A stretch of 64,000 bases of DNA from Nitrospirota bacterium (GTDB lineage Bacteria > Nitrospirota > Nitrospiria > Nitrospirales > Nitrospiraceae), in NCBI GenBank assembly GCA_030684575.1, contig JAUXVD010000018.1, forward strand, positions 1 through 64,000. The letters are read 5' to 3'. Below the pieces are notes generated by a model. It was given only the letters and a program-made list of their open reading frames with translations, was not told the DNA's origin and ran no database searches. Numbering within the stretch: the stretch's first letter is position 1; every line of letters starts with the position of its first letter. A program made the translations under genes and the position numbers. This document shows, in pieces, positions 1 to 64,000 of this stretch.

Positions 1-78
1 AAGGAGCCTGACCTGAAGCGGGCCCTGGGAATGAACGCGAACCATGACGGCATCGACGGAGCCCGGAAGGCTCCCTAA
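1..78 (+). CDS. C-terminal tail of an ORF, probably transposon-encoded
   Basis: An open frame enters from the left edge and ends at a TAA at 76-78; only 25 residues, basic and hydrophilic, are visible. It lies just inside what looks like the right end of an insertion sequence (repeats at 100-134), so it is probably the last gene of that element (in IS21-type elements, the helper ATPase IstB). The visible residues are too few to assign a family, so identity is inferred from position only. Confidence 0.35.
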   Translation, partial: KEPDLKRALGMNANHDGIDGARKAP

Positions 79-137
79 CCCGGAGGACGGACCCCACAGT
101 TCTAATTGTCGCCAACCATCAATTCTAATTGACGTCA
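1..137. mobile_element. Right end of an IS21-like insertion sequence
   Basis: Two copies of a 12-base motif, TTCTAATTGTCG (100-111) and TTCTAATTGACG (123-134), sit just before a CA at 136-137. Read on the other strand, the element begins TGACGTCAATTAG. Multiple short repeats inside the ends and TG...CA termini are typical of the IS21 family. Immediately outside, at 138, a helicase reading frame resumes in mid-motif, so 137 is the likely insertion junction. The left end and target duplication lie outside the window, so the family is inferred. Confidence 0.55.
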
Positions 138-1142
138 GACAGCTTGATCGTCGTCTCCTGTTACTACAAGGGTAGCCTTTTCCGCTAGGCATTTGATTAG
201 CATGAAATCCAACTTATTTATGTCTTGGAACTCATCAACAATAATCTCTGTAAACTGCCCATGAATACCACTCAGGAGTTGTGGACTCTTTTGGAGAGAC
301 CGCAGGGCACGCAGTTTTTGGTCATCAAAGTCCATGCATCTGTCTTGCTGAAGCGCTGACTCGTAGGCTTTAAAGAGCCAGTAGAGGGCCTGAATGACCT
401 TCTTGATGGAAGTGGCGTCACCCCCCAGATGAGACAAGAGTAAATCTTTGATCTCTTTCCGAAGTGTGGTTGTGATGAAATCCGCAAGATGCTGAGGATT
501 TATGTCTCTCGGGTCGAATATTTGATTTTTCAACAAGCTATATAAGTCTCGGTAGAATCTCCTCTCCACATTGGCGGGTAGGACCGCATACTGTTCTGGT
601 CCTCTTCTGCGAAGTTCTTCTAATCCTTCACGAATGATACTTCGTTGGCGATGCTCGGGTACAATGGTTTTGTGCTCTTCGGTGAAATACTCGCGAAGGA
701 GACCCCATCCAAAAGCATTTAGAGTAGAGATTTTAAGCCCATCAAGTTGTGCGGGGTATTGCAGAAGTTGGTCTGCCAGTTTGTTCCTAAGTGATGACGC
801 GGCAGCGTTGTCAAAGGTGAGAACGAGTATCCGTTTGGGGTTTACGCCGTTCTTGATACGCGTCAATACGCGATTGATTATTGTCTGAGTCTTGCCGGAC
901 CCTGCGGGAGCAACTAGACGAATAGTGGAATCGACGGCTTCAATAATTCTGTTCTGGTAGGGATCGGCGGAAGGCAGGAATGTCCGCAGAGCTTCCCTGA
1001 TATCAACCGATGCTTCATTGATGCCACGTTGAAGTTCATCAAGTGCTTCTGAGCGAAGCTCAAAATTTTCAGGAAACTCAATATGAGAATAAATATGATC
1101 TGAAGACATGGCGCTATTGACTCGGTAGGCCTTCCGAAGCAT
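135..1142 (-). pseudogene. UvrD/Rep-type DNA helicase, cut by a transposon
   Basis: This is the N-terminal half (335 residues) of a superfamily 1A helicase. It shows a Q-motif-like PYQNRIIEA near residue 61, Walker A APAGSGKTQT (78-87), the motif II box VDEFQD (about 302-307) and motif III GDDDQA. The protein stops one residue after motif III, and its TGA (135-137) is formed by the terminal bases of the neighbouring insertion sequence. Motifs IV-VI, needed for ATP hydrolysis and DNA translocation, are missing. Family members usually exceed 600 residues, so this copy is very likely inactive. The rest of the gene may lie left of the element. An ATG at 1109 is an alternative start; neither start has a clear ribosome site. 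Confidence 0.85.
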
Positions 1143-1200
1143 ACCTTTCGAGGCGATGCGATTACCACCCTAACTTGGAGGCAGGCTCAATCTGGCAATA

Positions 1201-1392
1201 TTACGGGCAATTACTTGCAATGTGGTACCCCTTAGATTCAGCCTCTGCCGTACTCGCAAATTCGACTCGGTTGTGCGGAGCTACTTGACTATAATTCGGA
1301 CAATCAGGCCGGTGGTAGATGTGGCTGCGATGGTTGCCGATGATGGGATAGGGTGACGTGGAGGCGGACGTATCGGGTTCGACGGCTCCCAC
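1201..1392 (-). pseudogene. Orphan C-terminal domain of a thermonuclease-like protein
   Basis: These 63 residues closely match the tail of the secreted nuclease at 7283-8035: both share SPYPI(I/V)GN(H/R)RSHIYHRP, then DCPNYSQ(V/I)AP, and both end in NCP. The domain resembles the Ada-type metal-binding tail (His and Cys residues around HIYHRPDCPNY) that often follows nuclease domains. Here no nuclease domain precedes it, and the frame upstream runs into the end of the lipoprotein gene without recognisable sequence. It starts with GTG and has no convincing ribosome site. It is probably a remnant of a duplicated or deleted nuclease gene; a small stand-alone protein is less likely. Confidence 0.6.
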
Positions 1393-1442
1393 CAGTGGCG
1401 ATCCAAGTATCTTTGCAAGACAAATTATCTTCCTCGTCGGTC

Positions 1443-1955
1443 TTACTTCGGCTGGCCCAGAATGTTACCGCCCACTCTTTCTCTGGTTGAATCTACTGTA
1501 ATCACGATCGCCGCCTGGATATCCCGGCCTTCGTTTCCCCGTATCCGTATGATCCACGCTTTATCTCCAGGATTTTCTGGAACTGTTTCGACTAACTCGA
1601 TTTGTGACCTTGAGGCATCTGGCTTTCCAGGGACTTGGGCATAGGCGCGCAGGGTATACTCAACCGGCTTTTCTTCCTTGGAGATGTGATAGATCGGTCC
1701 ATTTGTTGGAAGAATAGGGAAGAATCCCTGGAGGGTCGATCCTGTGTAGACTTGCATGAAGTTATATAATTTAGACCCACCTTCTGACGTATAGTAGAAC
1801 AACGTCACATACCCTTTAGGCGTATGGAATTTGACTTCATCATTCATGATGCGAGGGGTAAGTGGTTCGCTTGGGGGCTTCTCTCGAACTTCCTGCACTT
1901 GGGCACACCCCACCAGAACCACACACACCGCTACTACCAGCCTGCTGAACATCAT
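1443..1955 (-). CDS. Hypothetical lipoprotein
   Basis: This is a 170-residue protein with a type II signal peptide: a short N-terminus, hydrophobic stretch LVVAVCVVLVG and a lipobox ending LVGC with the Cys at about residue 17. It should be lipid-anchored in the outer or inner membrane. AGGAGG lies just upstream of the ATG at 1955. The mature part is hydrophilic with beta-type alternation, and no family was recognised. The downstream frame on the same strand is the orphan nuclease tail at 1201-1392. Function unknown. Confidence 0.7.
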   Translation of the reverse strand: MMFSRLVVAVCVVLVGCAQVQEVREKPPSEPLTPRIMNDEVKFHTPKGYVTLFYYTSEGGSKLYNFMQVYTGSTLQGFFPILPTNGPIYHISKEEKPVEYTLRAYAQVPGKPDASRSQIELVETVPENPGDKAWIIRIRGNEGRDIQAAIVITVDSTRERVGGNILGQPK

Positions 1956-2653
1956 GCGCCCTCCTACTCTAGAAAAGTTTCTGTAAGGTATACGAGTGTT
2001 GTAATTATGTCCATCCTAAACCAGGTAAGGAGGAAAAGTATTAGAAACCATTTCCAGGTGAGTGGCGGTCAGGCGGGCATTGCAGGGAGAAAGGATGAAT
2101 TCTGATTTTTGCGGCACGTGGCGAGTCTGTTCCTTCAAGAAGCTAAGAAAATCCACATGGATATATGCGCAACAATAATACGCATATGCCCCCGGAACCA
2201 GATACAGGAACAGTCCAATCCTCATCACGCAACACCATGCAGTTATCATCTCCTTACGAAATAAGAAAAGTGGGTCCTGAGACCCATGAGGCTAGGATGA
2301 GCCTTCAAAGGCTCTGGGAAGAGCCCTGTCTACAAAGGGTGTCGGCTTCTCGTGCGCTAAGGCGGCGTTAAATCAGTGGATGTGAGGAGGCGCAGGCATG
2401 GTCATAAACCAGATGATTGAGGGACACTCTGAATCCTGCTGCCTATGGCTTGTAAGTTGTAGATTCCCCCCACTGAGACAACAGCAGACAATATAACCCG
2501 CGGGGGAACCGACCATTGCCTCAAACGGTGATAGACATGGCTTGGAAGTGGCTCACCTGTTCCGGTAGTAGAGAGGCAGCAGAAAGAACTGGGTTGATCG
2601 ATCTAGGAGGATGGATTAGAAGTGAGGAGGAAACTTCACATCAGAGGACACCC
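1956..2653. other. Gene-poor spacer of about 700 bases
   Basis: No convincing gene is seen here. A minus-strand frame at 2016-2249 (77 residues, hydrophobic and cysteine-containing N-terminus) has an AAGGAG directly abutting its ATG, which is too close for a normal ribosome site. Plus-strand frames in this stretch have no coding signature. The spacer presumably holds the promoters of the divergent lipoprotein and SIR2-like genes. Confidence 0.5.
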
Positions 2654-3715
2654 ATGACCGAACAGGTTAGATCGTTATCTCCCGCGAAGACCATTCTCCT
2701 CACAGGAGCAGGGTTCACGAAGAATTTCGGCGGATACTTAGCCAGTGAAATGTGGGAGGCTATTTTCAATCAAACAGAAATCAGTGAATGCGAGCCACTT
2801 CGATCTTGCCTGTTACAGATTGAGACCTTGAATTTCGAAAAGGCATATGACCAGATTTTGTTCTCTGGGAAATTCCACTTGAATGAACAAATGATCTTCA
2901 AGCGTGCCCTGAGAGCCGCATATGAGGAACTCGACTCATTGGTGCTTCAGTACACGTTGAGTCATCAGGGCTTTGTCGATTATGTGTTTCGAGAACTTAT
3001 TGTTCGCTTCAGGGGGCAGGTAGAAGAGCGGGGGTTTCTTTTTACCTTGAATCAAGACATGTTCGTCGAGCGGTTCTTTCACTCAGAGAATTTCCGACTC
3101 ACGCTCCCTGGCCTCAATAACCCAGCTTGGTTTAACCTTAATAAGTCGCAATCTCCAGCTAAAGAATACTTGGTCACAATCCCGAGCGATACTGATGACA
3201 TTCAGAAATTGAAACATGCTTTTTCGGATGAGCGTTCCGAGAGTTTCGTATACGTAAAACTTCATGGTTCATATAACTGGTTTGGGAAACATGGTGGTGA
3301 TGTGATGGTCGTGGGGAATGCGAAAACTGAAGCTATCGAAGGTGAACCTCTATTGAGGTGGTATCAGGAGTTGTTCCGAGAAGCCATCAACGAGCCTGAT
3401 CGGAAGTTGGTTGTCATCGGGTATGGCTTTGGTGACGAACATATCAACAAAGAAATTGCCGACGCAATCGCGAAAAACGGCTTGAGGCTTTATGTCATTA
3501 GTCCGATGGAACCTAAGAGCTTTCGAGACATACTTTGCCCCGTGCATGGTGTCATGGAGCGGGTTCCACAAAATTTCAGTATACAGACGAATATATGGGA
3601 GGGTTTGGCAGGATACTACTGTGCTTCTGTAACAGACCTTTTCAGCACGGCCATCTTGGGTGGTGGTCCACCCCCAAGAGCTAAATCGCTCCTTCGTCAG
3701 CTCGATTTGATTTGA
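2654..3715 (+). CDS. SIR2-like domain protein, possible NAD-consuming effector
   Basis: A 353-residue protein of the bacterial SIR2-like group. The nucleotide-binding start ILLTGAGFTKNFGG is near residue 13, a LFTLNQDMFVE segment resembles the sirtuin asparagine-aspartate motif (about 130), KLHGSYNW is near 202, and VVIGYGFGDEHINKEI is near 254. The last motif is characteristic of SIR2-like proteins that deplete NAD in phage defence. The ATG at 2654 is chosen because the TTG-started extension to 2516 has no conserved sequence and AGGACA precedes this ATG. No membrane segments are seen. It converges on the AAA+ ATPase at 3913-5202, with a hairpin between them. A defence role is inferred from the family, not shown. 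Confidence 0.75.
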   Translation: MTEQVRSLSPAKTILLTGAGFTKNFGGYLASEMWEAIFNQTEISECEPLRSCLLQIETLNFEKAYDQILFSGKFHLNEQMIFKRALRAAYEELDSLVLQYTLSHQGFVDYVFRELIVRFRGQVEERGFLFTLNQDMFVERFFHSENFRLTLPGLNNPAWFNLNKSQSPAKEYLVTIPSDTDDIQKLKHAFSDERSESFVYVKLHGSYNWFGKHGGDVMVVGNAKTEAIEGEPLLRWYQELFREAINEPDRKLVVIGYGFGDEHINKEIADAIAKNGLRLYVISPMEPKSFRDILCPVHGVMERVPQNFSIQTNIWEGLAGYYCASVTDLFSTAILGGGPPPRAKSLLRQLDLI

Positions 3716-3854
3716 CGATCCGCGGTTTAGGGAGCCGTTTTCGTGACCCTACTCAGGCCTACTGGAACTCAATGGGGCCAACGAGAACCAAGAGTTAGAG
3801 AAAGCTGGAACTTTTCACATCCTGATCTCCCAATACCACACGCCGACCGTTTAG

Positions 3855-3883
3855 ATGGTCGAAAAAACAACCGTTTTGACCAT
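3855..3883. terminator. Hairpin between convergent genes
   Basis: ATGGTC-g-AAAA (3855-3865) pairs with TTTTGACCAT (3874-3883), giving a ten-pair stem with one bulged base. It lies between the stop of the SIR2-like gene (3715) and the stop of the convergent ATPase gene (3913). The A and T stretches could act as a weak bidirectional terminator; there is no long U tract beyond the stem. Confidence 0.45.
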
Positions 3884-3912
3884 TCTGCTTCTACTGGTGA
3901 TCGGTTCTACGG

Positions 3913-5202
3913 TCAGGATGAGGAGCCATTATGCACAGAGTCAGCTGGAATGGGCACCAAACCACTGGCTGTATGACTCTGCGTGTAACCCTTTATCCAA
4001 ACTGCAAACGATTTGCTAGGTAAACGATATGACCCTGATTTGCCCTCTTTCGCTATTATGATATCTCGTTTTTTCAAAGCGGCTATAGCATTGGTGAGAG
4101 TTGATTCCTTAATTTTAGCAGCCTTTCGTATTTCCTCCTTACTCACCCAACCATCCAAATGGTCGCTCATTGCCCTAAGAACCTCCCTGTACTCATCTGA
4201 GCCTATCTGATCAAAATATAGATCGTGGAAATATTTCACGCCGAGTTGCTGAAAGGCACCGTTTTCCTTGAAGGCACCATCAAAAAAGTCTTTGACATCA
4301 ATCGTGTTATCCTGATCAGCATCAAAGGCCGAAGAGGCGAACTGTTGAATGAACTGAGGATATCCTTCTGAAAATGTAGCAATCAAGTTCTCAGCCTCGC
4401 CTGTAATAGAAACCTCAAGGTCATTCTTGACTTTAGCTTCATCCAATCCTTTCCGAATGACCTGTATCCGCTCATCAGGGAAAAGTGGCCCGAGCGTCAA
4501 AACCTGAAAGATTCGCGGGGACGATTCGTGGCTTCGCTGCAACTTTTGAATGAGGACGGGTAGACCGGCAAGTCCAATTGCGATCCTGGAGCACCCCCGT
4601 TTTGTTAGTCGCTCAGTGAACACCTTGACAAACTCCCCTAGATTGGCGCTATGCGGTGGTTTATCCGCTTCGTCAATAAGGATCAGGATACCGTCCCGCT
4701 CTGTACTACCCATAGCGGAAAGTGTTCGCTCTATTGTGTAAGTTAGTTCATCCAGTAGGTCTTGTGGTCGGGGGGCATCATCTCCCTTTGTGTATTTCAC
4801 TCCTACCCCTGCAACGTTCACCTCCCATCGAGCCAGAAAGTCCCAAGCGGTCTTAAAGGTTTCCTTGGCCTGATTCTGAGCTGCAACGACTCTTTGGAGT
4901 TCGGCCCCTATTTTTCTGATGATGTCTAAGTAACTATTTGATGGGGATAGCTCGACATGCACGACAAGAAAATTAAAAGTTCCACAGCTGATCGACCCAA
5001 TCTCACCCCTTGCTATGCACTGGGTGTAGAACAGGAGGGAAGATTTTCCAATCCCTCGCTCCCCATGGATCAGGAAGTGAGATGCATTATCGTTCTTGGT
5101 CTGGAAGAGGACGCGTTCTAAAGCAAGAATTTCTTCTACTCGGCCGGAAAACATACCAGGGGTCACAATGCTGCCTGGTCTAAAAGGATTGTAGCGGGGC
5201 AT
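3913..5202 (-). CDS. AAA+ ATPase of the ORC/Cdc6-like type with winged-helix tail
   Basis: A 429-residue protein with an N-terminal PFRPG...FSGR segment typical of ORC/Cdc6-like and STAND-like ATPases. Walker A is GERGIGKSS (47-55), Walker B is ILILIDEAD (172-180), and a sensor-type segment IAIGLAGLP lies near 212. The C-terminus has a winged-helix-like SKEEIRKAAKIKESTLTNAI. A DADQDNTIDVKD stretch (about 306-317) resembles an EF-hand calcium loop. AAGGAG lies 8 bases before the ATG. Such ATPases act as nucleotide switches in replication, transposition or defence modules. It converges on the SIR2-like gene. Exact role unknown. Confidence 0.75.
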   Translation of the reverse strand: MPRYNPFRPGSIVTPGMFSGRVEEILALERVLFQTKNDNASHFLIHGERGIGKSSLLFYTQCIARGEIGSISCGTFNFLVVHVELSPSNSYLDIIRKIGAELQRVVAAQNQAKETFKTAWDFLARWEVNVAGVGVKYTKGDDAPRPQDLLDELTYTIERTLSAMGSTERDGILILIDEADKPPHSANLGEFVKVFTERLTKRGCSRIAIGLAGLPVLIQKLQRSHESSPRIFQVLTLGPLFPDERIQVIRKGLDEAKVKNDLEVSITGEAENLIATFSEGYPQFIQQFASSAFDADQDNTIDVKDFFDGAFKENGAFQQLGVKYFHDLYFDQIGSDEYREVLRAMSDHLDGWVSKEEIRKAAKIKESTLTNAIAALKKRDIIIAKEGKSGSYRLPSKSFAVWIKGYTQSHTASGLVPIPADSVHNGSSS

Positions 5203-5708
5203 TGTAGTAGCTCCTTGCCTTCAAGGTTATTCGCTAAGTCGCTAAAGAATTTGTTTTTTGAACAGGCGGAAGGATACGTCAAAATCCTGGGAAAATCGAC
5301 TTCTCGTGGCATGAGTTTGGAGAGGGGTTTTTGACCTCTGTGTGCAGAATGACTAGACAGGCTGAGAAGACAGAGGGTGGGTTCTGTTCTACAGTACGAA
5401 GTAGTGAGTCAAGCAGGAATCGAACTAGAAACAGTTTCGGTCGTAAAACGGTCGCATAGCAGACCTACTTTCCGCTCGTTCCCTCTCACCCAACCTCACT
5501 CTTTCTCAGGTCACAACTCGTTGACATTCTCGCATAAATCCTGTCGAAACCGCGTCAGCGTTGAGGATGCTTGGTGTACCACAAGTCAAATCCCGCCTTT
5601 GGCCCCACGACTCGAAAAGCAGAGCGTGAGTGTCCGATCTGTCCATGGAATTGATTCGTCCTCCGAAACCCGGACACCCTCCCGCCAACGCTGCACCGGT
5701 CACACGCA
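5203..5708. other. Spacer of about 500 bases without a recognised gene
   Basis: Between the ATPase start and the stop of the barrel protein no reading frame looks coding. The long plus-strand frame at 5377-5712 has arginine- and serine-rich composition typical of chance frames. A stretch near 5411-5425 resembles a tRNA T-loop on the minus strand, but no tRNA folds around it. Confidence 0.4.
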
Positions 5709-6350
5709 TTAGAAATGATACCCCGCCCCAAATACGACGAAGTGCGCGTTGTAGTTGGCGTTGAAATCCCTGCCAGGGAAACTTGCGTGGTTGTACTTGT
5801 ATTCTCCGAAGAGGGCAATCTGTTTCGTGATAAGCACACGCGTTCCTGCCAGGACGTTTAAGCCTGGTCGGACCTCCGAGCCAGCCGTTGATGTGGGAGT
5901 AGTGAACCAAAACAATCCGAGCCCAACACCCGCGTATGGTTGAATGACTTGTCCAGGGTACCGATACACCACGTTCAAGGCCGCCGTTGTCACTCGCAGG
6001 TGGGCTCCCGGAACTGTTGCCGTTTGTGACCCTGATGGGCTACTCAGCGTGAGCTGCTGTTGCTTGAGATAGGGGGTTGCGGTATACAGTTCCGCCTCGC
6101 CACCAAAGTACTTCAGACCGTCTAGAAAGTGCCCCACCTTCAGGCCATAGATCGGGGAGTTCTGAAGACCAAGATTCGATCCTGTACTACCTGTAATATC
6201 CCCTGTCCCCCTCACGTCACTTAACTGTGCAGACAGTCCGTAACCAGCGAAACCGGCCACATAGGACTCTGCGTTCGCTGTCCGCTGAAAGAGAACCAAC
6301 GACCCACACACACTGAGGATGAGAGTCAGCCACCCCGTGAACTTGATCAT
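5709..6350 (-). CDS. Small outer-membrane beta-barrel protein
   Basis: A 213-residue protein with a cleavable signal peptide (hydrophobic 8-22, cleavage after TANA at about residue 27). It then shows alternating polar and hydrophobic strands with aromatic girdles and ends in YHF, the terminal aromatic signature used by the BAM machinery. Glycine-rich strands such as PYAGVGLGLFWF and the final FVVFGAGYHF fit the 8-strand OMP_b-brl (OmpA-like or porin-like) group. GAGGGGG precedes the ATG. It is divergent from the XRE regulator at 6523, which could control it; this is inference. Confidence 0.75.
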   Translation of the reverse strand: MIKFTGWLTLILSVCGSLVLFQRTANAESYVAGFAGYGLSAQLSDVRGTGDITGSTGSNLGLQNSPIYGLKVGHFLDGLKYFGGEAELYTATPYLKQQQLTLSSPSGSQTATVPGAHLRVTTAALNVVYRYPGQVIQPYAGVGLGLFWFTTPTSTAGSEVRPGLNVLAGTRVLITKQIALFGEYKYNHASFPGRDFNANYNAHFVVFGAGYHF

Positions 6351-6522
6351 AACGATCCCCCTCTATGAAATAGGAACCAACAGTAGTGAAATAGCGACTC
6401 ACTGAACTCCACACACGTAGTAAGTGTATCTATGGGTTCTAATTTGTCAATGTAGTACGTCTGGTGGTGGGTTAATCTAATGGGGCTGCCGCCGCATACT
6501 CCCGCTCAGGAGGGGTGGCAGC

Positions 6523-6849
6523 ATGGATATCAAACGAGCGGTAGGGAAGCGGATCAAGATCGTGCGGCAACGGAACGGACTGACTCAGGATCAACTCGCC
6601 GAACAGGTGGGGTTGAGTCCGAAATACATTAGCGGCATCGAACGAGGGGTGGAAAATCCCACCATGGATATTCTTATCCGTCTTGCCAAGGTGCTGGGAG
6701 TGGAACCGTATGATCTCTTCCTGTTTGGAGAGTCAGAGGAGAGTGAGAAGGCGTTGCGAAAAGGGATCGAGAAGATGGTACGGGAAGTGGATCGGGAGAA
6801 GCTTCAGTTGTATTTCGATGTCATGAGGAACATTCTCCAACTCACCTGA
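6523..6849 (+). CDS. XRE-family HTH transcriptional regulator
   Basis: A 108-residue protein with a classic HTH_3 domain at residues 5-63: GKRIKIVRQRNGLTQDQLAE, then LSPKYISGIERG as the recognition helix and NPTMDILIRLAKVL. The C-terminal 40 residues are charged and helical (KALRKGIEKMVREVD), probably for dimerisation. AGGAGGG lies 8 bases upstream of the ATG. It is divergently placed from the outer-membrane protein, with about 170 bases between them. Likely a repressor of phage or plasmid style; the target is unknown. Confidence 0.9.
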   Translation: MDIKRAVGKRIKIVRQRNGLTQDQLAEQVGLSPKYISGIERGVENPTMDILIRLAKVLGVEPYDLFLFGESEESEKALRKGIEKMVREVDREKLQLYFDVMRNILQLT

Positions 6850-6943
6850 AGCGACAGATGAGGGACAAACATCTGATCTTAATGCCGCGCCACAGAATTT
6901 CTATCAAATTTGTGGGTACGTTGAAGTGAGCGAGAAGACCTTC

Positions 6944-7249
6944 TTAGTGACCGATGATCCCGCTCAACCGTTGCATCTGACGGTACGCCGCCTTCGCTTG
7001 AAATCTTGATGGGTGTTTCTTGTAGTGGCACGCTTGGCAGTACCACTCCACATCGAAGGGTTTCCGGTAGTCATGATGATGGCCCTGTAATCGTTGCTTC
7101 GGGAACCTCTTCCGACAACGCTGGCAGCGAATCGGTTTCTTGACTTTCCCTGCGGCTACGGCCTTTTGGAGTTTCCGTTGGGCAAGATGGCGCTGCCAGA
7201 GCTTCTCCAACTTCTGTGGGCTCGCAAGAAGGGATCTTCGGAAGCTCAT
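6944..7249 (-). CDS. HNH-like zinc-finger protein
   Basis: A 101-residue basic protein with a CxxC...HHHDY...CxxCH pattern: RCQRCRKRFPKQRLQGHHHD (about residues 41-60), followed by YCQACHYKKH. Two CxxC knuckles flanking a central histidine cluster are typical of small HNH-type proteins found in phages and islands. The N-terminal 35 residues are strongly helical and basic, fitting DNA or RNA binding. No clear ribosome site precedes the ATG, so the start is uncertain. It follows the nuclease gene at 7283 on the same strand. It could be a nuclease or only a structural finger. Confidence 0.6.
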   Translation of the reverse strand: MSFRRSLLASPQKLEKLWQRHLAQRKLQKAVAAGKVKKPIRCQRCRKRFPKQRLQGHHHDYRKPFDVEWYCQACHYKKHPSRFQAKAAYRQMQRLSGIIGH

Positions 7250-7282
7250 CTATCAAGTCTAGCAGATCATTCGAGCATGTCC

Positions 7283-8035
7283 TTACGGACAATTCTTTGC
7301 CAACCGATATCCTGCTTCTTCTGCCTCAGCAACACTCCCAAACTCCACCCGGTTCCGAGGCGCAATCTGGCTGTAATTTGGACAATCAGGCCGATGGTAG
7401 ATGTGACTGCGGCGGTTGCCAACGATGGGATAGGGCGAAGTGGGGGTAAGAGAATCTGGTTCTGCTGTGCCTAGCCGTGGTGGACCGCGAGAAGTACTGC
7501 TATTCTCGGTTTCGCTATTCAGCGGCACCAGGTCTAACAGGTCGAGTGTCTGTCTTCGTTTGGCTTTACGGTAGACCCACGGGGGGATGGGTGCAGGATC
7601 AACCCATAAGCCTTTTTTCGCCTCTCGTGCTGCCTTCTCCAATCCTTCAAGTGCCGTATCTCCCGGCGCATACTTCCGATACCACCAACACCAGCCTTGC
7701 TTGACGAGTTCCTGATTGAGATTCATCCCATCGGACAGGATCACATCGGCAAGGGTGCGCTTGTACTTGTCGTGGCCGTGCGTCTGAACGGTGACTTCCT
7801 TTCCGAAGGCGAGGGCAGAGGCCGCCTGCTTGGCCTTCTGGCCGTAGGCTTGGCGTCTCTCCGGGCAGTCAATACCACTCAAACGGATGCGCTCCGCTCT
7901 CCCGTTGTGGAGCACATCAAACGTATCACCATCGAGGACACCGACTACAGCGCCAGTGAAATCTGGTGCGCCGGCACTCGCTGACGTGAAAAGGAAAAAG
8001 ACGATACCAAGGGAGGCTAAGAGCCGCTTGTTCAA
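7283..8035 (-). CDS. Secreted thermonuclease-family (SNase) protein
   Basis: A 250-residue protein with a signal peptide (LLASLGIVFFLFTSASAGA). A staphylococcal-nuclease fold follows (about 26-150): VLDGDTFDVL, then RIRLSGIDCPE carrying the Arg, Asp and Glu of the active site, and HDKYKRTLADV with the second Arg. A linker leads to an Ada-like metal-binding tail (HIYHRPDCPNYSQ...NCP). It should cleave DNA or RNA outside the cytoplasm with calcium. Its ATG overlaps the stop of the upstream DUF4236 gene by four bases (8032-8035), so the two are translationally coupled. The tail is duplicated at 1201-1392. Confidence 0.88.
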   Translation of the reverse strand: MNKRLLASLGIVFFLFTSASAGAPDFTGAVVGVLDGDTFDVLHNGRAERIRLSGIDCPERRQAYGQKAKQAASALAFGKEVTVQTHGHDKYKRTLADVILSDGMNLNQELVKQGWCWWYRKYAPGDTALEGLEKAAREAKKGLWVDPAPIPPWVYRKAKRRQTLDLLDLVPLNSETENSSTSRGPPRLGTAEPDSLTPTSPYPIVGNRRSHIYHRPDCPNYSQIAPRNRVEFGSVAEAEEAGYRLAKNCP

Positions 8036-9243
8036 GCTTGACCGGGCTCCTCAGTCCATCTGCTGAATGGCTCAATGGCCGTAAACCGACCGTTCTTACT
8101 CATGTCCCGTCGTAGCTCAAACTGACCGAGACTCTCAGTAACCTCTATGGCGGACAGGTTCCCAAAATTGATCTTAGACCACGCTTCACGTGTCACCCTG
8201 ACACTGTACAAGTACTCATCCGAAATCTCACCCGTGGTTTTGTTCGGGCGCTGAGAATATCCCGACAGGACAATCTCTGAAATGGTAGGAAGAGAAGCAA
8301 AGGCCTCTCCGAGAACACGAAACGCAATGCCGTGGACATGACGCATGTAGAGCTGAGATGCCTTCGTATCCGACAGCTCTTTCATGGTGACTTTCCAGCC
8401 TCGGCCTCCATAGGTGGCTGTCTTTCGTGGTACGTCCTCGATTTCTGGAAGATCAACCTCAATGACAGCGCCTTTCCCATCCTCTGATATGTTCAAAGAA
8501 ATGATGGTTTCACGCGGCCACTCTATTACTTGAAGGCGTTGCTCCAGCACCATTTGCATAGCGTCTGGCTCCTTATAGAGCCGCTCCTGAAGAAGAAGAC
8601 GACGCTCAGACTCCGACTTTTCATGCTTGGCCTTGTAGTCTCGCCAAGTATTCATTCTGTCATCGTACTCAGCTTCAGCCCTGGCATTCTCTGTTTCAAT
8701 TCGCTTTCGCACCCATGGGAAGAGGGTTCCCCAAAGACCAAATCTCTTAGGGTAGGGAGCAACGGGTGGATCGTTTGTAAAAGGAACTGGGGTATAGACG
8801 GGTTTTTGTGACGGCGACGGGGTGGCAAGATGGATCACGTCAAGCGTTTCAATTTTCTGGTTGATCTCATCACAATTCTTAATGAGCCAGGCCTTCACGG
8901 TGTCCCCTTGTTGTTTTTTAGCCAAGTCTTGAAGCGCCGGAGAAAGAGGGGCTCCATCCTGGTCCTTAAAAAGCACGGTGCCATCATCTTGTAGGGAAAT
9001 GGTTACTCCGAGGCTTACCTTCTGAGACCCGGAGGAACCTGAGCGGGACGGACGTTGAGGCGAATGGCCAACGCGATCTCTCAAGGAAAATCCGCCTGGT
9101 AGATTCACGTTCCGATAGGTCCCGCTTGGGCCGAACGACATGGAGGCACCACGCGGGCCTACGGAGAGGCCAAATCCACTCTTGCTCATGTTGAGTCGAA
9201 GACCGGGGGCAAGCTTGAAGGACTTCCTGAATCTCAATCCCAT
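8032..9243 (-). CDS. DUF4236-domain protein
   Basis: A 403-residue protein. Residues 1-52 match the DUF4236 pattern (GLRFRKSFKL.PGLRLN.SKSG, then GPRGASMSFGPSGTYRN). DUF4236 is a short beta-rich domain of unknown function common near the N-terminus of uncharacterised proteins. The middle (about 120-220) is rich in charged helix (RIETENARAEAEYDDRM), probably coiled coil. The C-terminal 150 residues look mixed alpha/beta with no known motif. No signal peptide or membrane segment is seen. GGAG precedes the ATG. The stop overlaps the nuclease start, so it may act with that secreted nuclease. Confidence 0.7.
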   Translation of the reverse strand: MGLRFRKSFKLAPGLRLNMSKSGFGLSVGPRGASMSFGPSGTYRNVNLPGGFSLRDRVGHSPQRPSRSGSSGSQKVSLGVTISLQDDGTVLFKDQDGAPLSPALQDLAKKQQGDTVKAWLIKNCDEINQKIETLDVIHLATPSPSQKPVYTPVPFTNDPPVAPYPKRFGLWGTLFPWVRKRIETENARAEAEYDDRMNTWRDYKAKHEKSESERRLLLQERLYKEPDAMQMVLEQRLQVIEWPRETIISLNISEDGKGAVIEVDLPEIEDVPRKTATYGGRGWKVTMKELSDTKASQLYMRHVHGIAFRVLGEAFASLPTISEIVLSGYSQRPNKTTGEISDEYLYSVRVTREAWSKINFGNLSAIEVTESLGQFELRRDMSKNGRFTAIEPFSRWTEEPGQA

Positions 9244-9414
9244 CGGTTTTTCTCCGTGTAAAACCTGCTATACGGTATTGTGCCTTCGTCTTCGGTACCC
9301 TGCTGCCCATCTCAATGATGCCGCCCAGCCTTACTTCTGCTTTCAGCGGCAGGGCCATGCGAATGGTAGCGGACCAAGCCAGCACAAACTTAAAGCCACC
9401 TCAGAATACAGCGG

Positions 9415-9987
9415 TTACTTTTGAGGGACTATATATGGGACCAAGGCTCTATTGAGCTGTTTATATAACTCCTCTATCCCAATCTGATCCGCCTGAGCCT
9501 GTCGTTGAAGCCTCTTTGCGAGGGCGATAGGGTATTTGTAGCTCTTCCGGTTCTTCATCATATTCAAGTCTGATACAAAAACGTCAGAACTTTTGATTTT
9601 CTGATGTGTGTTCATTACCTTCCCAACCGCTCCAACTGTCACAATCAGCCACGCTTTCTTTGACGCTTCGACTGAAAATATCGACTTCTCTGATATCAGA
9701 ATAAAATTCAGGGCTCCACGATCTGATGTTGGCAAGCACTTAGTGTTTGTATAGTCAACAAGAGCATTCATGAGATTTTCGATTTTATGGCAAAGGCCCG
9801 CTGCTTCAAGCACTTCATCAGCTAGAGCCGGAGCAGCGTAGAAAATCGTACTCGTAACGAGTAACGAAGCGAAAAGAAGTAAGCATTTAACTTTGCTCTT
9901 CCTTGTTTCGCCACAGCAATTTCCCACGTGTTTGTAGACGGCGGTGTCTTCGATAAGTCCAGGGGTTCCATGGTAAGGGGGGGTCAT
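9415..9987 (-). CDS. Hypothetical exported or membrane-anchored protein
   Basis: A 190-residue protein. AAGGAG lies five bases upstream of the ATG at 9987, supporting this start, although it leaves about 35 residues before the hydrophobic segment CLLLFASLLVTSTIFYAAPALADE. The latter looks like a signal peptide with cleavage after ALA or ADE. The mature part is basic and helical with no recognised family. A shorter form starting nearer the signal sequence cannot be excluded, but no ATG or GTG is placed well there. Function unknown. Confidence 0.6.
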   Translation of the reverse strand: MTPPYHGTPGLIEDTAVYKHVGNCCGETRKSKVKCLLLFASLLVTSTIFYAAPALADEVLEAAGLCHKIENLMNALVDYTNTKCLPTSDRGALNFILISEKSIFSVEASKKAWLIVTVGAVGKVMNTHQKIKSSDVFVSDLNMMKNRKSYKYPIALAKRLQRQAQADQIGIEELYKQLNRALVPYIVPQK

Positions 9988-10009
9988 CTGCTCTCCTTAA
10001 AAGTAAGCC

Positions 10010-10321
10010 CTACTTCTGCTTCGCCACAATCTGATCCTTGATCTTGTCGTAGGTGGCCTGCGGGATGATCTTCTTTTGCACCAGCTCATCCTTCCGCTTG
10101 TATGGGCGTCCCTTGATAATCTTGGCGGAGTAGGCATCCCCGATCCCTGGCAGGGCTTTGAGCTTGTCGGCGGTGGCGGTATTGATGTCGAGCAGTTCAG
10201 CCTTTTCGGCAGCTTGGACCACTAAGGAGCCGGTCACTGCAAAAGGTATCAGGGGGAGAGCAAGCAGGAGCACGCTTCCCAGTCCTACGCGGAGTGCCCA
10301 CCTCACGAACATTGACCCCAT
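10010..10321 (-). CDS. ComEA-like helix-hairpin-helix protein
   Basis: A 103-residue protein starting at the ATG at 10321, preceded by AAGGAGG at normal spacing; the longer frame to 10396 overlaps the upstream gene and is rejected. It has a signal peptide or anchor ([20 protein letters not shown]) and then one helix-hairpin-helix pair: [20 protein letters not shown] and [18 protein letters not shown]. The family binds double-stranded DNA; full ComEA acts in DNA uptake, while short single-domain versions are common and often uncharacterised. It is the last gene of a pilZ - hypothetical - comEA-like cluster. Periplasmic DNA binding is likely; a competence role is unproven. Confidence 0.8.
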
Positions 10322-10334
10322 AACTGCCTCCTTG

Positions 10335-10688
10335 TTAGTGCGTCGTGCCCTTAGGCAATCTCTGCCCCATTTCAATGATCCGTCCCAACCGTTCAAGCAG
10401 GTCCATCGACTGGTGCGAGGTCAGCCCATGCTTGTTGAGAAGCGCGAGGATGTCGTCAATGATCTTGTTCTCGGTCTCGGTGAGCACGTACGGCTCCGGG
10501 AAGGCCGTCTCAGGGATTCGTACATGAGGGTTCCTCCGCCGTAGCTCGTCGATGATGGTGTGAAGGTCTTGCTTGGTGCAGAGGCCCTTCTGTTCCAGCA
10601 GTTCGACCATCGCGGCGATCTCCCACATGTTGGAGATGGTCGCTTCTTCTAGGGACATTGTGTCGCGTTTGGGGCGGTCGGTGCTCAT
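10335..10688 (-). CDS. Conserved hypothetical cytoplasmic protein
   Basis: A 117-residue, all-helical, acidic protein without signal peptide or membrane segment. Segments such as [20 protein letters not shown] and [19 protein letters not shown] look like two related helical hairpins, each with LLxxxGL(C/T)(T/S)(K/H)Q, suggesting an internal duplication. It lies 20 bases after the pilZ stop at 10709 and 13 bases before the comEA-like start, so it is probably co-transcribed with both. No family recognised. Confidence 0.65.
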
Positions 10689-10708
10689 GGGCTGCTCTCA
10701 GCGGATTC

Positions 10709-11017
10709 CTATATTTGCTGCCAGAGGTATTGCTCCATCTCCTCCCGTGACTCGTCGTCAATCACGAGTGTTTCGACCCCATACTCTTCGCCTCGGACCC
10801 ATCGAACGATTCCAGCAGCTATCTAAGTCCGTTGGTGAGTCGGTAGGTTCACTGTAAGCGAACACACTTCCCCGACGCGCAGCGGCAGATTGCCAGAGAA
10901 CCGCCAGCCTGTGCCGGAGAGATTCCACACGGTGCCGTGGCCCTCAAAGAGACCGCATTGGTAGGTGACAGGGCAACAGATGGGGAAGCGACGGTAGGGA
11001 CGAACCGAGAAGGGCAT
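10709..11017 (-). pseudogene. PilZ-domain gene with an in-frame amber stop
   Basis: From the ATG at 11017 (GGAGG six bases upstream) the frame reads RPYRRFPICCPVTY, TVWNLSGTGWRFSG, then LPTHQRT and a TAG at 10823-10825. It continues in the same frame with IAAGIVRWVRGEEYGVETLV to a TAG at 10709-10711, about 102 codons in all. Both halves are PilZ: the N-terminal RxxxR and (N/S)xSxxG-type c-di-GMP motifs, and the C-terminal RWVRGxEYG strand. A single base change (for example GAG to TAG) explains the break. Unless the amber codon is read through, the protein loses its final strands and helix and is probably non-functional. Confidence 0.8.
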
Positions 11018-11310
11018 GGGGAGCCTCCAGAGGGAGGCCAATTGTAGGATGGTTACTGAGTGGTCGCAAGAGCCGACGAGGGCAAATGGGGTATTTCTGG
11101 CCGTAGCGACTTCTGACGGAGACCTTCCAGGCAGCCCGTGATGGACTGTCAAGGCTCTAGGACGCGCGTGGTAGTATGGGAAGAGTAACCATTGGCTGTC
11201 ACCTCTGTCCACAAAACTCTCTCAGGGCTTAATAGACGTTCAGGACGAGGCACGGGGAGGGGAGTCGATGATGCATCTTGCTCCGTGCGAGTCCACCGTT
11301 CGATTTTCTA

Positions 11311-11357
11311 CTCCCGGTTTCACTCCCGGTTCGCTCCCGGTTTCACTCCCGATTCCA
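11311..11357. repeat. Four-copy 12-base tandem repeat
   Basis: The unit CTCCCGGTTTCA is repeated with small changes at 11311, 11323 (11 bases, CTCCCGGTTCG), 11334 and 11346 (CTCCCGATTCCA). It lies in non-coding DNA. The near-identity of copies 1 and 3 suggests slippage or recent duplication. Confidence 0.75.
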
Positions 11358-11566
11358 GGTCCAAATCAATCTCACCTAATCACAGTGCTTCATCATGTAG
11401 AGGGACCTAACTCATGATCGTTGCAAAGGATTATCTCACTCTGTCACACTATATCATCGCCCTTCACACTTCCCTTAGGTGGGTCTTCTAAGGCGAGGGT
11501 CAATTTTCGGAAAACCGAGGATGACAGTTTCGACACTCTGATTATCTAAGTCTCTTTTCCCAGACC

Positions 11567-11597
11567 GCAGCCTTAGGCATGCCCTGCCTAAGGCTGC
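11567..11597. terminator. Strong hairpin, possible terminator
   Basis: GCAGCCTTAGGCA (11567-11579) and TGCCTAAGGCTGC (11585-11597) form a perfect 13-base inverted repeat with a 5-base loop. It lies about 60 bases downstream of the stop of the minus-strand gene at 11656. There is no U tract, so it may be a Rho-type or processing hairpin rather than an intrinsic terminator. Confidence 0.5.
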
Positions 11598-11655
11598 ACC
11601 TGTGCACAGGAATGATTGTTCGCAAACGATAAGAAGAAGGGTATGGACGAGTTTT

Positions 11656-12261
11656 TCAATGGGATGCGCCAGACGGGCCGACGGGTGAGGCCGACTCCCA
11701 TTTTGCGTAGAAGGGAATGCCAGTCCGTAGCGTTTCTAGGATCCGAGCACGATAGTGTTTATAAAAGAATTCGAGTTGATTTAGACGCTCAGCTCCCTTC
11801 TCGTCCTTGAACCAGTCTTTCCGTTCATGCCATTCAGCATTGAACGTCACCTCCTGCTGGTTCGGATAGAACAGCCGGCCAAGAAGTCCCATGTGCGATC
11901 GTCCGCTAATCTTCTCGAAATAATTCCGTAGATCAAATACGGCACTCCATAGCGCCTCATTCCGCCGGCGATGATTGGGACTGGGGGCATGCGGCTGTAT
12001 TTTGAAGAGATTCCTCTTCAACACTATCTGACGTCGCGCTTTCCAAGATTCGTTCAAGATCACCTTCCAATAGGGCTTCCACTGCGCCCCATAATCCCTC
12101 TGCACCCACCGTTTGATCTTCCGTTGATAGGTCGGCGACTCTTTCTCCGCGGTGAAGGGAACGTCTGTCGCGCCAATCACCCCGTGCCAGGCCATGACAA
12201 GCTCGACGAAATCGGGATCTGCTTTCATAGCCTCGATTTCTTTCCGAAGAGTGACGTCCAT
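11656..12261 (-). CDS. Hypothetical protein
   Basis: A protein of about 201 residues from the ATG at 12261 (a TTG four codons upstream is possible; neither has a clear ribosome site). It is rich in Trp, Arg and Lys, with clusters such as YQRKIKRWVQRDYGAQWKPY and FNAEWHERKDWFKDEKGAER. No signal peptide or membrane segment is seen. The composition suggests a soluble helical protein that may bind nucleic acid, but no family was recognised. It is isolated between the spacer to its left and the divergent zinc-finger gene at 12460. Confidence 0.6.
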   Translation of the reverse strand: MDVTLRKEIEAMKADPDFVELVMAWHGVIGATDVPFTAEKESPTYQRKIKRWVQRDYGAQWKPYWKVILNESWKARRQIVLKRNLFKIQPHAPSPNHRRRNEALWSAVFDLRNYFEKISGRSHMGLLGRLFYPNQQEVTFNAEWHERKDWFKDEKGAERLNQLEFFYKHYRARILETLRTGIPFYAKWESASPVGPSGASH

Positions 12262-12408
12262 CGCAATGTCCAAATTAGGGGGGCTTCCACCCCATACGAA
12301 TCGAGGTCGTGACGTGATTTACTCAGAGTAGCTGAAAGATCCGTGCTGGCGTGATGTCAACCCTACACCTTCCGCCTCGGATCTGACAATAATCTTTATC
12401 TGACTTTA

Positions 12409-12426
12409 TGAACCCGAATAGGTTCA
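12409..12426. promoter_or_regulatory. Small inverted repeat upstream of the integrase module
   Basis: TGAACC (12409-12414) and GGTTCA (12421-12426) form a six-base inverted repeat 33 bases before the ATG of the zinc-finger gene. It could be an operator for an HTH regulator such as the one at 13563; this is inference from position. Confidence 0.3.
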
Positions 12427-12459
12427 TCCACTTTATAGGGGTAGGAAAGGAGACACATC

Positions 12460-13581
12460 ATGTGCATCTGCAGATTCTGCAGTCGAGCGTTTGAGAGTCC
12501 GCAGGCTGTGAAAGCGCATCTTCGAACATGCCGGAACTATCTGAGATCCAAGCACGGCAACGCGACGCGGGGGCAACCCTTCACCCCTCCTCTTTACAAA
12601 TCGATATCTCCGCCTCCAGGTCCCCCCACCCCAAATGAGACGGTGCAGCCCTCCAACCCCTATGCCAGTTTTGTGGACCAGATCACGCAAAAACTCGCTG
12701 ACCCTGATGAGGCGACACGGCTGAGACAGAAACGGCAGGCATTGCTCACGGGGCTATGTACCACCCTCGTGGATTGGTATCGCCCCTCGGAGGGCGTCAT
12801 CACACCTGAAATGGTCGCGGCGGCCAAAGTCGCGATCCTGGACGAACTTGGTGCGTTGGCGATCGAAGCGCTGCCGCAAGCCGAGTTGACGCTGCGTGGA
12901 GCCGCGATTCGGAACCGCATCTTTGCCCCCTACGTGTGGAGGCAACAGGAGCTGGTGGCGCACCAAAACGAGCAGCAACAGCAAGACGCACTGCGAATCC
13001 AACACGAAGCGAGCATTCGAGCGCGTCAACTCAAACGTAAAGCCATGCTCATCGAACTTGGTATCACTCGCGCGCTGCAATCGGCTTCGTCACGTGGCAT
13101 CCTCCATCGCGCCCTCGTGGTACTGGAATGGGAAGTCCGTGCGCGTCTTGAGGCCTGGCTGGTTGGCGACGAGACGGACTCACAGGTCGACGAAACGATC
13201 GAGGCCGCGATCGACCGGCCTCTTTTGGAGTGGGAGGCGCGCGTGGAGCAATATCAGAGCGCCCAACGCCAGCGCATCATGGATCACTGTCTCACGGTTG
13301 CGTTACCAGTCGTGGAAGCCGCCGTGCCGTGGGTGAAGGCGGTCGTTGTCAGAACAATCTGCGAGACGCTCGGCATGCAGTCCCCACCTTCTTCTCCACG
13401 GAATGAGGCAGGTGCCTCGTCCACGAACGAGGCGGCTCCTGACAACTCCGACGCCCCGACGCCACGCCAGGTCCGACGGCGTCGGGTGTCTCCAGCCTCT
13501 CCACCCATGGATCGTGGCGAAGCGTCTGCTACCCAGACAGCACCATCGGCGTCATCAGAAAAATGGACGGCCTCGAACTAA
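12460..13581 (+). CDS. Zinc-finger-like protein of an integrase module
   Basis: A 373-residue protein. Residues 1-25 hold a C2HC finger: CRFCSRAFESPQAVKAHLRTC (two Cys, then His and Cys at the usual spacing), a eukaryote-like finger rare in bacteria. A proline-rich linker follows (about 45-65). A long charged helical body (70-310) is rich in Arg, Gln and Glu, and the tail is Ser/Pro-rich and probably disordered. AAAGGAGA precedes the ATG. Its end overlaps the HTH gene at 13563 and the recombinase follows, so the three form one transcript. It may bind DNA as an accessory factor of the element; no family was recognised beyond the finger. Confidence 0.65.
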   Translation: MCICRFCSRAFESPQAVKAHLRTCRNYLRSKHGNATRGQPFTPPLYKSISPPPGPPTPNETVQPSNPYASFVDQITQKLADPDEATRLRQKRQALLTGLCTTLVDWYRPSEGVITPEMVAAAKVAILDELGALAIEALPQAELTLRGAAIRNRIFAPYVWRQQELVAHQNEQQQQDALRIQHEASIRARQLKRKAMLIELGITRALQSASSRGILHRALVVLEWEVRARLEAWLVGDETDSQVDETIEAAIDRPLLEWEARVEQYQSAQRQRIMDHCLTVALPVVEAAVPWVKAVVVRTICETLGMQSPPSSPRNEAGASSTNEAAPDNSDAPTPRQVRRRRVSPASPPMDRGEASATQTAPSASSEKWTASN

Positions 13582-13907
13582 ATCGTATGGTCCTTCTGAA
13601 TGTCAAAGAGGTGTCGCAGTGGCTTCAGGTGAAACCGTCGACGGTTTACCTGTGGGCGGCCGAAGGAAAGATTCCCGCGCTGAAGATTCAGGGGGTCATT
13701 CGCTTTCAGCGCGAGAAAATTGACGCGTGGCTTGCGGGGTGTCAGCTCGAGACGCCGGACCCGTCGCGACCGGCGAACCAACGCCCACGGTCCAGCGAGA
13801 TAGATGGGATCATTGCGACCGCCAAAGCCGAGGTCTATACTTCGTCCCACGGGAAACCAGACCAAGACAGGGCCACACGAAAGGGGGATTCCCATGGCTC
13901 TGTATAG
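13563..13907 (+). CDS. Excisionase-like helix-turn-helix protein
   Basis: A 114-residue protein whose residues 11-60 form a MerR/excisionase-type HTH (HTH_17): LLNVKEVSQWLQVKPSTVYL, then a wing IPALKIQGVIRFQREKIDAW. This architecture is typical of Xis-type directionality factors beside tyrosine recombinases. The start at 13563 overlaps the previous gene by 19 bases; an ATG at 13587 is an alternative. Its end overlaps the recombinase start (13894) by 14 bases. It likely controls excision or transcription of the element integrated at the tRNA gene. Confidence 0.8.
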   Translation: MDGLELNRMVLLNVKEVSQWLQVKPSTVYLWAAEGKIPALKIQGVIRFQREKIDAWLAGCQLETPDPSRPANQRPRSSEIDGIIATAKAEVYTSSHGKPDQDRATRKGDSHGSV

Positions 13908-14973
13908 ACGAGGACTAGTTTGGTGGATGCGGTTTAGTTATCAGGGACGACAGATTCGCCGATCGACGGACGTGACAGACCGGAAGCTGGCGGAGCGGAT
14001 CTATTTCAAGGTGCGGGGCCTGATGGCCGACGGCACTTGGGTGGAGACCCCACCCCCGAGGCCACACAGAACGGTGAAGGACTTGCTCGAACGGTATTTG
14101 CGAGACCACTCGGCCCCGAATAAGGCGGCGATGACGCACCGCCGGGACCACAGTCTTGCCGCGCACTTGTTGCGCGCGTTCGGCGAGATCCCCCTGGATC
14201 AGCTCCGGCCAGCGCGGCTCGCAGAATATAAAGCGAGCCGACGCGCCCAGGGGGCGGCCCCACAGACGCTCAACGCGGAGCTCATCTTGTTAGGCCATGC
14301 CTACAAGCTTGCGGTGAGGGAGTGGGAATGGGCCACCGACAATCCCGTGCTCAAAATTGCCAAGGAGAAGGTCAGGAATGGTATTGAGCGCTGGTTGACC
14401 ACGGAGGAAGAGCACCGATTACTCACGGTCTCTCCACCCTGGCTCCAGGAGATCATCGTGTTCGCGCTCCATACGGGGATGCGACGGGGGGAGATCCTGA
14501 CGCTGCAGTGGTCCCACGTGGATCTGGTGCGCCGGACGCTTACGATTCTGGAGCAGAAGAATGGCGCACGGGATACGCTGCCGGTGAATGAGACCGCGCT
14601 GGCCGTGTTACAGGCCCGCGCCACCGTACGGACGAGCGGGACGGAGACGGTCTTTCTCAATGGAGCAGGCCACCCACGGGAGGCACGGAATCTGTTGCGA
14701 GCGTTCTATCCGGCGATGCGCAAAGCGGGAATTACGCGATTCCGCTTCCATGACCTCCGGCATACGTTTGCGACCCGACTCATCCAAGCCGGGGTCGATG
14801 TCTATACGGTCCAGAAGTTGGGCCGGTGGAAAACGATCTCGATGGTGCTGCGCTATGCGCACCATCAGCCGGAGAGTTTGCGGGGCGGCGCGGAGGTGCT
14901 GGATCGACTGCGGCGAGAAAGTAGCACACAATTAGCACAAGGGGTGATGGCCTCCAGTGAAGCCGTCGCGTAA
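13894..14973 (+). CDS. Tyrosine recombinase (phage-type integrase)
   Basis: A 359-residue integrase. The N-terminal arm-type and SAM-like core-binding domains occupy about 1-150. The catalytic domain shows TGMRRGEI (first Arg), a lysine hairpin near LEQKNGARDTLP, HDLRHTFATR (His and second Arg), GRWKT at the second His/Trp position, and the nucleophile in VLRYAHH. The ATG at 13894 is preferred over the longer frame from 13804 because AAGGGGG precedes it and the family motif ALYRRGLVWWMRFSYQG begins there. Its stop lies 14 bases from the 3' end of the tRNA-Met gene, the usual target of such enzymes. Confidence 0.9.
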   Translation: MALYRRGLVWWMRFSYQGRQIRRSTDVTDRKLAERIYFKVRGLMADGTWVETPPPRPHRTVKDLLERYLRDHSAPNKAAMTHRRDHSLAAHLLRAFGEIPLDQLRPARLAEYKASRRAQGAAPQTLNAELILLGHAYKLAVREWEWATDNPVLKIAKEKVRNGIERWLTTEEEHRLLTVSPPWLQEIIVFALHTGMRRGEILTLQWSHVDLVRRTLTILEQKNGARDTLPVNETALAVLQARATVRTSGTETVFLNGAGHPREARNLLRAFYPAMRKAGITRFRFHDLRHTFATRLIQAGVDVYTVQKLGRWKTISMVLRYAHHQPESLRGGAEVLDRLRRESSTQLAQGVMASSEAVA

Positions 14974-14986
14974 CCCCTTGAAAATT

Positions 14987-15062
14987 TGGTGGCGGTGTCC
15001 CGGATTGAACGGGAGACCCGCGGCTTATGAGTCCGCTGCTCTACCAACTGAGCTACACCGCC
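14987..15062 (-). tRNA. tRNA-Met (CAT)
   Basis: On the minus strand a complete cloverleaf runs from G at 15062 to an encoded CCA at 14989-14987. The acceptor stem is GGCGGTG/CACCGCC, the D-arm GCTCAGTTGGTAGAGC, the anticodon loop CTCATAA with anticodon CAT, and the T-loop TTCAATC. The lack of an initiator-type C1-A72 mismatch points to elongator Met; a lysidine-modified tRNA-Ile is the other possibility for CAT. The 3' end faces the integrase, marking it as the likely attachment site. Confidence 0.95.
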
Positions 15063-15229
15063 AGAATCGATGGTACGTAACTGGGCGATATAATACAGGA
15101 ATGATTTGGAGAGTGTCTACAGCGTGGCAACAGTATTTTTAGTATAATCTGCGGCATTTTATCGTGTGCGATATATTTTGTTTCTCCTCGCCTGTTGGTT
15201 CTAACCTATTCGTTCCGGTAGACTGTCGC

Positions 15230-15880
15230 ATGATTCACCCGCTTCCTTCCAGTTGCGAACATGCGATCCTTGAACAATTCCTTAAAGCGGAGGCCATGGC
15301 CTTGTGGGCGGTACGCTCTGCGCAAGCGCAGGATGTTCCTCCAGGAGTGTTGCAGTTTTTAAGACGACATGAGGAAGAGGAGGCGCAGCACCTCAAGCAG
15401 TTTGAGCTGCTGTTGGGAACGAAGTCGCATGGAAAGACCTCGCTTCCACGGGTACCTGATCAATGGAGGGTGCTGGTAGTCCACCTCTACGGATACGAAA
15501 CGTTGGGGCTTGAGTTTGCACGGCTGTTAGTGGGTTTGCGACCAGATCTCACGTCGATTATGGAAGATGAAGAGGTGCATGTCGGATTTTTCGAGCAGGA
15601 GGTCCGTGCCATTCTCAGTCGTGGAGGACTTGCTGCAGAGGGTGCGCGACAAGCGGCACAGGCCTGGAGACGGCGGTTGCCTCGCACGGTTGATCGTTAC
15701 CTTCACGATGAGAGTCTTGCGCCCTTTCGTGATGAATTGCGGCATCACATTCTTGGCGTGATCGATGCGCGGTTTCTCGCATCTGGGTTATTGGCATGGT
15801 CGCAGAAGCAGGAATCATCTGTGGAGAAGCAGGCAGGGGGGGAGTCGGGTGCCTGTTCTGTATTCGAATCAAATGGGTAA
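15230..15880 (+). CDS. Ferritin-like di-iron protein
   Basis: A 216-residue, all-helical protein with two Glu/His metal motifs on a four-helix bundle: HEEEEAQHLKQFE near residue 45 and MEDEEVHVGFFEQE near 110. The spacing fits ferritin-like or COQ7-like di-iron carboxylate proteins. The ATG at 15230 is chosen because the upstream 22 residues have no conserved character and a TATAAT lies at 15143-15148, though the ribosome site is weak. It probably handles iron or oxidises a small molecule in the cytoplasm; the substrate cannot be told. Confidence 0.7.
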   Translation: MIHPLPSSCEHAILEQFLKAEAMALWAVRSAQAQDVPPGVLQFLRRHEEEEAQHLKQFELLLGTKSHGKTSLPRVPDQWRVLVVHLYGYETLGLEFARLLVGLRPDLTSIMEDEEVHVGFFEQEVRAILSRGGLAAEGARQAAQAWRRRLPRTVDRYLHDESLAPFRDELRHHILGVIDARFLASGLLAWSQKQESSVEKQAGGESGACSVFESNG

Positions 15881-15967
15881 GCTAGGCTGCGGTGACTCGC
15901 GATTCGGAGTTCTGGCTTCCAGCTCCTGACGTTTCGAATCGCCTCGTGCCACACCGTTTTCGCCGGT

Positions 15968-17380
15968 TCATGCAGCCTGTGAGGCCAGCCGTTTCTGCCG
16001 TTGACCTGCAATATCAAGCGCTGCGATGCGATAGCCCTCAGCTAACGTAGGAAAGTTGAAAATATTCTCCACAAACGAATCGATGGTGGCGCCATGTTGT
16101 AGCGCGATCTGGCCAACGTGAATCAGTTCCGTCGCTCCTTCTCCGATGATCTGGACCCCCAGCAGGTATACGCCGGTCGGATCGGCTACCAGCTTCATCA
16201 AGCCGTTGGACAGGCCTGAGATTTGACCTCGGGCAATTTCGTCGAATCGCGAGCGGCCAACGAGGACTTCTCGATAGCGTGCTCGTGCGGCTGCTTCGTC
16301 TAGTCCGATACTGGCCATCTCGGGGATCGTATAAATGCCGACTGGAATGTCGGATGAGCGTCCTTCGGGGAGACCCAAGGCGTGACAGACGGCTCGACGG
16401 CCCTGCTCCATAGCCGTGGAGGCCAGGCCCGGTGGACCGAGTAGATCTCCGACTCCGTAAATGTGTGGAAGGGCCGTTTGGCAATGTTCGTTGACAGCCA
16501 ACGTCCCCTTTTCGGTGAGGGGTAGCCCTGTGGCGCTGAGATTGAGGTCTTCAAGATTCGGCTGTCGCCCCATGGCCACAAGCATTTTATCGCTCGTAAT
16601 GACCTGCCCGTCCTGGAGGGTCGTCACGACCTGAGAGATCCCATCCCACAGGACGCTTTTGATGGCTTGTCCTGCACAATAGCGACCGCCCTGTTGCTCA
16701 AAGCTCTGCACAAACATCTTCACGAGTTCCGCGTCCAGAAACTGAAGGGGACGATTGGCCCGATCGATAATGGTTACCTGCACGCCAAGCGCGGCAAAGA
16801 TCGACGCATATTCCGATGCCACGACGCCTCCACCGAGCACAGTAAGGGAGCGTGGCAAATAAATCATGGAGAGAATCGAGTCACTGTCCAGAATATGTTC
16901 GTGGTCGATGGGAATCTCGACCGGTGCACGAGGTCGTGACCCGGTGGCAATGACAATCGTGTCGGCAGTGAAGAGTTGCTTCACCCCGTCGACCGAGAGC
17001 ATTTCGAGTAGGGTGGCGGAGCAAAACCGGACGCGTCCATGGAAAAACAAGATACCGTTGCGCGTGAGCTGTTTCTCCATGTAATCGCCATGTGCCGTGA
17101 CCACTTCATCCACACGGCGCATCAGTGAGGAGACGAGAATATTGGGCGGCACACGAACATCTAATGTGGTCGATGATCGTTTGGATCGGTCTAATTGCAG
17201 GGCGCTTTCGCGAAGCGTCTTGCTGGGGATCGTTCCACGGTAGACACACCCACCGCCGACACCTGGCTCGCGTTCGATCACGGCCACACGTTTGCCTGCC
17301 TTGGCACCCTGGATGGCTGCCTTCTGGCCGGCGGGACCACTTCCGATTACGACAATGTCAAAATGTGTGGGAGTGCTCAT
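15968..17380 (-). CDS. sthA: Soluble pyridine nucleotide transhydrogenase
   Basis: A 470-residue flavoprotein of the disulphide-reductase superfamily. FAD-binding GSGPAG is at 13-18, GGGCVYRGTIPSKTL near 42, the NAD(P)-binding LGGGVVASEYASIF near 182, YGVGDLLGPPG near 305, and the dimer interface continues to the end. Only one Cys occupies the region where reductases carry a CxxxxC pair, as in SthA/UdhA. It should interconvert NADH and NADPH in the cytoplasm. Its ATG overlaps the stop of the HDOD gene by four bases, indicating coupled translation. A related class I oxidoreductase is the alternative, less likely. Confidence 0.85.
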   Translation of the reverse strand: MSTPTHFDIVVIGSGPAGQKAAIQGAKAGKRVAVIEREPGVGGGCVYRGTIPSKTLRESALQLDRSKRSSTTLDVRVPPNILVSSLMRRVDEVVTAHGDYMEKQLTRNGILFFHGRVRFCSATLLEMLSVDGVKQLFTADTIVIATGSRPRAPVEIPIDHEHILDSDSILSMIYLPRSLTVLGGGVVASEYASIFAALGVQVTIIDRANRPLQFLDAELVKMFVQSFEQQGGRYCAGQAIKSVLWDGISQVVTTLQDGQVITSDKMLVAMGRQPNLEDLNLSATGLPLTEKGTLAVNEHCQTALPHIYGVGDLLGPPGLASTAMEQGRRAVCHALGLPEGRSSDIPVGIYTIPEMASIGLDEAAARARYREVLVGRSRFDEIARGQISGLSNGLMKLVADPTGVYLLGVQIIGEGATELIHVGQIALQHGATIDSFVENIFNFPTLAEGYRIAALDIAGQRQKRLASQAA

Positions 17381-18246
17381 AGCGTCATCGTGTCTACCAG
17401 GGTGAGGACCTTATCCTTGAGACCGAGCAGCGTGTCTACGTCGTTGGGATAGAGGTTGAGATCGGCAAATACGCTGTGGTCGCGAAGGCTGCTGTCATCG
17501 AAGAAATCTGGCACGAGTATATTGGTGGCTAGCCGGTCGGCCAGGCAGGTCATCATCGCTTCGTGTTTATGTGTGGGCGCCTGCTCATAGACCGTATGGT
17601 AGGCGATGGCTTCGGCGACTTGGGAGGGCAGGGCCCATTCCGTGGCGATCAAAATACCCACGCGGGAATGATACCCGTTGAGGAAGGCGAGGATCGCGTG
17701 GGGCTCGAGCCGCACCTGCAGTTCCGTGGCAATCGTCGTGACTGTCTTGAGGACGACCGATTTCCCAACCGTATGCAGGAGCCCGCAGAGGTAGGCGCTT
17801 TCCACATTATAGCGGCGGAGGCGCGCGATTTCTTTGGCATAGGCTCCGCTCGCCAGCGCGTGGCGCCACAGTTGTTTGATATCCGCTTCATAGCCTGGAG
17901 TCTTGACGGCTGCGCTTTTGAGGGAAATGGTGACGGCGATCTCAGACAGTTGGTTGACCCCGAGCATCGCGACGGCATGCTGGAGTGACATAATCGGAGC
18001 TCTGGGCATATAAGCGGGAGAGTTGGCAATTTTCAAGACATGGGCCGCCAATGCCTGATCCTGGTGGATGAGGGCAGAGAGGCGCGCCGCGTCTGCCGAT
18101 GGATCATTGGTCAAGGCCATGACCTGACCTGCGACTTGAGGAAGTACAGGTAATTCGATGCGGTTCTTATCGACCCGTTCGATTAAGGCCTGCTCGACCT
18201 GCTCCGGCATGTCGATATTCGTCGATCGATCTATTTCGGTAGTCAT
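17377..18246 (-). CDS. HDOD-domain signalling protein
   Basis: A 289-residue protein with an HDOD domain from about residue 28: LPVLPQVAGQVMALTNDPSA, LSALIHQDQALAAHVLKIAN, then SLQHAVAMLGVNQLSEIAV and YLCGLLHTVGKSVVL. HDOD domains are HD-related but generally lack full metal-binding residues; here the HD position reads LLHTVG, so catalysis is unlikely. They scaffold signalling or stress responses. AAGGA lies about 11 bases before the ATG. It precedes sthA in an overlapping operon, an unusual pairing with redox metabolism. Confidence 0.85.
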   Translation of the reverse strand: MTTEIDRSTNIDMPEQVEQALIERVDKNRIELPVLPQVAGQVMALTNDPSADAARLSALIHQDQALAAHVLKIANSPAYMPRAPIMSLQHAVAMLGVNQLSEIAVTISLKSAAVKTPGYEADIKQLWRHALASGAYAKEIARLRRYNVESAYLCGLLHTVGKSVVLKTVTTIATELQVRLEPHAILAFLNGYHSRVGILIATEWALPSQVAEAIAYHTVYEQAPTHKHEAMMTCLADRLATNILVPDFFDDSSLRDHSVFADLNLYPNDVDTLLGLKDKVLTLVDTMTL

Positions 18247-18832
18247 GTTGTCGGTGGTCCTTGAGAGCGGTTTGTGACCAGTGTGTTTTGGTATAGTCCC
18301 TTGTCGGTAGAAAGACGTGGAACTTTAGTTTCCTGGTCCGCTTCGCTAGGGGTGGGATTGTATCGGCTATTCGGGATCTCCCCCTTGTGGAGGATTCAGC
18401 CTCTTGAGAATCGATCGGTCTGCAAGGGCCTGAAAGCTGTGATCATTGGCTGGAAGGATTCCTCCGCGTATCAATGCGTAGCGGATAACAAGCAATTATA
18501 CGTAAGTCTCCAGATGTCGGCATATGCTGACATAGTCGCCATCCTAACTATACCTCTATGCAGCTCTGCCTAGAGCCGATTAGCATCATTGCTATAGATA
18601 GTAAAGGGATTTATTATTCCTTGTAGCGGCGCGGTAGTCGGACTGTGAGGCTCACCGGTGTATCTGCAACCCTCCCTAATCTCTCCCCGTAAAAGTGTGC
18701 GAAATCTCGTTGTTCTTGTTCCTCTCGATCGAAATATCCCGTCGATTTCTCTGCATGAAACGCTGTGCGTAGGGAGACGCCGGTGGCTGGCGTCGCTCTC
18801 CATGCGCGCAACAACCGTTACAAGGGAGAAGT
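18247..18832. other. Spacer of about 585 bases between divergent genes
   Basis: It separates the divergent HDOD and NarL-type regulator genes. Small frames here have no coding signature. It is AT-richer than its neighbours and probably contains both promoters. No clear sigma-54 or sigma-28 site was found. Confidence 0.4.
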
Positions 18833-19540
18833 ATGTTGATTAGCTCGACTACGGTGCCAGTCAAAGTGTTGATCGTGGACGATCACGAAGTTGTTCGAGT
18901 GGGATTGCAGACAGTGCTGAGCCGACAGAGCAGTATCCAAGTCGTTGGCGAAGCCGCGACGGTCGAGGATGCGATTCGTGAATCCTGCGATCTCAAGCCA
19001 GACGTGGTGCTCATGGATGTTCGCCTGTCCGGGGGGAGTGGCGTGGATGCCTGTCGAGCGATTCGGAGTTCCTGCCCCAATACGCGAGTGCTGTTTCTTA
19101 CGTCGTACCAGGACGATGAAGCGGTGCTCGCCGCGGTCATTGGGGGCGCACACGGGTATCTGTTGAAGCAAGTCAATGTGGATGCATTACTGCGAGCTAT
19201 CCATGCCGTCGCCCAGGGCCAGTCGATCCTCGATCCAGCCATTACCCAGCCGCTCTTGACCCGTATGCGGTCGCAGCGAGAGGAAGCGTCCGAACCACGG
19301 GCAATGCTTTCCTCCCAACAGCAGCGTGTCCTCGCGCTCGTAGCAGAGGGAAAAACGAACAAGGAGATTGGATCATCGCTCGAATTGAGCGATAAGACGG
19401 TCAAAAACTATATCCGGTTCATTTTCCAGAAACTCAAAGTGACCCGCCGTGCTCAAGCGGCTGCCTTTTTCATTCGAGACTCCCATCCTGAGAAGCCGAT
19501 GGGTTTACACGTGCCGCTAATGGTGGAGAAGGGCCACTGA
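18833..19540 (+). CDS. NarL/LuxR-family response regulator
   Basis: A 235-residue protein. The receiver domain (about 11-125) has VLIVDDHEVVR, the phosphoacceptor in VVLMDVRLSG, a TS pair in LFLTSYQD and the Lys in YLLKQV. The C-terminal LuxR-type HTH (about 158-220) contains LVAEGKTNKEIGSSLELSDK and TVKNYIRFIFQKLKV. AAGGGAGA precedes the ATG. It should be phosphorylated by a histidine kinase not found next to it, and acts as a DNA-binding dimer. It has no partner kinase in its own transcript and is upstream of the flagellar locus, so motility control is possible but unproven. Confidence 0.93.
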   Translation: MLISSTTVPVKVLIVDDHEVVRVGLQTVLSRQSSIQVVGEAATVEDAIRESCDLKPDVVLMDVRLSGGSGVDACRAIRSSCPNTRVLFLTSYQDDEAVLAAVIGGAHGYLLKQVNVDALLRAIHAVAQGQSILDPAITQPLLTRMRSQREEASEPRAMLSSQQQRVLALVAEGKTNKEIGSSLELSDKTVKNYIRFIFQKLKVTRRAQAAAFFIRDSHPEKPMGLHVPLMVEKGH

Positions 19541-20129
19541 TATTTTTGCTACGGTCGATGAGGTTTTGCCTGAATTCATCACGGTTTCGTCGAGTTACGA
19601 AGCCCTCCGTTCATCCAGCGATCGACTCCTTCCAGTGATTGACATTCCCTTCCTCGGTGACGTTCCTTTTTTTCAGCCGTAGGCATTGTAATCTCGCTTC
19701 GCATGAGATGCTGCGTTCTCATGCTTGTTGTCTCAGCCTGGCCAGATACTTCATAGGCCGCGCATTCGGCCGATTCTGACAATCGGCAGATCGCAGTTCC
19801 ATGTGGTCTAGGGCCGCGCAGTTTTTGCCTAGCGGTGAATGGCTCTATTGCGATAGAGCATAGGGCTATCTGGTTCTATTTTAAGGAATATCTAGCCCTC
19901 TATCACTAGGGGCATAATGCGTTCAACGTACGAGCCATTAGGCACTTTCCGTTATAGGAATCTCATCTACGCTTAGTATCGATGCGCTTCTTGTATGACA
20001 TGACATCTCAGCTCGGTAAAAAATGCCCATGCAAATCCTGCGTGCAGCGCTCGAGCGGTCATCGTGAGTATTCTGTGCTGGAACATGCCTTCGCCATCAT
20101 ATGTCATCACCTTTCATGAGGAGTACGTT
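19541..20129. other. Intergenic region with paired hairpins
   Basis: No gene is seen. GCTCTAT (19842-19848) and ATAGAGC (19853-19859) form a perfect hairpin with a TGCG loop. Next to it, GGGCTA at about 19863 can pair with TAGCCC at about 19893. Such tandem hairpins could be a terminator for the upstream regulator, a leader structure or a small RNA. The minus-strand frame at 19579-19782 looks like a chance frame. Confidence 0.4.
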
Positions 20130-21539
20130 ATGAGTCTACTGTCTATACTTGTGGTTGAAGACGATGAAGGGGTGCAGAGCCTGCTTCGGAGACTTTTAAC
20201 GCAAGAGGGCCATCAGGTCACGGTGGTCGGGAACGGACAGGAGGCGATTCGAGTCGCTCAAGAGATTCCCGTGCATGTGCTGCTGACGGACCTGAAGCTG
20301 CCCGATATCGATGGCCTGGCCGTCCTGGAGCGCATTCTGCAGATCGATTCGAAGGTGATTGGTATCGTGATGACCGGCTACGGCTCGATTGACGGTGCGG
20401 TGAAGGCGATGAAGGTCGGCGCATTCGATTTCCTCACAAAGCCGTTCGATAACGAAGCGGTAACCATCGTGATCAATAAAGCATCGGAGGCGCATCGTCG
20501 TGGGCAGGATGTTCGTGGTCTGCGGAAATCTACACGCGTTCCGTATCGGGCTGAGCCGTTGGTTGGCACCAGTGAGCCGGTCTTGCGCGTCTTGGACTTT
20601 GTTTCGAAGGTGGCGGACCATGACAGCACGGTGTTGATTCAGGGCGAGAGCGGGACCGGTAAAGAGTTGGTCGCACGGATGTTGCATTTTAACAGTATCC
20701 GGAAAGACCGCCCGTTCGTGCCCGTCAATTGTGGAGCCATTCCCGAAAATCTGCTTGAATCCGAGTTGTTCGGTCACGAGAAGGGTGCCTTTACCGGCGC
20801 CGCCCACACGCGGATCGGGCGGTTTGAATTGGCACATGGCGGGACCATCTTTCTCGACGAAATCGGTGAGTTGAGCCTCGGGTTACAAGTGAAGCTGCTT
20901 CGCGTCTTGCAAGAACGTTCCTTTGAGCGGGTAGGGGGCACGAAAACCATCGACGTGGATGTCCGTGTCGTTGCTGCCACAAATCAAGACTTGGAGCAGG
21001 CGGTCCAGCAAAAACGTTTCCGGCAGGACCTGTATTACCGCCTCAACGTGATTCCCATCACGACGCCTTCGCTAAAGGAGCGACGGAGCGACATTCCGCA
21101 GTTGGTCAATCATTTCATGGAGCGATTGAATCGTACGAAGCAGACCGCTATTACAGGCTGCTCCACGGAGGCGATGACCAGTTTGATGGGACATCATTGG
21201 CCGGGAAATATCCGTGAGTTGGAAAACATGATTGAGCGTCTGGTGGTCCTGAAACAATCGGGAACCATCGAGGTCTCAGATCTTCCCGAGCGTGTCTTCC
21301 CGCGACCGGCTCCGTCGGATCAGGTTGAGGAACAGTTCATTGGGTTTACTGACCAGGGGGTGAGTTTGTCACGAGAACTCGAGCAGCTCGAACATCGTCT
21401 CATCGTTGGCGCGCTTCGCCGCGCCAACGGGATTACGAGCAAAGCCGCCCAGCTGCTTCAGGTCAACCGCACGACACTCGTCGAGAAATTGAAGCGAAAG
21501 GGGCTTGCCACGAAAGCACAGAGTTGCCTGGCATTTTAG
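20130..21539 (+). CDS. NtrC-family sigma-54 response regulator
   Basis: A 469-residue activator. The receiver domain (1-120) has VVEDDEG, the phosphoacceptor in [13 protein letters not shown] and TKPF. The AAA+ core (about 145-375) has GESGTGKE (Walker A), the GAFTGA loop that contacts sigma-54, FLDEIGEL (Walker B) and NQDLEQAV...[10 protein letters not shown]. The C-terminal Fis-type HTH is [26 protein letters not shown] lies before the ATG at 20130; the 22-residue extension to 20064 is not conserved. It probably activates the sigma-54 promoters in the flagellar locus, in the manner of FleQ/FlrA. Its receiver is very like that fused to FliH at 30978. Confidence 0.92.
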
Positions 21540-22025
21540 CGACGGGTCCTCGCAGATCGTCTACAGCAAGATGCTGAGCGCGTTTTCCTGGGTCGTGTCT
21601 GGATCGCGCAAGAGTCCGTGATCCGTATGTTTCGATTTGCGTTCTCATTCCGTATCGTCCTGTCAGATGGCCAGTCTGTGGCCATCTCGACGCGTCCACC
21701 TTCCGTGATCCACTGATACCACCGTATCGTTTCCTGTCCTGCTAGATCTGATCCATGGATGATCAGTGTGCGGCATCGTCTCCCAGCGGGAATCGAATGA
21801 AGTACGTGGGTGTCCCGAGGTGAGAAAAACTACTGTGCTGTGCCTCTGTTGCACTGTGCTTGGATCATTCTTGATGAATTGCTCTTCCCTCGTTGCGATT
21901 GTGTCCGTCAATCATTTGACCCATCTCACGGATGATGCGTTGACGATTTGACGAACCTCACGATGGCGCAGCAGCCATCGCCAGTATTTCCCACGCAGAA
22001 TGAATATTTGGGTACAAATTACAAA
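21540..22025. other. Spacer with a terminator-like hairpin
   Basis: AGATGGCCA (21665-21673) and TGGCCATCT (21679-21687) form a perfect 9-base stem with a 5-base loop, about 125 bases after the regulator's stop. It may end that transcript, although no U tract follows. The remainder has no convincing gene; the minus-strand frames at 21663-21911 and 21912-22148 have no recognisable coding features. Confidence 0.4.
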
Positions 22026-22041
22026 GGGCACAGAAATTGCT
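22026..22041 (+). promoter_or_regulatory. Putative sigma-54 promoter of the TPR-kinase-regulator operon
   Basis: GGGCACAGAAATTGCT matches the sigma-54 consensus (TGGCACG-N4-TTGCW) at the GG and GC boxes with correct ten-base separation. The start point would fall at about 22052, at or next to the GTG at 22053, so the message would be leaderless or nearly so unless translation begins later. Confidence 0.5.
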
Positions 22042-22052
22042 GAACCCGTCAT

Positions 22053-24209
22053 GTGTCTATGAAAATCACGACATCTTGCCATTGGTTGCTCGCCTGCCTG
22101 CTCACGCAGGCTTTCCCGTTGGACGCCGCTGCTGCAGCGGAGAGCCACTCGTCTTCCGCTGCGGCATTGCCTCTTCAGGCAGGAGCGGTTCAGGAGACTG
22201 CTCCTACAGCGATCTCAGGGCTCACGCTACCAGATGACGGGCCTCGCTACGACTACCTTGCAGAAGGATCGAACTCATTGCAGTTCCAGGAGGCGATTGC
22301 CTCATTTAAGCATGGGGACTATGCCCTGGCCCGCGAAGGATTCTCCACGCTTATCAATCATGATCCTGGCAGCCGACTGATGCCAGCGATCAAGGCATTT
22401 GTTGCAGAGATCGCGTTGCGTGAAGATCCGACGACTCGCGGGCGGTCCGAAGCCATCCTCCAATATCGAGCCCAAGCTCGTCAGTATCCGAAAGATCCGA
22501 ATACGTCCCGTGCACTCTGGAGGATCGGGGATCTGTATGTCGAGATGGGATGGTTGCAGGAGGCCATCATCGCCTATGAATATGCCGCCTCTCATGTATC
22601 GCTTCGAGCGGATGCAGACCGATCCCTCTTGAGTTTGGGCGTCATCCTTGAATCACGCGAGCGTTGGGTAGAAGCGGAACGGGCATTCGAGTCGGTTCGG
22701 AAACGCACGAGCGACGATCGAGTCCTCAGACGTTCGACCTTGGGATTGGCCAACAGCCTGTATGCGCTCCAGCGCAAGCGAGAGGCCCAACCCCTCTACG
22801 ACATGCTCTATCAGCGCTGGCCGGATCTCCTCAAAAGCGAACCGCAGTATTTGCAACAATATGGCGATGTGCTCGCCGGTACGAACGAGCGGCAGCGCGC
22901 CCGTGCGGTCGACATCCTGCTGTTTAATCTGTATCCGGCGAGCCCGTATGCCGGCGCGGCACTCGTGCGCATCGGCGACAGTCACCGCCAGCAGAATCAG
23001 TCGACCTATGCGGAGCTATTCTACCACGTCGCGCAAGAGCGGTATGTGGGCATGCCGGCCGCCGTGGTTGCTCGTATGCGCCTGGCACAGATGGAGGAAC
23101 GACCTATCCAGTTTGAGAAGGGAGCCACGTCGAACAGCGATAAGGGGAACGTGAGCCAGGTCGACGAGTTCGTAAACGCCTCCAAGAGTGTGAAGGTGTA
23201 TCAGGACATTGCCAAGACCTATCAGGGAGATGTTCTCGGGAGCGAAGCCCTGTTCCATCTGGCAGAACATTACGAGTTACGTGGCGATTCGTTACGTGCC
23301 ATCCAGGTCTATCAAGACGTTGCAAGACGGGCGGGCACCATTCAAGACGATCCATGGCCACCGATGGCGGGACGTCATCTCACCAGCATTTTGAAACCAC
23401 AATTGGAAGCCGCACTCAAAGCAGGGAAAGATGTCTTGGCGGTGGCTCTGTTCTACAACCACGGACATGCGCCTGAGCATTCATATGCCGGGACAAAGAC
23501 CTTGTTGGCCGTCGCGGACTCCCATCGACGGCTGGGCTTCTCCAGCCAGGCATCGCGCCTCTATCAATTGCTGGTGCGGGATCGAAAAGCAGCGTCGCTG
23601 CACGAAGCGGCACTTATCGGTCTTGGCGAGAGTTATGTGGATCAGCGGATGTATGCCGCTGCTCGGAACGTGTTCGAGAATTTTCGTCTGCAATACCCGC
23701 AGAGCCCACAGACGATGCCGGTGCTGCGGCAATTGACCACGGCGATGCTTGAGCAAGGCGACCGTCCCGGCGCGATCAGATTGATGCGGCAATGGTTGCG
23801 GACGCACCCTAAGGCGCAGGAGCGAGGGTGGATGCAACTGGCCTTGGCAAGAACGCTGGCCGCCGATCATCAACCGGTCGAGGCCGTGGCGGCATTCGAA
23901 GAGGCGGCACGCCATAAATTCATGCAGTCGCAAGGGGATCGACTCCTGTTAGCGGACCTCTTGACCTCTCTGGAAAAACATCAGCAGGCCGTCGATCTGT
24001 ATCAAAAAATTCTGGCGTCGAACCCGGCGCCTGATCAGGCCGAATGGGCGCGCTTGCAGATCGTCAGAAATCTCGCCACACAGAAGTTACATGGTCCGGT
24101 GCGCGCGGTCCTGACGCCCGGCGCAGGGACTGGCGATCCGCTGCTGTATCGAGCCGCGGAAGCGATACAGGCCAGTATCCGCGTCACCACCGACAAAGAA
24201 GGAGGATGA
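22053..24209 (+). CDS. Exported TPR-repeat protein at the head of the flagellar regulon
   Basis: A 718-residue protein (GTG at 22053, or ATG at 22059). A signal peptide ends around LDAAAAAES. Many tetratricopeptide-like helical pairs follow (about 70-700), for example AIASFKHGDYALAREGFSTL, LWRIGDLYVEMGWLQEAIIA, LGLANSLYALQRKREAQPLY and LIGLGESYVDQRMYAAARNV. It should be a periplasmic or envelope scaffold for protein contacts. The kinase gene follows after four bases and shares its transcript. TPR proteins of this kind occur beside flagellar or pilus regulators, but no specific role is known. Confidence 0.8.
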   Translation: MSMKITTSCHWLLACLLTQAFPLDAAAAAESHSSSAAALPLQAGAVQETAPTAISGLTLPDDGPRYDYLAEGSNSLQFQEAIASFKHGDYALAREGFSTLINHDPGSRLMPAIKAFVAEIALREDPTTRGRSEAILQYRAQARQYPKDPNTSRALWRIGDLYVEMGWLQEAIIAYEYAASHVSLRADADRSLLSLGVILESRERWVEAERAFESVRKRTSDDRVLRRSTLGLANSLYALQRKREAQPLYDMLYQRWPDLLKSEPQYLQQYGDVLAGTNERQRARAVDILLFNLYPASPYAGAALVRIGDSHRQQNQSTYAELFYHVAQERYVGMPAAVVARMRLAQMEERPIQFEKGATSNSDKGNVSQVDEFVNASKSVKVYQDIAKTYQGDVLGSEALFHLAEHYELRGDSLRAIQVYQDVARRAGTIQDDPWPPMAGRHLTSILKPQLEAALKAGKDVLAVALFYNHGHAPEHSYAGTKTLLAVADSHRRLGFSSQASRLYQLLVRDRKAASLHEAALIGLGESYVDQRMYAAARNVFENFRLQYPQSPQTMPVLRQLTTAMLEQGDRPGAIRLMRQWLRTHPKAQERGWMQLALARTLAADHQPVEAVAAFEEAARHKFMQSQGDRLLLADLLTSLEKHQQAVDLYQKILASNPAPDQAEWARLQIVRNLATQKLHGPVRAVLTPGAGTGDPLLYRAAEAIQASIRVTTDKEGG

Positions 24210-24213
24210 TGTG

Positions 24214-25518
24214 ATGAATGGACATCCTGTTCCGGTACAGATGGAGAGCGATTTACTGCACGAAGCCTTTCGAAGTTTCGATGATGCGGCGGCGACGCTC
24301 CAACAGTCCTATCAGACGTTGACGTCCCGGTTGGAGCAGCTCGACATCGAACTCGCCGATCGTAACGAGGCGCTGCGAAAGAATTTACGGGTCAATGAAG
24401 AGTTGCGCGAGCATTTGACGGCGATTGTGGAGTCCCTGTCGACCGGTCTGCTCGTCATGGATGAATCCGGCACCATTACGCGCTGTAACCAAGCCGGCAC
24501 ACAGTTGCTTGGATTGGACCACGAGCAGATCATCGGACGCTCCTTGGCCACGTGTCTCAAAGATGCGCATTTGGACGGTGACGTCTATCCCCTGACCACG
24601 CAACAGGGTGCCGCCGTGTCTCTCTCTCAACGTGCCTTGCAGACGAGCGATGGACGCCAGGCTGGAAGCCTGGCATTGATTCAGGATGTGACGGCGATGC
24701 GAGAGCTGGAGGATCGCCTGCAACGCCGCAATCGCCTCGCGGCTATGGGTGAAATGGTCGGGCGGATCGCCCATGAAATTCGGAATCCGCTCGGCAGTAT
24801 CGAACTGTTCGCGTCGATGCTGCGCCGTGACTTACATGATGCGCCGGCATTGCGTGGATATGCCGAACACATCTCGTCGTCGGTGCACATGATGAATCGT
24901 CTCTTGACGAACCTGCTGCTCTATACCAAGCCAGACTGTTCCCATGGAGAACGGCATGAGACGGAAGCCCTGATGCTGAATGCCTTGACCCTGGCCGCCC
25001 ATGCCGTCGCCGGCGCCAGAGTGGATATTCGTTTGGATGTCAATCCATTAGCCTCCCACATGTGGTGCGATGCCGGGCAGATGAAGCAAGTGCTCCTCAA
25101 CTTGATCCTGAACAGCATCCATGCCATGCCGAACGGTGGGACCTTGACGTTGTCGGCGCGACCGACTGCGGAGGCGACATCCGGCGGAGCGGGTATTTGT
25201 CTCTCAGTGTCGGATACGGGTATCGGCATCCCGGCGGCGCAGCGTTCGAGGGTTTTCGATCCCTTCTTTACCACCAGGGATGAAGGCACCGGGTTAGGTC
25301 TGGCCATTGTCCATGCGATTGTCGAGGGACATCGTGGCCGAATCGACGTCGAGAGTGAGGAGGGACGCGGTACCACGTTTACCATCGCCCTTCCGAACCA
25401 TCATGCGGCGAGCCCTCTGCCGATACAGAAATCGCCTGTTTTGCCGTTTTCTGAGGGCTACCCCGAATCTGAGTTGATCGCTGAACGACTGCTTGTTGGA
25501 GAGGAGACCTCGGCATGA
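24214..25518 (+). CDS. Soluble PAS-domain sensor histidine kinase (FlrB/FleS-like)
   Basis: A 434-residue kinase without membrane segments. An N-terminal coiled coil (about 12-75, LTSRLEQLDIELADRNEALR) leads to a PAS domain (about 75-170, GLLVMDESGTITRCNQAGTQ). The phosphoacceptor helix is AMGEMVGRIAHEIRNPLGS (His near 187), and the ATPase has N-box LLNLILNSIHAMPNGG, G1 DTGIGIP and G2 GTGLGLAIVHAI. GGAGG precedes the ATG at 24214 (GTG at 24211 possible). It overlaps the next activator gene by four bases and should be its partner, as FlrB with FlrC. Confidence 0.9.
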   Translation: MNGHPVPVQMESDLLHEAFRSFDDAAATLQQSYQTLTSRLEQLDIELADRNEALRKNLRVNEELREHLTAIVESLSTGLLVMDESGTITRCNQAGTQLLGLDHEQIIGRSLATCLKDAHLDGDVYPLTTQQGAAVSLSQRALQTSDGRQAGSLALIQDVTAMRELEDRLQRRNRLAAMGEMVGRIAHEIRNPLGSIELFASMLRRDLHDAPALRGYAEHISSSVHMMNRLLTNLLLYTKPDCSHGERHETEALMLNALTLAAHAVAGARVDIRLDVNPLASHMWCDAGQMKQVLLNLILNSIHAMPNGGTLTLSARPTAEATSGGAGICLSVSDTGIGIPAAQRSRVFDPFFTTRDEGTGLGLAIVHAIVEGHRGRIDVESEEGRGTTFTIALPNHHAASPLPIQKSPVLPFSEGYPESELIAERLLVGEETSA

Positions 25519-26921
25519 TCGACAACAATACTGAATCTCCGGTGACGGATGTTCCTGCACAGGCTGAACGAATTTTGATCGTCGACGATGATCCCTCCAT
25601 GCGGATGGCTTTAATGGAGTCTGTTCGCCGGCTGGGTTACGACGTACAGGGTGCGATGGATGGCGCCGATGCCGTCGAGCAGGTCAGCCGGTATAAACCC
25701 TGGTTAGTGGTCACCGATTTGAAAATGCCGAGGCTTGGTGGACTCGATTTGATCAAGGAGATCAAAAGCCGTTCGCCGCAGACCTTGATGGTGCTGATGA
25801 CCGCCTATGGGACCGTGGAAACCGCCGTGGAGGCGATGAAATACGGGGCGAGCGATTACATCCTCAAACCGTTCTCGACCGACTTGCTGGAGCGGGTCAT
25901 TGCCAATCTCAAAGCCCGCGGCGCGGATGCCTCGCTGTCTCCTGCTGTGCCGATCGATCAGCGGTCGATCCTGACACAAGATCCTGGCATGGCCAGGCTA
26001 CTCAGTACCGTTGAAGGAGTGGCGTCGAGTCAGGCCACCGTCCTTATTCATGGGGAAAGCGGTACGGGAAAAGAGCTCTTGGCGCGCTTTATTCACAGCC
26101 GCAGCCCACGTGCCCATCGCCCGTTTATTGCCGTGAATTGTGCCGCATTACCGGACGGGCTCCTCGAGAGCGAACTCTTCGGCCATGAGCGGGGCGCCTT
26201 TACCGGGGCCATTATGAAGAAACTCGGCAAGTTCGAAATGGCGCATACCGGCACCCTGTTGCTGGACGAAATCAGCGAAATGAACATGGGCTTGCAAGCC
26301 AAGTTGCTGCGGGTGATCCAGGAGCGAGAGGTGGATCGAGTCGGAGGGCGCGAGCCGGTGTCCGTGAACATCCGCCTGATTGCGACGACCAACCGTTCCC
26401 TGTATCACGAAGTTGAGCAGGGGCGGTTTCGAGAGGATTTGTATTATCGGCTGAATGTTTTCCCCATTACCGTGCCCCCACTCCGTGAAAGACCTGCGGA
26501 TATTCCGCTGCTCGTGAGGCATTTCGTGGCCGTTTCTTCGGCACGCAATGGTCTTCCGCAACCGGCGGTGTCGGTGGCCGCCTATGCCATGCTTCAGGAG
26601 AGGCGATGGAAAGGGAATGTGCGCGAGTTAGAGAATGTCATGGAGCGCGCCGTGTTGTTAGCCGGGAACGAGCCGATTCTCCCGAGCCACTTATTATTAG
26701 AAGCCGGCGCTCAACCAGCCGTTTCTGTGCCGGTCCCTTCCGTACCCCAGTCGTCTGTGAACGGCTCGTTGTGGGAAATGGAGCGCGAACTGATTTTTCA
26801 AACCTTGGCTCGCGTGCATGAGAATCGGACACATGCGGCGAAAGAATTGGGCATCAGTATTCGAACCTTGCGAAACAAGCTTCGCGAGTATCGGGGGGAC
26901 ACATGCCACGTCTCGGCTTGA
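25515..26921 (+). CDS. NtrC-family sigma-54 activator (FlrC/FleR-like)
   Basis: A 468-residue activator. The receiver (about 19-135) has LIVDDDPS, the phosphoacceptor in VVTDLKMPR, TAYG and LKPF. The AAA+ core has [23 protein letters not shown] and [15 protein letters not shown]. The C-terminal Fis-type HTH is NRTHAAKELGISIRTLRNKL. Its ATG overlaps the kinase stop (ATGA), so the pair is translated together. By analogy with FlrBC it should switch on basal-body and hook genes through sigma-54; a strong sigma-54 promoter lies directly downstream before flgB. Confidence 0.93.
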   Translation: MIDNNTESPVTDVPAQAERILIVDDDPSMRMALMESVRRLGYDVQGAMDGADAVEQVSRYKPWLVVTDLKMPRLGGLDLIKEIKSRSPQTLMVLMTAYGTVETAVEAMKYGASDYILKPFSTDLLERVIANLKARGADASLSPAVPIDQRSILTQDPGMARLLSTVEGVASSQATVLIHGESGTGKELLARFIHSRSPRAHRPFIAVNCAALPDGLLESELFGHERGAFTGAIMKKLGKFEMAHTGTLLLDEISEMNMGLQAKLLRVIQEREVDRVGGREPVSVNIRLIATTNRSLYHEVEQGRFREDLYYRLNVFPITVPPLRERPADIPLLVRHFVAVSSARNGLPQPAVSVAAYAMLQERRWKGNVRELENVMERAVLLAGNEPILPSHLLLEAGAQPAVSVPVPSVPQSSVNGSLWEMERELIFQTLARVHENRTHAAKELGISIRTLRNKLREYRGDTCHVSA

Positions 26922-27044
26922 TCTATTGGTATTGGCCGGAGTGGACAGGTTCCCCTGGGCAACTCCTGCCGATCGGCAGGAAACGTATTGGACGAAACGA
27001 TCCAGCAGGCTCTGTCGTTGCTATCAGATTCTGCCGGTTGAAGA

Positions 27045-27060
27045 TGGCATCACGATTGCA
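27045..27060 (+). promoter_or_regulatory. Sigma-54 promoter of the flgB operon
   Basis: TGGCATCACGATTGCA fits TGGCACG-N4-TTGCW closely, with both invariant dinucleotides at correct spacing. It lies 50 bases before the flgB ATG at 27110, right after the gene for an NtrC-type activator. Confidence 0.8.
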
Positions 27061-27109
27061 CTAATGCCGATGACGACATCTGTTGGACGGAGCCAAGAGG
27101 AGACGCATC

Positions 27110-27517
27110 ATGACGATCTTTGATCGCACCATGCAGTTGGTTCATCGCACCTTGGATTTGCGGGATGCGAGGCAGCGGGTCATCGCCTCGAATATCGCGA
27201 ACGAAGAAACCCCAGGTTATCGTGCCACCGACTTCAACTTTCGAGACTCGCTTCAATCGGCGCAGCGTGGTCAAGGGCCGGTGACGTTGGCGGTGACACA
27301 GGGCAAACACTTCGGTCCGCCGGGAGATGGCTTTCAGCGGGTCGTCGGAAAGCTCAGTGATGTGCCGGCCGGCGACCTCCCGTTGGATGCCAATTCAGTA
27401 AACATGGAGCTGGAAATGGCCAAGATGTCCGACAACGCCATGCAATATAACGGGGCTGCCGCGATCATGGCGATTCGCTTGCGTCAGTTGATGGGAGCGG
27501 TCCGAGATGCGCGATAA
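27110..27517 (+). CDS. flgB: Flagellar basal-body rod protein FlgB
   Basis: A 135-residue proximal rod protein. The N-terminal helix has RQRVIASNIANEETPGYRA, the rod-family signature, and the C-terminal helix is MAKMSDNAMQYNGAAAIMAI. Length matches the family. The ATG at 27110 is preceded by AAGAGGAGA; the nine-residue extension in the open frame overlaps the promoter leader and is rejected. First gene of the flgBC-fliEFG transcript driven by the sigma-54 site at 27045. Confidence 0.95.
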   Translation: MTIFDRTMQLVHRTLDLRDARQRVIASNIANEETPGYRATDFNFRDSLQSAQRGQGPVTLAVTQGKHFGPPGDGFQRVVGKLSDVPAGDLPLDANSVNMELEMAKMSDNAMQYNGAAAIMAIRLRQLMGAVRDAR

Positions 27518-27523
27518 CACAAA

Positions 27524-27600
27524 CGGCGAGAGGCGCGCGGCGAGGGGCAAGAGGAAAAGACTGGCACGACATCTTGCCTCCGGCCACTCGCCTCTCGCCG
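27524..27600. repeat. Long imperfect palindrome between flgB and flgC
   Basis: CGGCGAGAGGCG (27524-27535) is exactly complementary to CGCCTCTCGCCG (27589-27600). Inside it GGCAAGA pairs with TCTTGCC. The structure fills the whole spacer in an otherwise tight operon. It may be a REP-like element or an mRNA processing/attenuation hairpin; a related GC-rich palindrome lies between fliP and fliQ. Confidence 0.7.
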
Positions 27601-27619
27601 CTAACCTGGAGGAACGATC

Positions 27620-28069
27620 ATGGAAATGACCGACAGCATGGCAGTGTCCGTCACGGCTTTAGATGCACAACGCCGTCGACTGAATGTGATTTCAAGCAAT
27701 CTGGCGAATGCCCAGTCGACCCATACGCCTGGTGGAGGGCCCTATAAACGACGGGATGTGGTCTTTCAGTCCACGCCCGTGACCAGCCCGTTTCAGCGCG
27801 CATTCCGGCAAGTGGCGACGGGGCCTGGCGCCCATGCGCTCGACGGCGTGAAGGTGCTGCGCGTGCATGAAGATTCAAAGCCGGGTCAAGCGATTTATGA
27901 TCCGCGCCATCCTGACGCCGATAAAAAGGGGTTCGTCAAGATGCCGAATGTCAATGTCATGGAAGAAATGGTGAATATGATCGGTGCATCGCGTTCGTAT
28001 GAAGCGAACGTGCAAGCGATTAATGCCACTCGCGCCATGATGAATAAGGCCCTGGAGATCGGGAGGTAG
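27620..28069 (+). CDS. flgC: Flagellar basal-body rod protein FlgC
   Basis: A 149-residue rod protein with the N-terminal LDAQRRRLNVISSNLANAQS and the C-terminal NVMEEMVNMIGASRSYEANV typical of axial proteins, plus PYKRRDVVF in the middle. CTGGAGG precedes the ATG. It lies two bases before fliE and follows the palindromic spacer, so translation may be uncoupled from flgB but transcription is probably shared. Confidence 0.96.
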   Translation: MEMTDSMAVSVTALDAQRRRLNVISSNLANAQSTHTPGGGPYKRRDVVFQSTPVTSPFQRAFRQVATGPGAHALDGVKVLRVHEDSKPGQAIYDPRHPDADKKGFVKMPNVNVMEEMVNMIGASRSYEANVQAINATRAMMNKALEIGR

Positions 28070-28071
28070 TC

Positions 28072-28377
28072 ATGGATCAGATCAAGCCGATTGCGATTCC
28101 GACACCGTCATTTGGAGAGCTGGGCGCGGCGGCTCAGGGTCCAGGCGGCACCCCAGCCTCTGGATTTATGGATACGTTGCAGCATGCGATCAGTAAGGCC
28201 AACGATATTCAGCTGCAGGCCAGCCAGGCCACAGATGCATTGATGACCGGCCAGTCGCAGAACGTGCATGGGACGATGGTCGCGTTACAGGAAGCGGATA
28301 TCTCCTTCCAGCTGATGATGCAGATCCGGAACAAGCTGGTGTCGGCCTATGAAGAAATTCAACGGATGCAGATGTAA
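28072..28377 (+). CDS. fliE: Flagellar MS-ring/rod junction protein FliE
   Basis: A 101-residue protein with the C-terminal FliE signature VALQEADISFQLMMQIRNKL and the ending SAYEEIQRMQM. FliE joins the MS ring to the rod and is exported early. Spaced two bases after flgC and 32 bases before fliF. Confidence 0.95.
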   Translation: MDQIKPIAIPTPSFGELGAAAQGPGGTPASGFMDTLQHAISKANDIQLQASQATDALMTGQSQNVHGTMVALQEADISFQLMMQIRNKLVSAYEEIQRMQM

Positions 28378-28409
28378 TCCAGCTGTCGCGTAGCGAGGAG
28401 TAGGGTCCT

Positions 28410-29969
28410 ATGTTGTCAAAGTTTTCCATCAATCAACGCTTGATCATTCTGGTTGCGCTCGCTGGCTCGATCGCCGGATTGATTGCCGTGACCCTCTGGA
28501 CACAACAACCAGACCTGCAGGTGTTATTTACCAACCTCAACCCTGAGGATGCATCCGGGATTGTGGATAAACTGAAAGAAACGAAGGTGCCGTACGAGAC
28601 GACCGGAGGGGGCACAACCATCTTGGTTCCTAGCGCGCAAGTGCATGAATTGCGTTTGCAGTTGGCCTCCCAGGGACTCCCGCATGGGGGCGGTGTAGGG
28701 TTTGAGATTTTCGACCGTTCGTCGATCGGCATGTCGGATTTTGTGCAGAAACTCAATTATCGTCGCGCATTGCAAGGCGAACTGGCTCGAACTATTGCCC
28801 AAATGCCGGAGATCGAACGGGCCCGCGTGCATCTTGCGACCCCTGAACGGCGGCTCTTCGGCACCGAAGAGAACCGTGCACGAGCCTCAATTGTGGTGTC
28901 GTTGCGGAATGGACAGACGCTCGCCAAAACGCAAGTGAATGGGATCGTTCACCTGGTATCGAGCAGTGTCGAGGGATTGCAAGTCAAGGATGTCACCGTG
29001 GTGGATGGCCATGGACGTCTCCTCTCGTCGTCAGCCGGGAGCGATGACGCAGCAGGGCTCACCGGGACGCAATTGGAGTACCAGCGGACAGTGGAGAAGG
29101 ACATCGAAACGCGTATCCAATCCATGTTGGAGCGGATCGTCGGACAGAATAAAGCGGTCGTGCGCGTCTCGAGCACCCTCGACTTCCGTAAAATCGAAAC
29201 GACGGAAGAGCGGTACGATCCGAACGGCCAAGTCGTGCGGAGCGAACAGCGAGGACAGGAGAAATCGAATGGCGTCAATGGCGTATCCGGTGGCGTCCCA
29301 GGCGTCCAATCGAATGTGCCGCCCGGGACCGACCAAGAGCCGCCTCAGACCAGCTCGACCAGTAATCAGACCAAAAACGAGACCGTGAACTACGAAATCA
29401 GCCGAACCGTGTCCCGTATCGTGGAGTCCAGTGGCAACATTAAGCAACTCTCTGTGGCGGTGCTCGTGGATGGCATTTACGAAGGGGCCAAGGCCTCTCC
29501 AGATGGGAAGCCTGCAGCCGACCAGGTCAAGAAATATGTCGCGCGGTCTGAAGAGGACATGAAGCGCATCGAGGAGATTGTAAAAAAAGCAATGGGTTAT
29601 TCGGCTGAGCGCCAGGATCAAGTCCAGGTGACGAATGTGCAATTCGACATCGCGACTGAAGAGCCGTCGACTCAGGGTATCGAGGCTGCGGCCGATGCGA
29701 CGAATCCCTTCTTGCCCTATCTTCGCTATGGGGTCGGCGGGCTACTCTTTCTCCTGATCCTGTTCATGGTCGTGCGCCCGTTGTTGGGCATGTTGGGATC
29801 GACGGGAACCGCGTTAGAACAGAGTGCCACCGCGTCATTGCCTGCTTCGGTCAGTCAGGTGGAAGCGGCCCTGGAGGGGAAACCGCGCTCACAACTTATC
29901 GATATGGCACGCAGTAATCCTGAAGCGACGGCTGTCATTGTCAAACAATGGTTGAAGACTGATCAGTAA
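28410..29969 (+). CDS. fliF: Flagellar MS-ring protein FliF
   Basis: A 519-residue protein. The first membrane helix is at about 11-29 (LIILVALAGSIAGLIAVTLW). Periplasmic ring-building motifs (YRRALQGELARTIAQMPEIE and RVHLATPE) follow. The second membrane helix is near 438-458 (LLFLLILFMVVRPLLG), and a cytoplasmic tail ending MARSNPEATAVIVKQWLK binds FliG. Length is usual. It forms the base on which export gate and switch assemble. Confidence 0.97.
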   Translation: MLSKFSINQRLIILVALAGSIAGLIAVTLWTQQPDLQVLFTNLNPEDASGIVDKLKETKVPYETTGGGTTILVPSAQVHELRLQLASQGLPHGGGVGFEIFDRSSIGMSDFVQKLNYRRALQGELARTIAQMPEIERARVHLATPERRLFGTEENRARASIVVSLRNGQTLAKTQVNGIVHLVSSSVEGLQVKDVTVVDGHGRLLSSSAGSDDAAGLTGTQLEYQRTVEKDIETRIQSMLERIVGQNKAVVRVSSTLDFRKIETTEERYDPNGQVVRSEQRGQEKSNGVNGVSGGVPGVQSNVPPGTDQEPPQTSSTSNQTKNETVNYEISRTVSRIVESSGNIKQLSVAVLVDGIYEGAKASPDGKPAADQVKKYVARSEEDMKRIEEIVKKAMGYSAERQDQVQVTNVQFDIATEEPSTQGIEAAADATNPFLPYLRYGVGGLLFLLILFMVVRPLLGMLGSTGTALEQSATASLPASVSQVEAALEGKPRSQLIDMARSNPEATAVIVKQWLKTDQ

Positions 29970-29984
29970 AGGGGAATTGCTGTA

Positions 29985-30977
29985 ATGGCCACGGTATTAA
30001 CCGGTGAAAAGAAAGCGGCGATTCTCCTGCGAGCGATCGGTGAAGATGCGGCGGCGTTGGTGATGAAGAGCCTGGACCCCAAGGAAATCAGAAAATTAGG
30101 CACGTTCATGAACGATACCGCCAATATCTCGAAGGAAGAAGAGCAGAGTGTCATGGGGGATTTTGAGAAAGCCAGTGCGACCGGCGATGTCTCATTTCAG
30201 GGGAAAGACTACATCAAAACCATCCTCACGAAGGCACTCGGTCCTGACAAAGCGGCCCGTTTGCTTGAATCCATGAATAGCCGAGTCTATCCGGGGCTCG
30301 ATGCGTTGAAGTGGGTGGATGCCAAGGCCGTGTCGCAAATGCTCAAGATTGAGCACCCGCAAACCATTTCCCTCATCATGGCCCATATGGAGCCAGAGCA
30401 GGCAGGGCAGGTGCTCACTGGTTTGCCTGTGGAACTGCGGGCGGATGTAGCCCATCGGTTAGCGACGATGGAGGAAGTGCAGCCGGATGTGCTCGAGGAA
30501 CTCAGCGGTGCCCTCCAAGACCTCTTGGTTGCCAATTCTGGTGTCCAATCCTTGACCGTCGGTGGAGCCAAGGTGATCGCGGATATTCTCACTCGGGTGG
30601 ATAAAGCGACCGAGGGCGGCATTATGGCCAAGATTGCTGAGCGGAACCAGACCCTGGCCGATGCCATCCGCGCCTTGATGTTCGTGTTCGACGATCTGAT
30701 CAAGCTTGACGATCGCGGGATGCAAGAGCTGATGAAAGAAGTCAGCAAGGAAGATCTGCCCGTTGCGCTTCGTGGGGCCAGTCCTGACGTGAAGGACAAG
30801 TTCCTGAAAAACATGTCGAGTCGCGCGTCCGAAATGTTGAAAGAGGATATGGAGGCTCGAGGACCGGCAAAGGTGGCGGATGTGGAGAAGGCACAACAGA
30901 ATATTCTTAAAGTTTGCCGAAAGTTGGAAGAAGAGGGCCGCATTGTGGTTTCAGGCGCTGGGGAGGCGCTGGTGTAG
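29985..30977 (+). CDS. fliG: Flagellar motor switch protein FliG
   Basis: A 330-residue rotor protein with the N-terminal FliF-binding domain (EKKAAILLRAIGEDAAALVM), the middle EHPQTISLIMAHMEPEQAGQ motif, and the C-terminal torque helix MFVFDDLIKLDDRGMQELMK. Charged residues for stator contact are present. Its TAG is directly followed by the ATG of the receiver-FliH gene at 30978, with no gap. Confidence 0.97.
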   Translation: MATVLTGEKKAAILLRAIGEDAAALVMKSLDPKEIRKLGTFMNDTANISKEEEQSVMGDFEKASATGDVSFQGKDYIKTILTKALGPDKAARLLESMNSRVYPGLDALKWVDAKAVSQMLKIEHPQTISLIMAHMEPEQAGQVLTGLPVELRADVAHRLATMEEVQPDVLEELSGALQDLLVANSGVQSLTVGGAKVIADILTRVDKATEGGIMAKIAERNQTLADAIRALMFVFDDLIKLDDRGMQELMKEVSKEDLPVALRGASPDVKDKFLKNMSSRASEMLKEDMEARGPAKVADVEKAQQNILKVCRKLEEEGRIVVSGAGEALV

Positions 30978-32027
30978 ATGGCTAGTCCTCTGAGTGTGGA
31001 ATCCACCCTGTCCCAGCCTGCGGCACGTGCCACCTGGCAACGTGACACGTCCATCTTAATCGTCGACGATGAGCTGTCGATCCAGAAGTTACTGACCGTA
31101 TTACTCCAATCGGATGGGTATCGCATCCGTGCGGTCGGGTCGGCGCGGGAAGCGCTCGCGGCGCTCAAGGTCGCACCGGCTTCGTTGATGATCACCGATG
31201 TAAAATTGCCAGACCAGGATGGCCTGTCCCTGCTCCAGCAGGCCTCCAAGATCGATCCACGCATGATCGGGGTGGTGATGACGGGATATGCCACGGTCGA
31301 TCTCGCCGTTCAAGCGATGAAGGCCGGGGCGACTGAATTTTTGATGAAACCCTTCGAGTGCGACATGGTGCTCCTGACGGTCAAACGACTCCTCGAACTC
31401 TATCGCCTGCGGGTAGAAAATGCCGTATTGAAACAGGCGGTGGTGCGTGAGGGTGGCGTGCGGTTGGAAAATCCGTCATTGATCGATTTCGGGACCGGCC
31501 ATCAGTTCGTGACGACCAGCGGCCCGTCCGACTATGACCGGGGGATTGCCGAGGGCGAACGTCGAGCCGCAGTGCGCGACGATGCCACGCACCGGCGTGA
31601 GCAGACGCTGTTCGCCAATGCCGTGCAGCAGTTGGAAGAAGTCTGGAGATCGTTCAGCGGCACGATGGAGTCCGATGTCACCGCGTTGGCGTTTAGTCTC
31701 GTGAGCAGGATCTTACGGGGCACGATCGCTGAGCATCAGGATGTCGTGAGGGCGCAGCTGAAAGCCGCTTTGGCGACAATTCGCGAATCAGGCGTGGTGA
31801 CGGTCCGCACGCACCCTTCCGATGTATCAGTCCTTGAAGCCGCGCGGCCGGAGTTGAATCGCGATCGAGAGACGGCATTGGTGCTGCACATTGAAGGCGA
31901 TGCCTCACTCTCGCGTGGCAGTTGTGTCGTCGCGACAACGAATCGATTAGTCGACGCCTCCCTGGACGCGCAGTTGCTGCGGCTCGGAGAGGTGTTACAG
32001 AAACGGGGGCGCGGTGGATCTCGCTGA
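30978..32027 (+). CDS. fliH: Receiver domain-FliH fusion, export ATPase stator
   Basis: A 349-residue protein with two parts. Residues 24-140 are a complete two-component receiver: acidic pair D30-D31 (ILIVDDE), phosphoacceptor D74 (MITDVKLPD), T102 (MTGYA) and K124 (LMKPF). Residues about 182-345 are FliH/YscL-like: DYDRGIAEGERRAA, SLVSRILRGTIAEHQDVVRA, VTVRTHPSDVSVLE and SCVVATTNRLVDASLDAQLL. Position between fliG and fliI with no other fliH confirms identity. Standard FliH is about 230 residues and has no receiver. The receiver replaces the N-terminal region that normally docks on FliN and FlhA. The gene abuts fliG and overlaps fliI by 14 bases. Confidence 0.9.
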   Translation: MASPLSVESTLSQPAARATWQRDTSILIVDDELSIQKLLTVLLQSDGYRIRAVGSAREALAALKVAPASLMITDVKLPDQDGLSLLQQASKIDPRMIGVVMTGYATVDLAVQAMKAGATEFLMKPFECDMVLLTVKRLLELYRLRVENAVLKQAVVREGGVRLENPSLIDFGTGHQFVTTSGPSDYDRGIAEGERRAAVRDDATHRREQTLFANAVQQLEEVWRSFSGTMESDVTALAFSLVSRILRGTIAEHQDVVRAQLKAALATIRESGVVTVRTHPSDVSVLEAARPELNRDRETALVLHIEGDASLSRGSCVVATTNRLVDASLDAQLLRLGEVLQKRGRGGSR

Positions 32028-33321
32028 ACTGATTGAACGGACAGATCCGCTCGCCGTCTCCGGCCGTGTGGCCCAGGCGGTCGGAATTGTGATCGAGGGG
32101 TATGGCCCCATGACTTCGGTGGGAGAGCTCTGCGAGGTGACGCGCGAGGATGGAGAAGGGGCCGTGCTCGCAGAGGTCGTTGGATTTCGCGGTGATCGTG
32201 TCCTCTTGATGCCGCTCGGAGAGATGCGAGGGATCGGCCCTGGAAGCCGGCTCTTGATGAAAGGGCATTGCGCATCGGTCCCGGTCGGTCCGCAACTGCT
32301 CGGTCGGGTGCTGGATGGGCTTGGCGAACCACTCGATGGAAAGGGTCCGCTGGTGACAGAGGGTCACTATCCGCTCCATGCGGCCCCTCTCAACCCGCTT
32401 CAGCGTGCGCGTATTACACAACCGCTGGATCTCGGTGTCCGGGCGATCAATGCCTGTCTCACGTGTGGTCTGGGGCAAAAGATCGGGATCTTTGCCAGTG
32501 CAGGCGTGGGCAAGAGCGTCTTGCTCGGCATGATGAGCCGCTACACCAGAGCCGACGTGAATGTGATTGCTCTGATCGGTGAACGAGGCAGAGAAGTGAA
32601 CGAATTCCTCGAACGGGACCTCACGCCGGCCGCGCTCCAACGGTCGGTCGTCATTGTGGCCACGTCGGATCAGCCTCCGCTGGTGCGGTTGCGCGGCGCA
32701 TTGATTGCGACGGCGATTGCGGAATATTTTCGCGATTGCGGAAAGCAGGTCCTGTTGATGATGGACTCGCTGACCCGGTTAGCCCATAGCCAGCGTGAGG
32801 TGGGGCTCGCTATCGGCGAACCGCCGACGACAAAGGGGTATACACCGTCGGTCTTTACGTTTCTTCCAAAGCTCCTGGAGCGGGTCGGGACCGGTCCCGG
32901 GTCCGGCACGATCACCGGGCTCTATACGGTGCTGATGGACGGCGACGAGGTATCCGATCCTATCGCCGAAACCGTGCGATCGATCCTCGATGGACATATC
33001 GTGCTCTCACGGCAGATGGCCGCGCGTAACCATTTTCCGGCGATCGATCTGCTGAACAGCACGAGCCGGGTGATGAAAGACATCGTGGGGCGCGAGCATT
33101 ATTCTGCAGCCCGGTCCATGGTCGAACTCATGGCCCGCTATCAACAATCGGAAGATCTCATTCTGTTGGGTGCCTATAAGGCGGGGACGAACAAGGCCCT
33201 GGACCGGGCCGTTTCCGCACAAGATGGGATCAATGCCTTTCTCCGTCAGGAGATCGAGCAACCGGCCGATCTGGGGGCGTCGGTTCAGGACTTACTCGCG
33301 TTGGTGAAGAGCACCGCATGA
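32014..33321 (+). CDS. fliI: Flagellum-specific export ATPase FliI
   Basis: A 435-residue ATPase starting with GTG inside the end of the fliH fusion gene. Walker A is ASAGVGKSVLLG (near 166), Walker B LLMMDSLTRLAHSQRE, and the catalytic-Glu segment IGERGREVNEFLE. The hallmark PTTKGYTPSVFTFLPKLLER and the C-terminal NHFPAIDLLNSTSRVM are present. It energises substrate unfolding and delivery to the export gate with FliH and FliJ. The stop overlaps the fliJ ATG by four bases. Confidence 0.96.
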   Translation: MDLAELIERTDPLAVSGRVAQAVGIVIEGYGPMTSVGELCEVTREDGEGAVLAEVVGFRGDRVLLMPLGEMRGIGPGSRLLMKGHCASVPVGPQLLGRVLDGLGEPLDGKGPLVTEGHYPLHAAPLNPLQRARITQPLDLGVRAINACLTCGLGQKIGIFASAGVGKSVLLGMMSRYTRADVNVIALIGERGREVNEFLERDLTPAALQRSVVIVATSDQPPLVRLRGALIATAIAEYFRDCGKQVLLMMDSLTRLAHSQREVGLAIGEPPTTKGYTPSVFTFLPKLLERVGTGPGSGTITGLYTVLMDGDEVSDPIAETVRSILDGHIVLSRQMAARNHFPAIDLLNSTSRVMKDIVGREHYSAARSMVELMARYQQSEDLILLGAYKAGTNKALDRAVSAQDGINAFLRQEIEQPADLGASVQDLLALVKSTA

Positions 33322-33758
33322 AGCTCGATGCGGTACGACGCTATCGTGCACAAGTGGAAGACCTGTTGCGTATGGATTTACTTCACGCTCGCCAGAACCT
33401 TCAAGATGCAGAGTCCGCCTGTCAGGCCCTCGACGCACAGGCGCGGATGACGGCTGAGCGGTATGTGGCTAAGGCCAGCAGCGGGATCGCGTTAGAAGAG
33501 TTTCTTGAATGGCAAGTCACCTGTGATGCGGAAGCCGACTTGTTCACGCAAGCCTATCAGGCTGAATGTCGGTGCCGTGAAGAATGGCATCAGAAACAGC
33601 AAGAGTTGCAGATTGCGATGCAGGAGCGTCGGACGCTCGATCGTCTCGCTGAACGGCTACGTCAGCAGCAGCGCGTGAGTCAGTATCGTGCGGAGCAACT
33701 GCAAATGGATGAGTCTGCGCGCCGTACGAGTGGGATGCCGAGCTCGCATAATTTATGA
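33318..33758 (+). CDS. fliJ: Flagellar export protein FliJ
   Basis: A 146-residue, almost fully alpha-helical coiled-coil protein (YRAQVEDLLRMDLLHARQNL and ERRTLDRLAERLRQQQRVSQ) in the canonical place after fliI. FliJ forms the central stalk of the FliI hexamer and recycles chaperones. Sequence is poorly conserved in this family, so position carries weight. It overlaps both neighbours by four bases. Confidence 0.88.
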   Translation: MKLDAVRRYRAQVEDLLRMDLLHARQNLQDAESACQALDAQARMTAERYVAKASSGIALEEFLEWQVTCDAEADLFTQAYQAECRCREEWHQKQQELQIAMQERRTLDRLAERLRQQQRVSQYRAEQLQMDESARRTSGMPSSHNL

Positions 33759-34537
33759 TGAGCAGATATCGGATGGACCAACAACGAGACCGGATTACGC
33801 TTTCACGCACTCATGCAGAAGGACCTCGTCGTCCCCGCAAGGGGAGGGGGAGGCAGATCTGGTCTGTCTCGATCATGCTGGCCGTGATCATGGTGTTGTG
33901 CTGGACGGTCGTGCAGCTCAACGAGGCCTCGTCCGCTCCTGCGACGGCGCCTACGGCCCCCCGCAAGGCCATCCCCAAGGCCCTTCCCAAGGCCGGCACC
34001 GTCGCGAGTTTGCCCTCAGAGTCGATGCCACAGAAAGAGACTAAGGCTGCTGCGGGTGAGTCCGCGCCGGCAGAGGCGGCACAAACGCAGGGCCCCGCGA
34101 TCAATCTGCCGGAGGAAGTGGTGGCGATGTTCCAACAGCGGCAAGATGATTTGGAACGCCGTGAGAAAACGGTTCGAATATCGGAGGATCGGCTGTCGAA
34201 TCTCAGGGCTGAAATTGAGCAGATCTTGAGCAAGGTCGAGGCCGCAGAACAGCGCCGTCTCCAGGTGAAGGAACAACAAGAAAAGGTGGCCGCAGGGCAG
34301 AGCGCCATGCAGAAGAAACAAGCGGCCGACGAGCATGCCCAACGATACGCACAGTTGACGAAGATCTATGAAAGCATGCCAGCCGAGGAAGCCGCCGCAC
34401 GTCTTGAAAAGATGGCGGATCGGAAAGCCCTGGAGATTCTCCGGCTGGTGAAAGGCAAGACTGCCGGGGCGATCCTCGCACAGGTGAAAGTGGATCGTGC
34501 CGCAAAACTTACCGAACAATTGCTCTCCAACCCCTGA
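33755..34537 (+). CDS. MotE-like flagellar coiled-coil protein
   Basis: A 260-residue protein. A basic N-terminus precedes one membrane helix (about 36-54, VSIMLAVIMVLCWTVVQLNE). A Pro/Ala linker, a long coiled coil (about 125-205) and a C-terminal MgtE-N-like helical repeat follow (IYESMPAEEAAARLEKMADR, KALEILRLVKGKTAGAILAQ). This layout matches MotE, a periplasmic factor that stabilises or positions stator/FliL-ring parts in some bacteria. Its ATG overlaps the fliJ stop. The family assignment is good; the precise role here is inferred. Confidence 0.75.
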   Translation: MMSRYRMDQQRDRITLSRTHAEGPRRPRKGRGRQIWSVSIMLAVIMVLCWTVVQLNEASSAPATAPTAPRKAIPKALPKAGTVASLPSESMPQKETKAAAGESAPAEAAQTQGPAINLPEEVVAMFQQRQDDLERREKTVRISEDRLSNLRAEIEQILSKVEAAEQRRLQVKEQQEKVAAGQSAMQKKQAADEHAQRYAQLTKIYESMPAEEAAARLEKMADRKALEILRLVKGKTAGAILAQVKVDRAAKLTEQLLSNP

Positions 34538-34669
34538 CCGGTTTCTGTCTTCTGCTTGCTCCCGGTATTCTTTACCCCATCATCCGGCATCTTTTTCCGC
34601 AGTCGCGTTTTCTGCCGCTTCGATTGCCTTAAAGTGCACGCCAATTGAGAGATGTCTCGCTATTCGGTC

Positions 34670-34685
34670 TGGCATGAGCCTTGAA
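34670..34685 (+). promoter_or_regulatory. Possible sigma-54 promoter before fliK
   Basis: TGGCATGAGCCTTGAA has the -24 box and correct spacing but GA instead of GC in the -12 box. It lies 53 bases before the fliK ATG in a 200-base gap. A weaker match than the flgB and fliL sites. Confidence 0.5.
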
Positions 34686-34737
34686 AGATCCACAATCGAC
34701 AATGTGCCCCCTTTACCCATAAGGACAACGAGGACCT

Positions 34738-36576
34738 ATGGACTTTCAACAACTCAGCCCACAGATCGGCACGGCACCGGCGAGCGGAGACCTCCAGCCA
34801 TTCGCCGCTGGAAATTCGGTTGGCGTGGCTTCTCAGGCGAGGGGATTCTCAACGGTCTTGCAGGCCGCGTCGCAGCGGGTCGAAGCCAGGAGAGAGGCGA
34901 AGTCGCGCACCTCTCAGGCTGAGCGAGAAAGTCGGTCATCCGGCACCACGCCGTCCACGCAGCGTGGTCTGTCATCCAAGACCGATGGCAATCGAGGGCC
35001 AAAGCCACGTGCCTCTCAGTCAGAGCGTGAAGATCGATCACCCAGTACGACTCCGTCGGTCAACCGGAGCCAGATGCAGAAGGTGACAGACACCGCGGAC
35101 AGCAATAACACTGAATCTCGTCTCCCCCAGACTGAGACCGAGGATCACTCATCATCAGGAAAGTCCGATCTCTCGATGACCTCACAACAGGAGAAGGCTT
35201 CTCGTACGGACATCGAGTCTCAGTCCCCGCAGTCTGAGACCGATGACGGTTCGTCCTCGACCAGGTCTAGCGTTGATCCCCTGTTGACCTCGTTGGTCGG
35301 GGCTTCGCTGGCGGCGGCACCCTCCCAGGTCGATACGCCGCAGGTCGTCCTTGGATCGGATCTGCCAACGGCCGATGTTGACGGGCACTCAGTCGTATCC
35401 GACTCGTTGATGAGCCAACCGACCACTCAGCCGGCTGAGAAGGGCGTGGGGATGGTTTCTTCAGGCAACCTGTCCCAGGTTCCTGTCGTTCAGCCTAAGG
35501 CGTCTGATATGGGTGACATCATTGCCAAGGTGTCTACGACAACGTCAGAAGCGACACCAGAGCATGATAAATCTGATAGGCCTGCAACGTCTGCTGAACC
35601 ATCCGACATAGGTATGCCGCTCACGACTCAGCAGGGCCAGAACGCTGAGAGCCCTGCTCTCGATCAGGCTTTCCCCATCAAGGAACAGCAAGAGAGAGAG
35701 GTGTCTCAGGCTCCTGTTTCATCCAAGCCAATGGCTTCGCAAGATCAGGCGCTCGTGCAGCAGGCCGCGGCGATGACGACGCTGCAGGCTGGTCAGAAGG
35801 GCGAGGACGTTGCGGCAGAGTCCGACTGGTCACCGGAACAACAGAGCCCTGGAAAGGGTGAGTTATCGCTCCGGCAACAACATCGTGAGGCCACCTCTTC
35901 TGTGGCGCAAGCCGCCGCGGCCGCCTCTGAGTTCATGCCGGCTGAAGATCAGGGCTCTAACCCAGGAGCAGGCGGACAGAAGAAGGACGAGGGGCTGAAG
36001 TGGTTATCTCGTATCGATCTTCAATCGACGGAGGTCTCGTCGCCCACTCTACAGCCAAGGACGAGTGAATCAGTTGAAGGAGGAACCCAATACTCGTCGT
36101 ATCAGCAGGGGCAGGGAGGTACTTCGCTGAATAGTCGCCCTGCGTCGGCATCCTCCGTTCCCGTGCCACCTCAGGCCAACCAGTTGAGCCACGATCCTGA
36201 GCCGACGCCTGTTCCACGGACACAGGCCGTGCAGTTTGACCTATCCCCTGTAGACTTCGGTCAGCTTCGTGTCCGTGTCGTTTTGTCCGACCACACGATT
36301 CATACACATATGTCGACCGATCGTGCCGAGCTCGGTCAGATGCTGACCGGTCAGCAGGAACAATTGAGCACCCAGTTATCGACTGCCGGGTTGGATTTAG
36401 GGCGTTTCCAGGTGCATGTCGATCAGGATCGCACGAACCAGTCCGGGCAGGATTGGCAGTCGCAGGCCCATCACGGTCCATCCCAGCAGCGGCGCGAGTC
36501 CCGGTCTCAGCCCCCTCCTCAAGATGCGCCGGTTTCCGCGGCGCCGAAAACCGGTATCCTCAGCTATTTTGCATAA
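34738..36576 (+). CDS. fliK: Flagellar hook-length control protein FliK
   Basis: A 612-residue ruler protein. The N-terminal and central two-thirds are Ser/Gln/Thr-rich and probably unfolded, with four diverged copies of a roughly 35-residue unit beginning SQ(A/S)ERE, SQSERED, PQTETED and PQSETDD (from 34911, 35013, 35122 and 35219). The C-terminal FliK domain (about 497-570) has FDLSPVDFGQLRVRVVLS and LSTAGLDLGRFQVHV, which trigger the export specificity switch in FlhB. GGACAACGAGGACCT precedes the ATG. Longer than the 400-residue enterobacterial protein. Confidence 0.9.
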   Translation: MDFQQLSPQIGTAPASGDLQPFAAGNSVGVASQARGFSTVLQAASQRVEARREAKSRTSQAERESRSSGTTPSTQRGLSSKTDGNRGPKPRASQSEREDRSPSTTPSVNRSQMQKVTDTADSNNTESRLPQTETEDHSSSGKSDLSMTSQQEKASRTDIESQSPQSETDDGSSSTRSSVDPLLTSLVGASLAAAPSQVDTPQVVLGSDLPTADVDGHSVVSDSLMSQPTTQPAEKGVGMVSSGNLSQVPVVQPKASDMGDIIAKVSTTTSEATPEHDKSDRPATSAEPSDIGMPLTTQQGQNAESPALDQAFPIKEQQEREVSQAPVSSKPMASQDQALVQQAAAMTTLQAGQKGEDVAAESDWSPEQQSPGKGELSLRQQHREATSSVAQAAAAASEFMPAEDQGSNPGAGGQKKDEGLKWLSRIDLQSTEVSSPTLQPRTSESVEGGTQYSSYQQGQGGTSLNSRPASASSVPVPPQANQLSHDPEPTPVPRTQAVQFDLSPVDFGQLRVRVVLSDHTIHTHMSTDRAELGQMLTGQQEQLSTQLSTAGLDLGRFQVHVDQDRTNQSGQDWQSQAHHGPSQQRRESRSQPPPQDAPVSAAPKTGILSYFA

Positions 36577-36599
36577 CGCGTGAACGAAGGAGACGCATC

Positions 36600-37265
36600 A
36601 TGGCCACGATTAATGGAGTCACATCATCGACGATCACATCCGCGGCCAACCCGACGCCGGTCTCGTTGAAACAGGCGGAACTGGGGAAGAACGATTTTCT
36701 CAATCTGCTCGTGACACAGCTGAAGAATCAAGATCCCTTGAAGCCGATGGACAGCTCATCGTTTGTGGCGGAGCTAGCACAGTTCAGCCAGCTGGAACAG
36801 AGCGCCAATCAATCGTCGCTGCTTAGCAAGGTCCTCGATGCGCAGAACTCAAGTCTGCAGTATTCCCTGTTGCCGTTGATCGGCAGGGACGTGCGGGTCG
36901 AGGGTGCGATTATCCAATTGGGCGCCACGCCTGCGCCGCTCGACTACAACCTGAACGAAGATGCGGTATCGGTTCGGGCGTCTATTCTGAATGCGAGCAA
37001 TCAGACAATCCGGACGCTCGATCTCGGATCGCAGAGCGCAGGAGACCAGCATGTCGTGTGGGACGGGCGAGATGAGAACGGCACGCTGATGCCGCAAGGG
37101 ACTTATACCTATTCGGTGGCGGCCAGGAATAGCCAGAATCAACCGGTGCCGATTACGGCGACCTCGCGACTGACCGTGTCCGGCATCCGGGTGGTCGAAG
37201 GTCAACCGAGATTGGCTGCGGGCGAGAATACGATCGATCCAAGCGCTGTCATCGAGTTTCGTTGA
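36600..37265 (+). CDS. flgD: Flagellar hook capping protein FlgD
   Basis: A 221-residue protein. The N-terminal motif DFLNLLVTQLKNQDPLKPMD and QFSQLEQSANQ are family signatures. A FlgD Ig-like domain follows with VVWDGRDENGTLMPQGTYTY. The ATG at 36600 has AAGGAGA upstream; the longer open frame overlaps fliK and is rejected. It caps the growing hook and directs FlgE assembly. Confidence 0.95.
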   Translation: MATINGVTSSTITSAANPTPVSLKQAELGKNDFLNLLVTQLKNQDPLKPMDSSSFVAELAQFSQLEQSANQSSLLSKVLDAQNSSLQYSLLPLIGRDVRVEGAIIQLGATPAPLDYNLNEDAVSVRASILNASNQTIRTLDLGSQSAGDQHVVWDGRDENGTLMPQGTYTYSVAARNSQNQPVPITATSRLTVSGIRVVEGQPRLAAGENTIDPSAVIEFR

Positions 37266-37325
37266 GATGTCTGAAATAGGCTGATGTCATTCATTGTCAT
37301 AGCATTCAGAAGGAGGGAATAAACC

Positions 37326-39062
37326 ATGGGTCTTTTGTCTTCATTGTTCGCCGGCGTCAGCGGACTCAACGCGAACGGTACCGCGTTGTCGGTGATCGGC
37401 AACAATATCGCCAATATGCAAACGGTCGGATTCAAATCGAGCAAAGCGACCTTTGCCGATCTGATCAGTTCGTCGATATCGGGCGGATCCGGCTCCGTCC
37501 AGACCGGCATCGGCGTCGCACTGACGTCGGTGCAAGGCAACTTCTCACAAGGGTCGTTGGCCACCTCGGCCAACGTCCTCGATATGGCGGTCGACGGCAA
37601 CGGATTCTTTATTGTTCAAGATGCCCAGGGCGGCACCTTCTACAGTCGAGCAGGGTCGTTTCGTTTGGATAAGGACAACAACGTCGTCGATCCCAGCGGA
37701 TACAAATTACGAGGGTTTCTGGCCGATACGACCGGGACGATCACCGGATCGATCGGCGATGTAGCTCTTCCCTCCACCACCGCCTCGCCGCGGGCGACGA
37801 ACCTGGCGTTCCTCGCCGCCAATTTGAGCTCAGCAGCACCGCTGACGGGAGTGCGGGGGAATGTCGTCGGTTCCGCGGCGTCCGCCACCACCAGCGCTGT
37901 CGGCAATCTGTCACTCAATATCAATTTGAACGGCGACGGGGCCCAGACCGTGACCGTGGCTGCTGGTTTGACTGGTGCGGGTTTGGCCACGGCCATTCAA
38001 AATGCCGTGCGGACGCTGACGCCCACCGATCCCTTCCGGGGCGCGGCCTACTCGGGCTTTACTGCCGCGGTCAATGCGGCAGGGATTTTCACCTTCACGT
38101 CCGGACTTGCCGGAGTGACCAATAACAGTACCGCCAGCACAGGCGCGGTCGTCGTGACTGCCAACGGCGCAGACACCCTGGCCTCCAACCTCACGATGTT
38201 GACCGGAACTTCGACGACGGGCACGAATTTCGATATTGCCAATCCGACAGGGACCTCGAATTTCTCCAGCTCCATGACCGTGTACGATTCTCTTGGGAAT
38301 GGACACCTGTTCACAACCTACTTTACCAAGACCGGGAATAATACCTGGAACTACAATGTGACCGCCAACAGCAACGACATCGCGACGGGCAATTATCATG
38401 CGGCCAACATGGATACGACGCTGGGGATCACGAGGGTCGGGGCGGGGACCCTGACGTTTGGAACCAACGGCACGCTGGACCGTGAGAGTGCGGCTCTCCG
38501 GTTCGATACGGGCACGGCTGCCGGTGCCGCAGGGACAGTGCCTGGACAGCTCCAGGTCGATTTTAGCGGGGCGACGTCCGATCAGCTGATCACCTATAAC
38601 TACGGGACCAGCGTGACGACAGAGGGCGGTAACGGATTGGACGGCACCACGCAGTTCGGCTCTCAATCGTCGGTGGTTCAACTGACACAAGACGGTTATG
38701 CGGCCGGTTCTCTTCAGGCCTTTTCGGTCGATGGGAACGGGGTCATCAATGGACGGTTCTCCAACGGTCAGTTGCGAGCGCTGGCTCAAGTGGTCTTGGC
38801 ACGCTTTCCTGACCCCCTTGGTTTGACCAGAACCGGGAACAATACCTTTGCGGAATCCGGCAACTCAGGTCAGCCGGTCACGGGCATACCGGAGAGTGCA
38901 GGATTGGGGAAATTGAAGTCCAATACGTTGGAACTGTCCAATGTGGACCTGGGTGAAAGTTTTATCGACATGATCGCCGCCCAACGTGGGTTCCAAGCCA
39001 ACTCGCGCGTCATCACGACATCCGACGAGATCCTCCAAGAACTCGTCAATCTCAAGCGGTAG
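37326..39062 (+). CDS. flgE: Flagellar hook protein FlgE
   Basis: A 578-residue axial protein. The N-terminus has FAGVSGLNANGTALSVIGNN and IANMQTVGFKSSK, and the C-terminus ends in NVDLGESFIDMIAAQRGFQA and ITTSDEILQELVNLKR. The middle (about 150-310) carries a Gly/Ala/Thr-rich insertion with LNLNGDG...TVTVAAGLTG, recalling the modules in FlgK and FlgL; E. coli FlgE is about 400 residues. AGAAGGAGG precedes the ATG. Confidence 0.95.
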   Translation: MGLLSSLFAGVSGLNANGTALSVIGNNIANMQTVGFKSSKATFADLISSSISGGSGSVQTGIGVALTSVQGNFSQGSLATSANVLDMAVDGNGFFIVQDAQGGTFYSRAGSFRLDKDNNVVDPSGYKLRGFLADTTGTITGSIGDVALPSTTASPRATNLAFLAANLSSAAPLTGVRGNVVGSAASATTSAVGNLSLNINLNGDGAQTVTVAAGLTGAGLATAIQNAVRTLTPTDPFRGAAYSGFTAAVNAAGIFTFTSGLAGVTNNSTASTGAVVVTANGADTLASNLTMLTGTSTTGTNFDIANPTGTSNFSSSMTVYDSLGNGHLFTTYFTKTGNNTWNYNVTANSNDIATGNYHAANMDTTLGITRVGAGTLTFGTNGTLDRESAALRFDTGTAAGAAGTVPGQLQVDFSGATSDQLITYNYGTSVTTEGGNGLDGTTQFGSQSSVVQLTQDGYAAGSLQAFSVDGNGVINGRFSNGQLRALAQVVLARFPDPLGLTRTGNNTFAESGNSGQPVTGIPESAGLGKLKSNTLELSNVDLGESFIDMIAAQRGFQANSRVITTSDEILQELVNLKR

Positions 39063-39373
39063 CCCGCTGTGAGGGGTGGGTCATGCGCCTCCCGCGCGTG
39101 ACCCACCTCACGGGAGCCGTTCCTTCTCACTGGAGCCGATACCCTCGTCATCGATCTGTTGCCCGACTGATGTTTCCCTGTCAGGATTTTGACATCGTCA
39201 ATCGACTGGCGTCCCGTCCTCTCTCCCTTTCAACGTCCTCTTCTCCGTTACGACGCATCGACTCATCTGGCGCGAGGTTCTACGCACGAGACGCGTCGAA
39301 CTGAGCAAATCTCTTGTGGCATACACATTGCAGACTCCCTGTTCCAGACACCGTTGGACTAGAGGAGGATCTT
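39063..39373. other. Spacer of about 310 bases before fliL
   Basis: It contains no convincing gene. A sigma-54 promoter is at 39317-39332, so the fliL operon has its own start. Small plus-strand frames here lack coding signals. Confidence 0.5.
39317..39332 (+). promoter_or_regulatory. Sigma-54 promoter of the fliL operon
   Basis: TGGCATACACATTGCA matches the sigma-54 consensus in both the TGGCA and TTGCA boxes with correct spacing. It lies 42 bases before the fliL ATG (39374) and rules out the longer start at 39314. Confidence 0.82.
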
Positions 39374-39937
39374 ATGTCAGATGCAGCAGCGGCTGAAGAT
39401 GGGAAGGCTCCGGTGGTCGTCACCGCCGGGATCCCCATGAAAATGGTCATCATCATTGTTGTGGGGACTCTCGTGCTGGGCATCGGAGCGGCCTTCGCAA
39501 TTTTCAAGATGACCTCTGGAGGGCATGGGAGCGACGAGGCGAAAACAGATGCTGGTGAGTCAAAAACCAGCGAACCGAAAGCCGAGAGTCACGGCGAGAG
39601 CGGGCATAAAGGAGAGGGGAAAGCCGGCGTGGCCAAGGGCGTCATGTTTGATGTGGACCCCTTCATCGTTAACTTGGCCGATACACAAGAGGTGAAGTAC
39701 TTGAAGCTGACGGTGAAGCTGGAGATGGACAATCAGGAAGGGGCGGATGCCTTGACCGAACGCATCCCACAGGTACGCGATACGATTCTTGTACTGCTGA
39801 CCAGCAAAGAATCTTCATCGATCCGCACGACCCAGGGGAAGTTTCAGCTGCGCGACGAAATTACGCAGCGGGTCAACAGTTTGCTCCCCAAGCCGGCCGT
39901 ACATACGGTGTATTTCACAGACTTCGTCGTGCAATAG
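39374..39937 (+). CDS. fliL: Flagellar basal-body-associated protein FliL
   Basis: A 187-residue protein with one membrane helix (about 24-44, MVIIIVVGTLVLGIGAAFAI), a charged linker and the C-terminal FliL domain: DVDPFIVNLADTQEVKYLKL and REEITQ-like RDEITQRVNSLLP, ending VYFTDFVVQ. It rings the stator in the periplasm. AGAGGAGG precedes the ATG at 39374. Confidence 0.95.
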   Translation: MSDAAAAEDGKAPVVVTAGIPMKMVIIIVVGTLVLGIGAAFAIFKMTSGGHGSDEAKTDAGESKTSEPKAESHGESGHKGEGKAGVAKGVMFDVDPFIVNLADTQEVKYLKLTVKLEMDNQEGADALTERIPQVRDTILVLLTSKESSSIRTTQGKFQLRDEITQRVNSLLPKPAVHTVYFTDFVVQ

Positions 39938-39958
39938 CCACAAGGACGATCGGGGCCT

Positions 39959-40933
39959 ATGGAAAAAATCCTTTCGCAAGACGAAATCGATGCGCTCCTG
40001 AACGGGGTGGATTCCGGTGCCGTCGAATCCAAACCGCCGGAGGAGCCGGCTGCCGCATCGGGGGCCAAACAGTTCGATCTGTTCAATCAAGAACGGATCA
40101 TTCGTGGGCGGATGCCGACGCTCGAGTTGATCAACGATCGGTTTATTCGCAGGCAAACGATTTCGTGGGGGGCGGCGCTGCATGACACGATTGAATTCGC
40201 CGTCGTCGGCACACAGATCACCAAGTTCGGCGAATTCCTCAAGAAGGTGCCGATGCCCTCCTCGATGAACGTCTTTCATATGGAGCCGCTTCGCAGTAAC
40301 GGGCTCTTTGTGATGGACGCGTTCCTGGTCTATCTGATTGTCGATTACTTTTTCGGAGGGAAGGGTCAGACACACGTCAAACCGGAAGGCCGCGATTTTA
40401 CTCCGATCCAATTGCGCGTCATCAAAAAGCTCGTCGAGCAGTCCTTCCTCGATCTCGAGAAAGCCTGGGAGGCGCTGATGACGGTCAAGATCCAGCATGT
40501 GCGCTCTGAAAGTAATCCCCAGTTTGCCATGGTGGTCTCCGCTTCCGAGATTGTGGCTGTGGTGACGCTGCAAGTGGTGATCGGCGAAACCGCCCGCGAT
40601 ATGTTTATCGTCTATCCCTATTCCATGCTCGAACCCATTAAAGAAAAACTCTATTCAGGACTGGTGTCCGATCATGTCGAGCAAGACGGCGGGTGGACGG
40701 GCCGGTTTCGAGAGCGATTACAAGAATGCGAGCTCAATGTCGCCGTCAGGCTCGGGACCGCTTCCGTCAAGGTGCAAGACGTGCTCAATTTTACGGCGGG
40801 AGATGTCATCGTCTTGGATCAACGTCCGGGCGATCCCTTGGATTGTTATGTCGAGGGATATCTGAAGTTTCAAGGAAGCCCCGGAGTATTCAAGGGGAAC
40901 CATGCCTGCCGTATATCGAAGGTGATTGCGTAA
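39959..40933 (+). CDS. fliM: Flagellar motor switch protein FliM
   Basis: A 324-residue C-ring protein starting EKILSQDEIDALLNGV, the CheY-binding signature. The middle CheC-like domain includes FFGGKGQTHVKPEGRDFTPI. The C-terminal SpoA domain has GDVIVLDQRPGDPLDCYVEG. Length is normal. It binds phospho-CheY and FliG and controls rotation. Confidence 0.97.
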   Translation: MEKILSQDEIDALLNGVDSGAVESKPPEEPAAASGAKQFDLFNQERIIRGRMPTLELINDRFIRRQTISWGAALHDTIEFAVVGTQITKFGEFLKKVPMPSSMNVFHMEPLRSNGLFVMDAFLVYLIVDYFFGGKGQTHVKPEGRDFTPIQLRVIKKLVEQSFLDLEKAWEALMTVKIQHVRSESNPQFAMVVSASEIVAVVTLQVVIGETARDMFIVYPYSMLEPIKEKLYSGLVSDHVEQDGGWTGRFRERLQECELNVAVRLGTASVKVQDVLNFTAGDVIVLDQRPGDPLDCYVEGYLKFQGSPGVFKGNHACRISKVIA

Positions 40934-40962
40934 GCGAGCCCTGTTGTTGAGGAGAACGATCT

Positions 40963-41319
40963 ATGGCTGATACCGACGTTACAAAACCTGAATCTGGCAC
41001 ATCGTCCCCTCCGGTGGCTTCGTTTCCGCAGGTCGACAATGGTGGGGCTGTGCCGACTCAGAAGAATTTGGATTTCATCCTCGATATTCCCATGCAGGTG
41101 ACCGTGCAGGTGGGGTCGACCAAGATGGCGATTCGCGAATTACTGCAGCTCGGGCAGGGGTCGGTGGTCGAACTCGAAAAACTTGCGGGCGAAGCCATGG
41201 AAGTGCTGGTCAATAACAAGCTGATTGCGCGCGGTGAAGTGGTGGTGGTGAACGAGAAATATGGCATCCGGTTGACCGATGTCATCAGCACGGTCGAACG
41301 GGTTCAGCAACTCGGCTAG
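40963..41319 (+). CDS. fliN: Flagellar motor switch protein FliN
   Basis: A 118-residue protein with the SpoA domain: LDIPMQVTVQVGSTKMAIRE, LLQLGQGSVVELEKLAGEAM and VVVNEKYGIRLTDVIS. It forms the base of the C-ring and in most bacteria docks FliH, relevant here because FliH carries an extra receiver at its N-terminus. Confidence 0.97.
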   Translation: MADTDVTKPESGTSSPPVASFPQVDNGGAVPTQKNLDFILDIPMQVTVQVGSTKMAIRELLQLGQGSVVELEKLAGEAMEVLVNNKLIARGEVVVVNEKYGIRLTDVISTVERVQQLG

Positions 41320-41341
41320 GACGAGGGGAGACGGAGACGGC

Positions 41342-41728
41342 ATGGTCGATTTCTGGGACAGTTTCCTGCGGATGGCGGCAGCCCTTGCGCTGGTCCTGGC
41401 TCTTATCGCCGGGCTGGTCGCGCTGGTCAGGCGATTCGGCGGCGCGCGACTGTTCACGCCTGTGACTGCGCCGATCGTGCAGGTGCTGGGGAGCGGTTAC
41501 CTCGGTCCACGCAAGACGATTTCACTCGTATCGGTGGCAGGAGAGTTCCTGATTATCGGCGTCACCCCCACGGATCTGGTGTCGTTCGGGCGGATTACGG
41601 ATCAGGAGCAGGTTCGAAAATTGTTGGCCCAGGCGACGGCTGCTCCGTCGAAGAATCTTTCCGTGTCCTCATTCGGCCTATCGGCGCAGATGGAGACGGA
41701 CCTGAAAGGCGGCCATGCGATTGTGTAA
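41342..41728 (+). CDS. fliO: Flagellar biosynthesis protein FliO
   Basis: A 128-residue protein with one membrane helix (about 12-28, [18 protein letters not shown]) and a cytoplasmic FliO domain ([20 protein letters not shown]). The start is taken at 41342 with GGGGAGACGG upstream, not the longer frame overlapping fliN. FliO helps assemble the FliPQR gate. It overlaps fliP by 14 bases. Confidence 0.88.
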
Positions 41729-42497
41729 CGGCAGGCTGGCGCTACCGGCGCCTTCGATCTGTCTTTTCTTCGCCGCACTGATCTGCGGGCTCTCATTCGG
41801 GCTTGCGCAGGATGCCATAGGCGGGACCAACCCTTCTGTCACCATCGATCTGGGACAGACCGGTCCGAAGCAAACGGCCGTCGTCTTTCAAATCCTCGCG
41901 TTGTTGACGGTGTTGTCGCTCGCGCCGGCCTTCTTCATCATGGTCACCTCCTTCACCAGAATCGTGATCGTGCTCTCATTTCTCCGGCAGGCGTTGGGTA
42001 CACAGCAAGTGCCCCCGAACCAGGTCCTGATCAGCCTGGCCCTGTTCCTGACCGTCTTTGTCATGGCGCCGGTGGGGCAGACAGTATACAGCCAGGCGGT
42101 CGAGCCGTTGCTGGCTGAAAAGATTTCGTACGAGGAAGCCTGGACGAAAGGCATTCAGCCGATTCGTGCCTTCATGCTGAGACAGGTTCGAGATAAGGAC
42201 CTGGAGCTCTTCATCGACCTCGGTAAGATTCCGAAGCCGGAAACGGTGGATCAGGTTCCTCTTCATGTGGTGATTCCGGCATTTATTCTCAGCGAATTGA
42301 GAGTCTCGTTTCAGATCGGGTTCTTGATCTATATCCCCTTTCTCATTATCGACATGGTGGTGGCCAGCATTTTGATGGCCATGGGGATGATGATGTTGCC
42401 GCCGGTGATGATTTCGCTTCCGTTCAAACTAATTTTGTTTGTGTTGGCAGACGGCTGGTATCTCATCGTGGGATCGTTAGTCAAAAGTTTCCAATGA
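41715..42497 (+). CDS. fliP: Flagellar export gate protein FliP
   Basis: A 260-residue membrane protein with an N-terminal signal sequence and four membrane segments. Signatures are [31 protein letters not shown] and [20 protein letters not shown]. Five copies form the core of the export pore with FliQ and FliR. Starts within the end of fliO. Confidence 0.96.
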
Positions 42498-42500
42498 GCA

Positions 42501-42560
42501 GGCGAGAGGCCAGTCAGTCTGTAGTCCGTGAATTTTCCCATTGCCTCTAGCCACGAGCCT
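42501..42560. repeat. Imperfect palindrome between fliP and fliQ
   Basis: A GCGAGAGGC element near 42503 is complementary (one mismatch) to GCCTCTAGC near 42543, close to the GGCGAGAGGCG motif of the flgB-flgC palindrome. It fills a 98-base gap in an otherwise compact operon. Confidence 0.5.
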
Positions 42561-42595
42561 CGTGCCGTGAGCGAGATCCGAAAGGAGCGAGCGAG

Positions 42596-42865
42596 ATGAC
42601 TCCAGAGATGGTGACAGAGTTAGGTCGGCAGGCCTTAGAGACGACGTTGCTCGTGTCCGCGCCCTTCCTGGGGCTCAGCCTCGTCGTCGGGTTGGCGATC
42701 AGTGCTTTGCAAGCCATGACGCAGTTGAATGAAGCCACCTTAACGTTTGTGCCGAAGGTGTTGACCATATTCGGCGCGATCGTGGTGTTCATGCCCTGGG
42801 TGTTGGGCGTGATGACGACATTTATGACGGAGCTCTTCAGCAATATTCCGAATTACGTACATTGA
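42596..42865 (+). CDS. fliQ: Flagellar export gate protein FliQ
   Basis: An 89-residue protein with two membrane helices (LLVSAPFLGLSLVVGLAISA and VLTIFGAIVVFMPWVLGVMT) linked by the conserved LQAMTQLNEATLTFVPK loop. AAAGGAG lies upstream. Normal length. Confidence 0.96.
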   Translation: MTPEMVTELGRQALETTLLVSAPFLGLSLVVGLAISALQAMTQLNEATLTFVPKVLTIFGAIVVFMPWVLGVMTTFMTELFSNIPNYVH

Positions 42866-42884
42866 CGACGGGTATTGAACGAGC

Positions 42885-43673
42885 ATGAATGTGACACAGC
42901 CACTCCATCTTCTGCTGCCTGAGTTTCAGTCATTTCTCGTCGTGGCCTCCCGTATCGGGGGCATCGTGGCGGCGATGCCGATGTTGAGCGGACGGACCGT
43001 TCCGCCTCGCATCAAAGTGGCGCTCGTGCTGATGTTGTCCCTGGCATTAGCGCCGGCGATGCATCTTCCGTCGGTTCCTCCGGACGCCCTTGCCATGACG
43101 GCAGGTCTCGTGAGCGAACTGATGATCGGCTTCGTCATCGGCATGGCGGTGAGATTGCTCTTTTCTGCGCTTGAGGTGGCCGGAGAAATTGTCGGAAGCC
43201 AGATGGGCTTCAGTATCGCGCAGCTCCTGGATCCGATGACCTTGCATTCCACGCCGATGGTCGGACAATTGTTTAGCATCGTCGCCTCATTGGTCTTTCT
43301 CTCGCTGAATGCTCACATGATGGTCGTGGCGGCTATCGTCTCAAGTTATGAGTCGATTCCTCCGTTCGGCGCACATCTCTCGCCCGCCGTCGGCGAGGAA
43401 GTGCTGCATCTGTCGCAGCATATGTTTCAAGTGGCCGTGCAGTTGGCTGGACCGGTCCTCGTGGCTGTCGCCCTCATTAATATCCTACTGGCCATGTTGG
43501 GACGGGCCGTGACACAGATCAATGTATTCGTGCTGAGTTTCCCATTGACCATCGCAGCCGGGCTCATGGTCTTGGGTTTGACGTTGCCGTTCATGGTGTC
43601 GTTGCTCGAACGGGAATTCATCGGATTACACGAGTCGATCACTGGTCTCTTGAGGCTCATGGGACATGGCTGA
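42885..43673 (+). CDS. fliR: Flagellar export gate protein FliR
   Basis: A 262-residue, six-helix membrane protein with RIGGIVAAMPMLSGRTVPPR, LVSELMIGFVIGMAVRLLFS and GSQMGFSIAQLLDP, all family hallmarks. It seals the gate with FliPQ. Its stop overlaps the flhB start by eight bases. Confidence 0.96.
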   Translation: MNVTQPLHLLLPEFQSFLVVASRIGGIVAAMPMLSGRTVPPRIKVALVLMLSLALAPAMHLPSVPPDALAMTAGLVSELMIGFVIGMAVRLLFSALEVAGEIVGSQMGFSIAQLLDPMTLHSTPMVGQLFSIVASLVFLSLNAHMMVVAAIVSSYESIPPFGAHLSPAVGEEVLHLSQHMFQVAVQLAGPVLVAVALINILLAMLGRAVTQINVFVLSFPLTIAAGLMVLGLTLPFMVSLLEREFIGLHESITGLLRLMGHG

Positions 43674-44754
43674 CGATAAAGATAATAAAACAGAACCGGG
43701 GAGTGAAAAACGGAAAGCGGATGCCCGCTTGGAGGGGAACATCCCGATGAGCCGTGATGTGACCACGGCGGCCATGCAGCTTGCAGGAGTCGGGCTGCTA
43801 TTTTTCCTGGTTCGCCCAGGCGTGCAACAGCTGACCGACGTCATTCGTCTGGGGTTGTCCCGGTCGTTCGATCGCGGGGTACAGGCGAGCCTCACGATCG
43901 ATCATATTCACTCCTTGGTCGTGCAGGTCTGTATGTCGACCATCCTGTTGCTCCTTCCGGTCTTGGTCGGCCTTGCGATCACAGGGGTCGGCGCTTCGCT
44001 TGCGCAGACGGGATTCATGTGGAAAGCCTCATTTCCCTTCGACGCGTCGCGGTTGAATCCCATGTCTGGGTTTTCCCGTCTGGTGTCGTTCCGTTCGCTC
44101 TCGGAGTTGATCAAAGCGCTGCTTAAAATTTCGGTCATTGCCGCCATCGGTGTATTCGTCCTCCGAGGGGAAATGGGCAGGCTCCCGGAAATTGTGGAAT
44201 ATGACATCTGGGGGCTGCTGACCGTCATGGGATGGCTGACCTTGAAAGTCGCCGCCGCGGTGACCGGCGCGTTCGTTGTGGTGGCAGGAGCCGACTATTT
44301 CTATCAACGGTTTGAATGGGAGCGCTCGCTGCGTATGTCCCATGCCGAGGTGAAGGAAGAACATCGCAGTTCGGAAGGCGACCCGCAGATCAAGAGCCGG
44401 GTGCGGAGTATGCAGCGGGAGATGATGAAGAAACGCATGATGGCTGCAGTTCCGACCGCGGATGTCGTCGTGACCAACCCGACGCACTTGGCCGTCGCGC
44501 TGAAATACGATACTGCGAGGCCAGGCGCTCCCATTGTCGTGGCCAAAGGGGCGGGTTTTCTCGCTGAACGGATTCGGGAAGTGGCCAGGCAGCATGGCGT
44601 ATCGGTAATCGAAAATAAGTTTGTGGCCCGTACCCTCTACAAACTCGTCGAGGTCGGCAAGGAGATTCCCGCCAATCTCTATCTGGCGGTCGCTGAAATT
44701 CTGGCATTTGTCTATCGCACTCGCGGGTTCACACCAAAACAAGAGCCCAGGTAA
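43666..44754 (+). CDS. flhB: Export specificity-switch protein FlhB
   Basis: A 362-residue protein. The charged N-terminus (TEPGSEKRKADARLEGNIPM) precedes four membrane helices, a linker with EVKEEHRSSEGDPQIKSRVR and the autocleavage site VTNPTHLAVALKYD. The NPTH motif is intact, so self-cleavage between Asn and Pro should occur. It responds to FliK to switch from hook to filament export. Confidence 0.97.
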   Translation: MADDKDNKTEPGSEKRKADARLEGNIPMSRDVTTAAMQLAGVGLLFFLVRPGVQQLTDVIRLGLSRSFDRGVQASLTIDHIHSLVVQVCMSTILLLLPVLVGLAITGVGASLAQTGFMWKASFPFDASRLNPMSGFSRLVSFRSLSELIKALLKISVIAAIGVFVLRGEMGRLPEIVEYDIWGLLTVMGWLTLKVAAAVTGAFVVVAGADYFYQRFEWERSLRMSHAEVKEEHRSSEGDPQIKSRVRSMQREMMKKRMMAAVPTADVVVTNPTHLAVALKYDTARPGAPIVVAKGAGFLAERIREVARQHGVSVIENKFVARTLYKLVEVGKEIPANLYLAVAEILAFVYRTRGFTPKQEPR

Positions 44755-44766
44755 GGTCTAAATTAT

Positions 44767-46887
44767 ATGGCTGCTCAAACCTCGATTCAGGCAACGCCTC
44801 CGATCCTTTCACCGCAGTCGATCATCAAACACCCGGACATCATGTTGTCCTTGGGTGTGGTGTCGGTGATCATGGTCATGCTGTTGCCGCTGCCGAGATT
44901 TCTTCTCGACCTCCTCCTGGCCTTCAACATTACCGTGTCGGTCATCATCCTGCTCGTGGGCTTGCAAGTGCGGCGGCCGATCGAATTTTCGGCGTTTCCG
45001 TCCGTGTTGCTGATGGTCACGCTCCTTCGTCTCGCGCTGAATATCGCCTCGACCCGTCTCATCCTGCTCCATGGCAACGAAGGGGCCGGGGCGGCGGGAG
45101 AGGTGATCCGGGCGTTCGGAAACTTCGTGGTCGGCGGAAACTACACGGTCGGTCTCGTGATCTTCGCGATTTTGGTCATCATCAACTTTGTCGTCGTGAC
45201 GAAGGGCGCCGGGCGCGTGGCTGAAGTGGCCGCGCGGTTCACGTTGGACGCGATGCCGGGCAAGCAGATGAGCATCGATGCGGATTTGAATGCCGGACTG
45301 ATCAACGAGACGGAAGCACGGCGGCGGCGTCGTGAGATTGCCGAAGAGGCTGATTTCTACGGATCGATGGACGGCGCCAGCAAGTTTGTTCGTGGCGATG
45401 CCACGGCGGCGGTCATCATCGTGTTCGTGAACATTTTGGGCGGATTGACGATCGGCGTCTTGCAGCAGGGCATGAGTCCCGGTCTGGCTGCACAGACCTA
45501 TACCCTGTTGACGGTAGGTGAAGGGCTGGTCGCACAGATCCCCGCGCTGATCGTGTCGACGGCGGCCGGCATCATTGTGACGCGCGCCGCGTCCGACGGC
45601 GACCTCGGCACCGATATTATGGGGCAAGTCCTGGTGTCGCCAAAAGCGGTGGGGACCGCCGCCGGCATTTTGCTGGCCCTCGGCCTGATTCCCGGCCTGC
45701 CCCACCTGGCATTCCTTGGTTTGGGCGGCGCGGCAGCCTATTTGGCCTACCGCCTCTCTCAACAGAACGAGCAGGCGACGACGTCCATGCCGGCCCCGGC
45801 TGCGGCTACGGCTGCAAAATCTGAAGAGGCGGCATCTCACGTCGCTCCCCTCGACTTGATGGAAGTCCAGGTGGGCTATGGCCTGATCGGTATGGTTGAA
45901 GGCACGCATGGGACTGCGCTGCTGGAGCGTATCAAAGGTTTGCGGAAACAGTTTGCCGAAACGATGGGCTTTCTCCTGCCGCCGATCCATATTCGCGACA
46001 ACCTGCAACTCCGCCCCAACGAATATGCCGTCATGCTGAAGGGAGTGGAACTGTCCAAATCAGAGGTGCTGCCGTCGCACGTCCTGGCGATCGATCCAGG
46101 AACCGCTCAGCGTGGCGCCATCCAGGGTGTGGCGACCAAGGAACCGGCCTTCGGGTTGCCCGCATTATGGGTGCCGGAGTCGATGCGTGAGCAAGCACAA
46201 TTGGCCGGTTATACCGTCGTCGATGCTAGCTCGGCCATCGCGACCCATCTGTCTGAAATCATCAAGCGTCATGGGCATGAATTGTTGGGACGGCAGGAGG
46301 TGCAAGCCCTGTTGGACGAGACTGCCAAGGCGCATCCCAGACTCGTTGAGGAGTTGATTCCCACGTTACTGCCGTTGGGTTCGGTGGTGCGCATTCTAGG
46401 AAACTTGCTGCGCGAAGGCATTCCAATCCGTGATTTGCGTTCCGTCCTTGAGGCGATTGCCGATCATGCGAGCTCGACGAAAGATCCTGAACTGCTGACG
46501 GAAATCGCGCGGCAGGCCTTATCACGGACCATTACACGCCAGCATCAAGCTCCGGACGGCACGTTGCCTGTCATCACCTTGGATCCGCGCTTAGATCGGT
46601 CGCTCAGTGAACAGGTCGCCGCGCTTCCGCAGGGGGGGCTGTTGAATTTGGATCCGAACACGTCTCAGAAGTTGTTGACGGCGTTGAAACAGGCGGCGGA
46701 ACGGGTCGCGTCGCGTGGCCAGCAGCCGGTGGTGCTCTGCTCCCCGGTGTTGCGGCGCCATATCCGCCGCTTGACCGATCGGATTCTGCGTACGGTGCCG
46801 GTGTTGGGTCTCAATGAAATCGACGCGATGGTCCAGCTTCAATCGCTGGACACGATCAGGTTGGATGTCGAACTTCCACGATTGTGA
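44767..46887 (+). CDS. flhA: Flagellar export gate protein FlhA
   Basis: A 706-residue protein. The N-terminal eight-helix membrane domain shows the FHIPEP-type signature RVAEVAARFTLDAMPGKQMS and IDADLNAGLINETEARRRR. A linker rich in Ala/Thr (about 335-355) leads to the four-subdomain cytoplasmic part that docks chaperone-substrate complexes (QEVQALLDETAKAHPRLVEE). It is the proton-driven motor of export. Confidence 0.97.
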   Translation: MAAQTSIQATPPILSPQSIIKHPDIMLSLGVVSVIMVMLLPLPRFLLDLLLAFNITVSVIILLVGLQVRRPIEFSAFPSVLLMVTLLRLALNIASTRLILLHGNEGAGAAGEVIRAFGNFVVGGNYTVGLVIFAILVIINFVVVTKGAGRVAEVAARFTLDAMPGKQMSIDADLNAGLINETEARRRRREIAEEADFYGSMDGASKFVRGDATAAVIIVFVNILGGLTIGVLQQGMSPGLAAQTYTLLTVGEGLVAQIPALIVSTAAGIIVTRAASDGDLGTDIMGQVLVSPKAVGTAAGILLALGLIPGLPHLAFLGLGGAAAYLAYRLSQQNEQATTSMPAPAAATAAKSEEAASHVAPLDLMEVQVGYGLIGMVEGTHGTALLERIKGLRKQFAETMGFLLPPIHIRDNLQLRPNEYAVMLKGVELSKSEVLPSHVLAIDPGTAQRGAIQGVATKEPAFGLPALWVPESMREQAQLAGYTVVDASSAIATHLSEIIKRHGHELLGRQEVQALLDETAKAHPRLVEELIPTLLPLGSVVRILGNLLREGIPIRDLRSVLEAIADHASSTKDPELLTEIARQALSRTITRQHQAPDGTLPVITLDPRLDRSLSEQVAALPQGGLLNLDPNTSQKLLTALKQAAERVASRGQQPVVLCSPVLRRHIRRLTDRILRTVPVLGLNEIDAMVQLQSLDTIRLDVELPRL

Positions 46888-46895
46888 GGTAAGCC

Positions 46896-48260
46896 ATGAA
46901 GGTGAAGTTGTTTCATGCTGAAACCATGCACGAGGCCATCCGCGACATTAAGGCGGAGCTGGGGCCCGATGCGATCATCCTCTCGACCAAACGGGTGCGC
47001 CAGGGGAGCTTGCCCTTCGGACTATTTGGTAAACCGTTGTTGGAAGTGACGGCGGCGACCGATCGCGACGCGAAGGAGTTCGCGCCGATCCCTCAGCCGG
47101 CTATCCCGGTACCACGGCAGGTCGCGCGGCCGGTTCTGCCGACCCCTCCGGCGGCACCGGAGCCCGCTCCTCTGTTTCAGGACACCCTGAGCGCATTGCT
47201 GCTTCGCTCCGCCACGACCCAACCCCTCGCCCAGGCGGCCCCTGTGCCGTCACCGGTCGCGCCTCCGCTTCCGCCGGTGAAGTCGACGGAACGGGTCCAT
47301 CGAGTGAAGCAGGACCTCCGAGAACTGCATCAACGCCTGACGACGTCGTTGCCCGATGATGCGCCGACGGAAGGCGCAGGATTTCCCGCTCCTATTGCAC
47401 GGGCCTGCCGTCAGTTGATCGACCAAGGCCTGCGTCACGCCAGCGCCGAGCACCTCTGCCTGGCGCTTCGCCGCAGGCTTGCGTCGGAGACGACCCTGAC
47501 AGATGGTGCGATTCAGGAGACACTGCATCGGCTCCTTGTGGAGGCCGTCCGGGGAAGTGGGCCGCTCTTGAGCCCCGGGGACAATTACAATGTCGCCATG
47601 TTTGTTGGCCCGAGCGGAGTCGGTAAGACCACGGCGATCGTGAAACTCGCCACACATTACCGTCTGGAGGAACACAAGTCAGTCGTATTGATCACCTTGG
47701 ATACCTGCCGTACGGCTGCGGTTGAACATCTTCGCATGTATGCCGATGTGTTAGGCGTGACACTTGAGACTGCTCAGACCACGGCTGACGTGATGGATGG
47801 CATCCGCCGTCATCGCGAGGCGAATCTTATTCTCATCGATACCCCTGGGTTTGGCGTGAATGAGACGGCACGGCTGGCTCATCTTGGCGGGCTGAAAGAC
47901 TCGTACGGCCCGATCGAGACACATCTCGTCCTCTCCGCCTGCACCAGGATGCAGGATCTCCGTCGCACGGTGGCGCGGTATGACGTCTGTGCGCCGACCC
48001 GGTTGCTCTTTACCAAGTTGGACGAGACAGCTGAATACGGAAATCTCTTCGAACTGGCCTACCAGACGACCTTGCCCCTCTCGTATTGGGGCATCGGTCA
48101 GCAAGTGCCGGAAGATCTCGAGCTGGCGCAACCGGGACGGTTGGCCGATCTGTTGCTCGAGCGTGGTTCTGCTCACGTCACATCACCAGGCCTCTCGTCA
48201 CCCCGTGGATGCGACAGTCTCGCTTCCGTCGGCGGTACGACGCCACAACACGCGCAGTAG
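46896..48260 (+). CDS. flhF: Flagellar placement GTPase FlhF
   Basis: A 454-residue SRP-type GTPase. The N-terminal KVKLFHAETMHEAIRDIKAE and AIILSTKRVRQG motif is followed by a Pro/Ala-rich linker (about 65-130) and the NG domain with GPSGVGKTTAIVKLA (G1), DTCRTAAVEHLRMY, DTPGFG (G3) and TKLDE (G4). With FlhG it sets where and how many flagella form, pointing to polar flagellation. Confidence 0.94.
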   Translation: MKVKLFHAETMHEAIRDIKAELGPDAIILSTKRVRQGSLPFGLFGKPLLEVTAATDRDAKEFAPIPQPAIPVPRQVARPVLPTPPAAPEPAPLFQDTLSALLLRSATTQPLAQAAPVPSPVAPPLPPVKSTERVHRVKQDLRELHQRLTTSLPDDAPTEGAGFPAPIARACRQLIDQGLRHASAEHLCLALRRRLASETTLTDGAIQETLHRLLVEAVRGSGPLLSPGDNYNVAMFVGPSGVGKTTAIVKLATHYRLEEHKSVVLITLDTCRTAAVEHLRMYADVLGVTLETAQTTADVMDGIRRHREANLILIDTPGFGVNETARLAHLGGLKDSYGPIETHLVLSACTRMQDLRRTVARYDVCAPTRLLFTKLDETAEYGNLFELAYQTTLPLSYWGIGQQVPEDLELAQPGRLADLLLERGSAHVTSPGLSSPRGCDSLASVGGTTPQHAQ

Positions 48261-48272
48261 GGAGACTCCCGC

Positions 48273-49133
48273 ATGAAGTATATGCTGAGCACAGAGGGCA
48301 CCGCGAAACCGATGATCGACCGTGAAAGTTCATACACCCATGTGATTACGGTGACGAGTGGAAAGGGTGGGGTCGGGAAGACCAATATTGTGGCAAATCT
48401 TGCCGTGGCCTTGTCGCGAGCCGGCAAAGAAGTCCTAGTGCTGGATGCCGATTTAGGATTGGGTAATATCGATGTGCTTTTGGGGCTGGTGCCCCGCTAT
48501 ACGTTGGAACATGTGCTGGCCGGTTCCCACCACTTGTCCGATATCGTCATTCCCGGTCCCGCCGGCATCCAGGTGCTGCCGGCCAGCTCCGGCCTGCCGC
48601 AACTCACATCCTTAAGCGACGCGCAGCAACTGCTGCTGCAAAGCGAGCTGGAAGATGTGGCGAAAACGGTGGACGTGCTGTTGATCGATACCGGCGCAGG
48701 GATTTCTCCCAATGTGACCTATTTTGCCTCTGCGGCGCAGGAAACGGTCGTCGTCATTTCGCCGGAACCGACCTCCCTGACCGACGCCTATGCGCTCATC
48801 AAAGTTCTGTGGCGGCAGCATCGGGAACGCCGATTTAAAGTGTTGGTCAACATGGTGAAGAGTCAGCGCGACGCGACACAGACATTCCGGAAGCTCGATG
48901 CGGCCGCGGATCGTTTCCTGCATATCAATTTGGAGTACATGGGGTATATCCCGTTCGATGATTATCTGCCGATGGCGGTGCTTCAGCAGAAGGCGGTGAC
49001 GGAATGCTTTCCTCATTCGCCCGCCAGCCGAGCGTTCGTCCAGCTTGCAGGGCAGATTGCTGAATGGCCTGTGCCTCAACTTCCGAAGAGTACCGTGCAG
49101 TTCTTGTGGCGCCAATTGATCCACACGGCCTAG
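48273..49133 (+). CDS. flhG: MinD-like flagellar number regulator FlhG
   Basis: A 286-residue ParA/MinD ATPase with the deviant Walker A SGKGGVGKTNIVANLA, LDADLGLGNIDVLLGL and LIDTGAGIS. Position after flhF and length support FlhG (YlxH/FleN). The N-terminus does not show the DQAxxLR motif that activates FlhF in other species. A C-terminal membrane-targeting helix is possible but unclear. It probably restrains flagellar number and may bind a sigma-54 activator as FleN does FleQ. Confidence 0.92.
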   Translation: MKYMLSTEGTAKPMIDRESSYTHVITVTSGKGGVGKTNIVANLAVALSRAGKEVLVLDADLGLGNIDVLLGLVPRYTLEHVLAGSHHLSDIVIPGPAGIQVLPASSGLPQLTSLSDAQQLLLQSELEDVAKTVDVLLIDTGAGISPNVTYFASAAQETVVVISPEPTSLTDAYALIKVLWRQHRERRFKVLVNMVKSQRDATQTFRKLDAAADRFLHINLEYMGYIPFDDYLPMAVLQQKAVTECFPHSPASRAFVQLAGQIAEWPVPQLPKSTVQFLWRQLIHTA

Positions 49134-49172
49134 AGGTAGGTCCATGGTGATACGAACACAGAAAGCATACTG

Positions 49173-49925
49173 ATGATGAACAATATTGCGACACAACCAA
49201 GCCCAGCGGTCGGCCCCGCGCTCGAAGCGCAACGCGAACGGATCATTAAAGAGTTCGCGCATATCGTGAAAGCGATGGCCCATCGTCTGGCCTTCCGGCT
49301 GCCTGCCTATATGGATGCGGAAGACCTCGTGTCGGTCGGCGTCATTGGATTGATGGATGCGATGGACAAGTATGATCCCACTCGGGAGGCTAAGTTTAAA
49401 ACCTATGCCGAGTTTCGCATTCGGGGGGCCATGCTGGATGAAATTCGTTCCATGGACTGGATCCCTCGCTCGGTGCATGAGCGGGTCTCGTTGTTACAAC
49501 GCACGCATACCGAGTTGATGAACAGGCTTGGCCGGCCCCCGACGGATGAGGAAGTGGCGGCAGAATTAAAGATGACGCAAGCTGAACTCGACGAGTTTCT
49601 CTCGCGTGCTCGTGGCGCTGTCCTGGTGAGCCTGGACGACATTCAGGTCAACGAGCCGAACGGGCAGAAGATCCTCACGATGCTCGCCGACACGCACCAA
49701 CCCGATGCCCTCGCGACGATTCTCGGTGAGCGGGAGCGGACGGCGGTGACGAATGCGATTCAGCAATTGCCGGAGAAGGAACGTCTCGTGCTCACGCTGT
49801 ACTACTACGAAGAATTGACGATGAAGGAAATCGGCCGCATTCTAAAAGTCACGGAATCTCGCGTCTGTCAGATCCATACCAAAGCGGTCTTGCACCTCAA
49901 GGGAAGCCTGCACGTGCTGCAATGA
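49173..49925 (+). CDS. fliA: Flagellar sigma factor FliA (sigma-28)
   Basis: A 250-residue sigma factor. Region 2 has EDLVSVGVIGLMDAMDKYDP and KFKTYAEFRIRGAMLDEIRS plus MDWIPRSVH. Region 3 is RLGRPPTDEEVAAELKMTQA, and region 4 has LTMKEIGRILKVTESRVCQI. It directs late flagellar genes and is held by FlgM (56348). A second ATG follows at 49176. The following ORF starts on the first base after its TGA. Confidence 0.97.
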   Translation: MMNNIATQPSPAVGPALEAQRERIIKEFAHIVKAMAHRLAFRLPAYMDAEDLVSVGVIGLMDAMDKYDPTREAKFKTYAEFRIRGAMLDEIRSMDWIPRSVHERVSLLQRTHTELMNRLGRPPTDEEVAAELKMTQAELDEFLSRARGAVLVSLDDIQVNEPNGQKILTMLADTHQPDALATILGERERTAVTNAIQQLPEKERLVLTLYYYEELTMKEIGRILKVTESRVCQIHTKAVLHLKGSLHVLQ

Positions 49926-50120
49926 GTGGCGGGATTCCGCTCCCCTGAGCCCGACGACAGGGACGTTCCTGCCGTGGCGGGGGCGTGGGGGAGCCGTGGA
50001 GCTCGTTTGGTGCTGCTGCTGCTCATTGTTCTGTATCCTTCGATCCTCAAGTCTTTCCTGCCATCAACCGAAACAGTCAGTGGTAATTCTCTCACATTGA
50101 CTGGGTCCGGGAATTCGTGA
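49926..50120 (+). CDS. Possible small membrane protein between fliA and the GGDEF gene
   Basis: A 64-residue frame beginning with GTG directly after the fliA stop and ending in a TGA that overlaps the GTG of the next gene. It has one hydrophobic segment (about 29-45, LVLLLLIVLYPSILKSFLP) with a basic N-side, like a single-pass membrane peptide. The exact tiling suggests translational coupling and a real gene, but no homology is recognised and chance cannot be excluded. Confidence 0.4.
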   Translation: MAGFRSPEPDDRDVPAVAGAWGSRGARLVLLLLIVLYPSILKSFLPSTETVSGNSLTLTGSGNS

Positions 50121-50896
50121 CGACCCGCATGACACATGAACTTGCATACATTGGATCTTTCTCTACGGCCGTGAATGCCATGATGTCAGGCGCGGGTGAT
50201 GCCACGATGGCGCTGTCTCCTCTTCCAAGTCTCATCGGGCTCTGCCTGCTCTGTCTCCTGATCGTTGGAGGCCTGTGGTTCAGGGGGCTGCGGCCGCATG
50301 GATTTCGCCGAAGCGCGTCTAGGGACCGGGGCCCTGAGGTGGCGGCCTATGATTACGTGACAGGGCTACCCACCAGGCGATTATTCGAAACCTTACTCGA
50401 ACAAGCGGTCGGGCGTGCTGCCAAAACCGGTCGCCCCCTCACGGTGCTCGTGGTGGAGCTGGAACATTTCCGGATGGTGGCAGAGAGTCAAGGCCAGGCC
50501 AATAGTAATGTGCTCGTGCGGGTGCAGGCTGCGAGGGTCAAGGGTGTGCTGCGCTCGATGGACACGGTTGCACGGCTGACGCCGGATCAATTCGCTGTGA
50601 TCGCCGACAACCTCACGTCCCATCAAGAGGTTTCAGGGATTGTGGAGAAACTGCAGGCGACGGTCGGGTTACCGCTCACCTTGGACGGCCATGAGTTGTT
50701 CCTGACGTGCCGCATCGGCATCGCACGGTATCCGGATGATGCGACGGGACAGGAGGGCTTGATCGCACAGGCCCTGCAGGCCGTGAAGCATGCCAAGTCC
50801 CATGGGCAGGCCGTACGGTTTTCGTCGCCAGAGACCCATGCAAACGCTCATGAGCCTGCGCAAGCCGCGACCTCGTTCGCCGATCTTCTCCCGTAA
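50117..50896 (+). CDS. Degenerate GGDEF-domain membrane protein
   Basis: A 259-residue protein with one membrane helix (about 37-54) and a GGDEF fold: YDYVTGLPTRRLFETLLEQA as the domain start, VLVVELEHFRMVAESQGQAN, VLRSMDTVARLTPDQFAVIA and CRIGIARYPDDA. The active-site GG(D/E)EF is replaced by LTPDQF, and the metal site reads VVELEHF, so c-di-GMP synthesis is unlikely. It could bind a nucleotide or protein instead. Located between fliA and flgF. GTG at 50117, ATG at 50129 also possible. Confidence 0.75.
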   Translation: MTTRMTHELAYIGSFSTAVNAMMSGAGDATMALSPLPSLIGLCLLCLLIVGGLWFRGLRPHGFRRSASRDRGPEVAAYDYVTGLPTRRLFETLLEQAVGRAAKTGRPLTVLVVELEHFRMVAESQGQANSNVLVRVQAARVKGVLRSMDTVARLTPDQFAVIADNLTSHQEVSGIVEKLQATVGLPLTLDGHELFLTCRIGIARYPDDATGQEGLIAQALQAVKHAKSHGQAVRFSSPETHANAHEPAQAATSFADLLP

Positions 50897-51155
50897 TCTT
50901 CCGAATTCCTGAGCGCCTCCCAATCTCAGAACAGGGTCTCCAGTACTCAGCACTCGAACCTCCCGGTACCTTCTTCTTGCCCTGTTCGACCAGCGATATT
51001 TTTCCTACTCAGGCAGCTTCTTCCTAGTTCGTTGTGTCCCTGCTCATTTTCCCCATTCGATCACCGGTCGAAAGCGAATGCCGGTGCGGCTCAGTTGCCC
51101 GCAGATCACAGCATTTTTATGTGGACGGTCCGGCTCTTTGTCGTGGCCTCGGCCT
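50897..51155. other. Spacer before the flgF promoter
   Basis: No gene is seen between the GGDEF gene and the flgF operon. The open frame from 51034 runs through the sigma-54 promoter at 51156 and is not used as the flgF start. Confidence 0.5.
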
Positions 51156-51171
51156 TGGCATGCATGTTGCG
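51156..51171 (+). promoter_or_regulatory. Sigma-54 promoter of the flgFG operon
   Basis: TGGCATGCATGTTGCG matches the -24 and -12 boxes with right spacing; only the last base deviates. It lies 40 bases before the flgF ATG and fixes that start. Confidence 0.72.
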
Positions 51172-51210
51172 ATATGGCTTGGCATCAACGTCACGCAAGG
51201 AGCATTAGCG

Positions 51211-51981
51211 ATGAACCGAGCGATCTATCCCATTCTTTCCGGTGCCGTAGCACAAGAACGTCAGATGCAGGTGTTCGCCAATAATATGGCAAACGTCAAT
51301 ACGTCGGGATTCAAACAGGACGATCAGGGCTTTACCTCCGTCATGGGCAGGGTGCAGGTGTCCGGGTCGGCGTTGGCCAATCCGGCCGGGTTCGGCCAGC
51401 AAGTTGGTGTGCGGCCGGCTGGTTCAGCCGAGCGGGTATTTGTGAAGACCAATGCCGTGCATACCTCGTTTGAGCCCGGTCGGATCAGAATCACCGGTAA
51501 TCCATTGGACATGGCGCTTACAGGAAAAGGGTTTTTCGAGGTGAAGACGCCTCAAGGGCTTCGCTATACCAGGGACGGTATGCTCTCTCTCGATGGACAG
51601 GGCCGGCTGGTGACCAATCTCGGGCATCCTGTGATGGGCACCAGAGGAGAAATCAAAGTGCCCTCGGGCAGCATTCAAGTCACGAAAGAGGGTGCGATCC
51701 ATGTCGATGGCAAACCGGTCGCGACGATCAAGGTCATGGAGTTTCCTGACGACCATATGCCGGAGAAACATCTCGACGGATTTATGGATTCAGGAAACGG
51801 AAAAGTCATGAAGAACCCGGACATTCAAGGTGGGCATATCGAGGAGTCGAACGTCAGTTCGATCGGTGAGATGGTCAAGATGATCCAGGGTATGCGGAAT
51901 TACGAATCGAGTCAAAAGCTGATTCAGACCATCGATCGCATGGCGGAAATCGCCATTCAAGACGTCGGGAAAGTGTTGTAA
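51211..51981 (+). CDS. flgF: Flagellar basal-body rod protein FlgF
   Basis: A 256-residue proximal-rod protein: NRAIYPILSGAVAQERQMQV, FANNMANVNTSGFKQDD and the C-terminal SSIGEMVKMIQGMRNYESSQ. The ATG at 51211 has CAAGGAG upstream and follows the sigma-54 site; the 59-residue longer frame is rejected. It precedes flgG. Confidence 0.94.
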   Translation: MNRAIYPILSGAVAQERQMQVFANNMANVNTSGFKQDDQGFTSVMGRVQVSGSALANPAGFGQQVGVRPAGSAERVFVKTNAVHTSFEPGRIRITGNPLDMALTGKGFFEVKTPQGLRYTRDGMLSLDGQGRLVTNLGHPVMGTRGEIKVPSGSIQVTKEGAIHVDGKPVATIKVMEFPDDHMPEKHLDGFMDSGNGKVMKNPDIQGGHIEESNVSSIGEMVKMIQGMRNYESSQKLIQTIDRMAEIAIQDVGKVL

Positions 51982-51986
51982 TCGCA

Positions 51987-52075
51987 GTGATGAGTGAGGA
52001 GTGATCGGTGATGAGTACTGAGAGAAAGAACGATCTCCATCCCTTGCGCATCACCCATCACCCATCACCCATCAC
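51987..52075. repeat. Heptamer repeat forming an imperfect palindrome
   Basis: A right arm of CATCACC units (four, the last one incomplete, 52049-52075) is largely complementary to a left arm of GTGATGAG-like units (51987-52013). The structure fills the flgF-flgG gap and ends just before the GGGGAGG ribosome site of flgG. It is probably a dispersed low-complexity element or a hairpin affecting flgG expression. Confidence 0.65.
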
Positions 52076-52087
52076 GGGGAGGTTTTT

Positions 52088-52879
52088 ATGATTCGAGCCA
52101 TGTGGACGGCAGCGACGGGAATGACCGCTCAGCAACTCAATGTGGATACGATCGCCCACAATCTGGCGAACGTCAATACCAATGCGTTCAAGCGTAGCCG
52201 GGCGGAGTTTTCAGACTTGATGTATCAAGCCACCCGGCTTCCTGGAACGAATGCCTCGAATATCGGAGTTTTCCCGGTCGGTATCCAGGTGGGCGGAGGC
52301 GTTCGTCCTGTCACTGTGGCCAAAGAATGGGTACAGGGCAACATGCGCCAGACCGGCAACGAGTTGGACCTTGCCATCGATGGGGCAGGATTTTTCCAGG
52401 TACAGCGTTCGGACGGCACGATCATGTATACCCGCAACGGGTCATTTAAACGGGACAACGTCGGAAATTTGGTGACGGGAGACGGAGATCTGCTCAATCC
52501 GGTCATCACCATTCCCTCCGGCGTCCTCAAGCTCGACATCGGCCAGGACGGGACCGTGTCGGTGCAGTTGCCCGGTGTGACGCAGGCCTCGCAGATCGGT
52601 CAGATCCAGCTCACCAAGTTCGATAACCCGTCTGGATTGGTGGCGATGGGAAACAATCTCTTTCTCGACAGCTTCGCGTCAGGCCCTCCACTCCAGGGAA
52701 CTGGTGGATTCTCGACGGGATTCGGCACCGTGCAGCAGGGATTCCTGGAGAGCTCAAACGTCAACCTGGCGGAAGAAATGGTCAACATGATCATTGCGCA
52801 ACGGAGCTATGAGATTAACTCGAAGACCATTCAGGCATCGGACGAAATGATGTCCATTGCGAACAACCTCAGACGGTAA
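52088..52879 (+). CDS. flgG: Flagellar distal rod protein FlgG
   Basis: A 263-residue protein beginning RAMWTAATGMTAQQLNVDTI and ending NVNLAEEMVNMIIAQRSYEI...ASDEMMSIANNLRR, the FlgG signatures. Length and sequence are normal. GGGGAGG lies upstream of the ATG. Confidence 0.97.
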   Translation: MIRAMWTAATGMTAQQLNVDTIAHNLANVNTNAFKRSRAEFSDLMYQATRLPGTNASNIGVFPVGIQVGGGVRPVTVAKEWVQGNMRQTGNELDLAIDGAGFFQVQRSDGTIMYTRNGSFKRDNVGNLVTGDGDLLNPVITIPSGVLKLDIGQDGTVSVQLPGVTQASQIGQIQLTKFDNPSGLVAMGNNLFLDSFASGPPLQGTGGFSTGFGTVQQGFLESSNVNLAEEMVNMIIAQRSYEINSKTIQASDEMMSIANNLRR

Positions 52880-52914
52880 GACGGTTCGCCTGTAACGGAC
52901 AAAGGAGTGTGCCT

Positions 52915-53721
52915 ATGACGCAACGAAATCTGTATATGCCCTTCGTGCTGCTGATCGGTATCCTCGCCGGTCCCTGCCCTGCGAATGCGGCTTCTAGCGA
53001 TCGAGTGCCCATAGCCATGCGGGTGGCGCAAGGGCCCGAACTCCGCGCGATCAAGCTGGTTCCTGCTCCGGCCCCGGTCCTGCACCAGCTGCACCCCAAC
53101 GATATTCAGCGCAGCATTCTGCGTTTTCTCGAACAGGAGATGGCAGGGCAGGTGCGCGCGGTCTCTGCCACGATGGTGGACCCGCAGGAATCGATCGATG
53201 TGCCGCCCGGCAGTATGGGCCTGATGATTACTCCCCACGGGCTTGACGAGGGCCTCGGACGCCGGACCTTTCATGTCCAGATCAATGCGAACGGCAGGTC
53301 TTGGCAGACCATCGATGCCACGGCCGACATCAGCGCCTCCGTCGATGCCGTCGTACCGGTCAGGGTGATCAAAGCCGAGGATCTGATCGAAGCGGAAGAC
53401 CTTACGATTCAACGCATCAAGCTGCGAGAGCTGAACCATCAGTTGGCGACTAACATCAATGATGTCATCGGGAAAAGCGCAGCACGCGCGCTGCAGGCCA
53501 ACATGCCGATTCGCCTGACGATGATTAAGAAGCCGTATGCCGTTCGCAAAGGCGATCGTGTGGCGATTGAGGCTAAACATGGAGGGCTCTCGATTCAAGC
53601 GTCCGGCGTGACGAAGTCGAGCGGAGAGCTCGGCCAGTCCATTACGGTGGCGAACCTCGATTCAGGCAAAGAATTGCGCGCAAAGATCGTGGCGCCGGGA
53701 GTCGTACGCGTTGAGTATTAA
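52915..53721 (+). CDS. flgA: Flagellar P-ring assembly chaperone FlgA
   Basis: A 268-residue periplasmic protein with a signal peptide ending near PCPANAA. The SAF domain and C-terminal domain are ADLIEAEDLTIQ-like (VIKAEDLIEAEDLTIQRIKL), GKSAARALQANMPIRL, VRKGDRVAIEAKHGGLSI and GVVRVEY at the end. AAAGGAG precedes the ATG at 52915; the GTG two codons upstream is less likely. It helps FlgI form the P ring. Confidence 0.92.
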   Translation: MTQRNLYMPFVLLIGILAGPCPANAASSDRVPIAMRVAQGPELRAIKLVPAPAPVLHQLHPNDIQRSILRFLEQEMAGQVRAVSATMVDPQESIDVPPGSMGLMITPHGLDEGLGRRTFHVQINANGRSWQTIDATADISASVDAVVPVRVIKAEDLIEAEDLTIQRIKLRELNHQLATNINDVIGKSAARALQANMPIRLTMIKKPYAVRKGDRVAIEAKHGGLSIQASGVTKSSGELGQSITVANLDSGKELRAKIVAPGVVRVEY

Positions 53722-54418
53722 TCACTGGCATAGGTCGATCCGGCTGGTGCTGGCGCTGAGCGTTGCGCTCGTCAACGGCGGGTGCTACTGGCACAACTCG
53801 CCCAATGTCGCCAAGAAACTGACGGTGGCTGCGTTGCCTCCTCCTAAAACCGTCGGCTCGCTTTGGCAGGAGGAGAATGGGCGCGCGTACCTGTACGAAG
53901 ACCTAAGGGCCATGAGGGTCGGCGATATTCTGACCATCAAGATTGTGGAGAAACATGCAGGGTCCAAGTCGGCCGACACGAAGGCGGAACGGGAATCGAC
54001 CTTGAATAATTCGTTAAGTGGCAGCGGTATCGGGTACATCGGTATCCCCGGAGTCCGGCTCGGCGGTGAGACGATGCGGGGACTGGGGGTCGATGCCAGC
54101 GCCAAGAGCAAGTTTGGAGGGAAGGGCGCGACCAGCCGCGCCGATACCTTGACCGGGACGATTTCCACGATTGTGACCGAGGTCCTTCCGAACGGGGACC
54201 TCCGCATCGAAGGCAAGAGGGAAGTGACCGTCAACAGCGAGACGCAGCTGATGTCGATCAGCGGGATCGTCCGGCGCGTGGACGTCGATACGAAGAACAC
54301 GGTGCTGTCGAGTGCCATCGCCGACGCGAAGATCGAATATTCCGGCCTGGGTGTCGTGGATGATGTGCAGCGGCCAGGCTGGCTGGTTCGGGTGTTGGAT
54401 TGGGTCTATCCATTCTGA
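53711..54418 (+). CDS. flgH: Flagellar L-ring lipoprotein FlgH
   Basis: A 235-residue lipoprotein: signal peptide ending in VNGGC (lipobox Cys near residue 25), then the L-ring domain with LYEDLRAMRVGDILTIKIVE and the C-terminal ISGIVRRVDVDTKNTVLSSA and GVVDDVQRPGWLVRVLDWVY. It starts with TTG inside the end of flgA. It forms the outer-membrane bushing. Its tail has a short paralogue directly downstream. Confidence 0.95.
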   Translation: MSINHWHRSIRLVLALSVALVNGGCYWHNSPNVAKKLTVAALPPPKTVGSLWQEENGRAYLYEDLRAMRVGDILTIKIVEKHAGSKSADTKAERESTLNNSLSGSGIGYIGIPGVRLGGETMRGLGVDASAKSKFGGKGATSRADTLTGTISTIVTEVLPNGDLRIEGKREVTVNSETQLMSISGIVRRVDVDTKNTVLSSAIADAKIEYSGLGVVDDVQRPGWLVRVLDWVYPF

Positions 54419-54436
54419 GTTACGGAGGTGAGGATC

Positions 54437-54700
54437 ATGGGACGCACCGTACGGCGAACGGCGGGTATTTCGTGGGAACAGCGGCATCGCCAGGCCGTGA
54501 CGGACTCTCTCAAGATGATGGTTCTCAGCGGGGTCGTCCGCCGGGCCGATCTTGACCCTCCGGTGCTTCATGAGCATTCGGCAAAAATCGGCATCGATCC
54601 CTACGGAGGGGCGCTGGACCTCGATGACGAAATCGAGGAGCCAGGCTGGTTGGCGAGAATATTTTTGAGTCGGGAGTATTTGTTGCGGCGCTTCCATTGA
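54437..54700 (+). CDS. Short paralogue of the FlgH C-terminus
   Basis: An 87-residue protein (ATG at 54437 after GGAGGTGAGG; GTG at 54428 also possible). Its VLSGVVRRADLDP and later DDEIEEPGWLARIF align with the FlgH tail (SISGIVRRVDVDT ... DDVQRPGWLVRVL). It lacks signal peptide, lipobox and the rest of the L-ring domain, so it would stay in the cytoplasm as written. It sits between flgH and flgI and overlaps the long flgI frame by four bases. It may be a partial duplication kept for a regulatory or assembly role, or decaying. Confidence 0.6.
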   Translation: MGRTVRRTAGISWEQRHRQAVTDSLKMMVLSGVVRRADLDPPVLHEHSAKIGIDPYGGALDLDDEIEEPGWLARIFLSREYLLRRFH

Positions 54701-54720
54701 CGGTGAACATTGCACAGGAC

Positions 54721-55857
54721 ATGACCATGATGATGAAACGCTCTATCGGTGCCTCACTGCTCGCTGCGCTGCTCGTGGCGACGCCGGCTTGGGCCGTCCG
54801 GATTAAAGACGTCGGTTCGTTTGAAGGTGTTCGTGAAAACCAGTTGATCGGGTACGGGCTCGTGGTCGGTCTGGATCGTACCGGCGATCAGGTCATCGGC
54901 GGTCAGTTTACCATTCAAGCCATGATGTCGATGTTGAATAAGATGGGTGTGAACCTCGTGATCGATCCGATCCAATTGCTGACGCGCAATATCGCGTCGG
55001 TCATGGTGACAGCCAAGCTGCCGCCTTTTGCCAAGCCAGGCTTGACGATTGACGTACTCGTGTCTTCGATGGCCAATGCGAAGAGCCTGCAAGGCGGCAC
55101 GCTGTTGCTCACTCCGCTGAAAGCGGCGAACCAGCAAGTCTATGCCGTGGCGCAGGGGCCGGTGTCGATCGGAGGATTTTTAGGAGGGACGGGTGGCGGA
55201 GGCGGGTCGACCGTGACCAAGAACCATCAATCTGCCGGGATGGTGCCTGGTGGAGCCATCATCGAGAAGGAGGCGGTGGTCGACGTGGAATCGTGGGAAA
55301 CCGTGTCGGTGCTCCTGCGTCAGCCTGATTTTACGACGGCGATTCGGACGACCGAGGCCATCGATGGCGTCTTCGGCAAGGGGAGTGCCACTGCCGTCAA
55401 TGCCGGCCTGGTTCGGGCGACCATCCCGGCAAATTTTCGAGGACGAGTCGTGGAGTATATCGCCACGATCGAAGGGTTGGACGTCGCGGTTGATTTGTCG
55501 GCCCGAGTGGTGGTGAACGAACGAACCGGCACGGTGGTGCTTGGCGAGCATGTGCGGATCTCCACCTGTGCCATCTCCCACGGCAATCTCACGATCTCAG
55601 TGAAGAATACGCTCAATGTGTCGCAGCCTCCCGCTCCGTTGATTGGGTCCACGACCGCGCAGGCGACGGTGACCCCCGATGTTCAGACGGAAGTGAAAGA
55701 GCAGGAGTCTCGGTTGGTGGTGGTTGATGAGACCGTGACACTCGGAGAGGTCGTGCGGGCGTTGAACGCAGTCGGGGTGACTCCTAGGGATCTGGTGGCC
55801 ATTTTATCGGCGCTTCGTTCGGCTGGAGCACTTCAGGCTAATCTTGATATAATATAG
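54721..55857 (+). CDS. flgI: Flagellar P-ring protein FlgI
   Basis: A 378-residue periplasmic protein with a signal peptide (SIGASLLAALLVATPAWA) and family motifs RIKDVGSFEGVRENQLIGYG, LVVGLDRTGDQ and the C-terminal VRALNAVGVTPRDLVAILSA. The start is uncertain among ATG 54721, ATG 54727 and TTG 54697; the ATG at 54721 is taken because it gives a normal signal peptide. It forms the P ring in the cell wall with help from FlgA. Confidence 0.95.
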   Translation: MTMMMKRSIGASLLAALLVATPAWAVRIKDVGSFEGVRENQLIGYGLVVGLDRTGDQVIGGQFTIQAMMSMLNKMGVNLVIDPIQLLTRNIASVMVTAKLPPFAKPGLTIDVLVSSMANAKSLQGGTLLLTPLKAANQQVYAVAQGPVSIGGFLGGTGGGGGSTVTKNHQSAGMVPGGAIIEKEAVVDVESWETVSVLLRQPDFTTAIRTTEAIDGVFGKGSATAVNAGLVRATIPANFRGRVVEYIATIEGLDVAVDLSARVVVNERTGTVVLGEHVRISTCAISHGNLTISVKNTLNVSQPPAPLIGSTTAQATVTPDVQTEVKEQESRLVVVDETVTLGEVVRALNAVGVTPRDLVAILSALRSAGALQANLDII

Positions 55858-55906
55858 ATAATATATTGATATTATTAAATATTATAATTATACAAAGGAT
55901 TACACT
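55858..55906. promoter_or_regulatory. Extremely AT-rich leader before flgJ
   Basis: The DNA from about 55840 to 55895 is almost pure A and T in a GC-rich operon and contains several TATAAT-like hexamers (for example in TATTATAATTATAC). It also carries an AAAGGA ribosome site for flgJ. It may be a sigma-70 promoter, a nucleoid-protein binding site or a recombination scar. Confidence 0.5.
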
Positions 55907-56326
55907 TTGAACCACGACCTTACCGGAATCAGCTCCATCAGACATACGGCTGACGCTCAGTTGAGCCTGGCAAAGCCTCCTTCGCTCCTGGGGGACGATC
56001 GGCAGGCAGGGTTGGCAGCTTTGAAGGGCGCCGCCCATGAGTTTGAAAGTTACTTTATATCTAACCTCTTGAAAGTCATGAGAGAAACTGTTCCAAAGGG
56101 GGCGTTGGACAATAAAGGCGGTGCGTATTTCTACTCGTTTTATGACCAGGAAATCGGTCGGCTGGCGGCAGAATCAGGTGGGCTAGGGCTGGCCAAGATG
56201 ATTCATGAATATACCGAAAAAAATTCACCACTCCCCTCAAGTTCTCCGGCTCATCGACCGATAGAGGAGCCGATAGGTAATAAAGCCCCGATCCCAGTAC
56301 CGCGCACTCAGTGGACTCGGGGCTAA
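55907..56326 (+). CDS. flgJ: Rod-binding protein FlgJ (single-domain type)
   Basis: A 139-residue protein from a TTG start (AAAGGA seven bases upstream). It contains the rod-binding domain: GAAHEFESYFISNLLKVMRE and GAYFYSFYDQEIGRLAAESG, ending with a Pro-rich tail. The C-terminal muramidase found in enterobacterial FlgJ is absent, as in many phyla; a separate lytic enzyme must open the wall. Confidence 0.85.
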   Translation: MNHDLTGISSIRHTADAQLSLAKPPSLLGDDRQAGLAALKGAAHEFESYFISNLLKVMRETVPKGALDNKGGAYFYSFYDQEIGRLAAESGGLGLAKMIHEYTEKNSPLPSSSPAHRPIEEPIGNKAPIPVPRTQWTRG

Positions 56327-56347
56327 CTTAGGGAGAGGAGTCAGGTT

Positions 56348-56650
56348 ATGCAGATCTCAGGTCATGGCAGAGCCGATCATCTTGCCACGTTGTTGCTGGG
56401 GGCCCAGGAGGGTGCTCCGGTCGGGGCAAATCGTCGTCCGTCCAGCGACGGTCGCCAGGATCGCGTGCAGATTTCGCAGCAGGCGAAGGAGATTCAACGG
56501 ATCAAGGCGCTGGCCGACCAGCCGGATCCCGCCCGTGAAGCACGCATCGAGCAGATCAGCCGGGCGGTGGATGCCGGCACGTACAACGTCACAGGGCGCA
56601 AGGTCGGGGATGCGATCATTCGTCACGCATTGACCGAGGCCGCGCTCTAA
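56348..56650 (+). CDS. flgM: Anti-sigma-28 factor FlgM
   Basis: A 100-residue, mostly unfolded protein with the FlgM C-terminal segment ARIEQISRAVDAGTYNVTGR KVGDAIIRHAL (split by a space here for length). DRVQISQQAKEIQ precedes it. It binds FliA until the hook is complete and is then exported. GGGAGAGG lies upstream of the ATG. Confidence 0.92.
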   Translation: MQISGHGRADHLATLLLGAQEGAPVGANRRPSSDGRQDRVQISQQAKEIQRIKALADQPDPAREARIEQISRAVDAGTYNVTGRKVGDAIIRHALTEAAL

Positions 56651-56738
56651 TCCGTCCTCTCTCTGTCGGGGAACCGATCTGAGCAGAAGACGGCTGGGGC
56701 CTTCACTGACTTAGACGAATCTCGACAGAAAGAGGCAT

Positions 56739-57248
56739 ATGTTTAACACTGCGACAACCACTGCAGCCATTCTCGATATCCTCACCCGCGAAGCCGCCCA
56801 CTGCGACCTGCTGAATCACACGCTGCAACAAGAACGGAATGCCCTCCGACAGCTGTCCCTGGCAGAGTTCCCTTCGCTCAATGCACAACGTCTCAAAGAC
56901 CTCCAAGGGCTCCAAGCGTTAGAGTCGGAACGCGACGCGGTGGTCCATCGCTGCGCCGATGCCTGGGGTCTTCCCCGTACCACGCTGTCCTTGCAGGCCG
57001 TGATCGATCGCCTGGCCCCTCCTGACAAACGAGAGGTCGAGCGATGTCATGAGCGGCTCACGGCCAAAGTTCGTGTGTTACGCCAGGAGACTGCCGTGAA
57101 TGAGTTGCTTGTGGCCGGAATCCAAACCTTGTGCCGCAAGGCGATGCATCTGACAGGAGAGGCCCTTCCGAAGCGGGACACCTACTCATCGTCAGGGGAA
57201 TCTCAGCGTGTAGGAATCGGTGGCACGATGCTCCGACAAAGAGGATAG
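56739..57248 (+). CDS. flgN: FlgN-like hook-junction chaperone
   Basis: A 169-residue, all-helical protein in the standard place between flgM and flgK. Long amphipathic helices (LLNHTLQQERNALRQLSLAE, KVRVLRQETAVNELLVAGIQ) fit the FlgN four-helix fold that escorts FlgK and FlgL to FlhA. Sequence is weakly conserved in this family, so position is the main evidence. Confidence 0.8.
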   Translation: MFNTATTTAAILDILTREAAHCDLLNHTLQQERNALRQLSLAEFPSLNAQRLKDLQGLQALESERDAVVHRCADAWGLPRTTLSLQAVIDRLAPPDKREVERCHERLTAKVRVLRQETAVNELLVAGIQTLCRKAMHLTGEALPKRDTYSSSGESQRVGIGGTMLRQRG

Positions 57249-57257
57249 AGGTACATT

Positions 57258-59282
57258 ATGGGACTCGATGGATTGTTGGATATCGGGAAAAGCGCCCTTA
57301 AAGTCGCACAGAATGCGCTGACGGTCACCGGTCACAACGTCGCGAACGTCAACACGCCAGGCTACTCACGCCAAGAGGCGGTGCTGACAGAACGGCCCCC
57401 GATCAATGGGGGGCCCGGCATGGTCGGGACCGGTGTCCAGGTCGTACAGATCCGGCGTATCGTCGACAGCTTTATCAATCGCGAGTTGACGAACTCTCAT
57501 GAAGTGCTGGGAGAATTAGGGATCACCCGCGAGCAGCTGTTTCAAATTCAGAACATCTTCAGCGATTCCAATAATCAGGGGATCGGAGCGCAGCTGAACG
57601 AGTTTTTCAGCAGCCTCCAGGATGTCGCGGCAAGCCCCTCCGATGTCACTCCGCGTTCAGTGTTGCTGGCGAAGTCAGCCCTTCTGACCAATAGCATTAA
57701 TCAGGTGGCAGGCGAACTGGCTGCCCGCCGGACCTCGGTGAACGATCAGGTGAAGCAGACCATCTCGGAAATCAACAGCCTGACCGCACAGATTGCGGAA
57801 ATGAATAATAAGATCGTGTCTGCCGAAGTCACCGGGCAAAACGCCAACGATCTGCGGGATCAACGGGATCATGCGGTCAACGAGCTGGCCAAGCGTATCG
57901 ATATCTCCGTGCTCGAGGGCGCAAACGGCGCCCTCTCGGTCTATGTCGGGCGTGGGCAGGTCGTCGTCGAAAACCACGTGTCGCGCAATTTGGTCGCCGT
58001 GGAATCACTCGATAATGGAGGCATGGCCAACGTCCAATACGATACGGGGAGCGCCAGGTCATCGGATATCACCTCGCTCATCTCAGGCGGGCGGATCGGC
58101 GGGCTTCTCAATATCCGGGACACCATCATTCCGGGCCTTCAAACCTCATTCGACAAGCTTTCAGCTAGTTTGGTCAACGAGGTCAATCAACTCCATCGTC
58201 AGGGCTATGGGCTTGACGGGTCGACGGGACGCGATTTCTTTTCACCACTCACCGTGACGACCCATGACCAGACGACCAACCAGGGAAGCGCCACGCTTGC
58301 AAGCGGACCGATTACCGCGAATAGCCTGCTGGCATTTCAGGATTATGAAATCAGATTTACGTCCTCGACGGCCTACTCCATCGTGAATACGACGACTGGA
58401 GCGACCATCAAGGGAAACTATGCCGGCATTGCGGTCACGCCGCCGACCGTGGATGTGCCGGTCAACATCGTGACCGGAACCAACGACACCCTCACGGTCG
58501 TCGTCGATGGCACAACCTCGGGAACCATCACGCTGGCCGGTGCAGCTGCTCCGGGACAATCGTACCCGAGTGGGGCCTCCCTGGCGACGGAGCTGCAAGC
58601 GAAGATCAACGCCGATACCACGCTGCAGGCTGCAGGACGAAGCGTGGTGGTGACATACGATACGACGACCAGCCGCTTCACCATCACCTCGAACGCATCG
58701 ACCGCGATCTCGGCGGTCAACGTCGCGGGAGGGACTGCGCGAGCGACCCTCGGTTTCCTGAGCGGAACCGGCACCGCCGCGTCTGGGACCTACACTGGTC
58801 CGCAAGCCTTCACGGTCGACGGGATCCAGGTGACCCTGAGCGGGACGGTGGTGGCTGGCGACAAATTCTCAGTCAATTCCTATGATGATGCGGCTCGGTT
58901 GCTCAGTACATCGTTGACGAGTGCCAGGGGCGTCGCGGCATCCTCGACGCGAGCCGGTGTTCCCGGCAATAACGCCATCGTCATGGCCTTGGTTGCCTTG
59001 CAATCGAAATCCATCTCCGGGATCGGCAACACCACTTTCGGCGACGCCTATCGGGTTGCCGCGACAGGCGTGGGAGTGGCGGCGCAGTCCGCGGATACCA
59101 GACTTGATGCCCAAACGATCTTGCACGAACAATTGGAGTCTTTCCGAGCCCAGTCGTCCGGTGTGTCGATCGATGAAGAGCTGGTCGATATGCTCAAGTA
59201 TCAGCGACTTTTCGAGGCAGCCTCACGGTTGATCATCATCACGAATGAAATGATGCAAACGCTGTTGGACTTGAAACGTTAA
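57258..59282 (+). CDS. flgK: Hook-filament junction protein FlgK
   Basis: A 674-residue axial protein: GLDGLLDIGKSALKVAQNAL, HNVANVNTPGYSRQE, and a C-terminus with SIDEELVDMLKYQRLFEAAS and MMQTLLDLKR. The middle (about 405-500) carries a flagellin-IN-like module with TVVVDGTTSGTITLAG and AAGRSVVVTYDTTTSRFTIT that recurs in FlgL. About 130 residues longer than E. coli FlgK. Confidence 0.95.
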   Translation: MGLDGLLDIGKSALKVAQNALTVTGHNVANVNTPGYSRQEAVLTERPPINGGPGMVGTGVQVVQIRRIVDSFINRELTNSHEVLGELGITREQLFQIQNIFSDSNNQGIGAQLNEFFSSLQDVAASPSDVTPRSVLLAKSALLTNSINQVAGELAARRTSVNDQVKQTISEINSLTAQIAEMNNKIVSAEVTGQNANDLRDQRDHAVNELAKRIDISVLEGANGALSVYVGRGQVVVENHVSRNLVAVESLDNGGMANVQYDTGSARSSDITSLISGGRIGGLLNIRDTIIPGLQTSFDKLSASLVNEVNQLHRQGYGLDGSTGRDFFSPLTVTTHDQTTNQGSATLASGPITANSLLAFQDYEIRFTSSTAYSIVNTTTGATIKGNYAGIAVTPPTVDVPVNIVTGTNDTLTVVVDGTTSGTITLAGAAAPGQSYPSGASLATELQAKINADTTLQAAGRSVVVTYDTTTSRFTITSNASTAISAVNVAGGTARATLGFLSGTGTAASGTYTGPQAFTVDGIQVTLSGTVVAGDKFSVNSYDDAARLLSTSLTSARGVAASSTRAGVPGNNAIVMALVALQSKSISGIGNTTFGDAYRVAATGVGVAAQSADTRLDAQTILHEQLESFRAQSSGVSIDEELVDMLKYQRLFEAASRLIIITNEMMQTLLDLKR

Positions 59283-59299
59283 CGCGGAGAGAGAAGTCT

Positions 59300-61759
59300 A
59301 TGAGAGTCACCGAACAGCAGGCCTATGGCGTATTGGTCAGTAACATTCAGCGGGCCCGCGCAAAGGCGCTGGCCACGCAGGAGCAAATTTCGACCGGCAA
59401 GAAGGTGGTGAAGCCATCCGATAACGCCAACGCGTTTGACCGAATCGTGTCGACTAAGTTCTCGATGGCGAAGGCGGACCAACGAATTCGCAACCTCGGC
59501 GTCGCCACCACGCGCCTCGATTTGACCGACAGCGCATTGCGCGGCGTGACGAACGCCCTCGCCAGGGTGAAGGAACTGGCCGTGCAGTTTGCCAATGGTA
59601 CGAACGGTGCCGCCGAGCGGGCGATCGGGGCGAGGGAAGTCAAACAGCTCTTTCTTCAGCTTCAAGAGCTTGGGAACGCCGAACATGCCGGGGGACAGTC
59701 GATCTTCGGCGGCACCGGCCGCCATGGGCGGGCCACGGGCGTTGCCATTACCGCTCCCATCGCCTTAACCGGCGGCACCAATGACTCGCTGGTGGTCACG
59801 GTCGATGGGACCACCTCCGGAACGATTACGCTCGGGACGGCCTCCCTGACCGGATCAGGATTGGCCGCGCTCGTACAACGCAGGATCAACACAGATTCCA
59901 CGTTGCTGGCGGCCGGGAGAAGTGTGACGGTGACGTTCGATACCGATCATCTTGTGATCACCTCGAACGACAACGGCCTGCCCTCCTCTGTCGAAGTCAC
60001 CGGAGGCAGCAGCCTGTCTGCCCTCGGTTTCAACGGCGGCAGTACGACCACCGGCGCCTCCGCATTTGCGATCCGCGCTGCGACCGGTGTCAGCGCGAGG
60101 AATTCTGGCAGCGCCGTGATCTCGCAAGGAACCGTATCCGATCCGAGCGCCGTCACCCTCAACGACTATCTGGTGAAGTTCAGCGCTGCGACCACGTTTG
60201 ACCTCTTCAACGTGACGACGGTGGTGGGTGTGCAGGCGAACAGCACGAATACCGGAGGGGCGGTGAAGAGCGACAGCGGCGTCGTCAATCCCAGCCTGGT
60301 GACCATGGATAATTATGAAGTCCGGGTCAAGAACATCTATACGGTCACGGCCGGCAGCAATGACGGGATTCGATTCGACCCCGGTACCGGCGCGGTCACT
60401 GCGACATTGGCGGCTGGATCCTATACCGGAGCCCAGTTGGCCGCACAAACCAAGACCGCTCTGGAAGCGGTCAGTGGCGGGACGACCTATACGGTTAGTT
60501 TTGACGAGTCGACCGGCAGGTTTGGTCTTACCAACGATGGGACCAACGCGACAGGTCTGAGCCTCCTGTACTCCGATACCGCTTCGACCGGCCGTTCGTT
60601 GCTCGGCTCGTCCGGGCGCGACCATGGTCCCATTGCCGTTGGTGGTACGGTCGTCAGCGATGTGGATACGACAGGCTTGGCCGGGGTATCCACGCAACAG
60701 AACGTGTACAACACGACCCTTGCGACGAACATATTTAACATTACCTCGGCGAACAACACCCTGATCGTCAATGACGACGGAGGCACAACGGATAGGACCA
60801 TTACCCTCTCGACCGGGAGCTATACGGGCGCGCAACTGGCGACCGAAGTGGCGGCCCAGTTGAACGCCAATCGTCATGCGGCCAACACGACGGCCTATAC
60901 GGTGGACTACGGGTCTGTCACAGCCGGCCGGATCACGATCAATAATCCAGCCGGCAATGCCAATTCGCTCATCATGAGGTTCGGTAATGCCGGCTCCACC
61001 GTAGGGCAGATCATGGGATCCGGGGGAGGCACCGTGACGGAGACGGCGGGGGCCTCTGCTTCGACCTTGAATAACGATGCCGGGTATGTCGCATATCTGT
61101 CTGGTGCGAACATCGATTTCGACGGGCTTCGCGTCGTGTTGCAGGACGGGACGAGAGGACCGCGCAACGGAGATGTCTTCGCGGTCGCGCAAGCCAGAAG
61201 CGTCGTACTCACGAATCAGTCCTATGTCTCAGGCGGCACGATTGTGGCTGAGGGCTTGCGGTTCTCTCTCCGAGACGGAGCGGCGGCTCCGGCAAGCGGC
61301 GATCTATTCACCATCCAGACCGGAGTCCAGTATCAGGGCGACGATGGTTTGCAGACGATCGAAGTCGGCGACGGCCAAACGGTCAAAACGAATCAGCCTG
61401 GAAATCTGACCTTTACCGGTCCCGCGATCGACCTCTTCGCATCGGTGAAAAATCTGACCGCATCCCTGAACGGGAATTATGTGGGCGGCATTCAGCGAGG
61501 CTTGGCCGCGGTCGATGTGGCGGTGGACCAGGTTTCTTCAGTGCAGGGAGAACTCGGCGCATTGGTCAACCGTCTCGTGTCGAACAAAGGAAGTCTCGAC
61601 GAGACGAAGGTTTTTCTCTCGAATATTCTTTCTACGCACGAGGACGTCGATCTGGTGGAGGCGATTTCTCAGTTGACGCTTCAGCAGCAAGCCATCGAGG
61701 CGGCGGGGGCCACGTTGAATCGTATCTTCGAAAGCTCTCTCTTGAAGTACTTGAAGTAA
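59300..61759 (+). CDS. flgL: Hook-filament junction protein FlgL with long modular insert
   Basis: An 819-residue protein. N-terminal flagellin-like helices (MRVTEQQAYGVLVSNIQRAR, QISTGKKVVKPSDNANAFDR) and a C-terminal LSNILSTHEDVDLVEAISQL ending RIFESSLLKYLK define FlgL. Enterobacterial FlgL has about 320 residues; here about 450 extra residues form at least three flagellin-IN-like modules (about 160-245, 350-435, 480-575), the first nearly matching the FlgK module. These likely project from the surface of the junction. Confidence 0.93.
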   Translation: MRVTEQQAYGVLVSNIQRARAKALATQEQISTGKKVVKPSDNANAFDRIVSTKFSMAKADQRIRNLGVATTRLDLTDSALRGVTNALARVKELAVQFANGTNGAAERAIGAREVKQLFLQLQELGNAEHAGGQSIFGGTGRHGRATGVAITAPIALTGGTNDSLVVTVDGTTSGTITLGTASLTGSGLAALVQRRINTDSTLLAAGRSVTVTFDTDHLVITSNDNGLPSSVEVTGGSSLSALGFNGGSTTTGASAFAIRAATGVSARNSGSAVISQGTVSDPSAVTLNDYLVKFSAATTFDLFNVTTVVGVQANSTNTGGAVKSDSGVVNPSLVTMDNYEVRVKNIYTVTAGSNDGIRFDPGTGAVTATLAAGSYTGAQLAAQTKTALEAVSGGTTYTVSFDESTGRFGLTNDGTNATGLSLLYSDTASTGRSLLGSSGRDHGPIAVGGTVVSDVDTTGLAGVSTQQNVYNTTLATNIFNITSANNTLIVNDDGGTTDRTITLSTGSYTGAQLATEVAAQLNANRHAANTTAYTVDYGSVTAGRITINNPAGNANSLIMRFGNAGSTVGQIMGSGGGTVTETAGASASTLNNDAGYVAYLSGANIDFDGLRVVLQDGTRGPRNGDVFAVAQARSVVLTNQSYVSGGTIVAEGLRFSLRDGAAAPASGDLFTIQTGVQYQGDDGLQTIEVGDGQTVKTNQPGNLTFTGPAIDLFASVKNLTASLNGNYVGGIQRGLAAVDVAVDQVSSVQGELGALVNRLVSNKGSLDETKVFLSNILSTHEDVDLVEAISQLTLQQQAIEAAGATLNRIFESSLLKYLK

Positions 61760-61773
61760 GAGAGGGTTCACTC

Positions 61774-61800
61774 TCAAGAAAAAATGAAAGAGGCCGATAC
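61774..61800 (+). promoter_or_regulatory. Sigma-28-like promoter before csrA-fliW
   Basis: TCAAGAAA (61774-61781), an 11-base spacer and GCCGATAC (61793-61800) fit the FliA consensus (TAAAGTTT-N11-GCCGATAA) well in the -10 box and spacing. The csrA ATG lies 39 bases beyond. It starts just after the flgL stop, so csrA-fliW may have a FliA-dependent start in addition to read-through. Confidence 0.6.
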
Positions 61801-61838
61801 TCTACTCGATAGGTCAGTGGCATTCGCCAAGGAAGGCA

Positions 61839-62087
61839 ATGATGTTGGTCCTGACGCGCCGGCGTGGAGAAGCGATCACAATTGGCCCCAATATTCGGGT
61901 GGTGGTGCTCGACATTAAGGGAGGCCAGATTCGCTTAGGGATCGAGGCGCCATCCACGGTCGAGATCCATCGGGATGAAGTCTGTGTGAGAATTCAAGAA
62001 GAAAATCAATCGGCAGCCTGTACCGGGGTGGTCCCTCTGGCTGCGTTCCGGCGTCTCCTGCCCGCAGGGCGCCGCTCAATTGCGTGA
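61839..62087 (+). CDS. csrA: RNA-binding regulator CsrA
   Basis: An 82-residue protein: LVLTRRRGEAITIGPNIRVV, VLDIKGGQIRLGIEAPSTVE and IHRDEVCVRIQEEN, with the beta-strand RNA-binding residues (R, L and T at the start and VEIHR) conserved. A C-terminal Arg/Ala tail of about 20 residues is extra. GGAAGG precedes ATGATG. It represses target mRNAs, typically flagellin, and is neutralised by FliW encoded next. Confidence 0.95.
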   Translation: MMLVLTRRRGEAITIGPNIRVVVLDIKGGQIRLGIEAPSTVEIHRDEVCVRIQEENQSAACTGVVPLAAFRRLLPAGRRSIA

Positions 62088-62096
62088 GGCTCGATC

Positions 62097-62576
62097 ATGA
62101 AGTTTTCGTCGACTCGCTTCGGGGCCTTAGAGGTGTCCGATAGCTCGATCCTGACCTTCCCCTCCGGCATCTTGGGGTTCCCGGATTGGACGAGGTACGT
62201 CATTCTCGACCATGGGACCGATGCTCCGTTCAAGTGGCTCCATTGTGTTGAGGAGTCCAGTCTGGCCTTCGTCGTCCTTGACCCCGCATTGTTCCATGCC
62301 AATTATCGGGTCGAGATCCCGGATGAAGTGTTGGCGGAAGTGAAGGGAACGGCCGCAGACGGATTGACCCTGGCCGTCATCCTCACCATTCCGTCCGAAG
62401 ATCCAGGACGGATCACGGCCAACCTGCGCGGGCCGCTCCTCATGAATCCCTCCACCAGGCTCTGTAAGCAGATGGTCCTCTCCGACGACTATGCGACCCG
62501 CTATCCGATTTTTGCCATGCCCGCGGCCTGCCAGCCTTCACTGACTGAGTCGCGTTCCGAAGCTATCCCTGTCTAG
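62097..62576 (+). CDS. fliW: Flagellar assembly factor FliW
   Basis: A 159-residue protein with the FliW fold: STRFGALEVSDSSILTFPSG, ILGFPDWTRYVIL and ITANLRGPLLMNPSTRLCKQ. It binds CsrA and flagellin as a switch for filament synthesis. Starts nine bases after csrA, making a two-gene unit. Confidence 0.95.
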   Translation: MKFSSTRFGALEVSDSSILTFPSGILGFPDWTRYVILDHGTDAPFKWLHCVEESSLAFVVLDPALFHANYRVEIPDEVLAEVKGTAADGLTLAVILTIPSEDPGRITANLRGPLLMNPSTRLCKQMVLSDDYATRYPIFAMPAACQPSLTESRSEAIPV

Positions 62577-62589
62577 CAAGTTGTTGATA

Positions 62590-62654
62590 AAGGCCGCCAG
62601 CGGCCTTCTCGCGGCGCGCAGAGGCTCAACGTACTGCCGAGTACGTTGAGCCTC
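62590..62654. repeat. Palindrome-rich element downstream of fliW
   Basis: AAGGCCGC/GCGGCCTT form an 8-base hairpin (62590-62607), and GAGGCTCAACGTACT (62621-62635) is a perfect 15-base inverted repeat with AGTACGTTGAGCCTC (62640-62654). GGCC-rich flanks suggest a REP-like dispersed element that also ends the flagellar transcript. No long T-run follows. Confidence 0.7.
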
Positions 62655-62797
62655 TCCACTTGCTGCGGCCTTTCAGAACAGCCGACTACTAATTTTTATG
62701 AATAGTGGTGCTGAAGATATCTGACGATCTGATGAATTCCGAACCTTCAACAGATCATCAGGTCAACAGATTCAAGAATGGCTTCACAACATGCGTG
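62655..62797. other. Spacer between the palindrome and the signalling gene
   Basis: Only a short plus-strand frame (62705-62923) runs here, antisense to the signalling gene's end; it has no recognisable domain and is taken as a shadow. Confidence 0.4.
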
Positions 62798-64000
62798 TCA
62801 CGGGGTCTCTCCTGTCGTCGAATTCTTCGTGTCCGGTGGCGACGCGGTTCGTGCGTTCATCACTTTGACCAGGCGAACCACTGCAACCTCAATCTGGGTA
62901 TAGATGATGGGGGCATCGAGTAAGGTGCCGAGTCGCCCGAGCGCTTCCAGCCGACCGGCAGCCAGGACAACCTCCGGTGCACAGAGGTTTCCGGCCGTGC
63001 CTTTCAAGAGATGTGCAGACTGTTCGATGTCCTGCTGGTTCTGGCTCGCTAAGGCGATGCGGATGTTTTCCAGCATGGATTGATAGCGCTGTAGAAATAA
63101 GACGATCAGCTGGTCCAATAATTCACGATCGCCGCCGATATTGCGTAACATCGTGGCGGTGTCGAAAATCATCGGAACTGCGTCAGCGGCAACTGGTGAT
63201 TCGGGGGAAGGCGTGTTGCCGCTGTCCATGGCTCGTGCAGGCTGGGAGGTATGAATCCACCGCTCGAGCGCACCCTTGAGTTCCTCTTTCCGAATGGGCT
63301 TCGTCAAGTAATCGTCCATGCCGGCTGCGAGGCAGCGCTCGCGATCTCCGCTCATGGCGTTGGCTGTCAACGCCATGATCGGAATATGGCATGCCGTAGG
63401 GGAGTCGACCGTCGTCGATGCCTGCGCGTCGGCTTCGCGTTGGCGAATGAGTTTGGTCGCGCCGAATCCATCGAGGATCGGCATCTGACAGTCCATCAGG
63501 ATCGCGGCATAGCCGCCGCGCTCTAAGGCAGCCAATACGTCGCGACCATTCTCGACGACGTCCGATTGGTAGCCGAGTTTTTCTAACATGCGGACGGTCA
63601 ATTTTTGATTGATAAGATTATCTTCGGCCACCAGGACTCGGGGCAGCGACTTGGTTTCTGCAAGCGTATGCCGCGTGATCAGTGGCGGGGCGGGTGCCGT
63701 CGCCGGCATCGTCGTCGGCTGCCCTGTGTTGACAAGACAGGGTAATCCCAGGACGGTTCTCAAACAGTTCGCGAGTTGATCGTGGCGGGCTGGCTTCGTG
63801 AGATAGGCCACGAACCCGGCCTGGCGCGCCAATTCCGCATGTCCTCGCTGAACGAGTGACGTAAGGATCACGAGACGGACGAGTGCCCCAACCGGATGGG
63901 CCTTTAATTCTTTGGCGAGTTGGAGTCCATCCTTGCCCGGCATCACCATGTCGACGATGGCGACATCGTACGAGATGCCTTGTGCCGTCTGCTGCTCAAT
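62798..64000 (-). CDS. Hybrid signalling protein, C-terminal part (REC-REC-HPt)
   Basis: The frame is open to the right edge, so the N-terminus (probably sensor and kinase domains) is missing. Visible are the second half of a receiver starting at VAIVDMVMPGKDG, a complete receiver (LVAEDNLINQ, phosphoacceptor in AILMDCQMPILDG, LTANAM, TKPI) and an HPt domain with SAHLLKGTAGN. The protein resembles BarA/RcsC-like phosphorelay kinases. It is transcribed toward, and convergent with, the flagellar operon. Confidence 0.88.
   Translation of the reverse strand: MEQQTAQGISYDVAIVDMVMPGKDGLQLAKELKAHPVGALVRLVILTSLVQRGHAELARQAGFVAYLTKPARHDQLANCLRTVLGLPCLVNTGQPTTMPATAPAPPLITRHTLAETKSLPRVLVAEDNLINQKLTVRMLEKLGYQSDVVENGRDVLAALERGGYAAILMDCQMPILDGFGATKLIRQREADAQASTTVDSPTACHIPIMALTANAMSGDRERCLAAGMDDYLTKPIRKEELKGALERWIHTSQPARAMDSGNTPSPESPVAADAVPMIFDTATMLRNIGGDRELLDQLIVLFLQRYQSMLENIRIALASQNQQDIEQSAHLLKGTAGNLCAPEVVLAAGRLEALGRLGTLLDAPIIYTQIEVAVVRLVKVMNARTASPPDTKNSTTGETP

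Follow-up and report, generated by a model that had tools for sequence, protein, structure and literature searches.

The window analyzed here is a stretch of 64,000 nucleotides of DNA from a bacterium related to Nitrospira. At positions 12460 to 15062, it carries the genes of a C2HC-finger protein, an excisionase-like HTH_17 protein and a tyrosine recombinase in a row before the 3' end of a tRNA-Met gene, an arrangement described in the original prediction and seen again in the open reading frames and profile matches. The finger protein gene (12460..13581, plus strand) encodes 373 amino acids and is directly preceded by GGAAAGGAG, which by eye resembles a ribosome-binding site. The second open reading frame opens at 13563 and has a conserved start at 13587 (13587..13907, plus strand). 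Its product matched HTH_17 (PF12728, E 2.6e-12, 47.3 bits versus 27) and the NCBIfam model 'excise' (TIGR01764, 35.1 versus a cut-off of 28.8), and is an excisionase-like protein. The tyrosine recombinase, an integrase of 359 amino acids (13894..14973, plus strand), matched PF00589 (E 2.6e-35), and its translation shows, by eye, the R, K, H-x-x-R, W and Y positions. Its stop codon lies 13 nt from the 3' end of the target gene, tRNA-Met (CAT; 14987..15062, minus strand), which is intact beside the island. The three genes had been predicted to overlap within a single transcript, and the HTH and integrase genes do share 14 nt. However, the HTH start lies 5 nt past the finger stop in four loci (the window, G137:C178, G137:C241 and G154:C206), and the finger and HTH genes, given the conserved start at 13587, probably do not overlap.

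Left of the finger gene lies a divergent gene of 205 amino acids (11656..12273, minus strand) with no family match above cut-off and a dN/dS of 0.27. Full-length copies were found solely beside finger genes, at 3 places in 175 genomes. In each of the three close loci whose contig covers that side (C18, which is the contig of the window, C178 and C241), the divergent gene is a fourth member of the module; it is absent from the distant finger loci. The divergent promoter region contains an operator-like inverted repeat, AGATCCG..CGGATCT (12337..12384), measuring 41 bp from start to start and present in all three close loci. Farther left, four direct repeats of 11 to 12 bp (CTCCCGGTTyC type; 11305..11355) form an iteron-like array, with no match when the window was shuffled 100 times. 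G137:C241 has the same array, which was hence seen in two loci; the contig of G137:C178 starts beyond that place. An inverted repeat, GCAGCCTTAGGCA/TGCCTAAGGCTGC (11567..11597), is largely kept in three aligned loci and is not followed by a T run.

The region from 12460 to 15062 is, as judged from its sequence, the right end of a mobile genomic island at tRNA-Met. The attachment core of 45 bp (14987..15031) spans the tRNA gene from its 3' end to the anticodon loop and is identical at 45 of 45 positions to G000:C4:28415-28459. The displaced copy of the tRNA 3' end that the original prediction had called for was thus located as an exact 45-bp copy on another contig, C4. This copy was ruled out as a second tRNA gene, since ARAGORN detected no tRNA there and the identity ends after 45 bp. 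In a relative (G160:C33), flanks like those on C18 and C4 are contiguous at one intact tRNA-Met gene, and this relative thus carries the empty site. A further genome, G159, was ruled out as an empty site because its right side is unlike the window; the identity of its left flank ends with the final core base, and its C18-like right flank is on a different contig, behind a copy of the 5' half of the tRNA. The locus combines an intact tRNA gene beside the integrase gene, a displaced 3' fragment and an uninterrupted site in G160:C33, three features of Islander-type islands. Within the integrase gene, at its 3' end, a doubled TAGCACA motif (14922..14939, plus strand) is a candidate arm-type site of the integrase; TAGCACA-gap-TAGCACA is present at both island ends and nowhere else in the 3.79-Mb genome. 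Of the 30 integrase loci returned by the search for relatives, 25 have the doubled motif at this end of the gene. Insertion into tRNA-Met was most likely performed by the island's own tyrosine recombinase.

The island measures at least 43.4 kb. Its ends are on C4 and C18, both of which break near a common 77-bp sequence. Cargo in the window (1..11128) includes genes for a UvrD-like helicase, a SIR2-like protein, an AAA protein, a DUF4236 protein and a nuclease, among others, and the island continues on C4:1-28459. Several island genes are anti-phage or defence genes, among them Dsr1, AbiH, AbiU-like and SIR2-like genes. No transfer genes were named among the annotated island proteins, which cover part of the island.

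The 373-residue finger protein begins with MCICRFCSRAFESPQAVKAHLRTC, which gives a C-x2-C-x12-H-x3-C finger (C4 to C24; codons at 12469..12531, plus strand) with the motif QAVKAH. Every Pfam finger match of the family was below the gathering score: PF13894 (C2H2) was sub-threshold in the window protein (E 0.023, 15.9 bits versus a gathering cut-off of 27), and a relative scored 19.2 bits versus 27. Across nine aligned family members including the window protein, with identities to the first row as low as 22%, the four ligands and F11, Q15, V17, A19 and Y27 are invariant, as they are in an eight-member alignment. The finger is therefore no chance spacing. As fingers are usually numbered, Q15 and A19 stand at positions 2 and 6. 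A dN/dS of 0.29-0.36 versus three close relatives shows purifying selection on the gene.

The predicted model of the protein (pTM 0.39) has a pLDDT of about 93 for the finger (residues 1-30), followed by helices of 72 and 49 residues. Alignment and model fit a C2H2-type architecture, in which two strands and a helix carry four ligands spaced as in C2H2 fingers. A fold search of the PDB with this model matched no solved fold, the best hit (E 0.22) covering long helices only. For the finger, the best solved-structure match was plant SUPERMAN (1njq; E 0.027, finger only). The description of the finger as eukaryote-like thus holds for its spacing, but says nothing about its origin.

The family was surveyed in 175 genomes of the bacterial family, 395 genomes of the phylum, 4 and 230 genomes of two classes, and one genome-contig scan. 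Within the bacterial family, it was present in 4 of 175 genomes, and integrase relatives were present in 70. Phage and plasmid collections gave no match with three different family members as queries. The viral-contig scan returned nothing with the window finger protein alone, one contig (L136) with alignment A2, and that contig only again in a third scan. (Alignments A1-A4 omit the truncated G150:C33, and A2 and A4 also omit G154:C206.) Two other matches, G470:C169 (E 4.4e-4) and G443:C16 (E 4.8e-4), were weak and partial, lacked the finger stretch and were left out, giving 12 loci.

By raw count, an HTH_17-type gene, a recombinase gene or both lie within two genes of the finger gene in 8 of these 12 loci (G000:C18, G137:C178, G154:C206, G137:C241, G423:C102, G197:C83, G137:C224 and L136). 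The finger gene thus recurs beside integration modules, as the original prediction had supposed, and is not mostly found away from them. The finger gene is directly upstream of an HTH_17-type gene in six of the eight (C18, C178, C206, C241, G423:C102 and G137:C224), and a recombinase was seen in six. At G137:C241 the contig ends after the HTH gene; at G137:C224, in the first 12,000 of 21,020 bases, the HTH gene is followed by an att arm and no integrase. Viral contig L136 has a finger gene and a serine recombinase, with no HTH_17 gene seen, and a separate Rep-like gene. Distant cases include loci at tRNA-Leu and tRNA-Met, and the finger-HTH-integrase order is maintained in distant relatives. 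In the stretches covered, BLAST with relatives found no integrase or HTH_17 relative beside the finger gene in three of the 12 loci (G137:C186, G137:C43 and G150:C33); at G137:C186 there is only a resolvase-like fragment, 3.4 kb off at the contig edge. The remaining locus, G189:C16, is uninformative: the match there covers 29 residues and lies at the edge of a contig, antisense to the 3' end of an integrase gene. The 12 loci are interdependent: five come from genome G137, four of the eight linked loci (C18, C178, C206 and C241) are close relatives (57-64% identical), and about five separate cases remain once close relatives are merged.

Integrases 85-88% identical to that of the window have no finger gene upstream in G154:C285, at the same tRNA-Met, and in G137:C89, at tRNA-Arg. 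The finger is therefore not essential to the integrase, and a role as its essential partner is ruled out. Finger-bearing and finger-less branches interleave in the integrase tree, which argues that the finger is a modular accessory. The left arm of the island is as well conserved in G154:C23 as in finger-bearing elements, and C285, the end presumed to pair with G154:C23, is finger-less; thus, no finger-specific att segment was seen.

From this genomic context, the finger protein is most likely a DNA-binding controller of the excision-integration module. The combined reading, in which this stretch is the right end of a tRNA-Met island and the finger protein an element-encoded DNA-binding accessory of its integration module, is judged somewhat probable. 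The single QAVKAH finger would read a short DNA site, the long helices would mediate oligomerization, and the finger and HTH_17 proteins would jointly control the module. The most likely route would be regulation of the divergent promoter through the operator-like inverted repeat, and hence of the timing of island excision; the next most likely form would be a structural role in excision, as a cofactor bound at the att arms. Since the family accompanies both tyrosine and serine recombinases, control of the module is favored over contact with one kind of recombinase. A broader proposal, which we put forward tentatively as possible but doubtful, is that this single-finger coiled-coil family serves as a portable controller for modules of site-specific recombination, by which islands with a tyrosine integrase and viruses with a serine recombinase alike would be switched from the integrated to the excised state and back.

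Three other roles were weighed, each of which we consider unlikely. The finger protein might serve to replicate or maintain the island once it is an excised circle, holding the slot that a Rep_trans initiator gene has in related filamentous-phage-like elements and using the four repeats as iterons. A Rep_trans-type gene lies upstream of HTH-Int in 8 of 18 integrase loci, adjoining the HTH gene in six and about 1.3-1.5 kb away in two, and one such gene matched PF02486 with an E of 2.4e-38; the iteron-like array beside the module is also maintained in G137:C241. However, that array was seen in two loci only, and the finger protein matched no Rep family (no Rep_trans profile, PF02486, at E 0.1), leaving its identification as a Rep without profile support. 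Moreover, the finger does not simply replace Rep, because L136 carries both genes. No more probable is a physical part in the tyrosine-recombinase intasome, as a new directionality or architectural factor acting with HTH_17. The position immediately upstream of the HTH_17-type gene in six of eight linked loci would suit such a factor; the close integrases at tRNA genes without a finger, the serine recombinase neighbor with no HTH_17 gene seen and the lack of a finger-specific att segment argue against it. It is equally improbable that the gene is passenger cargo of a successful integration module, for example in defence or counter-defence, with no role in recombination, as its patchy occurrence, the interleaved integrase tree, the defence genes of the island and the unlinked finger copies might suggest; against this, the finger protein has no PADLOC match, and the gene keeps its place before HTH-Int where the genomes belong to different families and the integrases share only 38-45% identity.

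With the attachment core, the candidate arm sites and the empty site of a relative in hand, this defence-gene island is precisely delimited. The genomic company of a small unnamed protein family links a finger of eukaryotic style to how integration and excision are controlled. As the family accompanies two unrelated recombinase classes, a general regulatory layer of mobile elements could emerge. If the portable-controller proposal is correct, bacteria may have a C2H2-like finger whose dedicated task is to switch mobile elements between integration and excision. Among the matches listed, titles and abstract openings on zinc-finger integrase accessories and on Nitrospira islands do not mention the finger family, nor do titles and abstract openings on Nitrospira inoviruses and on QALGGH in bacteria.

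Several known systems resemble parts of this locus. QALGGH is the motif of plant SUPERMAN-type fingers, with which QAVKAH aligns; here, however, the last ligand is C rather than H, and the weak match to 1njq covers the finger only, with no likeness beyond it. The finger is too short to decide between descent and convergence. Ros has a finger with a Cys-His loop shorter than x12. The Ros/MucR proteins, like the present one, are bacterial single-finger proteins, and they are DNA-binding regulators, some of which act on horizontally transferred DNA (PMC9779718). The present protein differs in its C2HC ligands with x12 spacing, its 373 residues and its long helices, and matched no Ros/MucR profile.

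Among mobile elements, the filamentous-phage-like (Rep_trans/Zot) elements of the same bacterial family have the same HTH-Int type and are often at tRNA genes. Those elements carry Rep or Zot genes, whereas none was found in six finger-bearing genomic loci (the window, L064, L065, L071, L127 and L128) or in C4:1-38000. The pSAM2-type actinomycete elements (rep-xis-int) also have a gene ahead of xis-int, and one report describes a pra-tra-rep-xis-int module as conserved; the genes of Frankia elements that one of its figure legends lists include a C2H2-like protein (PMC3218068). Here, the first gene is no Rep by the libraries used, and no transfer gene was named among the annotated island proteins. 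The finger family is unnamed, and the element itself is of a known kind: like Islander-type tRNA islands, it has an intact tRNA gene beside the integrase gene, a displaced 3' fragment at the far end and a Xis-like gene overlapping int. Unlike them, it carries a divergent gene of no matched family and an extra C2HC-finger gene ahead of xis-int.

The finger gene, the HTH_17 gene and the tyrosine recombinase gene that the original prediction placed before tRNA-Met were confirmed on the plus strand of the window. The finger open reading frame (12460-13581) encodes a protein of 373 residues. It is followed by the HTH protein, which was matched by the HTH_17 profile (E 2.6e-12) and also scored above the NCBI excisionase domain cut-off, and by the integrase (13894-14973; Phage_integrase, E 2.6e-35), which ends 13 nt from the 3' end of the minus-strand tRNA-Met called next to it. 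The HTH protein (13587-13904) also resembled NF047737, the HTH of defence system MAD1, with 57.7 bits where the cut-off is 80. The predicted gene overlaps held for HTH and integrase, which share 14 nt, but probably not for finger and HTH. The HTH reading frame opens at 13563, within the finger gene, and the start found in relatives is 13587, leaving a 5-nt gap after the finger stop in four loci.

Upstream of the finger gene, a divergent gene of 205 residues (minus strand, 11656-12273) was present in all three close loci with that side on the contig (C18, the contig of the window, and C178 and C241 of genome G137), and was absent from the distant finger loci. Its only other trace among 175 family genomes was a partial match of 30% containing a stop. 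In the promoter region of the same three loci, AGATCCG and CGGATCT stand at identical distance, and this repeat appears operator-like. Four direct repeats of 11-12 bp lie farther left and are kept in C18 and C241.

A second copy of the tRNA 3' end, expected if the module belongs to an island, was located on contig C4 of the same genome: a 30-nt probe allowing up to 3 mismatches, run against the genome, matched there and in the window only. The common stretch, or core, is 45 bp (window 14987-15031; C4:28415-28459) and reaches from the 3' end of the tRNA as far as its anticodon loop; no tRNA gene was called at the C4 copy. Genome G160 matched both the right flank of the window's tRNA (87% over 6.8 kb, then 89% over another 2.6 kb) and, at 85% over 1.5 kb, the flank of the C4 copy; there the two flanks meet without interruption at one intact tRNA-Met, an empty site. 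The left flank in genome G159 matched C4 at 90% over 6.7 kb, ending at the last base of the core. Collectively, the core copy, the empty site and the G159 flank limit show that the island comprises C18:1-15031 and C4:1-28459, or 43,490 bases with both core copies counted and the intervening piece additional. Both contigs share a 77-bp sequence near the break, and the reading frame at the break of C4 is presumably an IS3-type transposase, as named from its translation.

Pfam and PADLOC searches of the cargo in both island parts (10 proteins each, part of the island) named a Dsr1 protein at 1146 bits, together with AbiH, AbiU/AIPR-like, SIR2-like and UvrD/GajB-like proteins and a PDC-S32 candidate defence protein. 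The defence-type genes lie at 5094-8861, 1594-2421, 9619-11316 and 3866-4747 of stretch L067 (G000:C4:1-20000), and at 135-1142 and 2516-3715 of the window.

Four further sites, G140:C11:40467, G142:C25:149097, G159:C65:78078 and G151:C51:5782, carry a copy of the 5' half of this tRNA-Met (positions 35/36-76). With flanks compared for G140, G142 and G159, these copies suggest that other elements also insert at the anticodon region, carrying the opposite half of the gene. In G137, contig C17 (L061) carries two core copies (757-801 and 9379-9420), separated by 8.6 kb and followed by the chromosomal flank, an arrangement that points to tandem elements at tRNA-Met.

Within the left end of the island, ~150 bp (198-199 bp with the core) are kept at 88-89% in the left ends of elements in G137 (C17) and G154 (C23); beyond them, the remaining sequence compared had no match. 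Both island ends carry a doubled TAGCACA, with spacings of 3 and 4 bp. Within 3.79 Mb, the doubled motif (gap 2-6, no mismatch) was found at the two island ends only, and its reversed control nowhere. Since the pattern was derived from these two sites, its presence there is not independent evidence; its absence elsewhere in the genome and its presence in other integrase loci are. Of 30 integrase loci returned by the search, 25 had the motif at the 3' end of the integrase gene, down to ~48% protein identity. We infer that the doubled TAGCACA is a candidate arm-type site of the integrase.

Integrase relatives (E 1e-60 or better) were found in 70 of 175 family genomes, versus 4 for the finger protein. 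A tree built from 20 chosen integrase rows interleaved those with and without a finger gene, and well supported branches forced at least 4 changes; the G423 and G197 rows lie on long branches. Among 18 integrase loci fetched, eight had a Rep_trans-type gene, six a Zot gene, and four neither in the stretch examined. Several of the HTH-integrase loci with Rep_trans or Zot (14/18; L110-L126) adjoin a tRNA-Met, -Arg, -Val or -Lys gene. The HTH-integrase pair is shared with filamentous-phage-like elements of the bacterial family. Neither a Rep_trans nor a Zot gene was found in the six finger-bearing genomic loci compared.

Finger relatives were sparse. A search of 395 genomes of the phylum gave 4 with matches using a six-row profile and 5 using a nine-row profile. 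Besides the queries themselves, the classes of two distant matches (4 and 230 genomes) yielded one short G189 match; two other matches, weak and partial (G470:C169, G443:C16), were dropped. The five loci from the genome_contigs scan all belong to MAGs with the title Nitrospira sp., and viral contig scans returned one contig; phage and plasmid collections gave no match. The total was 12 loci including fragments, five of them from G137.

The finger family was not found mostly away from integrases: an HTH_17-type and/or recombinase gene lay within two genes of the finger in 8 of 12 loci, representing about five separate cases. Four loci are close relatives of each other, the first three with the order finger-HTH-Int: C18, at tRNA-Met; G137:C178, also at tRNA-Met, with the integrase split into two ORFs; G154:C206, 12 nt from tRNA-Arg; and G137:C241, where the contig ends after finger and HTH. 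More distant are G423:C102 (finger-HTH-Int-tRNA-Leu, integrase 38% identical) and G197:C83 (finger-serine resolvase-HTH-Int-tRNA-Met, 45%). In G137:C224 (L129 5356-6857), finger and HTH are followed within 200 bp by the left arm of an island, which shares 91% identity with the C17 arm, and no integrase was found, which suggests a decayed module or an integrase-borrowing element. Viral contig L136 (IMGVR_UViG_3300048930_000576, 1120-5137) carries in a row the finger, a Rep_trans-like gene whose match fell below cut-off (E 2.4e-4), and a large serine recombinase. G137:C186, G137:C43 and the truncated G150:C33 had no such neighbour in the stretch examined, and G189:C16, a 29-residue fragment at a contig edge, was counted uninformative.

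For the window's finger protein, neither Pfam nor NCBIfam gave a match above its cut-off and PHROGs gave none; PADLOC matched neither this protein nor the divergent one. Its finger, C-x2-C-x12-H-x3-C, was recognised by Pfam only at a score under the gathering threshold; the conservation across the family of the four ligands and F11, Q15, V17, A19 and Y27, invariant in nine aligned members including the window's (identity to the first row as low as 22%) and also in an eight-member alignment, argues that the finger is real. The finger gene is under constraint, with dN/dS values of 0.30, 0.36 and 0.29 versus three close relatives (integrase, 0.17-0.19; HTH gene, 0.37-0.50; divergent gene, 0.27). 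In the structure model the finger reached a pLDDT of about 93, with long helices at 140-211 and 240-288 and a disordered tail; the pTM of the whole was 0.39, and no solved fold matched.

Among the readings considered, the best fit is that the finger protein would be a DNA-binding controller of the integration-excision module, given its position ahead of HTH and integrase, the operator-like divergent repeat, and its company of tyrosine and serine recombinases. It could instead be a replication or maintenance factor: the finger occupies the Rep slot, and the repeats are iteron-like. A structural excision cofactor is another reading of its place beside the excisionase-like protein. A passenger gene is the remaining rival.

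The finger's top solved-structure match by sequence was plant SUPERMAN (E 0.027), which has QALGGH where the window finger has QAVKAH. By the usual numbering of fingers, Q15 and A19 fall at positions 2 and 6 of the helix, which touch bases; with both invariant, family members may have a short DNA target in common. No description of the family was found among the literature titles and abstract openings listed; in PMC3218068, a C2H2-like protein is among the gene labels of Frankia elements. The island itself belongs to a well-known kind, the Islander islands of tRNA genes (PMC4383910).
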